From NCBI GenBank assembly GCA_947184155.2, contig CAMXCT020001755.1, positions 62,001 to 126,000 of the forward strand: a DNA stretch of 64,000 nt, given 5' to 3'. The position numbers and the translations under genes were made by a program. This stretch comes from Cladocopium goreaui. Its lineage: Eukaryota > Sar > Dinophyceae > Suessiales > Symbiodiniaceae. Within the stretch, counting starts at the first letter, position 1; every line of letters starts with the position of its first letter. The notes under the pieces are model-generated. The model was given only the letters and a program-made list of their open reading frames with translations, was not told the origin of the DNA and did no database searches. Positions 1 to 64,000 of the stretch are shown in pieces.

Positions 1-195
1 CGTTGAAGTGGCGCTTGAAGAGGTGAACGTGGCAGGTGGTGCGGAGAGTGTCAAGGAAGAGCATTCACGGTTGTCTCAGGGGTTACTGTGGTCAGCCGAA
101 TTTCGCTTGGTTCCCTGCTAGGTGGCTAGCAAAATTGCACCCCTCTTTCAACAAGGGAAAGCGGGATCTTATCAGAATGTCCAAGCGGTCCAGAT

Positions 196-858
196 TCAGC
201 GCCGCCGCAGTCTGGGGAGAGTAGCGACCATACATCCTCTTATCCTCTGCGAGTAGAGATTGCCACGTTGTGTCAAGTACGAAGATGGCAGGAGAGTTAG
301 CTTTGTTTTTGGCAGCAGTAGCCTGGCCATCTCAGCCTGCTTGACCTTCTTCAGAGCACGGTTCGGGAAATCGTAGTTGGCCCATTGGGGGTTGATGGCT
401 ACCTGTGAGAGCCACACCGCAGGCCTAGGGAAGAAAACACGGCTTGCTAGTCTAGTCAGGTCAAGTGTCCACTCGGAGAACATGTGTCGGTGCCCGATTT
501 TCTTGTGTTGAGAGAGGGCAAACTGAGACACACTTCCTTGAAGGTACCACCCACGCAGCAAGCTGTAATCGGTGGGCCAGTTGCGGGGGCACACCGTGGC
601 ATCTTTCCTCCACCGTTCAGCAGTGATGCCCTTCTCAGACGGGGTGATGACCTCTAAGACTACTCGCACCGCTCCTATGGAGATAAAGCTGAGCATCACA
701 CCCGGCTCAATCAGATTATTACTGCACCTCTCAATTTTTATCGTGCTGAAACTGCTTCGCCGAGAGCACTCACTGTCAATTTCCCATTTTGTACCGGGGG
801 CTCGATTGTCGGCAAAGCGCGCCGCCAGTAGGGTGACATCACTGCGGGCTGACGCCAC
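196..858 (-). CDS. Unrecognised 220-residue open reading frame
   Basis: An uninterrupted minus-strand frame of 220 codons starts with ATG and ends in a run of arginines. I do not recognise a family. The protein is basic, with a central stretch rich in Trp, Leu and Val and no clear signal peptide or membrane span. A frame this long is unlikely by chance at this base composition, but it is also unlike the small exons of the recognised genes in this window, so it could be a piece of a transposable element or a retrocopy. A dispersed repeat begins about 30 bp beyond its start codon. No flanking exon was identified. Confidence 0.25.
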   Translation of the reverse strand: MASARSDVTLLAARFADNRAPGTKWEIDSECSRRSSFSTIKIERCSNNLIEPGVMLSFISIGAVRVVLEVITPSEKGITAERWRKDATVCPRNWPTDYSLLRGWYLQGSVSQFALSQHKKIGHRHMFSEWTLDLTRLASRVFFPRPAVWLSQVAINPQWANYDFPNRALKKVKQAEMARLLLPKTKLTLLPSSYLTQRGNLYSQRIRGCMVATLPRLRRR

Positions 859-884
859 GCTTCACCTATATCTCAGTGCCATAC

Positions 885-1066
885 AGGTCAGGTTCAACAG
901 GGTTCCGGAGAAGGTTCCGGAGAAGGCCTGCACGGCCTTTCAACTCACGGAAACCAAGCTGAGGTGTTTCCAGCGCTTTGCTTGGCAGCACGCTTCAGAA
1001 AGATTTGTAAAAATAAACCGTTGCAGCTGTTGGGGATACCACCAAAGCTTTAGGAACAAACTACAC
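885..1066 (+). repeat. Dispersed repeat sharing its 3' tail with 42.58-42.70 kb
   Basis: This stretch carries GGTTCAACAGGGTTCCGGAG followed by GAAGGTTCCGGAGAAGG. It ends in a tail containing TTTCCAGCGCTT, GCAGCTGTTGGGGATACCAC and AAGCTT. The same tail, in the same order and orientation, follows the minisatellite at 41.8-42.6 kb. The two loci are therefore members of one dispersed family whose body is the GGTTCCGGAGAA minisatellite. This copy has only two short repeat units. Confidence 0.7.
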
Positions 1067-1069
1067 TCA

Positions 1070-2860
1070 TGATTCAACATTTGCGGACCATCTGACGATA
1101 TCGAGGCTCCTGCATATCTGACCTCGTCCCTGAGCGGGACCCAGGTGACTCAGGACGTCTGGGTCGACAGGTGGATATATGATATATTTACATATATATT
1201 TTGTATCCTACAGTTGAATTGGGAACTATTGGGAAATTCAATCGGTACATTGCATGGGGAAATCATCGGGTGTAGATAACCAACAAATACCAACAAAATG
1301 ATATGGGTCTGTCTGAAAATGGGAGATGGGCCCCTCAAATGGCCATCCATTCACGGGAAATTTTTGGGTACTCCACTCTTAGTCAAACCCAACAAAGCCC
1401 AAAAATGTTTGGTAGCAAAGTGACTGGAGAAGCAACCCGTCACAAGTAAGACTCCCCGTAGTCTTTCCAGCATCTTCCGGCCACATACATGATGCGGAAT
1501 TGAACCAAAAATGCTCAAATTGTTTGGAAGGGCCAAGATCTTGGAACCATGTGATGTGAAACCTCATGAATGGTAACAGTCCAGGACCGGAAAGACTTTG
1601 AGAGGCCTGGAAGGATGCATACTGGCTGAAGGATTGCAGCAGATTGCACAAATATAGTATATATAAAGTACATACGTATGCTAAGCTAGATATTATATAT
1701 CATACGCATATATATATATATTTGTACATACATACATAATTAGGAGATCAATTATCTATAATGAAACACCGGATTTAAAATGATGATGAAGACACCAAAT
1801 TCCATTTTCATAGATGCATAAAGTCATAAAATCATGAATAAGCACAGGACCGGTAATTGGCACTGACATGGTTTGCAGGAAATGCGGAAATGCTACTGAT
1901 TGGCAGACTGTGTATAGATGAGATATACATGTGATTCTATATCTATAGATGTATATAGATCCTGATATAGAACTCACAACAACAATTTGCCACCTTGTGG
2001 GACATCCAGCAGGTAAAATGTTCGCTTTTTAGAATTAGTGAAGAGTCACAGACCATTTGGACTTGACTCATGACCCAAAAAATTGGAGAGTTTTATACAT
2101 AGATGTCCTTTTCCCATTGGTTGGTTGATTAATAGAGGGGTTTGTTTACACCTTTAACAACAGGACATTATTGGTTTTATACCTCATTTTCAGACACACC
2201 CTTAGACTAACAATGACCACAGGCAGACCTCCGCGGAAGCGTTCCTTGGCGGCGTTTCGGAACAGTTCAGTTGGTCAGTTGATGAATCCCGTCGCCCCAA
2301 TACAACACGTTAGAAGGTCCCAAATATGTGTAAATACCCTAACTAATGCATCTTTTCTGTGGGATGTTTATTAGGGAGATGGGATTAGTAAGTTCGACAC
2401 CTAAGACCTAGTGAGCTAGTTCATGCGTGAGTTAGTTGGTTGATTAGTTAGACACCTCGTGAGCTAGACACTAGTCAGCTAGACATTCATTAACTCGATT
2501 GGTTATATAGCTTCCGTAGTTGGTTGATAGCTTGGTATGAGTTCGGCTGTGCCAGTCATGCTTACCGATAGGGTTGTAGCGTCGTGCGTTCTCCAATCAT
2601 TTCTGCAGGAATCTGGTGGATGTTTTGACTGAGCATTGCCGAACCCATCAGGAGACGAGGACAGTTCGCCATTGATGTGCAACTCTTGGAATGCGTGCAA
2701 CGTCACGAAACTTCCAAGGCAGGTCAGTTTATTTGCTGGATTGCTGTCTGAGTTGGGTAGTCAATTTGACATTTGACATTTCACATTGGTTTCCACATCC
2801 AAATAGTGTTTGCTTCGCGTTGTTTCAGGACTCAAAACGTTGACATTTCCAGCTCTTTTC
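1070..2860. other. No supported gene; simple-sequence patches
   Basis: Only TA-rich patches are evident, around 1165-1200 and 1655-1735, and a CTAGTGAGCTAGTT-like short repeat around 2405-2490. The frames read as short fragments with no domain-like content. Confidence 0.5.
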
Positions 2861-2881
2861 TTGGTCCTTGCCTGGATCCAG

Positions 2882-5872
2882 GTGAAAGAATTGCTGAAAC
2901 AACGTGCAGATGTGTCTCTGCCATGTGTGGAGAACAAACTGCAGTCAGTCGGTGTTTGAAGTGTGACATCGAATGCCTGATGTTTCACAAAAGGTTGTGA
3001 ATCATGAGAAAAGTAAGTGGATCTTCAACAGGTTTCATAGTTCTTTCTTGTAAATTCTGACGGGAATTATGAAAAGAAAGCTTTCCTCCCATCAAACAAC
3101 GATTTTTTCCAGATTTTTCACCAAAACAAAGGCCGGAGAGCTCTCTGGTCTTGGGTTCGCCAGGTCAACTTTCAGGAAGGTACGCCATACCTCCGCACAC
3201 CTCTGCATCTTGCAGCGCCTTGGCGTGGCGTTAGGTACTGGACAGGAGAGCTATTTTTAGTTAGGACACTTGGGGTTTGTTGCAATTATGAATATATATA
3301 TATATTATTGGGTTGTTATTGGTTTGGGTTTCCGATCTGAGAATTAGGTACTGAGGTACTGCATTTCTTTGAAGGTTCGTCATATAATTGGTACCAATTT
3401 GAGTTTCTTTGCTTCTGAGTGGTCAGGTGGAAAGTGGTGGAACTGTTGAAGAGGTGGGCTACTTGCTTCAGGCCCTGGGCCAAGTGAACACCGAAAATTG
3501 ACGTTTCCAATTTGAAACGCCCGACATTAAGGCCGCTGCCAATGTGAATGCAGTCATGGCACAAGGAAAGACTCCTTTGCACGTGGCCATCCAGCAGTCC
3601 GGATGCTCAAAGACGGGGCGAGGCCGCCAGAGACCGCCAGTTTGCCCTTGAAAGCTCAGCTGTGCCGCTCACCGTACCATGATGTACATGATTTACATGC
3701 AGGATGTGTAATTACACTATATTCATATTGATGCATATTGTATTTAACATGTATGTGCATAATATATATATTTCCATGTATGTGTGTATATATATAAATA
3801 TATACATCATGGACATCTCTCACATGTATATATATGTATATAATATATATATGTATACAGAAATCATGGATGAGTGACATCACATACACATTTACATAAA
3901 TAAATAAATAAATAGATAAATACACACATATATATATATGTATGTATACATACACATATTTCATTTCCAATTGTTTCGATCATTGGGCTTCCAGTGCCCC
4001 TTCAGCCTTGGAAAGCTCAAGTTCTTCCGAGGTACCAAAGAATTCCCACCGTGGCGGTTGGAATGCTGCGTCTCGCTGAGAACAGTGCCCGATCTGGTGT
4101 CGCTTCACAGAGAATGTGCGATTGCTGGATACTTGACACTCATGTATGAGTTCATGAACCTCTGGAGATTTTTTCGTCATTCAAACGCACCTCTCTCTCT
4201 CTCTCACTCTGAAGCTTCCATATATGTATATATATATATGTATGAATTATATACATATACATATACATATATAGATATACATATATATATGTATATGTAT
4301 ATGTATATGTATATATATATGTATGTATATGTATATATATATGTATATATATGTATATATATGTATATATATATGTATATATATATATATGTATATATAT
4401 ATATGAATGTATATATATATATATGAGCTTCCCCGCTATCATAGTATATGCAAAATTTCAATTCCGCAGGCAAATTTACCTACAAAGATCTTAGAATATG
4501 CCACCATTCCATGTTGAAACTTTTTCTCATCATTTGGTCTTTGCTCTCGAAGCCTTTGTACATCCATATATGGTCAACCATATTCTAAGTATAGTGTTTT
4601 TGACTTCAACTGTATTCTAAGTATCTGTTTTCAAGTTCAATTCCTGGGATGCCCGGGGAAGCCAAAATTTTAATTCCATATTCTATGATAGCGGGGAAGG
4701 TTATACATATGTCTATATGTATATTATATATATATGTATATTATATATATGTATATTATATGTATATATATATATATATGTATGTATAGAGTTCACACAC
4801 TGGAATGCTCCCATACTGTTGCTCCTCAACCAAGCTGTTCAACATCGCTCAACATCGGACCTTTGGATGCCGACGGTCGCTCGGTCGAGGCTGTGCAGCA
4901 ATGCAAAGCCGGATGCCAAAGATTCCAGGAGCTCAGTTGCGCGGATCGTAATGAAAAACACAGCATCACATTGACAAGGAATTTAGGAATATCCTTAGTC
5001 CAAAGTCCCTAGTATGTAAATCCATCGCCTTTTATTGGTATTTTTCCACTTCAATAATACAGCAACTCCCAGAAAAGATACGAATATAATGAAGGATTGA
5101 GCAGTATGTGATCCACATCTTGGCTGTTAGTTTCCACCGTTGGGCCAGATTCATAGTTTCCTGGCTGGTGCGGATTGTCTTATTGAACATGTTTGGTTTT
5201 CCTATACCATAGGAGTCGACAAAATCAGATCCTGCGAAAATCCGTGGTATCTTTTTGGAGAGTGGAGCCCCCCCAGCGGCCAGTAACCGGACACCCATGG
5301 ACCTGGTAAAGCAAGTCTTTGGACAGCTTGGGGCACCCAGAAACTGGGGCTGCTGGGGTGAAATGATGAAAAAAAGAGCCACTATAGATGAAATTGGCGA
5401 TATAAAGTTGATTGCCACTATAAATGATGCAATAGCATCAATAGCTATTTTTCAATCGTGATACTGGCAATCAAGCATGCATGTTATGTACATGCTGACG
5501 TAAGTGGTCTGGCCTCAGGCTTTCTGCCAGAGGTGCAGACAACCAACCTCTGCTATCGGCAGCTGATAGTGCAAAGGCGGGGCCACCAGTGCAACTCCAA
5601 TTCCCATGCTTTTTTGCAGGCCACATGCCACATATGGTTTTGTTGGATAGAAGCATTAGGAGCCCACAAAATCCCACGGTTTATATTAATGTTTGTATTG
5701 GACACCTCATTTTCACCATTATTTGGTGATAAATTGGGGGTTGGTCCATGTTGATCGTCCATTTTCAGGTACCACGGCCCGATGGCCAACTAATTCAAGT
5801 GCTGATCCCATGAGGCGCGACAGTTGCTGTCCTTGGTGATGGACCAGCGGATGGTGGCCTTCAATTTGGAGA
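2882..5872 (+). CDS. Scattered ankyrin-repeat-like exon fragments (partial or decayed gene)
   Basis: Several short + strand segments with AG acceptors read like pieces of ankyrin repeats. They are [14 protein letters not shown] at about 2882-2928, [14 protein letters not shown] at about 3190-3232, [20 protein letters not shown] at about 3522-3581 followed by VAIQQ, and [20 protein letters not shown] at about 5252-5311. An amphipathic segment [19 protein letters not shown] lies at about 5816-5872, and a further coding-like stretch at about 4855-4945. TPLH and LLxxGA are the ankyrin signatures seen. Frames do not join cleanly (a stop lies between 3427 and 3520), so this may be a decayed copy or a gene whose other exons I missed. 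Ankyrin proteins act as protein-binding scaffolds; no specific role can be given. Confidence 0.35.
3720..4427. repeat. TA/CATA microsatellite patches
   Basis: Two TA-rich simple-sequence blocks (about 3720-3965 and 4215-4427) flank a unique stretch at 3970-4200. That unique stretch contains an unassigned open frame on the + strand. The second block runs directly into the MITE-like element at 4428. Confidence 0.8.
4428..4699. mobile_element. MITE-like element with 23-bp terminal inverted repeats
   Basis: The left end CTTCCCCGCTATCATAG continues with TATATG. The right end is its reverse complement with one mismatch (positions 4677-4699, ending CTATGATAGCGGGGAAG). The 272-bp element has no coding capacity. 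Internally it carries a short direct repeat, TATTCTAAGTAT, twice (around 4580 and 4611). It sits inside TA microsatellite DNA, so a TA-type target duplication cannot be told apart from the background. The shape fits a non-autonomous DNA transposon; the superfamily is unknown. Confidence 0.7.
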
Positions 5873-5879
5873 GTCAGGC

Positions 5880-6975
5880 CTTGATCCATTTGATTTTCTG
5901 AGTATTGGATGGATTTTGGAGGTTGATTTTATCTGATTTCTTGGTGCAAAGATGTTTCCAGAACCGCAGAGATGTATTGCTTTCACCATGATGCTATCTA
6001 TCAGATCTCGTGGGTGACATTTAAAGAAACATTGTCCCTATTTGGACCGTGTCTAAAGATTCACCATCAGGGCTTACTTGGTGGCCTTCCTTGCAAGTGA
6101 CTAGCCTTCATGTGGGGTCATCATGGAAATTGGGTCACCTCATCCCTGTCCCAGGAGGTTCAAAACGTGCATTTTGCCGCGGGGGTCTGAGTAGGCCTGC
6201 TTCGAAATGGTGCCAGGATATTAACCACAGATTTTGAGGACCTTGAAGCAAAACCAGATGACCAGAATATGGCACTGTTTGTTTCGGAAATGGGGTACGG
6301 TATAATATACGTACTGATCTATGGCCATTCATTGATGGCACCTCGAACGGGAAAAAGGTGGGTGGGAAGTAATATCATTGTTTGGTATTTGCCCCTTTCT
6401 GAAGTTCAACATCCGCAAAAAACATCTATCATTCACACATTTGTCGACATGCTTTTCTCCAAACACGGCTTGTTCCCTTGGACATCATTCCCAGAAAGCG
6501 AAAATCTGCTGTTAAACCTCCTTTTGGAACTGGGGTAAGAAACATGGTCAATCCCGTAGATTTTCCATCAAAAACCAGCCCAATGAATCATTGGAACTCT
6601 CTTTTCACTGAACAATATCCGATTACTAAGGACACCGAAGGGGACAAGGTGGTCTATGACACAAGGTCTGGAGTAGGTTTGCAGGGGCACTTAGCAAGTT
6701 GGCTGACCGATGGACCTGGGGGGTTCGTTTACCCCGCCGACTTTCAGCATGGTGAGCTGAAATCCCCCTTTCAAGATCTAAGTCTTTTCCAAATTAAATG
6801 GTGGACCTTCCAGCCAAGGGTAGGACGTGTGGTTGTTTGCCTGATGTCTTCACCAGAAAGATGGGTGCAGCAAGAAAGGTGAATCTCCAAAACCACCAAG
6901 CAGAAATATGGTCATGTTGGTTCATTCGGCACTCATTTCCACGGGGAGGCTGGCGTCAGGATTAGTGGCTAAGGT
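5880..6975. other. No supported gene
   Basis: Open frames of 60-130 codons occur, but with intron-like composition (CCATC, TTGGT, TTTTGG runs) and no domain resemblance. I see nothing I can support. Confidence 0.5.
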
Positions 6976-6982
6976 ACAGCGT

Positions 6983-7487
6983 GAAGACGCAGCGGCCGCT
7001 GTTCTTCAAGTTTCCGGGCTCAGTCGCGGCGGTTGACTGCGTGCGATGGATTTTCTGAGGTGAGCAACTGTCAAATGACTTAAGTGATTTTTTATTTTTT
7101 TTAAATCTTTCACAAACCAGTCGAGTGGTTTAGTGATTTTACCATTTTATTCTACACAGTTGGCATCCCAGGAACCTGAAGCAAAAGCCATGCTGGCATG
7201 TTACTGGGCGAACTGTAGGCCACTGCGAACAGGCACCAGGTGATACCAGCTGTACTATTCTCAGGTTTTGGTTGACTAATTGATACCAGCTGTAACTGTC
7301 TCCCAAAGCACTTGACTTAAAACTAGGGTGGTTCCCCTCAGTCCATCATATTCCAATATGCTATTGATCCTATATGGATCTTATCGTAATTGGGATCCAT
7401 CGGCCAGGAACGAGGGCAGCGTGTATAACGTGGCCGTGAATCCGGAATCTGGAACGGTGGCGGCCGAGACGCTCAGAGCGCTCTTTG
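6983..7487 (+). CDS. Two candidate exons of an unrecognised gene
   Basis: Two GC-rich segments bounded by AG acceptors have exon-like composition. 6987-7039 reads VQREDAAAAVLQVSGLSRG. 7408-7487 reads NEGSVYNVAVNPESGTVAAE followed by TLRALFG. Both contrast with the AT-richer sequence around them. No family is recognised and the joining is not established. They could belong to a gene continuing in either direction. Confidence 0.25.
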
Positions 7488-8019
7488 GAAAACCTGTGAT
7501 TTTGAAAGGGGAATGATAATTAAGGGAAAAGAATGATGATCTACACCCTAAAATTGCCAGGACATGGGGGACATGTTGATTTTCCAAATTTCGGAACCAC
7601 TAGATTTTGGAAGTAGCCTATTTTTGAGACCCATGTTGAGAGATGGGTGTTACCAGAGTATTTTTGTGCAACGATCGGTTCCAACCAGAAGATGTTTCCT
7701 TTACCAGGAAATGATCAAGTTTAGTGGGGAAACTCCTGAAATGGGTACCGTTTCTTGGAAGTTGGACTGTGAGTGTTTTGAGTTTATCTCATTGCAAAAA
7801 GGTTGGATCCTGTTATCCTACATGATAGGGTATGATGTATGATGAACACATGCGAATACCCAATCAACTAGTGAGTGTACTTGCCAGGTAGTGCCCGGCC
7901 CGCGCTGGGCGGAAGTTTCGAAAAAAAAACAATCAGCTCTAAGAAATCAATGGCTTATAGGAATGTTTTGAGATGCAGAAGCAATGAAGTGTTGAAGCTG
8001 TGAAGTGCATCAACGAATG

Positions 8020-8425
8020 AGCAAATGGTGGTTGAGATGCCAATGAAATGATTGAACCAATGAATCAATAAACCAATGCATGAAAATTATCAATGTATCA
8101 ACGAATAAGTGAATCAATGAATGATTAAACCGATGAGTCAATTAATCAATGAATCAATGAATCAATGAGTCAATGAATCAATGGACGAGTGGAGTTGTTG
8201 AATCAATGAATCAACGAACCAATGAATCGATGACTCAGTGAATCGATGATTCAGCGAATCAACGAATCAATGAACCCATGGATCAATGATTTCGCGAAGC
8301 AATGAACCAATGAACCAACGCAGCAATGAATCAGTGAATCCATGGATATCAACGAGTCAATGAATGAACACATGAGTTGTTGGATGGATGGATGAATGGA
8401 TGGATGGATGGATGGATGGATGAGT
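8020..8425. repeat. Degenerate AATCAATG octamer array ending in GGAT repeats
   Basis: About 45 diverged copies of an 8-bp unit (AATCAATG, GAATCAAC, CAATGAAT) run from about 8020. They change into a near-perfect (GGAT)n run at about 8376-8425. Confidence 0.85.
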
Positions 8426-8585
8426 GAGCTACTTCTTTGTTGAGCTACTTCTGCACTGAACGACCTCTTCGCTGAGGTGCTTCTTTTTTCGGCTACTACT
8501 TCTCTCTGAACAGCCTCTTATTTGGGCTGCTCTGAGCTGCCTCCCAGCTACCTCTTCTGTAGCTTCTGCAACCCAATTCTCTTCT

Positions 8586-8815
8586 TTGCGCAGCTGTTAC
8601 AATGCGTTGAGCAACTTCCAGCTGCAATCCTGCATGGCGCAGGAGTAGCACTATGTCACTATGGTCAAGAACTACCTGTCTCGCAGCTGTTCCAATGCGT
8701 TTAGCAACCTCCAGCTGCAATCCCGAATGCCAGGAGTGTCGCAGCATCATTCAAGCTTTGCTGCACGCAGCCGTGCCGATGTGTTTTTTCGCAGCCGTTT
8801 GCAAACCCGCATAGC
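8586..8815. repeat. Roughly 95-bp tandem repeat, 2-3 copies
   Basis: The unit GCAGCTGTTACAATGCGTT - GAGCAACTTCCAGCTGCAATC - GCAGGAGT recurs at about 8587, about 8682 and, degraded, at about 8789. The flanks share CTGAGCTGCC- and GAGCTACTTCT-type short repeats. Confidence 0.7.
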
Positions 8816-8899
8816 AGGAGCGTCGCATCACATCGACCCACGTTCGTGCAGCGTCAACTGCGCGGACTCGACCACACATATCCGGGTGTGGTTGACATG

Positions 8900-11360
8900 A
8901 TGGTGTGGTTGGCATGATGATAGGGTTGACATGATGATGTGGTGGACATGCTGGTGTGAATGCTAACCATGGCCATCGTCCGTAATTCGGAAGTTTTACT
9001 AAATTTCCTTTGGTGATTCTTTTGTCACTGATGTTATTATTGTTTTGACCGAATATAAATTATCAACTTCTTGGTGAGTTTGCTTGCGATAGTCACATTT
9101 TTTTATCGCTATATAATTCAGTTGTTTCCCAATTACACACTGTATCCCCTGCCCACACCGTGAGGCGTGTTTGAGGTTTCAGCAGGATGGGGCACAGGTG
9201 CGGGGCCCAGGTTCTACAGCCCGAATTTTATGACCACTCAATGGTCAATGGATTGGTTTATGGCAAAAATTACAGGAAACTCTGGTTTTGAACCCCCAAA
9301 TCAAACGGTTTCTACGCAATTTTCCAAGAAACAATTCTGGGAAATGGGGAATACGATGGTCAACCACTGGAATTCCGGGAAAAAATGTTCCTCACACGGT
9401 TGGACAAACCCACAGACAGATCTAGCCCGAGTGCCCACGATCAATGCCTGACCAGCCGGGTTAGTTGTACCATCCAGGTTAATCTGCTATCCCAAAGTCG
9501 GCAGCTCCCCAACCCTTCACCCAAACCTCATTTTTTGCAAGGGGAATGAATGACTTGCTGGAGGTTCCCTGACCACATAAGATACCCAAGTCAAGTCTGG
9601 TTGTCCCGTTGGTTTTCTTGACGAAGAATGGTTCCCACGTCAGGTGAATCCGCAAAGCGTCATCGTGATGGTCATTTGGCCACGGCTTCAAGGGGCAATG
9701 ATCACAGATTCTTCAACCCCTGCGATGTTGGATGTCCACGAGAGATTGAAACACTTTATTCTACACACACACACATATATATAAATACATACATACACAT
9801 TAGATACCCATAGATATGTGTAAATCACCACGATATCCTACACATTTTCACCCTGCAAAGCTGTTCAGTCTCTTGGTCTCGCCTCGGCTGACTCGACTCG
9901 GCCAAGGCCCAACGGGCAACTGCAGCACGAAGAGCCTCTAAAGCTGAGACTTCCGCCCACCGCAGGCCGCCGCTTTAGCGCTGCGCTTGCGGGTTGCCAG
10001 GGAGATATCGCCCGGGAATTTAACCGCTATTTTTTTCGGGATTTAAGGTGATTGCAGCATCATATGTGTCTGAAAATGGATACACATAAAGCGGTAGCTC
10101 CTGACAGCAGTGACTGTTAGGTTTCAGTCTCTGGGTTTGGGAGTGGTGCGAGGTTTTTTGCCAAACCCAAAAACCGGAACGGAATCCTGGAACCCAGGAA
10201 CCCAGGAACCTGCTGTCGGGTTGCAAAGCTGGATTGATTTTAACGAGGCATGATGATAGACCGTCCAATTTTGGAGTATCCTAGTTTCAGACAGCCGTAT
10301 AGCCCAAAATGGTTTGGTAATTAAGACTGTTCGAATCAGTACCCAAACTGTCAGAACGTCATTGATTTTCCAGAATAATCCCTTAGGGGCTTGCAATGCA
10401 TGTCATCATTTTTTGCCACCCTTCTCTTCTCTCTCTATTGAAACGCACGCAGACGTGTATTGTGAGGACTAAATAAACACTCGATTTATATATTTGGAGA
10501 CTTTCCGTGCGCGTCAGTTCCTTCGCAAGATTTGCTCCCGCCAATGGTGTCTTGGCACGGACGTTGGTCGGCACAGCCGTTGGTTGTCCGCAAATGGGGG
10601 ATTTATCCCCGAAGGAGGAAATAAAACTTTATACGATTGGATTTTGGTGGTAGAGCCTGTTGAGCTCCAGTCAAGTCCGGTTGGAAGTAGTTGCAAACTT
10701 GCGTATTGGGACGTGACATCCCATCATTGCTTGCCGCCCTCACACATGTTCATGCATGCACATGCATGTAATATTCACGCATTGGTATACAGACAGATAC
10801 ATAGATCAAACAAATACATTCTTGCATCATTGCACTATTTGCACTACTCTTATAGCTTCCAAATCGATAACAGTATGTGTCAAGATTGAAATACAGTGTC
10901 CCCCAAATTGGATGGTAAATATCCGTGGTCCCCTGGGCCTAGATTTTTCACCTATACGCACATTGTTGCCGGATGATATTCCCATTGTTTGTTGATTTCC
11001 CCATTTTGATTGATGCATATCATGATTCTTGATAGTCAACCCCTGAATTTTGTTGGTAAAAATTCTATTCTTGCTGTCAAGGTCCCCCATTTTTGATGGC
11101 AAGGTCCCTTCATCAGGGCATGCTGACACTGTATGAGCGACCCCAGGTCACTATGTCGCGCATACAGGGCACTTGCATTGTCATGGGTCGGTTGGCAGAT
11201 GGCCAGGTGGCACGTCACAATTTGGCGAGTTTTTGCAGGATATGTATGGATATCTAAGATTGACTATACTCAAGGAACCATTAGTGATTATGAGATATTC
11301 ACCCCGCTTCGCGTGGGGTGGCCGCCCACACCGCAGGTTTATTTCGGTCCGTGAGAGGGG
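8900..11360. other. No firm gene; one coding-like patch near 9.9 kb
   Basis: A GC-rich patch at about 9900-10015 is open in two + frames and could be an exon, but the frame cannot be chosen. The rest is intron-like unique sequence with short CA and TA runs (9765-9800, 10745-10800). Confidence 0.4.
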
Positions 11361-11373
11361 CTAAGGGTGGTTT

Positions 11374-11740
11374 TCCCCCGTGGGGGCTCCCCAAGCTAAG
11401 AATTTTCACTTTCCCCCGCCGTGGGGGCTCCCCAAGCTAGGGAATTTTCACTTTTCCCCCCCGTGGGGGCTCCCCAAGCTAGGGAATTTTCATTTTTCCC
11501 CCCCGTGGGGGCTCCCCAAGCTAGGGAATTTTCACTTTTCCCCTCCGTGGGGGCTCCCCAAGCTAGGGAATTTTCACTCTTCCTCTCCGTGGGGGCTCCC
11601 CAAGCTAGGGAATTTTCACTTTTCCCCTCCGTGGGGGCTTCCCAAGCTAGGGAATTTTCACTTTTCCCCGCCGTGACAGCTTCCCAAGCTATGGAATTTT
11701 CACTTTTCCCTCCCTTGGAGGCTCTCCAAGCTGCGGAATT
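11374..11740. repeat. 42-bp GC/AT-skewed minisatellite, nine copies
   Basis: Nine units of about 42 bp carry the core GTGGGGGCTCCCCAAGCTAG followed by GGAATTTTCACTTTTCCCC. Units start near 11374, 11421, 11463, 11505, 11547, 11589, 11630, 11672 and 11714. The last two are the most diverged. The period is a multiple of three, so every frame stays open and yields a repetitive peptide (GAPQAREFSLFPPV), but this is a by-product. The GGGGGCTCCCC core is palindromic. Confidence 0.9.
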
Positions 11741-11789
11741 TCAAATAGCTAGACAACGACGCCTAGATAGTCCCCCAAATCCCGTGTTC

Positions 11790-12270
11790 TTTGAATGTGT
11801 TTCCATGTTTTTGCAATGGTTTCCTTCAAAGCACGGTACTTTACACTTTTGTCGCCATAAAACCGGTCGAAAACATCATGTTCGACAATGCTTCCAATTC
11901 CCTTATCTCCCCAACCGTTGAAAATACCGCTATTTACAGTGTTTTCTTCAATTTTTCCATGTTCCAATGCCGGTAGCCAACTCCAACATATATATAAGAA
12001 ATCCTTCCAAAACATTGTTTTTGACAGTGTTTTTCCAATGTTTCCAGTCAAACAGACGGTAATTTACACGTTTTTTGCCATAAAGGCAGTAAATCCTTCC
12101 AAAACATTGCTTTTGACAGTGTTTTTGTAATGTTTCCAGTCAAGCATACGGTAATTTACACGTTTTTTGCTATAACGTCAGTCCAAAACACTTGTTTTTG
12201 CAGTGTTTTCAATGCTCTGGCATCCAAAAACCCTGCAAAATCTTGCTATGTACAATGTTTTTTTCATTTT
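11790..12270. repeat. Roughly 90-bp degenerate tandem repeat
   Basis: Units share TCCTTCCAAAACATTG, TTTTTGACAGTGTTTTT, AATGTTTCCAGTCAA and GGTAATTTACACGTTTTTTG. Clear unit starts are at 12001 and 12092, with a diverged unit near 12180 and degraded units upstream from 11790. Confidence 0.75.
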
Positions 12271-12289
12271 TGGCCGTTTTTCCATTGCC

Positions 12290-12920
12290 GGAAAGCTACC
12301 AAAATGACCCAAAATTCCATTTCAATACCCTCTTGCGCTCAGACACCCAAAAATCCTCGAAAAATGTCGAAAACACCACCGTATTCTGGTCTCGGTGCGA
12401 AACCGTTTTTCTGGTCTCGGTGCGAAACCGTTTTTGGCCCCCCCCCCCCAGCTAAAGCTGATATAGCGACTGCTATATTAACAAATGTGATTGAGCATTT
12501 AGTGTAGCTGTTTCCCCCCAATAAGCACGCCTTCACCGCCAAAGCGGTGTGGGCGGATTTTGACTATGGACATATTGATACTTTGAGTATTTTAAATGAT
12601 CAGAATCATGGTAATTATTGCCCAACCCAACATTTATGATTTTGAGCTCTGGATACCAAGAGACCAAGAGGGGTTTTGACTCTGATCCATAGGAGAACTA
12701 AATGTCGCTCAGAAAAAGGAAACAATTACCTCCTGTGGACGCGGGACGTATTTTCTTCATCATTTGGAATTCTCGATCTGTTATAATTTGGACCAGATCT
12801 GTTGCGGAATCATGATGTGGCCGCTCAGAAGGTATTATAGATTGTAATCCGTTGTAATCATGGCAATGAGAATTCCCCCAATTATATATATAGTCTATAT
12901 ATAATATATATATATAGTCT
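12290..12920. other. No supported gene
   Basis: A short direct repeat (GGTCTCGGTGCGAAACCGTTTT, two copies around 12389 and 12414) is followed by a run of ten C. The rest is unique sequence with no recognisable coding content. Confidence 0.5.
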
Positions 12921-12926
12921 ATATAG

Positions 12927-13013
12927 AATCCCCTATAAATAGAACTTTAATGGGAAAATCATCTATATATAATATAGATGATTTTCCCATTAAAGTTCTA
13001 TTTTTAGGGGATT
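12927..13013. repeat. Near-perfect 40-bp inverted repeat (hairpin)
   Basis: The left arm begins AATCCCCTATAAATAGAACT and the right arm ends AGTTCTATTTTTAGGGGATT. The arms match over about 40 bp with one mismatch and a spacer of about 7 bp. A TA dinucleotide patch precedes it. The structure would extrude as a cruciform in DNA or a long hairpin in RNA. It resembles a foldback element or a very compact MITE. Confidence 0.85.
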
Positions 13014-13312
13014 TCCCAGCCAGCCATGTTTGATTACCGAAAGGTAGAATTGAATGTGAATGCTTGAGTAATGACTGACCTGTGGCTCAGGGTCCATGGT
13101 CTGGGGTAGATATCTATATTGACTCATTTTTATATCATCTCCAGTTGGTTACTTGGTTGTTAAAAAGTTTTTCGTCACAGATGCTTTCGCCACACACCTC
13201 CAGACTTGCATTTTACACCTCCGTGGTGGTTTTCTGCACACAGAAATGAGGATGATTTGCTGATGATTCCTGGCTGCAGAAAACCTTCCCTGCGACCTGC
13301 CGGGTTTTGGCA

Positions 13313-14560
13313 GGTCTACTGCTGGCTATTGAACTCGGCCCGAAGCCAACTCATCAGTGAGGCATGGTCCTTCTGCGGTGGTTATGAGGTAGGAGACAAC
13401 CACAAGTGATAAGGGAAAACTCAGAAATGGTTGGTTCCCATAACTGGGGGATCCCCAATGGCTGGATGATTTATAATGGAAAATGGAGGATGATGTAAGA
13501 GTACCCCCATTTTAGGAAACCTCCTGTTGTAAACTAACTTGAACATTTATAGGTTCAGCCTTTGTCTTTGGCAGAAACCTAACTGGGTGCCACATGATCC
13601 ACTGAAAGCTGGATGTCTCTGGTCTCAGAACTGAGAGTTTCCATTCAAGCAGGGGCGTGTTAGAGGGACAAGCTGGCTACAAGCCAGCTCAGATTTATGT
13701 TGGACATATCGTTAGATGTCACAACTTGGGGGGCCCATTGGTGTACGGAATTCCAATTGAATCCCCCCGGAACTGGATAACGGCACCCCTCAGGTGAAGT
13801 TGGCCATGTGTGCTGGTGCCCTGGCTACCTCCGATGATGGAGCTTGGGTTTGCCTCACCAATAAGGAGCTTGGCTTCCGGGATGAGATGAAAGAAGATGT
13901 AGATGTGGACTCCCAGAAGTGGATCCGGTGACTTATTGTTTCGAAAGGAGGACACCCGAAAAGATGATGTTTGAGGGGTAAAGGCGATGGCTTTCTCTAG
14001 TTTTTCCTTTAAATTAATACGAAGCAAAATGGAGGCAACTTCAATGGCGAACATGATGATAGGAGATATGATTCTTGGACAAACCCGTGCGGGATTTTTC
14101 GCGATCACAAGGGAGTTTGAAGAAGCAAACATGGGGATTTTGAGGAACAACAATGCTGGATGAACAAACATCTTGAGATCCATAAAGATGGGGGGTTCAC
14201 CGCGAAAAATTCGCCTGAACTCATCCTGGTTGTGCCACAGGAGACAGGTCATGTGGATGTCTTCATGTGTGGAGACCAAGTGTGGCTCACCTTTGGTGGG
14301 CTGCCATAAAAATAGCCGGACTACCAGGAAATATCCTCTATCAATCTCACATTTTTCCGCGCAGATCCCCGGTATCAACCAAGGTCTGAATTCATCCAGG
14401 CTTTAAATTCCACCGTTTCATCACTTGCAGCCATTTTGGCTCCAGACTTTATTTGAATGTTTCGATAGTGAAGCATCCGGCAGCTGCAACCCCCTGCAGC
14501 CAGCCGGCCATGTGGTTTGGAGGAGATGTCCTTGGCGACACCAAGAAGTACAATGTCAAG
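13313..14560 (+). CDS. Candidate 5' exons, probably of the calpain-like gene
   Basis: Four + strand segments have exon character. 13313-13388 reads VYCWLLNSARSQLISEAWSF followed by CGGYE. 13794-about 13927 begins VKLAMCAGALATSDDGAW. 14155-14279 contains FTAKNSPELILVVPQETGHV. 14508-about 14560 contains PAMWFGGDVLGDTKKYNVK. The first two join in phase across a GT-AG intron (GGYE|VKLAM). ELILVVPQETGHV resembles the [14 protein letters not shown] segment in the later domain III of the calpain gene, which suggests a second C2L-type domain upstream and one gene. Membership in that gene is inferred, and no start codon or signal peptide was identified. Confidence 0.4.
14426..14446 (+). other. Spliced-leader-like segment
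   Basis: AGCCATTTTGGCTC is an exact 14-nt match to the core of the dinoflagellate trans-spliced leader. Over 21 aligned positions 17 match, and the segment ends CCAG where the leader ends CAAG. Spliced-leader remnants in genomic DNA are a known sign of retroposed mRNAs in dinoflagellates. The core is partly self-complementary (AGCCA...TGGCT), so coincidence is possible. Confidence 0.35.
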
Positions 14561-14784
14561 GCACATGGGATATGATGGGGCGATAAGAACAGGTTGGAAT
14601 GCCAAAGGCAGGAGACATTCCATGATTCCCATGATATTCCTATCCTGCATACTTTCCAGCAATCTACCTTGGTGAAAACATGCCATTTGTATCCATTTAT
14701 CTAAGGAAGTTCAGAAGTCAAACTTCCGACAATATGGACAGATGAAAAAGCAGAGGTGGGAAGAGTCAGAGAAGAGAAGAAAAC

Positions 14785-15545
14785 TACCACTACACTACAC
14801 TACACTACTACAAATACAAATATACTACGCTACATTACACTACACTAATTACACTACACTACACTAATTTCATCTATATAATTACACTACACTACACTGA
14901 TTACATTACATCTACAACAACAACTACTACCACAGCTACAACTACAACTACAATACACACTACATTACACTACACTACACTAATTACACTGCAGCACACT
15001 ACAACTACAAATACAAATACAACTACAACTACACTACATTACAGAACACTACACTACACTACATTACATTACATTTCCTTACTTTACAGTACATTGCATT
15101 ACATTACATTACATTGCAACTACAAATACACCTACAACTGCAACTACAACTACCACGAAAACACACTACACTACACTACGCTACACTACACTACGCTACA
15201 CTACAGCTACAACTACATTATTTTACACTACACTACACTGCACTACACTACACTACACTACACTACACTACACCACACTGCACCACACTGCACCACACCA
15301 CACCACACGACACTACACCACACCACACCACACCACACTACACTACACTACACTACGCTACAGTAATACTACACTATACCACGCTACAGCGCACAACACT
15401 ACAGTACACAACGCTACATTACACTTCACTAATTGCACCACACCACAACTAGAACTGCAACTGCAACTACACTGCAGTAACTACACTACATTACAACTAC
15501 TGCTCCACTACACTACACTAGAACTACAACTACAACTGCGCTACA
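14785..15545. repeat. ACTAC satellite
   Basis: A degenerate (ACTAC)n/(ATTAC)n/(CACCA)n array of about 760 bp. Its far end abuts one copy of a 190-bp repeat, and the reverse-complement arrangement appears at 40.0-41.6 kb. Confidence 0.9.
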
Positions 15546-15547
15546 CC

Positions 15548-15740
15548 ACACTACATCCAGCAGTTGTGGTGAGGTGACCACTGCAACCATTGCAACCACC
15601 CCAAAAAACACAACTCCAACCCACTTTCGATCCACGAGTGGGTTCGCTCTGCCATCCATGATTCGCAACAACCAACCTCTTCTATAGGTTTCCTATTTTT
15701 GAAACTTCCGCCACCGCCTTGTGCGGTACGACTGGCAGAA
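15548..15740 (-). mobile_element. Satellite-linked ~190-bp element, copy 1
   Basis: The reverse complement of this segment matches 40015-40200 and 40985-41175. All three share CCAGTxGTACCGCAC at one end, GGTGGTTGGAGTTGT-type sequence internally, and GGTCACCTCACCACAACTGC followed by TGGATGTA at the other end. The ends form a weak inverted repeat (CCAGTAGT / ACTGCTGG). Each copy is fused to a CTAC/GTAG satellite, as expected if element and satellite spread together. Confidence 0.65.
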
Positions 15741-16114
15741 GGAACAAAGAATTGCCCCATTGCAATCCATTGCTGTTTGATTCCCAGGATGCATGTCCCT
15801 TATGTACTTTCCTGCCTATTTTGCATGGTGAAGCCTTGTTCATGATTCGAAATCGGATACTCTGATTTTTGATGCTTAGCTCCCAATTTTTCCTGGTCAA
15901 ATCAGTCAAATCATTTTCTTTCGGTTAAAATGCTTCAATCCTAATTTTCAGATTGAAACCCATTGCATTTCGATTGTTAAAGCTGTCCCCTCCCAAATGT
16001 TTGAGGCTAAATCGCAACAATTTTATACTTGCAACCCAATTATCATAGATCTCCCCCCCAAAAAAACATGATCAACACCTAAGATGCTATGGTTCCAGCT
16101 TCGCATGGCTTCAG

Positions 16115-19100
16115 CTGCCCGAGGCCGATCCCTTGGGCGACACCAAGGTGGTGGACCGCAGTGCCATGGACCGGGACTTCGATGCCCTGGGGAAGCGGCC
16201 GGGGAAGTCCCAGGCCTTTCCGGGCAACGAGTCCATGACCGCGGCTTGGTGAAGTTGGGTGACATGGTCACATGGGGAAAATCCTAAATCTGAATGGGAA
16301 GAATCCATCCATTTTGGAATAGGTTTTTTTGTTGACCTTAATGTTAGGATTCTAAGTATAAGTATTCGTATGGGATGGATGATCATAAGATATATATAGC
16401 ATATATATATAGCATGTTTTGACACTAGCACGAATGGCTAATGGCTCTCACATCTTGGGGGATGGGGGTCAATTCATTTTCACAGGGATTTACGTTGCCA
16501 TGATGTGTGGATTCCCATGATTGCATGCACGACCATAAGCCATATACCCTCCGGTAATTTGTTGCACTTTGCGAACTCGAAGCCATGGCCCATGAAATGT
16601 TCGATGATTGAGGTATCCCAAATGTGAAATTTCCATAGCAAACTGTGAAATCACCAGAGGGTAACTGGGATTTATGGTGGATTTATTCATGGTTGGGGCT
16701 GTTGACCACCTTATGACCGCACTAGCTGGTGGATATGATTTTGTAATCAGTTGAAATGCTCCCCTGTTTGTATTTGATATTGGGGGACAATAGCAATGAA
16801 CAAGTCTCGTTTTTTTTTTTTAAATATTATCGTCATTATATACTATTACTATTTACTATTGCTAGTTTCTTTGTTTATTTTTGGAATATGAAACATTTTT
16901 TGGTTCATGATCTAAACTTTAGTAAATGGTGGTATTTATAGATCTTTCAAGGAGGGTATGATGATTGAGATTTTGGTATATCCTGTGGATGCGTGAGATT
17001 TCTAACCAGTATCGAAAGGGGCATCTGACCATCACACATGGGGATTCAACTATAAAGTATGTGGATTTCAGAATGAATGATTAAATCATTTGGATTTCAG
17101 AGAGAAACATTAGGATATACATATCAAAAAATTAGCTTCGAAATTAGGATTTCACCATCAATGACTTCAGATTTAATAATCTATAGATAATGGGGATACA
17201 ACCAAGTGGGTAAACCATCAGATGTGTGGTAACCCCAAAAGGATCAGGCAAAGATGGGTATGTGACCATCCATCATGGAGATATATTTCGCAACAGCAGA
17301 GATGATATGACCAACCAACAATCTGAGGCAGGATCCTATCCCAACCTCAAGTCCCGTGTTTATGATAGTTAGGGTTAGGATTTTGGGGAATCATCTCCAA
17401 ATGGCAAGCTTTTCCAGTCTAGGAATGATTGTGGTTAGATGCTAAGCCCAAATATCCACCTGTTGGGTATATTGCTGCCTGGGATATCATGGCTGTACCA
17501 CGAGCTGTAGATGATTTTAGCTATGGAACATCCTTCAGCTCCCGAGGCTCCAAAAGCAAAGGCCCCAGTGAAGACGCCAGAGCCTCCCATTGCGGATGGA
17601 GTGCTCTTTGGCCCTGATGGCATGCCGTTGGACAACAACGCGGTAGTTGAGGAGGACCAGGAAGGACAGCTTCACGCCAAGATCACTTCTCATCAAAAGG
17701 TGGCATCTCGATGCATGTGGGGAATGGGGAAGCAAGGTGATATGAAAGTTGGAGGGTTTTACGTACTGTAGTTACATGAGTTATATGAATATGTATATAT
17801 ATATAGATATCCATTATGTATATACCCACAGTAAAGGAACAACATTATTAACAAATGTATGAATGTAATCATTTTGGACAGCGGGGTTAATTTCTGATCA
17901 AAGAAACCATCCAGCGGCAGTCTTCAGATTGCTTGCATAGCTGACCTTGATAAGGGGATGGTTCAAAACTATCAAACCCACAAACTGGATGGTTTACAGC
18001 AAAAAAAGACCACTTTGGCAGGTCCATTGGGACTCCAGTCCCATACCCACCTCTCCCCTGGTGTTTTGATTCGCCAAGGAATTACATGACCAGGGCTGGT
18101 TCCATGCTGAGAGCAATCGCTATGAGCAAGAAGAACTGGCCAAGATGCACATCCAATCCATCAGCAGCGCGGTGGGTCAGCGACACTTGGCAGTACAACC
18201 AAGGCCACGAGGAGGTTTTCGGTAGATGACTGGCCGGCGCTGGGTCTTGACCTTTGGAGGTTCTGGTGGTGTACTGTCAGTAATTGGAAAACACCCTGGC
18301 CGCTTCCAGGACAGCGAGAGTGGGTAGAACGCGCCAACGGTGGGTCCAAGCACTAGGGGGTCAGTGATTTGGATTTCTGTAAGTTTATCGAAACCGAAAT
18401 CCACAATACAATCAATACAATACAATCAATACAATCAATATAATCAACAAAATCAGTGGAAAAAAACGTGGATTTTCCTCCAAATTTTGAGGTTCTCCAT
18501 GATTTTGCTAAGGAGAAACTGCTGGCAACTGTCGCGATGGGCGCTGGGTGAACAGTCCCCATGAGTTCCCGGACCTGGGTCTCACCGGCACGGTGCTGTC
18601 CAACGCCTTGGTTCCCTTTCCACCCAATGACCAGCAGTACTATGTGGGAGGCAAATATGATCCCGTGTGCCTTGGAGCTGAGCTTGAGATTTCAGGCTAG
18701 ATACCAGGTGCTAACGCTAGCAATTTTGTTGGGATCGTTGAAAATAGCAGTGATGTTCTAGAATTGGTACCACATAGGCTCTTCCGACCAGAGGAGCACT
18801 CTTAATCGGTCAGCCATGTCCCAAGGCATTCGACCTTGTGGCCAATTGCCGTGCCAAATTTTGCGCACAATGGCAACCATGGCCGCAGTGATTCGCGCGA
18901 ATTCTGTAAGAGGTGCTGTTAGAGTTGCCGGATACTGTTGCCACATAAACAGTTTTGGAAACTCAAGTCATCCTTTCTTCTATCCTACAAAACTGGCAGA
19001 AGATGTGCCTTAAAATCCTAAGGATTCAGTCTTTTTCCAGCATTTTGCCACCGTTTGTGGAGCCCCTTGACCCCAACCCCTTTTGGCAACGTTCCGTCGA

Positions 19101-19852
19101 CGTTGAGGTACGTCCAGCAGCACCTGGATCCGGCTGGTGGACTTTGCCCAGCACGCGGATGCGGTGCATCTCTTCGATGAATTCAGCTGCAAGACACACT
19201 GCGGCCGCATCTTACAGGGATCTTTGGACAATGGCGCCCTGGATGACAGGGAAGTCAGGAAGGGGAAATGGTAAATCATTTATACCTGACTTGTTTGGTG
19301 AGGGCCAGATTTTTTTTCAAGAATAGTGGCTTGATTTGGGACACTTGGAATTCTTTGGAAGACACGTATCAGTTGGAAGCATTGAAACCTTTCTGGAAGA
19401 TCATCAGCTGGATTTTCGATGAATCTACTGTTTTAGTTTTTTTTTCCTAAGTCTCAGAAGCTCAAAAAAACAGCATTGCACAGATTCCACCTCGAAGCAT
19501 CATATTTATTGTTCGTACAACTACTGTAGTTACTATAACTATAACCATCCAACTTCATGGCTTATTTGGCTTATTGCCCCATGAGGCTACTTTGTGGAAG
19601 CCTTACAGGCGCCGTGCCGGAGTCGCTCCTGCCAAAGAAAGAGCTGTAGACATAGGTATGATACGTATGTACATGGGTTCATACATTAGACATGTACACA
19701 TACACACATCTGCATATATATATGCATATGTATGTATATGGATGAACAAACTGAACTTGGCCCACAAAACCATACATCACGTATTGCTATATGTAATATT
19801 AAAATTTATATCAGTACTTAGAAATACCAAATATCTTTACTGTAATACCACA

Positions 19853-19884
<32 letters not shown>

Positions 19885-22800
19885 TGTATGCAAATATTAT
19901 ATATAAAAGCTATTTCTACTGCTTGTATCATTCAGCCAGATGCTGCCCGGAAGGCTATTAGCTTGCGACCCAAGTTGGTGAAGCAACTCTTCTATGCCTG
20001 GCAAACCAGACGAAGTATTTACATCGCACGTCTCTTCAAACATGGAACTTGGATGAGGGTGGAGGCTTGGAAAGCTTCGATCGTAGATCTGAAACTCAGA
20101 GTAGTGGACCTTGGAAGGATTTGGTAGGTGCGCGTTGGATGATTCTCGTTGCGAAGGGCAGTCTGTTCTGGTCATTTTTGGGAGTTGGAAACCCGGGTAC
20201 CAAGCGTTTTTGATGCACACGGTCTGCTTTCACTATGTCATATGAAGACATGTGACACAACCAACCCTTCCCCCTCACCGCGCTTGATAATTGACTCTTT
20301 CAGGTGGATGACTTTGTTCCAGTTGGACGGTCTGGGAGAAATGACACTGATGGCAATGTGCCCGTTTGTTGCCGCTCTGAGCACTTTCCCAATGTGACCC
20401 TTGGATGACGGTTCTTCACAACTTGTTTTCGGCTCCTTCAGCGACTTCCAACACTTCCGTCCGAGAAAGTCACACATGTTTTTTCTGCAACTTGCGGTCC
20501 TCCCAACTCGTGTTTTTTCAAGCGAGTGGGTCTAAGCTCAGGGCCAGCTTCATTACATTTGATGAGTTGTGTTTTCATTATCACAGGTGATCACCCACAC
20601 TATTGTCAGTATTCTTCTTCAACTTCCCTCGCCAGGGTTTCTTCCCATTCCCTGAGAATGATCTACACTGACTTTTCAGCCAACATTGGTCAAAAGCCAT
20701 CAGTCAACCTTAAACCAGAAAAGCAGCTCAAGTTTTGGATTTGGCTTAGGATTTGGCCCAGTTTGATTGAGAAAGCCTATGCCAAGATCCACACCCTTCG
20801 TTTCTCCTCGAGTGCCATCACCGAAGACGACATGGGCGGCTGGGAGGCCATTGGTGGCGGTGGCAAGGTGGAGGACGCCCTGGCGGATCTCACGGGGGGC
20901 GTGGCCGGGCGCTTCTACACCAAGGCCCGGGGACTCGGGGACGCAACAGGGAGAAAAATGGTGGTTGGATATGGTTTAATGATGTTTAATGGGGACAGAA
21001 TGGGGATCTAGTGGAAGAAGCAATGGAATATGAATGGGAGATGAGTTGGTAACTATTGGGATTCCTATGAAACACTATAATTTTTTTGGGATCAAAATGG
21101 GATTTCTTCCATCTGCCAACTGCTACAAAATTTCGCAACCATCCACAGTATGTTGATAGTAGATGTTTGAAACATATGAAAGTTGGTGGAGAATTTGTGA
21201 GAACGTTGGAAAGAAAGGGTACTAACAGATGGACTGTAGATTTTTGACAGACATCGCGCGCAGAATGTTTTTGTAACACCAACGTCATGGATATTCTCAG
21301 CAAATACCTCCGATGGAAGCATGCAAGTGCTAACTTGCCTCAAGTTGGAATTTCAACGGAAGGGATTTGGGTCAGTCGGTATACTGCAACTGGAGAAAAA
21401 GGTGTAGGTTAAGACTTTCATACCTCAACCAGTAAGAAAACCAGCCGCGAGGATGTCTCCCCCGACCGACTCTTCATCTACATCTATGACTTGCAGCGCG
21501 ATACCTTGTTCGTGTGCCGGCCCAGCCAAACTCTGTGCGACTTGCAGGGTGTCAGGTGGGGCCACAGAGTGCTTCGAGTTGCAAACCCGCGGTGAGAGTA
21601 TAATCCACCTTGTTTTAGACTGAAACAAGGTACGGAACGCTAGGAAGCCGACCACTCCATCTGTGATTTCTTTCTGCACCGCTTGCAAGACAAAATCAAA
21701 GAACCAACTGTTTCACCAAACACTTTCTTTTTACAAGCCTGCTGCCACCTTTCGAAAGAAACATCAAAGACCCTGGAGGTTGAACCCCTACTATCCCTAT
21801 GCAGTGAACCGCGCCGTGCAATGGGAGGGTGGCTTGTACTACCAGGTCTTCTGTGGTGGTCCCGGGGTCCATGATGGAGGTCTTGAGGACATCACAGTGC
21901 CGTACAGCCTATCGCACTGCGAGAAGTTTCCTGAGAAGCGCGAGGATGGATTCTTTTGGCTCAGCGCGGAGGACATGGGTGTGAAAATGGAAAGTCAATG
22001 GAAAGTCTACCAGTCTACCCAGTCTACCCCCAAATAAATATGGCCATTCCAATTGGGGAAAATCGGTCAACTGAGGATGGAAAGGGGGTACCCTATTTTG
22101 ATGGGTCAATAGCTATGGGACCACGGGAATGGGGGATGGACATCCACAACGCCCAGCCTTTTTGAGATCACACACCAGAATACCAGAGTTTTTGATCACA
22201 TCTATGTCACATTCTCCACTGCTTGATGAGAAACAATGGGTAACCCTCCCAATTTCTCCCAATTCTTGACAAGCAATAGGTAAGTGATGGAATTGGAATG
22301 ATGAGGACACAAACAGGTTGCCCCTTGCAAACTGGCCCTGCTGCTTTTTCAAAAAGGACATACAGAAGCTGTTTGGTGTTTATGTTAAAACTATGCCCCA
22401 TATTTTCAGGTAGCTAACCCCTCAGAGCATTCACCACAAGCTGTGGCTTCATTTCCCAAGATGGTGAGAATCCAATCTACATTTTCGTTTTCATCCACTG
22501 TGTCTTTCTTCCAAGCTTGTCTCCACCAGTAGACAACTCTCTCAATGGTGGATCCATGGAAATCCTATGAATCGGAGATTTCGAGGACTTCCATGAATAC
22601 TTCGGCACCATCTTCGAATGTCGCCTCGTGAACTCCGGTGACGTCTCCCTCCCCGAGATGCCACCGCCGCGCTTCGACGTCATTCGGCCGCCGGCCACAG
22701 AGATGTCGCTGATGGCTAGTGGCATGCTGTCCACGGGGATGCCGATGGCCACAGCGATCCCGGGAATGACGGAGTCACCCCACCACTCTGAGATGATGGA

Positions 22801-23580
22801 TGGGGAGGAGATTCAACGGAGAGGTTGGGAAAGTTGGATTTGTTGGGGTGGTTGGATGGTGGTTGGATGGTGGTTGGATGATGGTATGGGGGGGGAGTCT
22901 TTTTTTTGAGTTTGGAATCTTCCAGCGAGCGTTGGATGGCACATGTTCTGCGCATGTTCTGCAGGTGTTCAACACGTGGGGCCCGATGGGCAGCCGTTGG
23001 CTTGGTACGAGTGGATCTATGCCAACCCTGGAGAAGTGGTGCGCATGAATGAGCCGGAATTCGTGATTTCGGTGCCACAACATGCCGTGCCCTGCGAGGT
23101 TTGAAGGGGGGAGGAGCAATTGCTCGAGTTTTTGCCGGAGTTGCTCTGTTTGAGTATGAACCATCCGGGGTTGTCCCAACAGAAGGTACCCTAAAATCCA
23201 GTGGGTATATCATGATTTTCCCAATGAACATTTGTACTCTAAGCTGGCTTGAAAATCACCACCAAAGAATCGAATCCCGATTTTTTCGCCGACCTCCGAC
23301 CGCCTTAAATACACACAAAAATAATTCATAGAGTATTTCCCAGCTGATCAACAGGAGGTATACCTGTACTATACGCCCATGGCTGATAGGTGGTATGTTC
23401 CATTGAGCAATTCGATCCTCGAATGCTCATGAAGAGGCCTGGCAGGCGAGGTGCGGAAATTCAATCCGTGTGTTGGTGCTGCTGCAGATGTCTACAGATA
23501 GATTTGGATAGGGATAGAAACTAAAAAAATCATATACATATCTATATAATCCCATGTAATTACGCACAGATATAATCATG

Positions 23581-23611
<31 letters not shown>

Positions 23612-26600
23612 CATACATACATGCATACATGCATACATGCATACATGCATACATGCATACATGCATACATGCATACATATGCATACATATGCATACATAT
23701 GCATACATATGCATACATATGCATACATATGCATACATATGCATACATATACATATACATATGCATACATATGCATACATATGCATACATATGCATACAT
23801 ATGCATACATATGCATACATATGCATACATATGCATACATATGCATACATATGCATACATATGCATACATATGCATACATATGCATACATATGCCTACAT
23901 ATGCGTACATATACGTACATATACGTACATATACGTACATATACGTACATATACGTACATATACGTACATACATATACATACATATACATACATATACAT
24001 ACATATACATACATATACATACATATACATACATATACATACATATATACATACATATACATACATATACATACATATACATACATATACATACTTATAC
24101 ATACATATACATACATATACATACATATACATACATATACATACATATACATACATATACATACATATACATACATATACATACATATACATACACATAT
24201 ACATACATATACATACATATACATACATATACATACATATACATACATATACATACATATCATATACATATACATACATATACATACATATACATACATA
24301 TACATACATATACATACATATACATACAATACATACATACATATACATACATATACATACATATACATACATATACATACATACATACATACATATACAT
24401 ACATATACATACATATACATACATATACATACATATACATACATATACATACATATACATACATATACATACATTACATATACATACATATACATACATA
24501 TACATACATATACATACATACATACATATACATACCATTACATACATATTACATACCATTACATACCATTACATACCATTACATACCATTACATACCATT
24601 ACATACCATTACATACCATTACATACCATTACATACCATTACATACCATTACATACATTCATACATTCATACATACATACATACATATATATATATATAT
24701 ATGTAGATTAATATATACAGAATACATATTACATATGTATTATGTACGGAGAAAAAAATGGATCGATCAATCGAGCCGGGCCACTGCCCAGGCCCGAGGC
24801 GGTGCCGATCCTTTGCAAGGTCTATGAGAAAGTGGACGGGGAGAACCTCTACAGCCACTGGGGCAATGGCGAATCCACCAGTTTCCACCAGTTTCCTTCC
24901 GATTTGATGAATTCACTACTTAATTTGGGAATCTTCTGGGTCGGAATCCGTGATTTTTCTGGGATTTTCTGGCGATGTGGAGATTGACATTGACCTGCAA
25001 ACATGGGGATCTCAGCAACAAAGGATGGTTCTTGGGGCTTATGTCGCTGAGGTTCATGGGGAATCACTATGGGAACTAACCATCAGAAACGATTCGTTCA
25101 CTTGGTAAACCTAGAGACGCCATCATGAGATCCAAGATGCCGTCTACTTATGGAGATTCTCCACAGGCACTCCATGGTGAATGACCCGAGCTGTTTTGCA
25201 TGTCTGGAAGGTGTAACTAACCGGCTGGATCGCAAGAAAGTTTGGGCACCTGCTAGGCCCCCCCAGCAAAAGTGTGCGGGTTTCCAAAAATAGCAGATAT
25301 CACCCAACCAATGCATAGCATCTGGGTGATTTATTCTAGGAGTGGGAACCCATCTTGCTTGGGACCCTTGCTCAAACTCTGATGAAGCTCCATCCATTTG
25401 TGGGGCCACTCAACCAACAAAAAACATCAGAATTGCTGAAAGACCCTCGTTAGTATAGGCTATTTATCCTATTTCTGAGTTCAGGGTGGGTGGCTCACCC
25501 ACAGTACTTTGTTTTGGTCGGCAACTCCATTTTCTTTACGTTTAGACCCAAATTATTTGATTCTTCCCCAATCTTTCGTTAAATCACTCAATTTTTTTGT
25601 GCTGAAACCTCCAGTGCTGCAGGTGAACCTCTATTTGGCGGTGAACATCTCCATGTTCTCTTGGTAATCTCCCCATGATATATCTCAGTTACCATGAATA
25701 TTTGATGAAAGTGAATTGTCAATGGTTAAACCTCTCCAGATATTGTTGTTTGAAGGTCAAATCCCCCAAATCCAAATATCACTGCTGGTTAAATCCAAAT
25801 ACATATTCTTGATTAGATACATTGGATTGTTCTTTTTTTTAATGTCCAACAATTTTCCCCAATTTGTTCATATTTTTTCCGCAATTTGTTCCATCTTCCA
25901 CCGGCGTTTCGCAAGGCGATCAGCTGGTGTGCCGTTCCAACTGGCTCCCCGTGCGGGACTCCATGGTGGCCTTCTCCGTGAACCGGGGCGGGGAGTATCT
26001 CATCGTGGCAGAATTGCCCCAGGAAACCAGTCATGTGGAGAGGATGATCTTCAGGCGAGGGGGGGGGTTTGGGGCCAAGTGGGATGCTGGCCAATGGGTC
26101 ATTGCATGTCGTATATATATAATCATATCTATATAGACATGATATTACTATATGTATATAATATAATTATATATATATATATACATACATACATACATAC
26201 ATATGTTTGTGTTTCAAAAAGTCTTTTGGAATGACGTTGGATGATTCTTTTTGGTGCCTGTCCTGCTGGTTAGTGGCTTTCCAAGAAAGTTTTCGACCAT
26301 CTTCAGCATGATGATCCGAAATGACTTTCATATTTTTCTGGCGCTTTGTAAAGCCGCCAATCAGATATTTGTAAACCATTCATTTCGGGTGGGTTTACAT
26401 ACCTTCAGTCAATGCTTATACATTTGTGCAGGTGTTATGCCTCCCAACCCTACGTCATGGTGGCCGCCCATCGAATGACCCGGAGACATTTGCTGGCCAA
26501 GCCAGTGAAGCTTCCAGGTGGGGCACCCGCCACAATTGGAACGATTTGACTATTTGACCAACAGAAATTGATAGGTTTGGATGGATTCTTATTTAATTTA

Positions 26601-27985
26601 TAGGATTGGGTAGCCCCATTTTTTTTCATGGAAACTCAAACATTTGCCATTGAACCGACCTTTTTGTTTTTCCCTGTGGCCCTATAATACAGAATCTGAC
26701 GAAATCCAAATCCTGGTGTTTCACCCAGACATTTTCCATTCTTTCAAACATCCAGGTGCCTCCAAGTTGAGCTTCGTGGGGCTCATGGAACCCGCTGGCT
26801 TCGATAAGGACAAACCGGTGCCCCTGGACTGGGACTACGACGCCATGCGCAAGGCGGTCTTTGACCTGGACACGGGCTGGAACGCCTTGGTACGAGAAGT
26901 ACAGGAGGATTGCGCCATCATGTGAGGTCGTCCAGCGGATGTGTATGATTATATATATATACATATTACATTTTACATGTCATCGTTGAACATTATACAA
27001 ACAAATATTATTGATGATTATATGTAATATATGCATAGACTTATATACATAAGAAATATAGGTACATATGTGTAGATTTCTCAACGGAAAGAATCACCAT
27101 CACATGGGTTGGAATCACTCAACTAAGGATGGATTGGTTGGACTTTGTTCCATCCAAACATGGGCAACAATGAAGTTGTATCCTCCATTAGTGGGGATAC
27201 TATACAATCCGTATATCTGTTTCTTCAATTTTAGATATGTTCTGTTTTACATCCAACAAATGGAATGATCCCAAAATGGGTTGAAAGCAGCAGCCAGAAC
27301 ACTATACGTACTCTGATTTGTTTCAACTTATAATCTGCACACGACATCCACGGATTCATGTAGTCCAGCGCTGGAATGACAGAAATTCCGCTTACGGAGA
27401 AGAACACATCCCTTGGGGCGACCACTCATGCACCCTGGCAGCCCAAAGGGCAGCCCTGGCCCCGCTAGAACAAAGCCAGACGAGACGCGCATTTCGAGAT
27501 GAAGAAATGTGGAGATGAAGACTGTTGCCAAACTCGGGAAGACTTTGAAGCCAGAACAAACTTGTGGGTCAAATTGTTAAGGCCCTGGGACCCAAAGATA
27601 TTGTTAATAATGGTGGGGGTACCTAATTTTGACCCATACCACGCTCAAGAACAGGCCGCTCACCTGCACGCATCAAATAGGTGTACTTGGGGCCCTGAGG
27701 GTCGCGGTTCCTGGTAGCAAATCATTTGTTGCTTTGTATGCAAGTGTTTTTCACCCTTCAGGATAAACAAATCCATACTTTCCCTGTACTGAAGTAGAAC
27801 CATCTTCAGTGGCATTGTAGCTCTCAAGCTCAACGCTAAGGCTGGACCAGGCAGCTCATCAACAGGCCAGATTGTCTTACAAGAAAGCCAGCCAGCTGGT
27901 CAACAAGAGGCTCGGATGCCGGCATGATCGCGGCAACATGGTCAACGTCTCTTTTTTGGGCGACCTAGGTTTTTCTCATTATTGA
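16115..27985 (+). CDS. Calpain-family protein (catalytic-fold plus domain III), probable pseudoprotease
   Basis: Approximate exons: 16115-16248, 17539-17699, 18094-18174, 18513-18666, 19118-19270, 19936-20058, 20304-20393, 20750-20960, 21437-21555, 21779-21973, 22579-22772, 22965-23098, 24799-24880, 25615-25663, 25916-26054, 26432-26517, 26756-26921, 27383-27508, 27841-27968+. Calpain landmarks in order are [60 protein letters not shown] with ECRLVN, then domain III ([40 protein letters not shown]). Where calpains have GHAYS and RNPWG this protein has [16 protein letters not shown] and YQVFCGGPG. No Cys-Trp was found after [12 protein letters not shown]. The active-site His and Asn therefore look lost. 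A TGA at 26923 is probably bypassed: GTGAGG just before it is a strong donor, and the next two exons join in phase. The frame ends at 27985 at the latest if no further exon follows. Function is probably regulatory or scaffolding in the cytosol. Confidence 0.8.
16531..16663. mobile_element. Introner-like inverted-repeat element, intronic copy
   Basis: The left end TACCCTCCGGTAATTT (16545-16560) is matched by AAATCACCAGAGGGTA at 16648-16663 in inverted orientation. Internally it carries GAAGCCATGGCCCAT, GTTCGATGATT and TTTCCATAGCAAACTGT. Related copies lie at 47.39, 57.82 and 60.69 kb. This one sits in an intron of the calpain gene. Confidence 0.65.
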
Positions 27986-28350
27986 AATTAACATGTGATG
28001 AAGAATGCGGTAAGCCAGCAGAAAGACAAGCGATCCCAGGGGTATACCAACTGAGGATGATTTGCTATTGGCTTTACATTGGCTGCAACTTTAGTTGAAC
28101 CAGGTATGGAGGAAGTGGACCCTCGCAATTGGCCATTTGCATTCTGATGTCGATTTTCCAACCTACGCTCTGGTAATCAAACGTGGCAATGGAACATCGA
28201 TAATATATATATATATATGATATATGATATATATATGTATGATATATATATATATATGTATGATATACACATATATATGTTTGATATATATATATATATG
28301 TTTGATGTATATATATATATATATTTATGATACACACATATATATATATA
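22941..28350. repeat. Duplicated segment, copy A
   Basis: This segment is almost identical to 30618-about 36190. I noticed only about eight single-base differences outside microsatellites (for example at 25081, 25464, about 26385 and about 26404) plus length changes in T and TA runs. It carries the calpain gene from the start of its domain III exons to its end. The internal CATA microsatellite is the only strongly different part. Copy B begins exactly at the end of the assembly gap. Confidence 0.95.
23578..24700. repeat. CATA-type microsatellite in copy A
   Basis: About 1.1 kb of (CATA)n, (CATATG)n, (CATATACATA)n and (TTACATACCA)n blocks lies inside the intron between the 22965 and 24799 exons. 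The long open frames in all phases are an effect of the repeat and are not genes. Confidence 0.95.
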
Positions 28351-28357
28351 TGATACA
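28200..28357. repeat. TA/GATA microsatellite at the retroelement junction
   Basis: A TATATATGATATA-type tract is shared with copy B (36062-36230). Copy A leaves the shared sequence within this tract and enters the retroelement, which marks the probable insertion point. Confidence 0.85.
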
Positions 28358-28583
28358 TGCAAATAGAGTGTAAGCTACGGACCAATGTACATTATCACAT
28401 AACTCACTCTAAGACTCGAAGCCAAAGGGTTGTGACAATCGCCCTTTTGGCTCAAGACCCACTGCAGCAACAGGGAAAAGGAACGCCATGCGGAAGCTGT
28501 CGTCGTTGTGAAGCCATCACTGGAACAACAAACATCAACATCAATTACTGGAATATAATCGGACAGGCAATCCCCGATTTGCA
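28358..28583 (+). mobile_element. Candidate 5' LTR of a retroelement
   Basis: Sequence between the microsatellite breakpoint and a putative primer-binding site begins TGCAAATAGAG and ends GATTTGCA, giving TG...CA ends over about 226 bp. The other LTR would lie beyond the gap, so the boundaries cannot be verified. A spliced-leader-like segment lies within it (28436-28456). Confidence 0.4.
28436..28456 (+). other. Spliced-leader-like segment in the retroelement leader
   Basis: TTTTGGCTCAAG is an exact 12-nt match to the 3' end of the dinoflagellate spliced leader, and 17 of 21 aligned positions match overall. It points in the direction of the downstream ORF, 186 bp ahead of its start codon. 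Confidence 0.4.
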
Positions 28584-28598
28584 GGTTATCAGCCGTAG
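28584..28598 (+). promoter_or_regulatory. Candidate primer-binding site
   Basis: GGTTATCAGCCGTAG directly follows the CA end of the candidate LTR. It resembles the initiator-Met-tRNA-complementary sites of many Copia-type elements, which carry GGTATCAGAGC-like sequence. It is an inference from position and partial similarity. Confidence 0.3.
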
Positions 28599-28641
28599 GA
28601 CTCCTACGGAGCCTACGAGCGGGTAGCCGTGGGCCTTACAG

Positions 28642-30517
28642 ATGACTGAACAGGATAGCAGCGATAATGCATTTTCTTTCTCTGGACATGCCGTTGCACC
28701 AGCTGCCGGCACGCAGTCAAATTCTTCACAGGGTATAGACACTGGTGGAAGCGATGCCTCAGAACTGAGAACAAGCCAACCCAGGCGACATCTGGTTGCT
28801 CCTAGAGGGAGACAAATTTCGACAATGCAAGCAATTGAAGATAGGGACAGCACACCTGGAAAGAGAAGATCATCTGCACGACAATTGTCGCCTCCGATGA
28901 CTCCAAGGACTAAGGCAAAGACTACGTCGTCGAATCCGCCTTCACCGATTCAGGACGCTACTCCATCAGGGACAGGATCTTATCAGCAAGTGAACGCCCC
29001 GTCAAGTGGTAGCGACATCTTCACTGCCTATCAGAGTGAGTTAGCAGAATACAAGACATCACTGGAGAGGGCCACTGAAGAAGAATCCGTACTTCAGGCA
29101 AGATTGAGCGAGACGACAGCATATGCCTATCAACAATTTAATTTCCTGGAAAGCACCACTCATCAAGAGATGATGTCGATGACCGAACAACTCCAGATGC
29201 TGAACTTCGAGTTACAGGCTGCACAACAGGAAGATGAAGGTGCGACCTACAGGATCGAAGAGTTGGAAAGGTATCAGACTATGTCGAATGAAGCTGCATC
29301 TCATTTGAAATTCAAATATTCACGACTACGTTCGGAATTCGATGAACAAATGGGACAAGCAAACGCAATTATGGTACATGTGGGAACTGACGCGAATGCT
29401 CACATCAATCAACTCAGACTGGAACTGGAAAACGCAGAGATGAATGCCAAGCAAGAAGCTCTAGCAGTCGGCTATGCTAATGACCAAACATGTGCTTTGC
29501 AGATCGAGATGCTCGAGGTTGCCAATCAGAAACAGACGATGAAGCACACCATGGCCATGAATGTCAGGCGACTGGAAACTGAGTTAGATGCTGCTGACAT
29601 GAAGAGGGACGAGATCATGAAGGAGTTCCGTAGTAACATAAGATCTGAACATGACCGTTATGCAGAATGTGAACATCACTTAGCTTTGGAAGAATCACAG
29701 CTTCGATTACAGGTGATCCACAGTGAGAACTTACAATCTCGACTAGCGATTTCTGAGAACAGGGTTTCTGAAGAATCTCTAGCTGAATCAGGCGGCATGC
29801 GGGACATGAGGATAATGGGACTACGTTCTGAACTACACATGAAACAAAGTCTTTTAGATCGAATGCAACAACAACTGACTGAATCGAAGAATCAGTATCA
29901 TGAACTTTCATGCCAACAAGCCAGAAGAGCCAGAAGATCATCACCAAGCAGATCACCGCATGGAGGACCTCTCTATGAGATGTACATGCAAGCCGTGCGT
30001 GAACGTGACAGCTTGAAGGAATCTAAGGCTGAGGTTGACAAGTTGTACTTGCAGAATAGATCTGAACTCATTGACACTGAGGACCTGCTCAAAGTCTTCC
30101 AGCGAAACTTTGATGAAACTGGTAAGAAATATCAAGATGCTCTGAACAAGATCGATCACATGAGCAACAATCCGAATGTGACGAGTACCTTGTTTGACAG
30201 TTTGCACAATGAACTCAATGACAGGGATACAGCTATTGCTCGCCTTCATACTGAACTTGAAGCCCAAAAGGACTCTCTTGAGCGTGCTCACAGGGATGCA
30301 GGTAAGTCCATCAAGATGTTGAACGACAGAAGACTCGTGATCAAAGGTGCGACTGACTATTCCATTCCCGAAAGCCATTTGACCGAGATGCATCAACTGG
30401 CCAATGAGCGTTACGCTGAGGTAGAAGAAATGACGAGTACCATTGCAGCCCTGAAATTGGAAAACCAAGCTCATTCTTCTTCATCAAAGAATAGACCGAC
30501 TACGTTACATGGGTACC
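28642..30517 (+). CDS. Coiled-coil gag-like ORF of a retroelement, truncated by the gap
   Basis: An intronless frame of about 625 codons starts at the first ATG after the candidate primer-binding site and runs open into the 100-N gap. Residues 1-125 are Ser/Thr/Pro-rich with basic patches. About 125-425 and 450-620 are heptad-like, Glu/Gln/Leu/Met-rich coiled coil. Between them is a basic RS-type linker (about 430-445, RARRSSPSRSPHGG). Codon use is A-rich (GAA, CAA, AGA), unlike the GC3-rich exons of the two host genes. No zinc knuckle, protease or reverse transcriptase is visible; those would lie in or beyond the gap. The lack of introns and the leader layout favour a Copia-like retrotransposon gag. 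A host single-exon coiled-coil protein is the alternative. Confidence 0.55.
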
Positions 30518-30617
30518 NNNNNNNNNNNNNNNNNNNNNNNNNNNNNNNNNNNNNNNNNNNNNNNNNNNNNNNNNNNNNNNNNNNNNNNNNNNNNNNNNNN
30601 NNNNNNNNNNNNNNNNN
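30518..30617. other. Assembly gap of exactly 100 N
   Basis: One hundred N bases, a common placeholder for a gap of unknown length. The left flank is the middle of the retroelement ORF, and the right flank is the start of duplicated copy B. Any open frame reading across it is not real. Confidence 0.99.
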
Positions 30618-30640
30618 CATGTTCTGCGCATGTTCTGCAG

Positions 30641-31256
30641 GTGTTCAACACGTGGGGCCCGATGGGCAGCCGTTGGCTTGGTACGAGTGGATCTATGCCA
30701 ACCCTGGAGAAGTGGTGCGCATGAATGAGCCGGAATTCGTGATTTCGGTGCCACAACATGCCGTGCCCTGCGAGGTTTGAAGGGGGGAGGAGCAATTGCT
30801 CGAGTTTTTGCCGGAGTTGCTCTGTTTGAGTATGAACCATCCGGGGTTGTCCCAACAGAAGGTACCCTAAAATCCAGTGGGTATATCATGATTTTCCCAA
30901 TGAACATTTGTACTCTAAGCTGGCTTGAAAATCACCACCAAAGAATCGAATCCCGATTTTTTCGCCGACCTCCGACCGCCTTAAATACACACAAAAATAA
31001 TTCATAGAGTATTTCCCAGCTGATCAACAGGAGGTATACCTGTACTATACGCCCATGGCTGATAGGTGGTATGTTCCATTGAGCAATTCGATCCTCGAAT
31101 GCTCATGAAGAGGCCTGGCAGGCGAGGTGCGGAAATTCAATCCGTGTGTTGGTGCTGCTGCAGATGTCTACAGATAGATTTGGATAGGGATAGAAACTAA
31201 AAAAATCATATACATATCTATATAATCCCATGTAATTACGCACAGATATAATCATG

Positions 31257-31287
<31 letters not shown>

Positions 31288-34200
31288 CATACATACATGC
31301 ATACATGCATACATGCATACATGCATACATGCATACATGCATACATGCATACATATGCATACATATGCATACATATGCATACATATGCATACATATGCAT
31401 ACATATGCATACATATGCATACATATACATATACATATGCATACATATGCATACATATGCATACATATGCATACATATGCATACATATGCATACATATGC
31501 ATACATATGCATACATATGCATACATATGCATACATATGCATACATATGCATACATATGCATACATATGCCTACATATGCGTACATATACGTACATATAC
31601 GTACATATACGTACATATACGTACATATACGTACATATACGTACATACATATACATACATATACATACATATACATACATATACATACATATACATACAT
31701 ATACATACATATACATACATATACATACATATACATACATATACATACATATACATACATATACATACTTATACATACATATACATACATATACATACAT
31801 ATACATACATATACATACATATACATACATATACATACATATACATACATATACATACATATACATGCATATACATGCATATACATACATATACATACAT
31901 ATACATACATATACATACATATACATACATATACATACATATCCATACATATACATACATATACATACATATACATACATATACATACATATACATACAT
32001 ATACATAAATATACATACATATACATACATATACATACATATACATACATATACATACATATACATACATATACATACATATACATACATATACATACAT
32101 ATACATACATATACATACATATACATACATATACATACATATACATATAAAAAAAAAAAAACATATTAAAATAATATTACATATTACACATACATACATA
32201 CATACATTCAATACATACATACATACATACATACATACATACATACATACATACATACATACATACATACATACATACATACATACATACATACATACAT
32301 ACACATACATACACATATAGATACATATATATACATGTAGATACATATAGATACATATACATACATATACATACATATAGATACATATACATACATACAT
32401 ATACATACCATTACATACCATTACATACCATTACATACCATTACATACCATTACATACCATTACATACCATTACATACCATTACATACCATTACATACCA
32501 TTACATACCATTACATACATTCATACATTCATACATACATACATACATATATATATATATATATGTAGATTAATATATACAGAATACATATTACATATGT
32601 ATTATGTACGGAGAAAAAAATGGATCGATCAATCGAGCCGGGCCACTGCCCAGGCCCGAGGCGGTGCCGATCCTTTGCAAGGTCTATGAGAAAGTGGACG
32701 GGGAGAACCTCTACAGCCACTGGGGCAATGGCGAATCCACCAGTTTCCACCAGTTTCCTTCCGATTTGATGAATTCACTACTTAATTTGGGAATCTTCTG
32801 GGTCGGAATCCGTGATTTTTCTGGGATTTTCTGGCGATGTGGAGATTGACATTGACCTGCAAACATGGGGATCTCAGCAACAAAGGATGGTTCTTGGGGC
32901 TTATGTCGCTGAGGTTCATGGGGAATCACTATGGGAACTAACAATCAGAAACGATTCGTTCACTTGGTAAACCTAGAGACGCCATCATGAGATCCAAGAT
33001 GCCGTCTACTTATGGAGATTCTCCACAGGCACTCCATGGTGAATGACCCGAGCTGTTTTGCATGTCTGGAAGGTGTAACTAACCGGCTGGATCGCAAGAA
33101 AGTTTGGGCACCTGCTAGGCCCCCCCAGCAAAAGTGTGCGGGTTTCCAAAAATAGCAGATATCACCCAACCAATGCATAGCATCTGGGTGATTTATTCTA
33201 GGAGTGGGAACCCATCTTGCTTGGGACCCTTGCTCAAACTCTGATGAAGCTCCATCCATTTGTGGGGCCACTCAACCAACAAAAAACATCAGAATTGCTG
33301 AAAGACCCTCGTTAGTATAGGCTATCTATCCTATTTCTGAGTTCAGGGTGGGTGGCTCACCCACAGTACTTTGTTTTGGTCGGCAACTCCATTTTCTTTA
33401 CGTTTAGACCCAAATTATTTGATTCTTCCCCAATCTTTCGTTAAATCACTCAATTTTTTTGTGCTGAAACCTCCAGTGCTGCAGGTGAACCTCTATTTGG
33501 CGGTGAACATCTCCATGTTCTCTTGGTAATCTCCCCATGATATATCTCAGTTACCATGAATATTTGATGAAAGTGAATTGTCAATGGTTAAACCTCTCCA
33601 GATATTGTTGTTTGAAGGTCAAATCCCCCAAATCCAAATATCACTGCTGGTTAAATCCAAATACATATTCTTGATTAGATACATTGGATTGTTCTTTTTT
33701 TAATGTCCAACAATTTTCCCCAATTTGTTCATATTTTTTCCGCAATTTGTTCCATCTTCCACCGGCGTTTCGCAAGGCGATCAGCTGGTGTGCCGTTCCA
33801 ACTGGCTCCCCGTGCGGGACTCCATGGTGGCCTTCTCCGTGAACCGGGGCGGGGAGTATCTCATCGTGGCAGAATTGCCCCAGGAAACCAGTCATGTGGA
33901 GAGGATGATCTTCAGGCGAGGGGGGGGGTTTGGGGCCAAGTGGGATGCTGGCCAATGGGTCATTGCATGTCGTATATATATATATATATAATCATATCTA
34001 TATAGACATGATATTACTATATGTATATAATATAATTATATATATATACATACATACATACATATGTTTGTGTTTCAAAAAGTCTTTTGGAATGACGTTG
34101 GATGATTCTTTTTGGTGCCTGTCCTGCTGGTTAGTGGCTTTCCAAGAAAGTTTTCGACCATCTTCAGCATGATGATCCGAAATGACTTTCATATTTTTCT

Positions 34201-35846
34201 GGCGCTTTGTAAAGCCGCCAATCAGATATTTGTAAACCATTCATCTCGGGTGGGTTTACATAGCTTCAGTCAATGCTTATACATTTGTGCAGGTGTTATG
34301 CCTCCCAACCCTACGTCATGGTGGCCGCCCATCGAATGACCCGGAGACATTTGCTGGCCAAGCCAGTGAAGCTTCCAGGTGGGGCACCCGCCACAATTGG
34401 AACGATTTGACTATTTGACCAACAGAAATTGATAGGTTTGGATGGATTCTTATTTAATTTATAGGATTGGGTAGCCCCATTTTTTTTCATGGAAACTCAA
34501 ACATTTGCCATTGAACCGACCTTTTTGTTTTTCCCTGTGGCCCTATAATACAGAATCTGACGAAATCCAAATCCTGGTGTTTCACCCAGACATTTTCCAT
34601 TCTTTCAAACATCCAGGTGCCTCCAAGTTGAGCTTCGTGGGGCTCATGGAACCCGCTGGCTTCGATAAGGACAAACCGGTGCCCCTGGACTGGGACTACG
34701 ACGCCATGCGCAAGGCGGTCTTTGACCTGGACACGGGCTGGAACGCCTTGGTACGAGAAGTACAGGAGGATTGCGCCATCATGTGAGGTCGTCCAGCGGA
34801 TGTGTATGATTATATATATATACATATTACATTTTACATGTCATCGTTGAACATTATACAAACAAATATTATTGATGATTATATGTAATATATGCATAGA
34901 CTTATATACATAAGAAATATAGGTACATATGTGTAGATTTCTCAACGGAAAGAATCACCATCACATGGGTTGGAATCACTCAACTAAGGATGGATTGGTT
35001 GGACTTTGTTCCATCCAAACATGGGCAACAATGAAGTTGTATCCTCCATTAGTGGGGATACTATACAATCCGTATATCTGTTTCTTCAATTTTAGATATG
35101 TTCTGTTTTACATCCAACAAATGGAATGATCCCAAAATGGGTTGAAAGCAGCAGCCAGAACACTATACGTACTCTGATTTGTTTCAACTTATAATCTGCA
35201 CACGACATCCACGGATTCATGTAGTCCAGCGCTGGAATGACAGAAATTCCGCTTACGGAGAAGAACACATCCCTTGGGGCGACCACTCATGCACCCTGGC
35301 AGCCCAAAGGGCAGCCCTGGCCCCGCTAGAACAAAGCCAGACGAGACGCGCATTTCGAGATGAAGAAATGTGGAGATGAAGACTGTTGCCAAACTCGGGA
35401 AGACTTTGAAGCCAGAACAAACTTGTGGGTCAAATTGTTAAGGCCCTGGGACCCAAAGATATTGTTAATAATGGTGGGGGTACCTAATTTTGACCCATAC
35501 CACGCTCAAGAACAGGCCGCTCACCTGCACGCATCAAATAGGTGTACTTGGGGCCCTGAGGGTCGCGGTTCCTGGTAGCAAATCATTTGTTGCTTTGTAT
35601 GCAAGTGTTTTTCACCCTTCAGGATAAACAAATCCATACTTTCCCTGTACTGAAGTAGAACCATCTTCAGTGGCGTTGTAGCTCTCAAGCTCAACGCTAA
35701 GGCTGGACCAGGCAGCTCATCAACAGGCCAGATTGTCTTACAAGAAAGCCAGCCAGCTGGTCAACAAGAGGCTCGGATGCCGGCATGATCGCGGCAACAT
35801 GGTCAACGTCTCTTTTTTGGGCGACCTAGGTTTTTCTCATTATTGA
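30641..35846 (+). CDS. Calpain-like gene, 3' part in duplicated copy B
   Basis: Exons match copy A: 30641-30774, 32661-32742, 33477-33525, 33777-33915, 34293-34378, 34617-34782, 35244-35369, 35702-35829+. The encoded protein segment covers domain III and the C-terminal helical region, with no evident change in reading frame from copy A. The catalytic-fold exons are absent because the copy starts at the gap. The TGA at 34784-34786 is probably skipped by use of the GTGAGG donor, as in copy A. If this is the alternative haplotype it is the allele of the first gene; if it is a true duplication it is a 5'-truncated copy. Confidence 0.75.
31254..32560. repeat. CATA-type microsatellite in copy B
   Basis: About 1.3 kb, starting and ending like the copy A tract. 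Internally it has a longer (CATACATATA)n block, an A(12) run at about 32149 and a pure (CATA)n block at 32189-32300. Expansion differs from copy A while the flanks are nearly identical. Confidence 0.95.
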
Positions 35847-36061
35847 AATTAACATGTGATGAAGAATGCGGTAAGCCAGCAGAAAGACAAGCGATCCCAG
35901 GGGTATACCAACTGAGGATGATTTGCTATTGGCTTTACATTGGCTGCAACTTTAGTTGAACCAGGTATGGAGGAAGTGGACCCTCGCAATTGGCCATTTG
36001 CATTCTGATGTCGATTTTCCAACCTACGCTCTCGTAATCAAACGTGGCAATGGAACATCGA

Positions 36062-39000
36062 TAATATATATATGATATATGATATATATATATATATGTA
36101 TGATATATATATATGTACGATATACACATATATATGTTTGATATATATATATGTTTGATGTATATATATATATATTTATGATACACATATATATATGATA
36201 CACACATATATATATGATATACATGATATATATATGATATATATGATATATATGATATATATCATATATATGATATATATGATATATATGATATACATAT
36301 ATGATATATATATGATATACATACATACATACATACATACATACATACATACATACATACATACATACATACATACATACATACATACATACATACATAC
36401 ATACATACCATTAACATACATACTACATACATACATACATACATACATACATACATACATACATACATACATACATACATACATACATACATACATACAT
36501 ACATACATACATACATACATACATACATACATACATACATACATACATACAACATACATACATACATACATACATACATACATACATACATACATACATA
36601 CATACATACATACATACATACATACATACATACATACATACATACATACATACTTACATTACATTACATTACATTACATTACATTACATTACATTACATT
36701 ACATACATTACATACATTACATACATTACATACATTACATACATTACATACATTACATACATTACATACATTACATACATTACATACATTACATACATCA
36801 CATACATTACATACATTACATACATTACATACATGACATACATTACATACATTACATACATTACATACATCACATACATTACATACATTACATACATTAC
36901 ATACATTACATACATTACATACATTACATACATTACATACATTACATACATTACATACATTACATACATTACATACATTACATACATTACATACATTACA
37001 TACATTCATACATTACATACATTACATACATTACATACATTACATACATTACATACATTACATACATTACATACATTACATACATTACATACATTACATA
37101 CATTACATACATAGATGCATAGATACATAGATACATAGATACATACATACAGACAGACTGACAGACTGACAGACTGACAGACTGACAGACTGACAGACTG
37201 ACAGACTGAGAGACTGAGAGACTGAGAGACTGAGAGACAATACATACAATACATACAATACATACATTACATACATTACATACATACGTTACATACGTTA
37301 CATACATTACATACATTACATACATTACATACATTACATGCATTACATACATTACATACATTACATACATTACATACATTACATGCATTACATACATTAC
37401 ATACATTACATACATTACATACATTACATACATTACATACATTACATACATTACATACATTACATACATTACATACATTACATACATTACATACATTACA
37501 TACATTACATACATTACATACATTACGTACATTACATACACTACGTACATTACATACATTACGTACATTACATACATTACGTACATTACGTACATTACAT
37601 ACATTACATACATTACATACATTACGTACATTACGTACATTACATACATTACATACATTACATACATTACATACATTACATACATTACATACATTACATA
37701 CATTACATACATTACATACATTACATACATTACATACATTACATACATTACATACATTACATACATTACATACACTACATACATTACATACACTACATAC
37801 ATTACATACATTACATACATTACATACATTACATACATTACATACATTACATACATTACATACATTACATACATTACATACATTACATACATTACATACA
37901 TTACATACATTACATACATTACATACATTTCATACATTACATACATTACATACATTACATACATTACATACATTACATACCATACATACCATACATACCA
38001 TACATACCATACATACCATACATACCATACATACCATACATACCATACATACCATACATACCATACATACTATACATACCATACATACCATACATACATA
38101 CATACCATACATACATACATACCATACAAACATACCATACAAACATACCATGCATACATACCATGCATACATACCATACATACCATACATACCATACATA
38201 CCATACATACATACATACATACATACATGCATACATGCATACATGCATACATGCATACATGCATACATGCATACATGCATACATGCATACATGCATACAT
38301 GCATACAGACACACATACAGACATACAGACATACAGACATACAGACATGCATACATGCATACATGCATACATGCATACAGACACACATACAGACATACAG
38401 ACATGCATACATGCATACATGCATACATGCATACAGACACACATACAGACATACAGACATGCATACATGCATACATGCATACATGCCATACATGCCATGC
38501 CATACCCTACCCTACCCTACCCTACCCTACCCTACCCTACCCTACCCTACCTACCTACCTACATACATACAGACAGACAGACAGACATACATACATACCA
38601 TATATATATATACACATACATACCATATACATACCATATACATACATACATACATTACATTACATTACATCACATCACATCACATCACATCACATTACAT
38701 TACATTACATTACATACATACATACATACATACATACAATACCGTTACCATACCATACCATACCATACATTGGATACATTACATTAGTTACATACATTAC
38801 ATTAATTACATACATTCCATTCCATTCCATTCCACTCCATTCCATTCCATTCCATTCCATTACATTACATTACATTACATTACATACATACATTAATTAC
38901 ATACAAACATACATACAGACCGACAGTCAGACAGACAGACGGACAGACAGACAGACAGACATACAGACATACAGACACACAGACATACAGACATACATAC

Positions 39001-39190
39001 GTACGGACATACATACGTACATACATACATACGTACACACATACATTCATTCATTCATTCATTCATTCATACATACATACATACATACATACATACACAC
39101 ACACAGACACACTCAGACACACACACAGATATACATAGATACATCCATACATCCATCCATCCATCCATCCATCCATCCATCCATACACAC
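36062..39190. repeat. Three-kilobase compound microsatellite field
   Basis: Successive blocks: (TATATGA)n to 36318; (CATA)n to about 36650; (ATTAC)n; (ATTACATAC)n at 36700-37110; (ACAGACTG)n at about 37150-37240; (ATTACATAC)n to 37978; (CATAC)n; (CATGCATA)n; (CAGACATA)n; (CCCTA)n at about 38504-38550; CATTA, CATCA and CATTC pentamers; (CAGA)n; (CATT)n; (CATC)n to 39190. All long open frames here are repeat artefacts. Confidence 0.95.
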
Positions 39191-39194
39191 ACGT

Positions 39195-40010
39195 ATATAT
39201 AGGTATATATCTTATGTCGACACTTTTCTGTTAAAACCCCATTTGCAGGATTTTCCACTGCCATTTTTGATTACCAGAGGGTATCGGCCCTGCGAGTTTC
39301 TCAGCTGTCGGCAGATGAGGCCAGGACTTTTGGCAGCTCAAGGTCTACAGGATGCGTGGGGAAACTCGGACCCGGGGACCTAGGGGACCTCGGAAGGATA
39401 TGGGGGGCCAAAGTATACCCTGTGAATAGAGATTGTAAGCACAGAATATTTGACAATCTGATGACAGCTTAATTCATATTTCACGACGTATATCATTTAA
39501 TGTGTGTATATATATATATGTATGTATGTATATATATAGATGCTACCTCCCCTAAGACCTACCTGATATATCCTTGACATCCTCTTTCTTACTGCTTATA
39601 TTATCACTTGTTGTAACACTAACTACAGCCGGAAAGTACCTGTTCAATTGCAATAAACAATACCGTACGCACTACACATGTATTGAAATTTGGTCACTCT
39701 ACTGCGACCACTGTGGCCAAATGCAAGGTTTGAATATATGATTCATTTCTGATTGATGCAATTTTTCGCCACAGAATCTGAAACTATTTTCTTGTCTTGT
39801 TTCCAAGACCTTCTAAAGGGACTCTTGTCAGGAAGTTATTGACTTCAAGACTTAAGTAGCACTGTTTCTTTTCCACAGGTGGCATCCTTTTCTAGAGGAA
39901 TACTGCACATTTTGAAAGTCTCTTTGAAGGGTATGGCCCGCTCTAGTAGTGCTGCACCTTCTTAAGAGAACATTGTAGTCATGATACAACACTGTTGAAC
40001 AGATAAACTT
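39195..40010. other. Unique spacer with one open GC-rich patch
   Basis: 39238-39440 is open in a + frame (STAIFDYQRVSALRVSQLSA), but its first part, GATTACCAGAGGGTA at about 39270-39284, is also the end of the TACCCTCTGGTAATC inverted-repeat family. I therefore do not call it an exon. The rest shows nothing recognisable. Confidence 0.4.
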
Positions 40011-40014
40011 TTGT

Positions 40015-40200
40015 ACTACCAGTAGTACCGCACAAGGAGGTGGTGGAAGTTTCAAGAATTGGAAACCTACAGGAGAGGTTGCTTGTTGTGAATCACGGAT
40101 TGCAGAGCGAATCCACTGATGGACCGGTGGTTGGAGTTGTGTTTTTCGGAGTGGTTGCAGTGATTGCAGTGGTCACCTCACCACAACTGCTGGATGTAGT
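40015..40200 (+). mobile_element. Satellite-linked ~190-bp element, copy 2
   Basis: Same element as at 15548-15740 (inverted) and 40985-41175. It starts at CCAGTAGTACCGCACAAGG and ends CACAACTGCTGGATGTAG, directly joined to a GTAGT satellite. Confidence 0.7.
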
Positions 40201-41740
40201 TGTAGTTGTAGTGTAGTGTAGTGGAGTTGTAGTTGTAGTGTAGTATAATTGGTGTAGTGTAGTTGCAGTTGCAGTTGTAGTTGTGGTGTGGTGTAGTTAG
40301 TGTAGTGTAGTGAAGTGTAGAGTAGTGTAGTAGTGTAGTGAAGTGTTGTGTACTGTAGTGTGGTATGGTGTAGTGTAGTCTAGTGCTACTGCTACTGCTA
40401 CTGCTGCTGCTGCTGCTGCCACTACTACTACTACTGCTGCTGCTGCTGCTACTACTACTACTACTACTAGTACTACGAGTACTACTAGTACTACTAGTAC
40501 TACTAGTACCACTAGTACCACTAGTACTACTAGTACTACTAGTACTACTAGTACTACTAGTACTACTAGTACTACTAGTACTAGTACTAGTACTAGTACT
40601 AGTACTACTACTACTACTAATATTTCTACTACTACTACTACTACTACTAGTACTAGTAGTACTAGTAGTACTAGTAGTACTAGTAGTACTAGTACTACTA
40701 CTACTAGTACTACGAGTACTACGAGTACTACGAGTACTACGAGTACTACGAGTACTACTAGTACTACGAGTACTACTAGTACTACTAGTACTACTAGTAC
40801 TACTAATACTGCTAGTACTAGTACTAGTACTAGTACTAGTACTAGTACTACTACTACTACTACGACGGTGATCAACAGTAGTACTACTACTTCTGCTACT
40901 TCTGCTACTTCTGCTACAACTACAATTACAACTACACTACAATTACACTACTCTAATTACACTGCAGTTCGCTACAAATACAAGTACAAATACGACTACC
41001 AGTAGTACCGCACATGGCAGTGGCGGAAATTTCAAGGATAGGACACTATAGGAGAGGTGAGTTGTTGTGATGCATGGATGGCAAAGCGAATCCATTGATG
41101 GACCGAAAGGTGGTTGGAGTTGTAATGTGGAGTGGCTGCAGTGGTCACCTCAACCACAACTGCTGGATGTAATGTGGTGTAGAGTGCAGTGCAAAGTACC
41201 ATGTTTCAGTTGTAGTTGTATTGTAGTGTAGTTGTAGCTGTAGATGATGTAGTTGTAGTTGTAGTTGTAATGTTGTAATCTTGTAGTTGTAGCTGTAGTA
41301 GCCGTTGTAGCTGTAGTTGCAGTTGTAGTGGTGTTCAATTGTGGTGAAGTGTGGTGAAGTGGAGTGTAGTGTAGTGTAGTGTAGTGGAGTTGTAGCTGCA
41401 GTTGTAGTTGCAGTTGTATTGGCTGCAGCTGTGGTTGCTGTTTGTTCCAGTTGCAATTGTTCTTGTTGATGTAGTAGTTGATGTAGTAGTTGTTGTTGTG
41501 GTTGTCGCGTGGTGTAGTGGTAGTGTAGTGGTAGTGTAGTGGAGTGTAGTTGTAGTTGTAGTTATAGCTGTAGCTGTAGTGTAGTGTAGTGGTATTGGTA
41601 GTCGTAGCTGTAGCTGTTGTAGTTACAGTTGAAATAGTAGAAGGAGTAGTAGTAGCAGTAGCAGTACCAGTAGGAGTAGGAGCAGGAGTAGGACTAGGAG
41701 TAGTAGCAGTTGTAGAAGTAGTATACTATTTCAAGAGAGT
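40200..41740. repeat. GTAGT satellite and TAC/TAG triplet arrays
   Basis: (GTAGT)n-type sequence at 40200-40380 and 41170-41740, with a 480-bp triplet array of TACTACTAG units at 40383-40865. The triplet array is rich in CTAG and ACTAGT palindromes. Codon-like runs of Leu or Val in translation are artefacts. Confidence 0.9.
40985..41175 (+). mobile_element. Satellite-linked ~190-bp element, copy 3
   Basis: It carries CCAGTAGTACCGCACATGG at the left and GGTCACCTCAACCACAACTG near the right end. It is diverged from copy 2 by scattered substitutions and again flanked by GTAGT satellite. Confidence 0.7.
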
Positions 41741-41814
41741 ACTACATCCATTCAGGGACTTTTTCCAAACTAAGATTTTCCTCAACAGCGCAAGCTAATG
41801 GGGTCTTCAGCCCA

Positions 41815-42600
41815 GAATAGCTCCGGTGTGAAGGTTCCGGAAAAGGTCTAGGAGGCTTTGGTGCAGAGAGGTCAGGTTGAACAGGGTTCCGGAGAAGGTT
41901 CCAGAGAAGGTTCCAGAGAAGGTTCCAGAGAAGGTTCCAGGAAGCCTTGGTGCAAAGCCAAGTCAGGTTCAAGAGGGTTCCGGAGAAGGTTCCAGAAAAG
42001 GTTCCGGAGAAGGTCCAGGGGAGTTTGGTGGAGAGCCAGCTCAGGTTCAACAGGGTTCCGGAATCTTAGAAAAGATTCCGGAGAAGGTCTGGGAGGCTTT
42101 GGTGCAGAGCCAGGTCATGTTGAAGGGTTCCGGATAAGGTTCTGGTGAAGGTCTGGGAGGCTTTGTTTGGTGCAGAGCCAGGTCAGGTTCAACAGGGTTC
42201 CGGAGAAGGTTCCGGAGAAGGTTCCGGAGAAGGTTCCGGCAGAGCCGGATCAGGTTCAACAGGGTTCTGAAGAAGGTTAGGCTTTGGTGCAGAGCCAGGT
42301 CAGGTTCAACAGGGTTCCAGAGAAGGTTCCGGTGAAGGTCTGGGAGGCTTTGGTGCAGAAGGGGGGCTTTGGTGCAGAGCCAGGTCAGGTTCAACAGGGT
42401 TCCGGAGAAGGTTGTGGAGAAGGTCTGGGAGGCTTTGGAGCAGAGCCAGGTCAGGTTCAACAGGAGCTCTTAGGAGGCCTTGGTGCAAAGCCAAGTTAGG
42501 TTCAACGGGTTTCGGAGAAGGTCGCAGAGAAGGTCCCGGAGAAGGTTTTGGGAATCTTTGGTGCAGGGCCAGGTCAGGTTCCAACAAGTTCAGCAGGGTT
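41815..42600. repeat. GGTTCCGGAGAA minisatellite
   Basis: Nested units: a 12-bp subunit, GGTTCCGGAGAA, repeated one to four times, then a roughly 45-bp block (TCTGGGAGGCTTTGGTGCAG - AGCCAGGTCAGGTTCAACAG). About a dozen higher units differ in the number of 12-mers. Open frames across it are by-products. Confidence 0.9.
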
Positions 42601-42700
42601 TCCAGCGCTTGGCTTCGCAGCAGGCGTCAGAAAGGTTTAATAAAAATAAAATGTTGCAGCTGTTGGGGATACCACCGAAGCTTATTTCTAAATATTACTG
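42600..42700 (+). repeat. Tail of the minisatellite family
   Basis: Shared with about 968-1055: TTTCCAGCGCTTGGCTTCGC, then AAAGGTTTAATAAAAATAAA, then GCAGCTGTTGGGGATACCAC and AAGCTT. It marks the end of the dispersed unit. Confidence 0.75.
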
Positions 42701-42995
42701 CATCTATTGAGGCATTCCAGACAAAGCAATGTTACATTTTCTTGAAGGAATGCCCACCATGTCTAAGGAATGTGTCATTTTTCGATGTTATGCTACACTA
42801 CATTATTATTTTTAGTTTGTTACTGTTTTAAATGCATACTGCATAGACTAAGAGGAATCTCGTATTAAAGTAATCAAAAGTGTCAGTTTCCCAGTGCATC
42901 AGGTTTGGTCTACCCAGAAAGGTTTGTGGCAAAAACAAAGATTTCGGAGGGATGTCTCACTGAATCGGTACACAATGGCTCAGACAACTTCTTCA

Positions 42996-43078
42996 AGATT
43001 CAAGATTCAAGGCTCAATCTCTTGAATCCAGAGAGGTTGGATTCAAGAAGTTTTTTCTGAGCCTTGAATCTCGAATCT
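42996..43078. repeat. Imperfect inverted repeat
   Basis: The left arm AGATTCAAGATTCAAGGCTC... pairs with the right arm ...GAGCCTTGAATCTCGAATCT. Inner arms CTTGAATCCA / TGGATTCAAG extend the stem. Arms are about 35-40 nt with a small internal loop. Confidence 0.75.
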
Positions 43079-43419
43079 GAGGTAGTATGGGAAACCTCCA
43101 GAAAATGCTCTAAGTTTAAAAGTCAAGAATACGTAAGCAAATACTGCAAATACCGGCTATTCTGCTAAAAAGGTAGGTCTTCGGGGGTACCATATATGTC
43201 CAATAATATACCCATTTATGCTGACTGACATGCTTTCCTCTCCTCAGTGATCAGGTGTTTGGTTGCGATGGCGGAGGACACACTTTATTTTTTCCGCGAG
43301 TGGGCGGTTTGGGGTCAATCCTTCACTCTTGTGTTCTCTCTGCCTACCTGGCCAGATATTCAAACAGCGTTTTTAAAGCAACTATTTGGTGTTTTCTTTC
43401 ATGTTAAGACAACAGCAAT

Positions 43420-44935
43420 AATTTCAATATATATCTATATCTATATCTATATATCTATATATGTATATCTATATATCTATATATCTATATATGTATCTAT
43501 CTATATATCTTTATATCTATATATCTATATATCTAGAAATCTATGCATTTTATATATTAAATACTACATATTATATGTTGTATATGGTATATTATACATA
43601 ATATATAGTTAATTATTTATTATATATTATATATTAAATACGACATGTTACATATAATATCCTATAGATTGTATACTATATTTGATCTTATTTATATAAT
43701 TTACTATATATTGTATATTATATAATATCTATTATATAATATATTTTATGTATTATATATCATATATTATCTTTTTTATATCATATATTATCTATTATAC
43801 ATTATATTTTGTCTATAATATTTTAAATATTGTTTATTTTATTTCAATTATTATATATTATTTATATATATCCTATTCTATATATTCTTTTTCAAATATT
43901 CTACTATATCTTGTATATTTTATACAATATATAATCTAATATAAATAAATATATATATATGATATTATATTGTATATAAGTATGGTATAGAATATATTAT
44001 ATAACATATACTTATATTTTATTATATATTATATATTTTGTATTATATATTATATATTTCATTTTATATATTATATACTATATATTATTTGTTTTTTATT
44101 ATATATTATATATAATTCATATTGTATTATATATATTTTAAATAATTTGTATTATTTATTTTATATTTTATATTATATATATTATATATATATATTTTTT
44201 TATATTTATATATATATATTTGTATTATAGCATACTATATTTTATTATATGATATTATTTATTTTATTAGATATATTTTGTATTATATATTAAATATTAT
44301 ATATATATATTGATAATATATATTAAATATTAAATATTTCATATTGTAACTTAATTATCATATAGTTTTTGTAAATATATATAGATTATATATTAAATAT
44401 ATTATTTATATTTTACATATATATATATATTAATCTTTTTTATTTGTACATTATACATCATATATCATATATTTTTTGTATATTATATTATGATATTACT
44501 ATATTATATATATTAGTATATATTATATATTATATATTGATTTCAATTATATATCTTATGTTATATATACATTATTTATTGTATATCTTTATATTATATA
44601 GTATTTTAAAAATTATATATATATATATTTTTTATATTTATTATATTTAAAATATAGTATATATATAATATATGATAGATATATTTATTATTAAATACAA
44701 CTAGACCATGTTATATTAAATATTTTCTATTGTATTTTAGATATAATATAATATACATTTTTTTTTAAAAAACATATTATATATATATATTAAATATTGT
44801 ATATTATAAATTATTCATTACATATTATATATTTTATATATACTTATTATATTATATATACTATATATATATTATGTATTTAAAATTTTGTATTATTTAT
44901 TATACGCACATTTTTGAAATATAAATTTATACTTG
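43420..44935. repeat. AT-only low-complexity block
   Basis: About 1.5 kb with almost no G or C, starting with (TATATC)n and passing into irregular TATATTA/ATATTT sequence. It is bounded by ordinary sequence on both sides. It could act as a DNA-unwinding region, but nothing shows a function. Confidence 0.9.
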
Positions 44936-47229
44936 AGATGTTCAACCCACAGGAGCCTCCTGGTGGAGCTCCGGCTGCTCCAGCGTGGCCCAGCCATTTT
45001 TTGGGGTGAAAAAATGGTGGAAAATCAGTAAGAAACACCAAAAAACCATGGGATTTTTGGGAATTTTGTTGGGGTTAAACATGGTTTAACCGTTAAAATT
45101 TGAATTTCGGAAAGCAACAAATACATATGTGGAATTTGAAGCATAGCTGGGCGTGAAGCACCAACGAAGATTTGGATTCATTGGGGATACTGATGGGGTA
45201 CGGTTGGGGATTCTGCCATCAAGAACTGTATGTGAATATACACAATAGCCAGGGATTTAAGTGTAAACAGGGAATTTTGCACCCTAAATGGCGAACATGG
45301 GAACCCGTGGATTTTGGTCAATACATGGGGGGTCCAAAGACAGTATATGGGGATTGAATCAATAAATGGGAACTTTGCCATCAAAAATTGGGATTTAGGC
45401 ATTTCTCTCGTTTTGTTACCGGAGGCCGGAGACCATTGCTTTTACTCTTATATATGACGGATGTGCAATTGTCAATACTTTCAAGCAGATGGTCAGTTCC
45501 CATGGTTGGAACTGAGCAACTTTCAACTTTTGAGGACACACACACGCACGAACCAATGGAATAGACCGTTGACCCAGTTGCTGAGGCCCACACATTGCAT
45601 AGAAGTGGTGAGTGTCAGTGGCTTGGATGGTAGTTTCCAGACTGCCCGGGAGCCAAGGTAGTCTGACCAGGTCAAGAAATGCAGGTTTTTTTGCGCCTCG
45701 AAAAATGATAGAAACTGGACATTATGTCCATGATATTCTATACAGATGAGCAGCAAATAGGAGGTAGTCATGGATGTGAATAACTGCCCGAATATTGTTC
45801 AGAATGGGTTTTGATCCAGCAAGACAGAAACAACATCCCCTTTCCATTTTCAAACCATGGGGTTTTCTACATGGCACGGCACATGAGGTCTATCGCGTCC
45901 CAATTCCATCACTCTGCACGGCCTTGAACTTCTGTTACAAGACGGGCTGGGCAGCTGGGCCCCGTTTTCTCCGATATCATTTGGGTATGGATCAATACCT
46001 ATAAATACCATTTTTAGGGGGATGAATATCCATTTACCAGCTATTTTGATGTTCACCAGGGGTACAAGGTTTTGACACACTGCCATTTCACACACTGTTG
46101 CTTTGGAGCTGTGCGAGCCGCAGGAGCACAACTTGCTTATTGTGTCGCAGATGGCACGTTTGACTTCCCTGGTACTGGGGTCTATGCCTGGCACCCACAA
46201 CCAAAATGTGGGTGTTTCTCAGATTTGGGAGGTTTCGAAGAGTTGAGGCCCATGATTTTTTTTCCACCAATTCTGGATGATTTTGGGGTTCCCATTTGAA
46301 GAACCGCCGCCAAATGTTGGGGTTCTCTATGATCAAGGCGCCTTTGAAGTCATCCCTTCAGAAATGGGAAAGTCCTGGCAGTTGCTAAGGCTCCTAAGGG
46401 TGGTAGCCAGGCTAAATTTCAAGAGTTTCAAGTGGAATTCGGCATGGTTCATCATTCCAAGTCCTGCCAGGCAGCTGTGCCGAGGGCTTGCAACTGGTAT
46501 TCAACCTTTACAACAGTGTCTTGACGAATTGGTGGGACATTTCAACGGACAGCGATGTGCTGAAGGTTGCGGGACCTGATACCCGGTCCAATTATATACG
46601 TGAATTTCCATCGTGCATCAGAGGGTTTCCCACCACTCAGATTACTGAGTACTTTCAAGCAGCAAGGGTAGATTTGGAACTGAGATCTTAGGTGCATATT
46701 CTAACCCTCTGCAGAAACAGAAGGTTGATTCTTCTTGAAATTTATATGATTGGGCGACGTGGCTTGTTTGAATCAATGCGCAAATCAGCAAGATCATAGT
46801 TCTAAGAGTCTGAAGAACTTGAGTCTCTTGAGATCTTTAGTTGGATCTACCCAGAGTGATGGGATAGGATTTTCCGTGTGATGGTGTGTACCTCCCCCTC
46901 AATTTTAATGGCAGCACAAATGCTGGATCCTTTCGACCATTTTTGACCAGAATTCATCAGTTGTTCCATTTTCGTGGACTGACAACTCTGAGGTGAGACG
47001 AGCTGTGCGCACGACAACCCTGGTGTGAGGCAGGCACTGATTTTTGGGATGCATGCTGGTAGATTGGTGGAGCGGTGAAACAAGCAGAATCCCACTTGGT
47101 GCAGGATATGAACCAGTTATAAGTTATACACATATATGTGTATATACAAACATATATCGGACAGGTAGATACAAAACCTATTTATGCGTATCATGTACGT
47201 GTATATATATATAATACATTATAATAGCG

Positions 47230-47261
<32 letters not shown>

Positions 47262-47387
47262 CCGTGTGTGTATATATATGTATATATACATACACATACA
47301 ACCTGCTCTCCTAATGAGTTGGAGGGTCCCTGCAGGTCGGGATTTTCTTTACCCCATCGGCTTGATGAGCCCCACAGTTTGCCATGC

Positions 47388-47500
47388 CCCTGTTTTGTCT
47401 ATGCACTGCTGCTTGACTTACCCTCTGGTAAACACAGCTATTGAACATGGCCCATTTATATGATTTACCTCTGAAAATGGTGACTTTCGACAGCTATGTC
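47388..47500. mobile_element. Introner-like element, degraded copy
   Basis: It shares TACCCTCTGGTAA at its left and GAACATGGCCCATTTATA internally with the 16.5 kb and 60.7 kb copies. The right inverted repeat is degraded. Confidence 0.4.
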
Positions 47501-49256
47501 AAATTATGGCTGTTTAGTGACCTTGTTTTGGGATTTCTTTGAGCACCTTGCCAACAATCTTCCTTTCCGCTGGAGGAGCATCTCCATATCCACGGACATG
47601 TCGATGATTTGCTCAGCTGAAGGGAACTTCTTCAAGGTTTATAAGGTGGGGAAGAAAAGTTGGGGGCCGATTCGATCCACCCGGGAAAGCCCTGCAATTT
47701 GGGGACTCCTTGATTTGATGGAGCAAAGATTTCTTGCTCCAATGCAAACTGCAATGGCCGTAATCCTGAAGTGTGACAATGGTCCCAATACACTTAATGG
47801 GTACAGAAATGGTAATTTACCGTCATTACAACATGCACGATGGGTGAAACTAGCAATGGCAGATTCTACTAATATCGCCAGCATTTCCTTGGAGTGAATC
47901 ATGACTTGATGTCCTACTGGAAGCACAATGCTGATGACTTGCTATGTAGTGACATGGTAGGATGTCTTGCCGCGCACCCAAAAATCACCCACTGTCAGTT
48001 TCAGTCCGCATGGGGGTAGAAGAGCTGATTTATACTGATCACTTCCGAGAGATACAGCGGTGTTTTCTAGGCAGCGGTTGACCCCCAACTTCCATTTGAT
48101 GATCTATTCTATGTGGGGGCATAGAAACGAATGGTTGGGATCATGGATATGATTTTCCAGTGTGAATCCTCAGTACCAACAGTATGTGAACTCGATGCTA
48201 CGTTGGCATTGGAGGTTTCAGAAGCTGAGGTTGGGATGCCAACCTCATGCCATGCTTCTGCTCCTTTCCGGTCCTTTTTTTGTGGGATATTTCGATCTTG
48301 ACAGGGGGACTATTTGAACTATGGTGGTTGATGAGCATGGTGATATCTGCCGAGAATTCCCTTGGGTTGGAGCCATTGTTGTTAGGCTCCCCTCAGGTTC
48401 CTTCACCATCAGCCTCTGCCACCTAGTGTTGGAGAAGACCTTGGCAAGTCTGAGGCCAAAAACACATCCTTGTCCGGTGGCCCCCAATATGGCAAGGGGA
48501 AATGATGATCAAGAATTGGATATATTGGATTAGCATATTCTCGGACAAACCCAACTGGTTGAGAAAACACAGGGATGATCTGTGAAGGCGGTTCGTTGGA
48601 GGGGTACATCCCGATGTCTCTAATTTTGTAAATTGGCTTGCAGTCCACTTTCCAACCAGTCCCCAGTAGAAGGGACCCCCTCATTTTTCACAAGCAAAGG
48701 GTACAAGTATGGTCCCAAAATGACCCAGCATTGGTATCAGGCTAAAGCCGGTCGAGCCTGCAAACCGCACAGGCATCTCCAATTTCTATTTTGAGGACCC
48801 AGTCATTGGTTCATTTTGGTTTGCGATCTTCTTCCTGGGTTCACAGAAAGCCACTGCCAAATCTAAACCACATTTCATCATATGGGACCACAAAATGAAC
48901 GGATTCAGTACTGAACCAGGGTTTCTTCCAGGGGTGTTGATTTATTGGAGGAAGGGATTGCATATTCACGCTTTTGTCAAATAATGTAAAATAAATGTTA
49001 AACTGCACAATCATGGTTTTCGCAACCCTCAGTTTCAGATGAATAAAGAGGTTCACCCAGCGGAAACGAGAAATCTATGCTTCCCGTAATCATGCTTCCG
49101 ACACGTTCCAACCTCCCATGTTCGCTGCTTACATCCATGCTTGGATACAAAAAAACATGGCGTCCTGTCTAACGAATGCAGTACACCCAATAAAATAACT
49201 CACTTGGCCATGACTTATACCGCTTTCTGCTAAGATTGGGGATAATGGTTTCTCTC

Positions 49257-49378
49257 TCTAATATACAATAATATACAATATTATACAATAATATACAACA
49301 ATATACAATAATATACAATAATATGCAATAATATACAATAATATACAATAATATACAATAATATACAATAATATACAT
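49257..49378. repeat. ATATACAATA tandem repeat
   Basis: About eleven copies of a 10-11-bp unit, AATATACAAT, with few substitutions. Confidence 0.9.
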
Positions 49379-50791
49379 ACATGTACTAATATATATATAT
49401 ATATACATATGTAGAGTTACATAGTAGTTGTCCACGTTATCCATTAAAGCTGCACCACTGGTCCTGGTGTTTCCTGACTCTCGCGAACCAAGGTTGGCAG
49501 CTCCCAAAAATTGTGGTGAACCACCGCGATGAAGCGCAGCAACATCCGGGATTTCTGGATGGTTCATCCCGCAAAATGTGGGTTTCAGGTGGTTTTCTGG
49601 ATGAGTTTATCACGTTGTATGATGTTTATTGATGTTTTGTAGGGACCAAAGAATTACCGAATCCCATATCACCAATGTAGTCGCATCAGTGCCATTTGGC
49701 ATGACATGTTGCTGAAACATTGGAATGTTGGAATGTGTTTGAGAAATAAATATGACTGAAAAACTTTGTTCCAAAGTAAAGCCCCGGAGCGTGACTAGGC
49801 AACAATGCTGCAGCTGTGCTGTTCCCCTTTGACAGAGGGAACCTGAAACATGACGAAGTGTTTAAAATGAACCGATCTTTGTCAGAAAGCAGATCCAACC
49901 CTTATCCCTGGGCCCATCAGGTCAAAAACCAGCAGAAACCATAGACTGCTGCATCGATTCTGTGTGTGAAACATATTTTGCATTTGGCACACGGATGTTT
50001 GATGATATTTAAGCAGGTGCCAAGCTCACAGCAATCCGCTTCACTAGTCATGTGATGGACAGACACAGCTGTAGTGCTGTGACTTATTGGATCCCCAGGA
50101 GTATGGGTTGTGCAATAGCTTGTGGCTCGAAACTGTCTTTCTCGGAGGACCCCAGAGCGGTCTGGCGTCCACAGATTTGAGCCACACATAGATTTTAAAG
50201 CGAAGAAACATGGAGCCGTGTGCAAAAATAATGAGCTGTTGGACTGTTTCTGGACAGAGCCGCAAGATCTGGTGGTTGATTGGTGGTCAAAAATCCAGGG
50301 CCTTCTTGTACGCGTTTTTTGAGGCATTTTGTACTGCTCTTGGACGCTTCTGTGAGACAGTCAAGAGTCCCACTCGATTGGGACGGGAGATTCTTGTAGC
50401 ACTCCAACAATGCACCTGGAGCACCCTGTGTCGTTTGCATCACACTCTTGTCGTAAATCTGAGAGGCAAGCTGTTCCGAAATGCTTCTTGTTGCACTAAA
50501 TGTGTTTCACACTGATCAGATTCATTGGCGGCACCACTTGTAGAACAGCGCTGAGAGCAGCCTTTGAAAGCGTCCGACTCGCAGGATTTTGGATCAGCAA
50601 GTAACGAAGGATTGTGCCGTCCAGCTTCAGATAGCAAGCATGACGGCCGTTCGATTCCTTGTTTTCTTCCTAGAAGTCCCATTTGCAGCAGGCGAGATTC
50701 TCATTTTTCGATGGAAAAAAAATGCCATGAAAAAGATTGTATCACAAGGATGTCAGGGTCGATGGTAGATCGGCTGATTGCCTGGTGCCAG

Positions 50792-53700
50792 GTGAATCTC
50801 TGTTGCAACCCCTGGCGGTGGAGCAACCAGATGCCAGCATGTTTCCCTTGCCCCAACAAGCTCGCCATCTACCACCCTTTGGCACAGAGGTCCAAGGGGC
50901 CAAGGCCACCAACAAGTTCTGGGCCAATTGGGTGGTGGAAGAAGGGCGAGAACTGTTCCTTGAAAGAAACGCGGAGAACGGAACAACAACCCTCTTTTTC
51001 GTTTAAAAAGGACCCCAAGATATCCCAAGATGAACAGATCAACAGATCCGAAACCCAGGTTTCGTTTGGGGGCCTATTTGATATGACGGGGAAGGCATTC
51101 AAATCTGTCTTACGGTAAGGGTTTAGCTTTGATTTGTGAGTGATTCCAGATGGAGACCTTTGAGGATCCCATTCTGCGAATCCTGCAACCACTAGAGTCA
51201 CTAGAACCGGCCCAAGGGTTTCAGTTTCGGAAATTGCTCATCTGGACTGGTGCGTGGTCCACACCCCTAGGTCCATTCATCCCATGCCCTACGTGCTGCG
51301 CTACGAATCTTCCACTGGGGCACCAAACATGAAGGTCTCCCGCGCCAGCAGTGACGCACGAGTGGTGCAGTATGGTGATTCTGAGACCAATGGTGCCGAC
51401 AAGATCAGATATTACTTCTCACCCTTCGTGAGTGAGTTTGGCTTGTCAGCAGTGGAGTCAGCCAGCCAAGAAGGGCAAATCATTGTCAAAGAGGGCTTGT
51501 TCGGAGTTCATGCGGAGGTTCGTGGACCCAGCGGGACTCAACGCAGAATCCTCTTCCCCATCTACAGCGGCATGACTTATGTCTCGGGATTCTACACAGG
51601 TTTCACTCCGAAAATTTCCTCCGACCGAGCTTTGCTTGTGATTGAGCGTGTGAGCAATGGAATTTGGAGGCTCCTCAACAACGGAGGAAAAGAAGCCTGG
51701 TGCTTTCATCCTGAGATTTCCGAGCGTTTTTTGAAGCACAACATGTAGATTTGAAAGCATGTTTGTACTGGGATGGAACAAGCACTTAACCATCCATCGA
51801 AGGATATTTGATATCACTAATATCACAAATTTTCTTGAGAAACACACATACACATTTGTGAACGTCTACCAACCCTAGGGATGGGTCGCTTGAAAGCTGA
51901 CAGATCAGATAAACTCTCATAGCCTTGCGGCTTCAGGCCGGTTCCCATCACCGGTTTCCAACTTTTCCCCATCCCATGGGCCCATGGGCTTTGATCGCCG
52001 AGGAATTCCGTGTCTATGCCATCGATGCCCTTGGCGCCTTTGCCGATGCCTCCTTCGATTTTCACCCCGATGGCCGGATGACCAAGGCCTTTGAGGGCTG
52101 GATTCGCTTGGCTGAGGTTCAGGCGCCAGAAGATCGGGAGATTCTGGACTTCCATGCGGCAGCAGTTCTGGTGGATTGGCAACTGGAGGTTGAACAAGAC
52201 GGCATCATCAAGTCGCTTGGAGTATGGGAAGATTGGAACTAGTTGGAACCGAAAGTCTGATGGCTCAGACTTTTCCACGAGGTTTTTCCCTTTGGTGAGC
52301 TTAGTTTTGGGGATTGTGGCTCCCCAAGTTGGAATTTTTACCATAGGGGAATAGCAGTGAGAGCTTTGTCCCGGGCTTCAGGTACAGTTTCACGAAACAG
52401 GCAGCTGTTCCCAAGCAAGTCTTACACTTTGCCTATGCCCACCACCAGAAGCTCTTGGCGGGCAATGCGCAGGCAGATGCCATATGGATGTTTCCGAAAA
52501 TGGTGATATCCCAAAACCATTGGTTTCAAATTGAAACTTTAAAGAGGGGTATCCGAAATCATCCAAAATTAGACCGTTTTAGCATTGAAACTTTCAGGAC
52601 CAAAATGGTCTAATTTTGGATGATTTCGGATGCCACTATTCCAGAAAACCCTCATATCAATGAAGACATGAAACGAGTGGATGTTTGTATCAAACAGGGT
52701 TTCCTTGTGTTTTTTTTTATTCCTTTAGAGTTTTTTTCGACCGAAAACAACGAACATAAAGAAAGATCACCCTGGAAGATGCTTGTTTCTTTGGATGGTA
52801 GCGACTGTGAGCCCATCAGGTGGTGACAGAACTCACCCCATTGGCTCCGCCGACCAAAGGGCTGATGAAGGGCATTGCAGGCCGCAACCAGGGTAGTTCA
52901 TTGAAGGTGGGCTCCAACTGAAAGTAGAGTGTAACATCTGCTCACCGCAGATGTTACATCTGAAATTCGGTTTGTTTGAACATTTGACTTTGTGGAGTTT
53001 GTGGAGTTGTCCCAAGGTTAAAAGGGGTTCATCCGTATTCTGGGATCACCTTACATCCAGTGGTTTTTGTCAGACAGTGACCTGCTTGAAGCAGAAAGCT
53101 CCGAATGTCGAATGACGGATGATGGCATGTTGCTGTTGCTAATGCCATCGCTTTTTCTATAGCACTTTCTCTTGCTGCTGACGATGAATAAGAAGATGAC
53201 GATGAGGATGATTGACGATTGACGATTGACGGTCGACGATTATTGATTATTATACAATTATGTATATTATTATATTATATATATTATATTATATTGTATT
53301 GTATTGTATTGTATTATATTATATTACATTATATTATATTATATTGATGATTCTACATGTATTGATGATAAGCATCAGCATCTGTATCCCAGGTTGTGGC
53401 TCTTGACCCCGAAAAGTCGATGCTTGAAAGCACAACTGAACCAATTTTGGTGGGTTCATTCCCTCCCCAGATTTCAGGTCAGCATGACCCTCAGGATGAA
53501 TTGATGCAACCCACCCTGGGAGGTATCACCAAGCCACCAAGTCCATGTCTTGCCAGGTGACATGTGGCAGTTGCAGGTCAACGTTTCTGAAGCGCGATCC
53601 TTGGGTTTCTTACCAGCCAGCGAGCCAGATGCAAGCAAAGCGGAGGACTTGAAAGAGAAGGCGGAGCCGCGGGTTCAGGTGTGAAACCTCCGGTAGCTTC

Positions 53701-56700
53701 AAGGACCCAGTAAAGACAAAGTTTCGATTGGTCATGGTGTATTTTTGGATCCCGCTTGGGGGGTTAAAACTCTTGACTCACACGCAGGCATGTCTGACTT
53801 TTTGGGTTTCCCCGGGAGAAAAAATGTGACCGTGGTGGCTCAACTTTAGGTGCTTTCACTGGTTCTGGGTCAGTCTTTCCCTGCTGTAAAAAAAACCCTG
53901 TCCTGAATCGTCTGCTGACATGTCCAATATCCAACAGCTCTTGGATGTTCATGAACACCAGCATGATTTCCTGGCTTCAAGCTGGCGCCCCTTGCCCAGC
54001 AAAGATTCCAGGCCTATGGGACTTTGCAATTCTTCTTGCACTCCGATCAGTGGCGGCAAGCCATGTTCAAGGGCAGCTACTACTTCAGTGGCAAAGGATT
54101 TCAGAAGGCGCGACCTGTCCCCTCCCGGAGCCCTTGGAGCCAATAACCCACCACTTTTACCTGTCACAGGTGGCCTACACCTGCCTCATGTTGGAGAAGT
54201 ATTACGGAAGGGAGCACAGCCATACCCAGTCCTGTGCAAATTTGTTGCTCAGGCGGGTGAACGGGGGGTAGCTGGGGGAAATTTTGGGGTTGAAACCACA
54301 CTGCAGCAGTTCATCCGCTGATGGTTCGGGAGTTTTTGAGGGAAGTTCAAGGGGGTTGAGGATGATCCCAATTGACTTGATCTCTTCGGGGGCCACCAGC
54401 AGCAACCAGCAGTTTTAAACTAATGGATTCCTAATGGATTGATTTCATGGGACCTTGGTTCTAGATCATGGTTATTCTATGTTATTCTATGTTATTCTCA
54501 ACAAACATTGAAAAACATCCAACATCCTTTCCAATTCTGGGACTCAAGTGTCCCAGACTTGGATGAAGGAACATTTTGCTGGTAGAAACCAAGAATAAAA
54601 GGTGTTCCCTCTAGATATTCCCTTCAACCAACCCATAATGATACATACTAGTTGGTTAAGTCAACTTAAGTCCTCAATTGGATGTTTGAATCCCAATTTT
54701 CGTTGGTTAAATCAGTTAAATCCCATATTTTCTCTTTGTTTCGGAGTCTTGCTGAGGGGCTTCCAATGTCTCTACGCCCCGGGGCCGGCGCCGGAGTGCA
54801 ACGGTGCCCCCATCGGCCTCTACTACGACTCAGCCTGGCATGGCGTGGCCAGCCGCGAAGGCTTCACGGACACCGGTTGCAGGACGGCGGACTTTGGCAA
54901 TGCGTGCTACAACGATCATCACTACCATTTCAGCCACTGGGACTAGATCAATGTAAGGTAATGGTTGGGTAATATAATAATATACCCAAGGTTTATGGTT
55001 TATGGTAATGGAAACTCAGGTGTATGGTAATTGATATTACTATGATAATGGATTGGATTAACATGGTAATGTATGGTTAGTACTGTTTGGTAGTATGGTA
55101 ATTATATCAATGACTGTATATCTGGGAGACAGTGGGGATATACTGGAATGTAAGGTGGTGCCCCAGTTGCAAATCGTTCAGTTGGAGTATAACATCACTA
55201 GAATTTATGGCAAACATATCTTAATGGGTATTAATGGGTCTTATGACCACGAGGTGGTCCAGTTTGTTGGTTGATATTCAGCCCAGTATAGTTATAGTTA
55301 CCACACCCAGTTATATTAGTTATAAGCCAACTATGGGCACCGCCTTGCACTCGATAAGGTTTGTGTTGAACACAGTACGCAGTTCGAATGTTGGCTGATT
55401 CGACACCCGGAAAAATCACGATATGATGGTATACATCACAATGGACCATAGATGACAATAGTATCCTCACCCATTCACCGGGCTTCACCGGCTCATTTCT
55501 TGGTGATGATCCACGTGCCCTAAATCAGGTTACTTCGTGGTGTCCGCTGCAGTTTTGGTGAAGTTGAAGCCCGAGTTCGCCCAAAACACCCCGTTCGTTT
55601 CCTTTGTGGATACCTTGATCCGCGATACCGCCAATCCCAGCGTGCAGGAGCGCTCTTCTCAGGGCAACGTGTGTGTCCTTTTTCTAGGAATTTCGTATTG
55701 GGGATCGACCCAAAAAAGCATCCAACATATGTCAGGATTTTCAATAGGTGTGATGTCTTGGTCGACCTGAATGCTTTCGTAGTTGGGAGGGCTGTGACAC
55801 TTTTCTGGGTGATGTCAAGGGGACTATTTTTACTTTGAGATAGCCCCATACTATGGAAGATGACATGTGCATGGCCCTTCTCGCTTGATCCCTTCATCAA
55901 GAGCCCTGTCATTGGATTATTGGTGAAGTTGATTACCAATTCCCGTCATTATCAATGGTCATTATCAATGGTCATTATCAATGGACATTATGGATTTTCA
56001 ATATATTTTATGGTCAAAACTCCTTATCAAGCAGTACTTGTAGAAAGGCATGGATCAACTCGCCCGACAGGGGGAGTGTTCATGTGTGTTGACGCGCAAT
56101 CCTACGCTCTAAATAGTACCCCCCATAGATCTTGAAGTTAGTATTGGATATCTTAATCTTGGGAGCCCATATGAGAGATATTATGAGGTATTCAGTACTA
56201 TAGACTATAATATTGCGATATGAATCCTCATTTCAGGATGGTTAGACTATGTTAACCTCATGTACAACTATAAGGCCTTCACTGCGACGCCGCTTGAATG
56301 ATGGTGAATGTAAGGGTAACTATCCCCAATGGGTCAATTTCAGTCATCATTTATCCAGATCCATGTATCCATGCATCCCCATTGCAGGATGGTTAAACTA
56401 TGATACGTCCCCCCCAATCTGTTATGGTAAAACCCATTAAAACCCTAAAATCATCACCAGGATGGCGCATTTTTCAGGACAGCCACTTCCCGCAGTTCCG
56501 TTCCTTCGACTGGTTCGATCTTCACAGCTGGAGTCGTGGAGTGATCCCATCGGCCGATGGCAAAGATCAAGAGTCGACCTCTGAAGAACTGAACCTCTTG
56601 TGCCTCAGACTGGTAGCAATGTGTAGCAATGTGTAGCAATGTGTAGCAATGTGTAGAAATGGTTCACAGGTGAATTTAGGACTCTTTTATGTAGACTTAG

Positions 56701-59700
56701 AAGACGCTTTCTTTTTCGAGGCTTTCTAGAGTGCTTGATGTCTTTTGGGGGTGCCAAGAAACTGTGTTAGATAGGAAGGGATACTTTCCTAGTCTACGGG
56801 CAAGTATGGATTTGTCAGCATGTTTTGAGAGCTTGGCTTAGCAGTTTGGGAGCTTCAATTATTTAGAAACAACCCATATTTCAACCGTTGACTAGGCACA
56901 CAATGGTCGGGTATGATGCAAGCATATCTGCCAGCTTTCCATCCCAGGTATGGCATTCACTTGTGGGGCATGGTGTTGCAGAGGGAGCCCTTGCAGGAAC
57001 TGGGAAGCACCATGCTGACCCTGTGCGCTCTGACAATTCGGGAGTTTTTCCTGATGACAGATGACAACCCACACCATCCAGAGGACTTTGTGACAAACCA
57101 CGTGACAGGCGTTTTTCCAGGGTGGAACTTGAAAGAAGCACCGAAGCCACTAGGGGGGCCCTTCTTTTGCAACAACTCGTCCTCCCAAACAAACAAGCAA
57201 ACACACAAATAAACAAACATGTTCGTTGGTTTCAAGCATTTCTTATTTCCATCCCTGGATATCTCCTCGACTCGCTGGTTCTGTATTTTTATATTGATGT
57301 TGAAGTACCCTCCGGTAACCACGGCAATGGAAATCCACCTCCAGCCATGACCAGAGGATCAGCCCCATCCGGAGGCATCTTCTTCCAGAACAAGGTGGAT
57401 TACGCCACGTGGTTCGGCTGGCGATACGACTTCATCCATGGCATCCAGATGCTTCCTGTTAGTCCCGCCCTGTTGATGATCAGGACCCCCGAGTTCTGCC
57501 GCCAGGAGCTGGGGGCCCGGGGGGCTGGGGGCGCCTGGGGCTGGGTGATGGGGTTAGTGTCATGAGAAAAACCATGGCACAAAAAAAAGGTACCCATAGT
57601 TAGCCATCACTAAATGAATATGACAGAACCTATCATATGATATCATCTCATATCTAATACATTATGATATCATGTCATGGATATGAAAAACCACTCCCCA
57701 GGCTCCCCAGCTCGGTAAGTCCCCCCCCAAAATGGGGCAGATGCGCCCATGCCCAGGGTCGATTTTCGTACGTCACCTCTGGGGGTCTGATACCCGGTAT
57801 GTATGGATTTCTATTAGATGACCATAAACCACATACCCTCCGGTAAAGTCACATATGGAAGCCACGGGCCAGATAGTTCGATGATTTTACCTATGAAGGA
57901 ATGGTGATTTTCCAGTTCGCAAACTTTTACTTTACCACACAATACTATGTTTTGACCATGGCACATATGTTTATAAACCCAATTAAGTACAAATTAAGTA
58001 CAGTTATGGGTACCATAAACCGTACTTATATACATAATACTATAACTAAGTATAGTTATTGGAGTTGTGTTCACCTAGCTGTAAACCAGGGCCCACCTCA
58101 TGACTCCTGCTGAGGAGTGGGACAACGTTCTGTCGCGGCTGCCTCTGAGTCCAACGGATCCCTGGACGTCGTTGTTGGTCACTGGCACCCTGTCCATCAT
58201 TGAGCCGCAAGAAGCTTACAGCAGGCGCCGGGTTCGAGGCTTGAACCCCGGAAAACCAACATGAAGATGAGGGGTTCATGTTTTTTTCATGTTTCAGTAT
58301 ATGTGCATGTAAATACACATATATAAATATTATATATATATATAGTAACAACACTAATAATGATAATAATACTAATGATGATAATATATGATATATATAT
58401 GTATATGTATATGTATATATATATACACATCTTATATGTATGTACTTCAATACAGGCACACACACACACAGACACTTGAACACACTTAGGTGTTGAACCA
58501 AACAGGATCGGGGATTCCATGGGATTCAACAAATCAACATTCGCCAAGATGGGGAACTTTAGCAACCAAATCTAGGTAAGAACTTGTAATAACTTGTATT
58601 TTTCCATTTTGGGGCGGTTAAACTTCACTGTCTTGAAACCAGATAGAGGTCAACCGCCTGAAATTGTTGCTGGAATTTTCAGCGTGGGATCCCATAGTCG
58701 GAACCCCACTGGTATGAGAAGTGTTTGGGAAGCGACAATGGGAACATGTTATGGGGGTCCCTGAAAACACCACTGGAGACTTGGTGAAACAATGGGAGTG
58801 TCTACTCTTGGGTGATTTTTTTGAGCTAGTTAGGAAGTCCTTAATTTCAATGGCGAACATCATACCTGGCGCATTCAAGCTTAGATTCGAAAGGGCAGGG
58901 ATGTTTGCCATCAGACCTCCATTCCATCATATTCCTAGGCATGGAATGTTGGGTGATGTTACCACTGTTACCATGCAACTTGATCCATCCCGGTTCGAGA
59001 GGTAATGGCCATGGATGAAGGGTCCCCAAGTGGAGTGACCTTTTTCGCATTTCGTTGTCACCATGATTCACAAACAAAAGACCAATCACGTGTCAGGGTT
59101 GCAAGGTCCGCAATGCCAGGTTTGTTGACAAAAACCTCAACTTTGCAATAACCGATCTTTAGGGCTAAAGCAACGATCTTTGGTGCTTAAACTCTCCATT
59201 TTCTTATGCAGTTCCTTCCCAATTTGTTTGGGTCAACAAGGGTCAATGAAATTACTATAAACAAATCAGAAAATGACAAGACACACCATGACAAGCAATT
59301 CCAAGCCATGACCAAAAATGACAATGACAAAACATGAAGAAATCAGACAAACCATGACAAACACCAACAAAAAAGATGACCAACAACATCAACCAATGGT
59401 GTCATGATTATTACAGTATCCACATTAGATAATGGTAATAACAACCCTGACCAGAACATTTGATGTCATCATTTGTCCATTTGTGTCATTTCAGAAAATC
59501 AGATGAACATCCACCATTAATTTATTTCCATTTTTGTCATTTTTTGTCTCATTGTCAGGTTGAGTGCCATGTTACCGGAGCACATGGACGACGGCCTCAC
59601 CTGGGCCTGGGCCCTTTATTGGACCGCCTCCCTGGAGGCCGCCAATGGTGGTACCGGGCCGAGTCCCAGCACCAGCCTGGCGTCCAGCACCGGGTCCACC

Positions 59701-61766
59701 GAAGCGCCTGAGGCGGGGATGTGGATGGAGAATTTAGGAGAAAAACCATGGAAAATTGGGAAAAATCTAGGAAACATATAGAAAAATGATGATTCACTAG
59801 CAAAGAATGGGAGTTTCAGCTGCAGGGATAGTGAGAAAACCGCTAACCGATTTTTTCTCCATCATGCTCAGCTGATGTTCAACAGGCTGGGCAACCGCAG
59901 GAAAACCAGTTAGAAAAACAGTCAATGGATCTACGAATGACCGATTCATACCGATTCTTTCAGAGCCAACAACATCCTAATAACCCAATGTTCTGGGTTT
60001 GAGATGACTTAAGTATACTTGATAGTTGGGAAACGAAATGGTGATGTCCGGAGAGATCACTAAAGGGTCGAACCATCCCTGTGACCGAAATGCGTTGGTT
60101 GCAAACTATCCCCCAACTGTTGAAACCTCTTGATCTATAGGTTTTTGTTGATGGTTGATGTGCTGATCATTTCTGCTTTAATTTTTCCAACTTATATAAA
60201 CTTGGAATCTATTGATGATTACACGCATTGTAAATCCACGTTATTTCAACAATCTGTCGATCCACTGGTTGATCCTTGATTTCCGGAATCGGATGACGAA
60301 CAGTTCCAGGAAACTCCCATTTTATTGGTGAAAACCCAGGGTTCCTACAAACATTGAAAAGCAACCCAATCATTGCTGATAGTTCACAGCAATTGATCCT
60401 TTCCATCCATTCATATGCTGATAAAGAGATCCCAACTTATGCATTGAATATGGTCGCTGGATGTTGGATCAACCACATCCAACCATCTTCACGTCCTCCA
60501 AATTGGTGGAGGGTATCTGTATCACTTGTTGTTGGTTTTTAGATTTTTGATTAGATGTAATCAATTTCCGGCTCTGTTGGTGGTGGATCCAGTCGATATC
60601 CGATATCCTTCCGGGTTCCCATTTCCAGCTGTTATGGATACTATGTCACACGGATACAACAGTGTTACGCAGCGTCGCTATTGTATCATCTAGAAACCAT
60701 GGCCCATTTATACGTATATTAGAACTTGTGATTTTCCATAGCAAACTGTCAAATTACCGGAGTTTACCCCCTTTGGTTGGTGCTTGATACGTTTGATATA
60801 AACTCAATTATAGTTGATATACTCCCCATCTATGCTTGTCTAGTTGGCGGTTGATTTTGTCACAAGGGGGGGTACCCCAAATCATCCCAATTTTTTCAGC
60901 ATTTTAGATATTTTTAGGAAACTCATGGTGACTTGGGGATCACCCCATTTTGCAGGAGAACCTGGCCCTGTACCGCCTGGCCGTTGCGTCCTCCGATCTC
61001 TCCGCCGACTTCGCCGCGGCGCGGGCCGTGGACGGGCTCTTCGTGACCCGCTGGAGCCCAGTCAGCACGGAGCAGAACCCGTGGATCTCGGTGGACCTGG
61101 GAGAGGTACACGCCTTGAGCCATGTGGTGCTGTTGTGGGGGGAATTTTATCCCACAAGTTGCTGGGTATATGGCAAGGTTGAGTTGTACCGTTGTACCTG
61201 TACTTTTTTTTTTAGTTGGTTGAGTCGTACTTTTTTTGGGGGGGTTGAATTTCTGTATATATTGTATAATCGCTGTTTTGGAAATTGTTTTGGGTTCAGT
61301 TGGTGCTGAATAAACTTTCCGATTGTTCAGAGGGGAATCTTCCGGGTGATGTTTGGTTCAACCATCATCATGTTTTCTGGCAATGGAAAACCCACCTTGT
61401 GTGATCCTTCAACATGGTTGCTCCAACCCATTGTAGGCAAATGCTGGCCACAAGAGATCAAAACAGTGTAATTTTGCCTATCCATTTTTATCCCCTTGTA
61501 TTTGGGGTGTTGGTTGTGCAACCCTGTTCAAGAAACTGGGCATTTGCCGGCTTAGATAATCCTCTTCAGGTTATGTGTTGCAGGGCGCCACGGAAGCTGA
61601 TGCTTGGAGCAACTTGGCCGTGGTCGCGGGCTCTTCCGAGTTGTTGCGTTCCGACTTGCCGCGGCCCAGCTTTGCACGATGGGTGCGGGTGGTGATCCAG
61701 GGAAGTGGCGATCTGCGGCTTTGGGAGTTTCAGGTCAGGGTGGGGGGTATGGCTGGTTCAAAATAA
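50792..61766 (+). CDS. GH81 endo-1,3-beta-glucanase with C-terminal F5/8-type C domain
   Basis: Hydrolyses beta-1,3-glucan by family assignment. Approximate exons: 50792-50945, 51271-51699, 51937-52202, 52382-52502, 52820-52880, 53557-53678, 53982-54107, 54170-54252, 54757-54932, 55529-55641, 56478-56612, 56948-57108, 57375-57515, 58090-58224, 59559-about 59717, 60956-about 61141, 61570-61766. Landmarks in order: ATNKFWANWVVEEG, HPMPYVLRYESS, GMTYVSGFYTGFTPKIS, LHFAYAHHQKLL, PPTKGLMKGIAGDMW, SYYFSGKGFQK, GLYYDSAWHGVAS, FGNACYNDHHYH, FDWFDLHSWSRG, GKDQESTSEELN, NKVDYATWFGWRYDFIHGIQ, DDGLTWAWALYW. The Asp of YNDHHYH and the Glu residues of QESTSEE sit where GH81 catalytic acids are placed, so the enzyme looks intact. 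The F5/8C part reads ASSDLSADFAAARAVDGLF, PWISVDLGEVHALSHV and ARWVRVVIQGSGDLRLWEF. At least seven introns start with GC. The start codon and any signal peptide are upstream and unidentified. The stop at 61764-61766 is taken by read-through of the last exon. Confidence 0.9.
52551..52631. repeat. 30-bp inverted repeat inside a GH81 intron
   Basis: The left arm ATCCGAAATCATCCAAAATT... (52551-52580) and right arm ...AATTTTGGATGATTTCGGAT (52602-52631) match with one mismatch over 30 bp, spacer 21 bp. It lies in the intron between the 52382 and 52820 exons. Confidence 0.85.
52931..52957. repeat. Perfect 11-bp hairpin in a GH81 intron
   Basis: GTAACATCTGC - TCACC - GCAGATGTTAC. Short, so it may be chance, but it is perfect and in the intron after the 52820 exon. 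Confidence 0.6.
53245..53345. repeat. TATTA/TATTG microsatellite
   Basis: (TATTATAT)n and (TGTAT)n run within the intron between the 52820 and 53557 exons. Confidence 0.9.
57819..57910. mobile_element. Introner-like element, GH81 intron copy
   Basis: ATGACCATAAACCACATACC and CTCCGGTAA match the left end of the 16.53 kb copy (ACGACCATAAGCCATATACC). GAAGCCACGGGCC, GTTCGATGATT and GATTTTCCA follow in the same order. It sits in the intron between the 57375 and 58090 exons. Confidence 0.6.
58325..58480. repeat. TA/GATAATAAT and CA microsatellite
   Basis: TATATA, TAATGATAA and (CA)n patches in the intron between the 58090 and 59559 exons. Confidence 0.85.
60694..60765. mobile_element. Introner-like element, second GH81 intron copy
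   Basis: AACCATGGCCCATTTATA, then TTTTCCATAGCAAACTGTCA and AATTACCGGAGTTTA. The right-hand 35 bp match 16629-16663 at about 29 positions. It lies in the intron before the 60956 exon. Confidence 0.6.
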
Positions 61767-62315
61767 GGATACCCATGAAACGCCAGTTTTAAGCGAGAAA
61801 ATTAGTTCTTAAACGATGGGATTTTTGGATACCCTATTCTCAGACAAACCTATCTACTATTTGGGGTTCAGATAAACATTGACGCATGTTGGGCTTTATG
61901 AACTGGGTTTACCACATTGATTCGATGGTGGTGGCCTGGGCAGGGGGATGGTGAAGTCTGCAGATTGATTGGTTCGAATATGAGTGAACCTCCAAATTGA
62001 TTTGTTGAATCTGGAACCTCAATGATTGCGCGCGTCCACTGGCACCACATTTTCGTGGGTAAACTCAATGATCGTTTTGTGCGGAAGTTAGGATCGATAG
62101 TTTGCAGGTGGGTCCGGCGTTTTTCTACCCCCTGTAGTGTGACCAACCACTGAAAGGTTGCACTGCAAGTCAATGAAAAACAGTACCAAACCAGGTCGTG
62201 TTGGTGGTTGCTAGCGGGGGCATGAGGTGCCTGGTAGTTGCATATTTGTTCAACCATGCACGTGATGTGGGTGGTGGGGTGGGCTATTAACGTTCATGCT
62301 CACATGCACAAGATG
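61767..62315. other. No supported gene
   Basis: Unique sequence downstream of the GH81 gene. A minus-strand open frame at 61868-62257 has no recognisable domain and I do not call it. Confidence 0.5.
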
Positions 62316-62319
62316 TGGA

Positions 62320-62845
62320 TGCTACCTTACCAAGATACACAGTCACACTGTCTCGATGCTGCGTTACTAAGACCCCCCGTCTAAAACTTACACACTATCT
62401 CGATGCTACTTTAACAAGATCTTTCTCTTGCACTTACACACTATCTCGATGCTATGTTGCTAAGATCTTGTCGAGCACTTGCACACCATCTCGATGCTAC
62501 TTTAACAAGATCTTCTCTTGCACTTACACACTATCTCGATGCCATTTTGCCAAGATCTTGTCGAGCACTTCACATTATCTCGATGCTATGTTGCTAAGAT
62601 CTTGTCGAGCTCTTACGCACTATCTCGATGCTACTTTAACAAGATCTTCTCTTGCACTTACACACTATCTCGATGCTATGTTGCTCAGATCTTGTCGAGC
62701 ACTTACACACTATCTCGATGCTACTTTAACAAGATCTTCTCTTGCACTTACACACTATCTCGATGCTATGTTGCTAAGATGTTGTCGAGCACTTACACAC
62801 TATCTCGATGCTACTTTAACAAGATCTTTTCTTGCACTTACTTGG
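62320..62845. repeat. Two-monomer (A/B) 45-bp satellite, block 1
   Basis: About twelve 45-bp monomers of two types alternate. Type A carries CGATGCTATGTTGCTAAGAT then CTTGTCGAGC. Type B carries CGATGCTACTTTAACAAGAT then CTTCTCTTGC. Each is followed by ACTTACACACTATCT. The strict alternation makes a 90-bp higher-order unit; one A-A step (near 62522-62610) breaks it. Confidence 0.9.
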
Positions 62846-63541
62846 AGGTAAAAGTAAGTGGCGCAGAATACACTAGTTGTGCATGTACCTTGGCCCCCCA
62901 GGGGGGGCTAGGTACATGGCGCAACTCGCATTAATATCGCGTGCGCACCTGAGCCATCTTTTTGGGCAAATAACGGGCTACATATTTAGTATTCGGGGGA
63001 CAAGTTGAATCTGAGGAGCTTTCGCAACCGGGGTGCGTGCAGTTTGGTCATGCTTGCCACTGCCATAGATGGCGCCACTCCAGAAGCACACAGGGAAGCT
63101 CCCCATATTGCAGCCACATAGATGGCGCAACTCACATGTCACTGGCGTATTCATGTGAGCGCTCTCTCCAAAACTCATGCACATGTTCCACCAAATCGAA
63201 TGCACAGTAGATGGCGCAACTGGGCCACAAGAACCACGTATGTATCCGTACCATATGCATCCGTCCGTACTATATGCATCTGTTGACTGCCGTGGAAAAA
63301 GAAGGAAAGCATGGTGCATTTTTTTCCACAAATGTCATTACATTTCCGCAGTATGGTTTGCGCATTTAAATAAAACCTGGCATGCGTAGATGGCGCAACT
63401 CCCAGTGCGGTGCCATCTACCTTCATTTGGGCACATGTCAGTTTTTTTCTCAGGTTCTGTTCGATCCAAATACCGGTGTCCGCGGCATCTATTAAGTGAG
63501 GCTGAAAGGTGTAAGCGGTGCGTCTTACTTTGACTTCCATG
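62846..63541. repeat. Spacer with recurring GATGGCGCAACTC motif
   Basis: Variants of TAGATGGCGCAACTC occur near 62914, 63067, 63120, 63210 and 63390, in otherwise unique sequence between the two satellite blocks. No gene is supported. Confidence 0.6.
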
Positions 63542-63760
63542 TACACACTATCTCGATGCTATGTTGCTAAGATCTTGTCGAGCACTTACACACTATCTCG
63601 ATGCTACTTTAATAAGATCTTCTCTTGCACTTACACACTATCTCGATACTATGTTGCAAAGATCTCGTGGAGCACTTACACACTATCTCGATGCTACTTT
63701 AACAAGATCTTCTCTTGCACTTACGCACTATCTCGATGCTATGTTGCTCTGTAGCCACGT
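63542..63760. repeat. Two-monomer (A/B) 45-bp satellite, block 2
   Basis: Five monomers in A-B-A-B-A order, the same sequences as block 1 with few changes. The last A monomer is cut off after ATGTTGCT. Confidence 0.9.
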
Positions 63761-64000
63761 CGTCATGCTCGCCTGTAGCCATGCTCAGAGAGCTGGCACA
63801 GGTGGTGCGCAAGATGGACGAAAGATCTCAAGATTAAAAAGAGCGTGCGCACACACACACATGCATCTTGTCCCGAAGGCTTGAAAACCACCGGGCGCCT
63901 TGCCCACCCGCAACCTGGTTTCAGTCATTTTTGTTCGCCCGAGATGATGATCCCCAATGAGAAATATTTGTGCAGTTGAAAACCAAGCAAACCCTTTGCA
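63761..64000. other. No supported gene
   Basis: Short unique end of the window with a (CA)n run at about 63850. Confidence 0.5.

Follow-up and report, generated by a model that had tools for sequence, protein, structure and literature searches.

A predicted calpain-fold pseudoprotease and its diverged paralog in the dinoflagellate Cladocopium goreaui

Gene structure and surroundings

The window analyzed here is a 64,000-nt stretch of the C. goreaui genome (contig C1755:62001-126000), and all gene coordinates below are positions within it. The window contains a multi-exon gene with a calpain core on the forward (+) strand, where all of the exons described below lie. Exon borders were drawn by hand and were purposely kept open and in phase, with GT, GC, and GA serving as donors; the use of these three donors fits the introns of dinoflagellates. 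An earlier note on this DNA had placed the gene at 19118..22772. The core does lie there, and the gene as a whole was found to be longer, with an N-terminal block and coding-like exons on either side, so that it probably extends from about 17607 to 26925 as judged from the sequence.

The N-terminal block (17607..17642) encodes 12 amino acids; its ends are not fixed and it was left unjoined to the core. It matches FGPDGEPLEHNA of the paralog (E = 0.006), which sits upstream of the paralog's core, in the same order as in the window. The core begins with exon A (19118..19253), whose start is approximate; it carries a Gly at the place of the nucleophilic Cys, ends at a GT donor, and corresponds to the paralog exon HLGRVFPGHLEN[M]YLVEALN. 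Exon B (19954..20064), modelled with a GC donor, is matched in the paralog by AVSLRPKLARQLF plus RRAVYILSLFKNGIWMKVE, and exon C (20304..20395), modelled with a GA donor, by DDYVPVVGGEPLCCR (E = 0.03). Exon D (20750..20924) is supported by a stretch of Pfam PF00648 similarity, and exon E (21452..21555; start set by hand, GT donor) by paralog VSPDRLFLYIYTLQSDTLFVC. Exon F (21779..21971), with a GA donor as modelled, has Tyr at the His place and Phe or Cys at the Asn place, and is supported in the paralog by NRA and GVHDGGLSD. Exon G (22586..22823), the start of which was set by hand with the paralog as a guide, holds the end of the core and a Pro/Met-rich linker running to EIQRR(G); it has a GT donor and corresponds to paralog EDFHAYFETIIECRL. 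A mini-exon at about 19611-19648 was dropped from the model; the paralog runs from LVEALN straight into AVSLRP.

Behind the core, exon H (22965..23098) has a weak paralog match (LPYMETLFANPGRVI, E = 0.07), whereas exon I (23355..23420) has none and was placed from its open frame and in-phase splice signals only. Exon J (24799..24870) weakly matches IPLIMKVYESL of the paralog (E = 0.5, read by eye), and a possible short exon, J2 (25623..25663), is marked by splice signals only and is uncertain in frame. Exon K (25916..26054; GC donor) is matched by paralog MVCRSNWIPTRDAMVAF (E = 2.2e-8). Exon L (26432..26517) lacks paralog support and fits the phases of exons K and M. Exon M (26756..26925) ends in a stop or, if the gene continues, in an overlapping GTGAGG donor; no in-frame counterpart of it was found at E = 0.01 within 120 kb around the paralog. 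As modelled, exons A to J form a single open frame with GVR/LNPYY in phase, which is a sign of consistency and not proof, because the exons were picked to stay open. Exons K, L, and M together also form one open frame. The conserved frame of exon K cannot be reached from either J or J2, indicating that an exon there was missed or misdrawn and that the C-terminal part of the model is incomplete. This part had no Pfam match, and a PDB search with it returned a chance match only (E = 0.54). A Dynein_heavy match in a Pfam scan of draft N- and C-terminal joins (E = 0.11) fell below its cut-off and was rejected.

The window holds two copies of the gene's 3′ part together with the region downstream, at 22942-28365 and 30618-36210. 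The two copies are 99.8-100% identical outside microsatellites in the three stretches compared, and 95% identical overall. Since the second copy begins right after a run of 100 N (30518-30617), a duplication of scaffold or haplotype origin is likely; a recent tandem duplication is possible. A 625-aa open frame that starts with ATG at 28642-30516 looks coiled-coil-like by eye and runs into the N gap; no Pfam match was found at E = 0.01 for 28648-30516. Further downstream, at 51164-57565, N- and C-terminal domains of glycosyl hydrolase family 81 were matched (E = 4.8e-12 to 1.9e-13) by three open stretches out of eight that were scanned, pointing to a GH81 gene, and an F5/8 type C domain is encoded in an open stretch at 60932-61309 (E = 3.3e-8). 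Long open frames at 14746-15577, 23550-24827, 36159-39383, and 40178-41725 lie in microsatellite or simple-repeat tracts and are not genes. The dinoflagellate spliced leader, searched as a 21-mer, has 172 exact copies in the genome (81 forward, 91 reverse), and its reversed control has 0, marking the host as a dinoflagellate. Within the window, one-mismatch matches to the end of this leader occur at 14432-14445 and 28443-28456, where a mean of 0.04 would be expected by chance; by their sequence these are possibly relict leaders of retroposed transcripts.

The calpain core and its paralog

The peptides quoted in the earlier note were all found on the forward strand in the order of a calpain, and the joined core scores as a calpain in both Pfam and the PDB. 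Two joins of the core gave 55.2 bits (draft join, E = 7.3e-15) and 53.4 bits (later join, E = 2.6e-14) against PF00648 (Peptidase_C2), both above its curated cut-off of 23.8 bits, and the core of the paralog gave 63.3 bits. A phmmer search of the PDB with the draft core returned calpain-1 (E = 1.4e-5), and a profile built from window gene and paralog returned calpain-5 (E = 5.7e-11) and calpain-1 (E = 3.4e-10). Domain searches used a 591-aa window protein model that includes a forced J2-K join. In this model neither Calpain_III (CBSW, PF01067) nor DUF1935 was matched at E up to 10, and DUF1935 was likewise absent from a draft N-terminal join.

Two of these peptides (GVR + 13 aa + FEDFHEYF) are joins across introns. 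A spliced segment given in the earlier note as 16 aa is three residues too long; a GA donor with an AG/GAC acceptor yields 13 aa. This reading of the F/G junction agrees with the paralog, in which the corresponding exon, FFWLTIEDFHAYF, is unspliced.

The paralog lies in the same genome on contig C6159, at about 234458-263411. It surfaced when the genome (1.17 Gb, 6202 contigs) was searched with the whole spliced core, which returned seven exons of the window and three places on C6159 (E = 1.1e-4, 0.0014, and 0.04), the last of them with a stop within the aligned stretch; a genome search with exons F and G alone returned only the window itself. Reading the contig revealed further exons in the same order as in the window gene. 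Such collinear matches on a single contig are more than would be expected by chance. The joined cores of the two genes are 57% identical, with the paralog join leaving out stretches that could not be placed, and 61% identical over 208 columns of the tree alignment. The paralog resembles the window gene in the order of its core exons, in the loss of the catalytic triad, in GVHDGGLxD, and in a C-terminal exon with CRSNW(L/I)P(V/T)RD(S/A)MVAF. It differs in the residues at the triad places, in having exon B split in two, and in an F/G junction without an intron.

Twelve ungapped blocks, comprising 184 codons, were compared; in them window gene and paralog share 70% of their amino acids, with dN 0.26, dS 2.26, pN 0.22, and pS 0.71, and 35 of the 60 fourfold sites in these blocks differ. 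The resulting dN/dS of ~0.11 in alignable blocks is biased low; because dS is saturated and similarity guided the choice of blocks, it speaks for past constraint and not for a precise ratio. It argues against simple decay, although it spans the whole time since duplication and is compatible with recent decay of one copy. Taken as a whole, the sequences suggest that the window gene is probably genuine and has been maintained, and that its paralog is old.

Catalytic residues in the gene pair and in other calpains of the genome

Active calpains carry Cys in QGxxGDCW, His in GHAYS, and Asn in RNPWG, a signature that both window gene and paralog lack. In the window core, Gly replaces Cys in the nucleophile motif (QGSLDN[G]AL), and the nucleophile helix is one residue short given the donor chosen. 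Tyr replaces His in the His motif (NPY[Y]PYAV), and the Asn place is occupied by F or C, depending on the register. The replacement of all three residues proposed earlier is thus borne out, as no triad residue stands at its place. In the paralog the nucleophile motif, PGHLEN[M]YLVEALN, has Met at the Cys place and lies whole within one open stretch, about 190 bp from the next exon block. By register, its His region, CASHVINRA, has A or C at the His place, and its Asn region, QIFSADVSGVHDGGLSD, has S or F at the Asn place; GVHDGGLSD-AVPLEL is present. All three residues are therefore gone in both copies and the substitutes differ, which suggests that the loss is shared and that the LNPYYPYAV block is not. 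The segment that the earlier note had regarded as a conserved replacement is accordingly conserved in part: NRA and GVHDGGLxD are common to the paralog, whereas LNPYYPYAV and SLSHC are not.

The earlier note had also named what would overturn its reading, namely overlooked exons with Cys-Trp, His, or Asn. Three-frame motif scans revealed none. Positions 19100-20010 contained one Cys-like match (LTCL, meaningless) and no CW; 21400-22600 contained zero His-like matches; and 20900-23100 contained four Asn-like matches, none of them with NPW. These scans covered motifs only, which a strongly altered exon would escape. A His/Asn look-alike in the read-through of exon E past its GT donor (12 aa and a stop) has only seven residues from H to N and was rejected.

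Elsewhere in the genome, at least 62 places match PF00648, which we read as 45 loci. Calpains are numerous in dinoflagellates; 44 homologues are given for Symbiodinium minutum in the available part of the source (PMC4631099). Window gene and paralog are not among the 62 places, so the survey is biased towards intact genes. Triad residues were surveyed with a profile from five intact genes of this genome, and a hit was counted only if at least 7 of the 11 columns surrounding the site were filled. Among the covered exons, second copies included, 22 of 26 keep Cys, 28 of 29 keep His, and 37 of 38 keep Asn. Without the second copies (L004, L008, L036, L039, L051, L053, and L056, removed by hand and judged by matching scores), the counts become 19/22, 24/25, and 30/31, respectively. 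Val replaces Cys in locus L038 and in its copy, L039, which keep Asn, and Ala replaces Cys in L044, which keeps both His and Asn. A single surveyed locus, L006 (C1029:69201-70058), was found to have lost all three residues (to A, W, and L). This locus is the best non-paralog tblastn match to the window core (37% identity, E = 0.0014), and in the PDB it weakly matches FAP42 (E = 0.0045). It shares with the window gene a calpain fold and complete triad loss, and differs from it in an uninterrupted frame of 905 aa and a Calpain_III domain.

A tree was built from 22 calpains, comprising 20 of the 45 loci and the pair, after removal of the seven second copies and of rows shorter than 150 residues. 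Window gene and paralog were joined at 100/100, with their placement among the other calpains left open, and L006 fell outside their group, in a tree whose deep forks are open and in which long branches may meet (L030 with the window gene).

Interpretation, alternatives, and related proteins

These results suggest that the gene is quite likely a dinoflagellate calpain-fold pseudoprotease, belonging to a pair of diverged paralogs from which Cys, His, and Asn are all missing. The triad loss in both paralogs, the open frame of the core, and the past constraint are best explained as the earlier note proposed, by a pseudoprotease retained for a role other than catalysis. The window protein would be unable to cut peptide bonds. 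Because the triad is lost while the fold is retained, a non-catalytic scaffold is suggested, which would act in binding or scaffolding through the core and the C-terminal region behind it. The most likely setting would be the flagellar axoneme, by analogy with androglobin and FAP42 only, and the scaffold may possibly have a flagellar role. A fuller version of this reading, which we consider doubtful, has an old two-gene family of dinoflagellate pseudocalpains in which the catalytic loop was rebuilt around GVHDGGLxD and the rebuilt cleft serves to bind a partner, which may sit in the flagellar central apparatus; two non-redundant members would then have been kept in a family believed to lose its duplicates quickly. 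That the pair lacks the triad and yet shares this motif suggests that the shared block can be altered separately from the fold.

It is also conceivable, though we think it unlikely, that the gene encodes the androglobin (Adgb) of dinoflagellates, a relative of a C1b/C1f subunit in the central apparatus of cilia. Non-metazoan forms of Adgb have a calpain-like domain without a globin; in the available part of PMC13331133 no globin domain was identified in them, except that choanoflagellate models resemble metazoan ones. The same portion describes a supported Dinophyceae group of Adgb homologs and their occurrence in flagellated lineages (PMC13331133), and excerpts of PMC8175508 place Tetrahymena Adgb in C1b/C1f. 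Among the candidates androglobin is the most specific, since the globin is missing from dinoflagellate Adgb and Tetrahymena Adgb is found in the ciliary central apparatus. The window gene has the calpain-like domain with replaced Cys of Adgb, a feature common to other non-peptidase calpains too; in androglobin, active-site Cys and His are replaced according to the text available from PMC4631099. Against this identity, the 591-aa model gave no match to the Androglobin II, IV, or V Pfam domains at E up to 10; these domains are mostly opisthokont as described in part of PMC13331133. A genome search did not find Androglobin_IV (PF22069), but no control matched either. A long C-terminal helix was not seen in exons H to M, in a model that is incomplete and whose last exon may continue at GTGAGG. 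In the available text of PMC13331133, moreover, Dinophyceae fall in a second Adgb group and not in that of human Adgb (weakly, with a bootstrap of 49), and Adgb duplicates are rare and recent, whereas the pair described here is old (57% identity). Finally, L006, with full triad loss in the same genome, is an equal candidate for Adgb. Were the pair shown to be Adgb-like, the claim that the ciliary Adgb family keeps no duplicates would be affected.

Decay of the gene, in which an active calpain was the ancestor and the window copy is drifting to a pseudogene, appears decidedly unlikely. The free variation of the triad places between the copies and the shortened nucleophile helix of the window copy would fit such drift. 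The core nevertheless stands in one open frame, for which the exons were chosen, and dN/dS is low; the paralog also lacks the triad, making the loss probably old. Activity through a shifted, non-canonical triad, of the sort suggested for brown algal calpains, is very improbable. Both paralogs have a Cys upstream of the nucleophile place (FSC/KMC), as well as CCR in exon C, the His of GVHDGG, and the His of DFHxYF, and the available part of PMC13413365 describes a Cys at a more amino-terminal place in the brown algal proteins. The spacing of the upstream Cys is not kept, however, since it precedes the nucleophile place by 15 residues in the window gene and by 23 in the paralog, and Asn is kept at its place in neither copy, unlike in most brown algal sequences covered there (PMC13413365). 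That the triad loss is an artefact of exon choice, with a real transcript holding Cys, His, and Asn exons, is scarcely credible, for although non-canonical donors make exon calls uncertain and exon A may contain a GA donor, the motif scans were negative and the nucleophile motif of the paralog is whole, with Met at the Cys place.

Non-peptidase calpains are already well known, and we read the triad-less dinoflagellate pair, for which calpain-fold pseudoprotease is the preferred interpretation, as a further case of them. We found no account of a triad-less dinoflagellate calpain in the literature that was searched, which does not by itself show that none is in print. Chlamydomonas FAP42 of the central apparatus (PDB 7n6g, 7sqc) has a calpain-like domain in a structural axonemal protein, as described in part of PMC8175508; its chains, though in the PDB library searched, were not matched by the window-paralog profile at E up to 10. 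Androglobin resembles the window gene in its calpain-like domain, its replaced Cys and His, and its globin-less dinoflagellate forms, and differs in that its Pfam domains and long C-terminal helix were not seen in the incomplete model of the window gene and in that an old duplicate exists here. Androglobin and calpamodulin are named among the non-peptidase calpains in the available portion of PMC4631099, and that of PMC7912814 discusses losses of triad residues and structural roles in trypanosomatid calpains. Calpamodulin and the trypanosomatid calpain-like proteins belong to other lineages and have other domain sets than the window gene; like it, they have a core with replaced triad residues and are taken to be non-peptidase or structural proteins.
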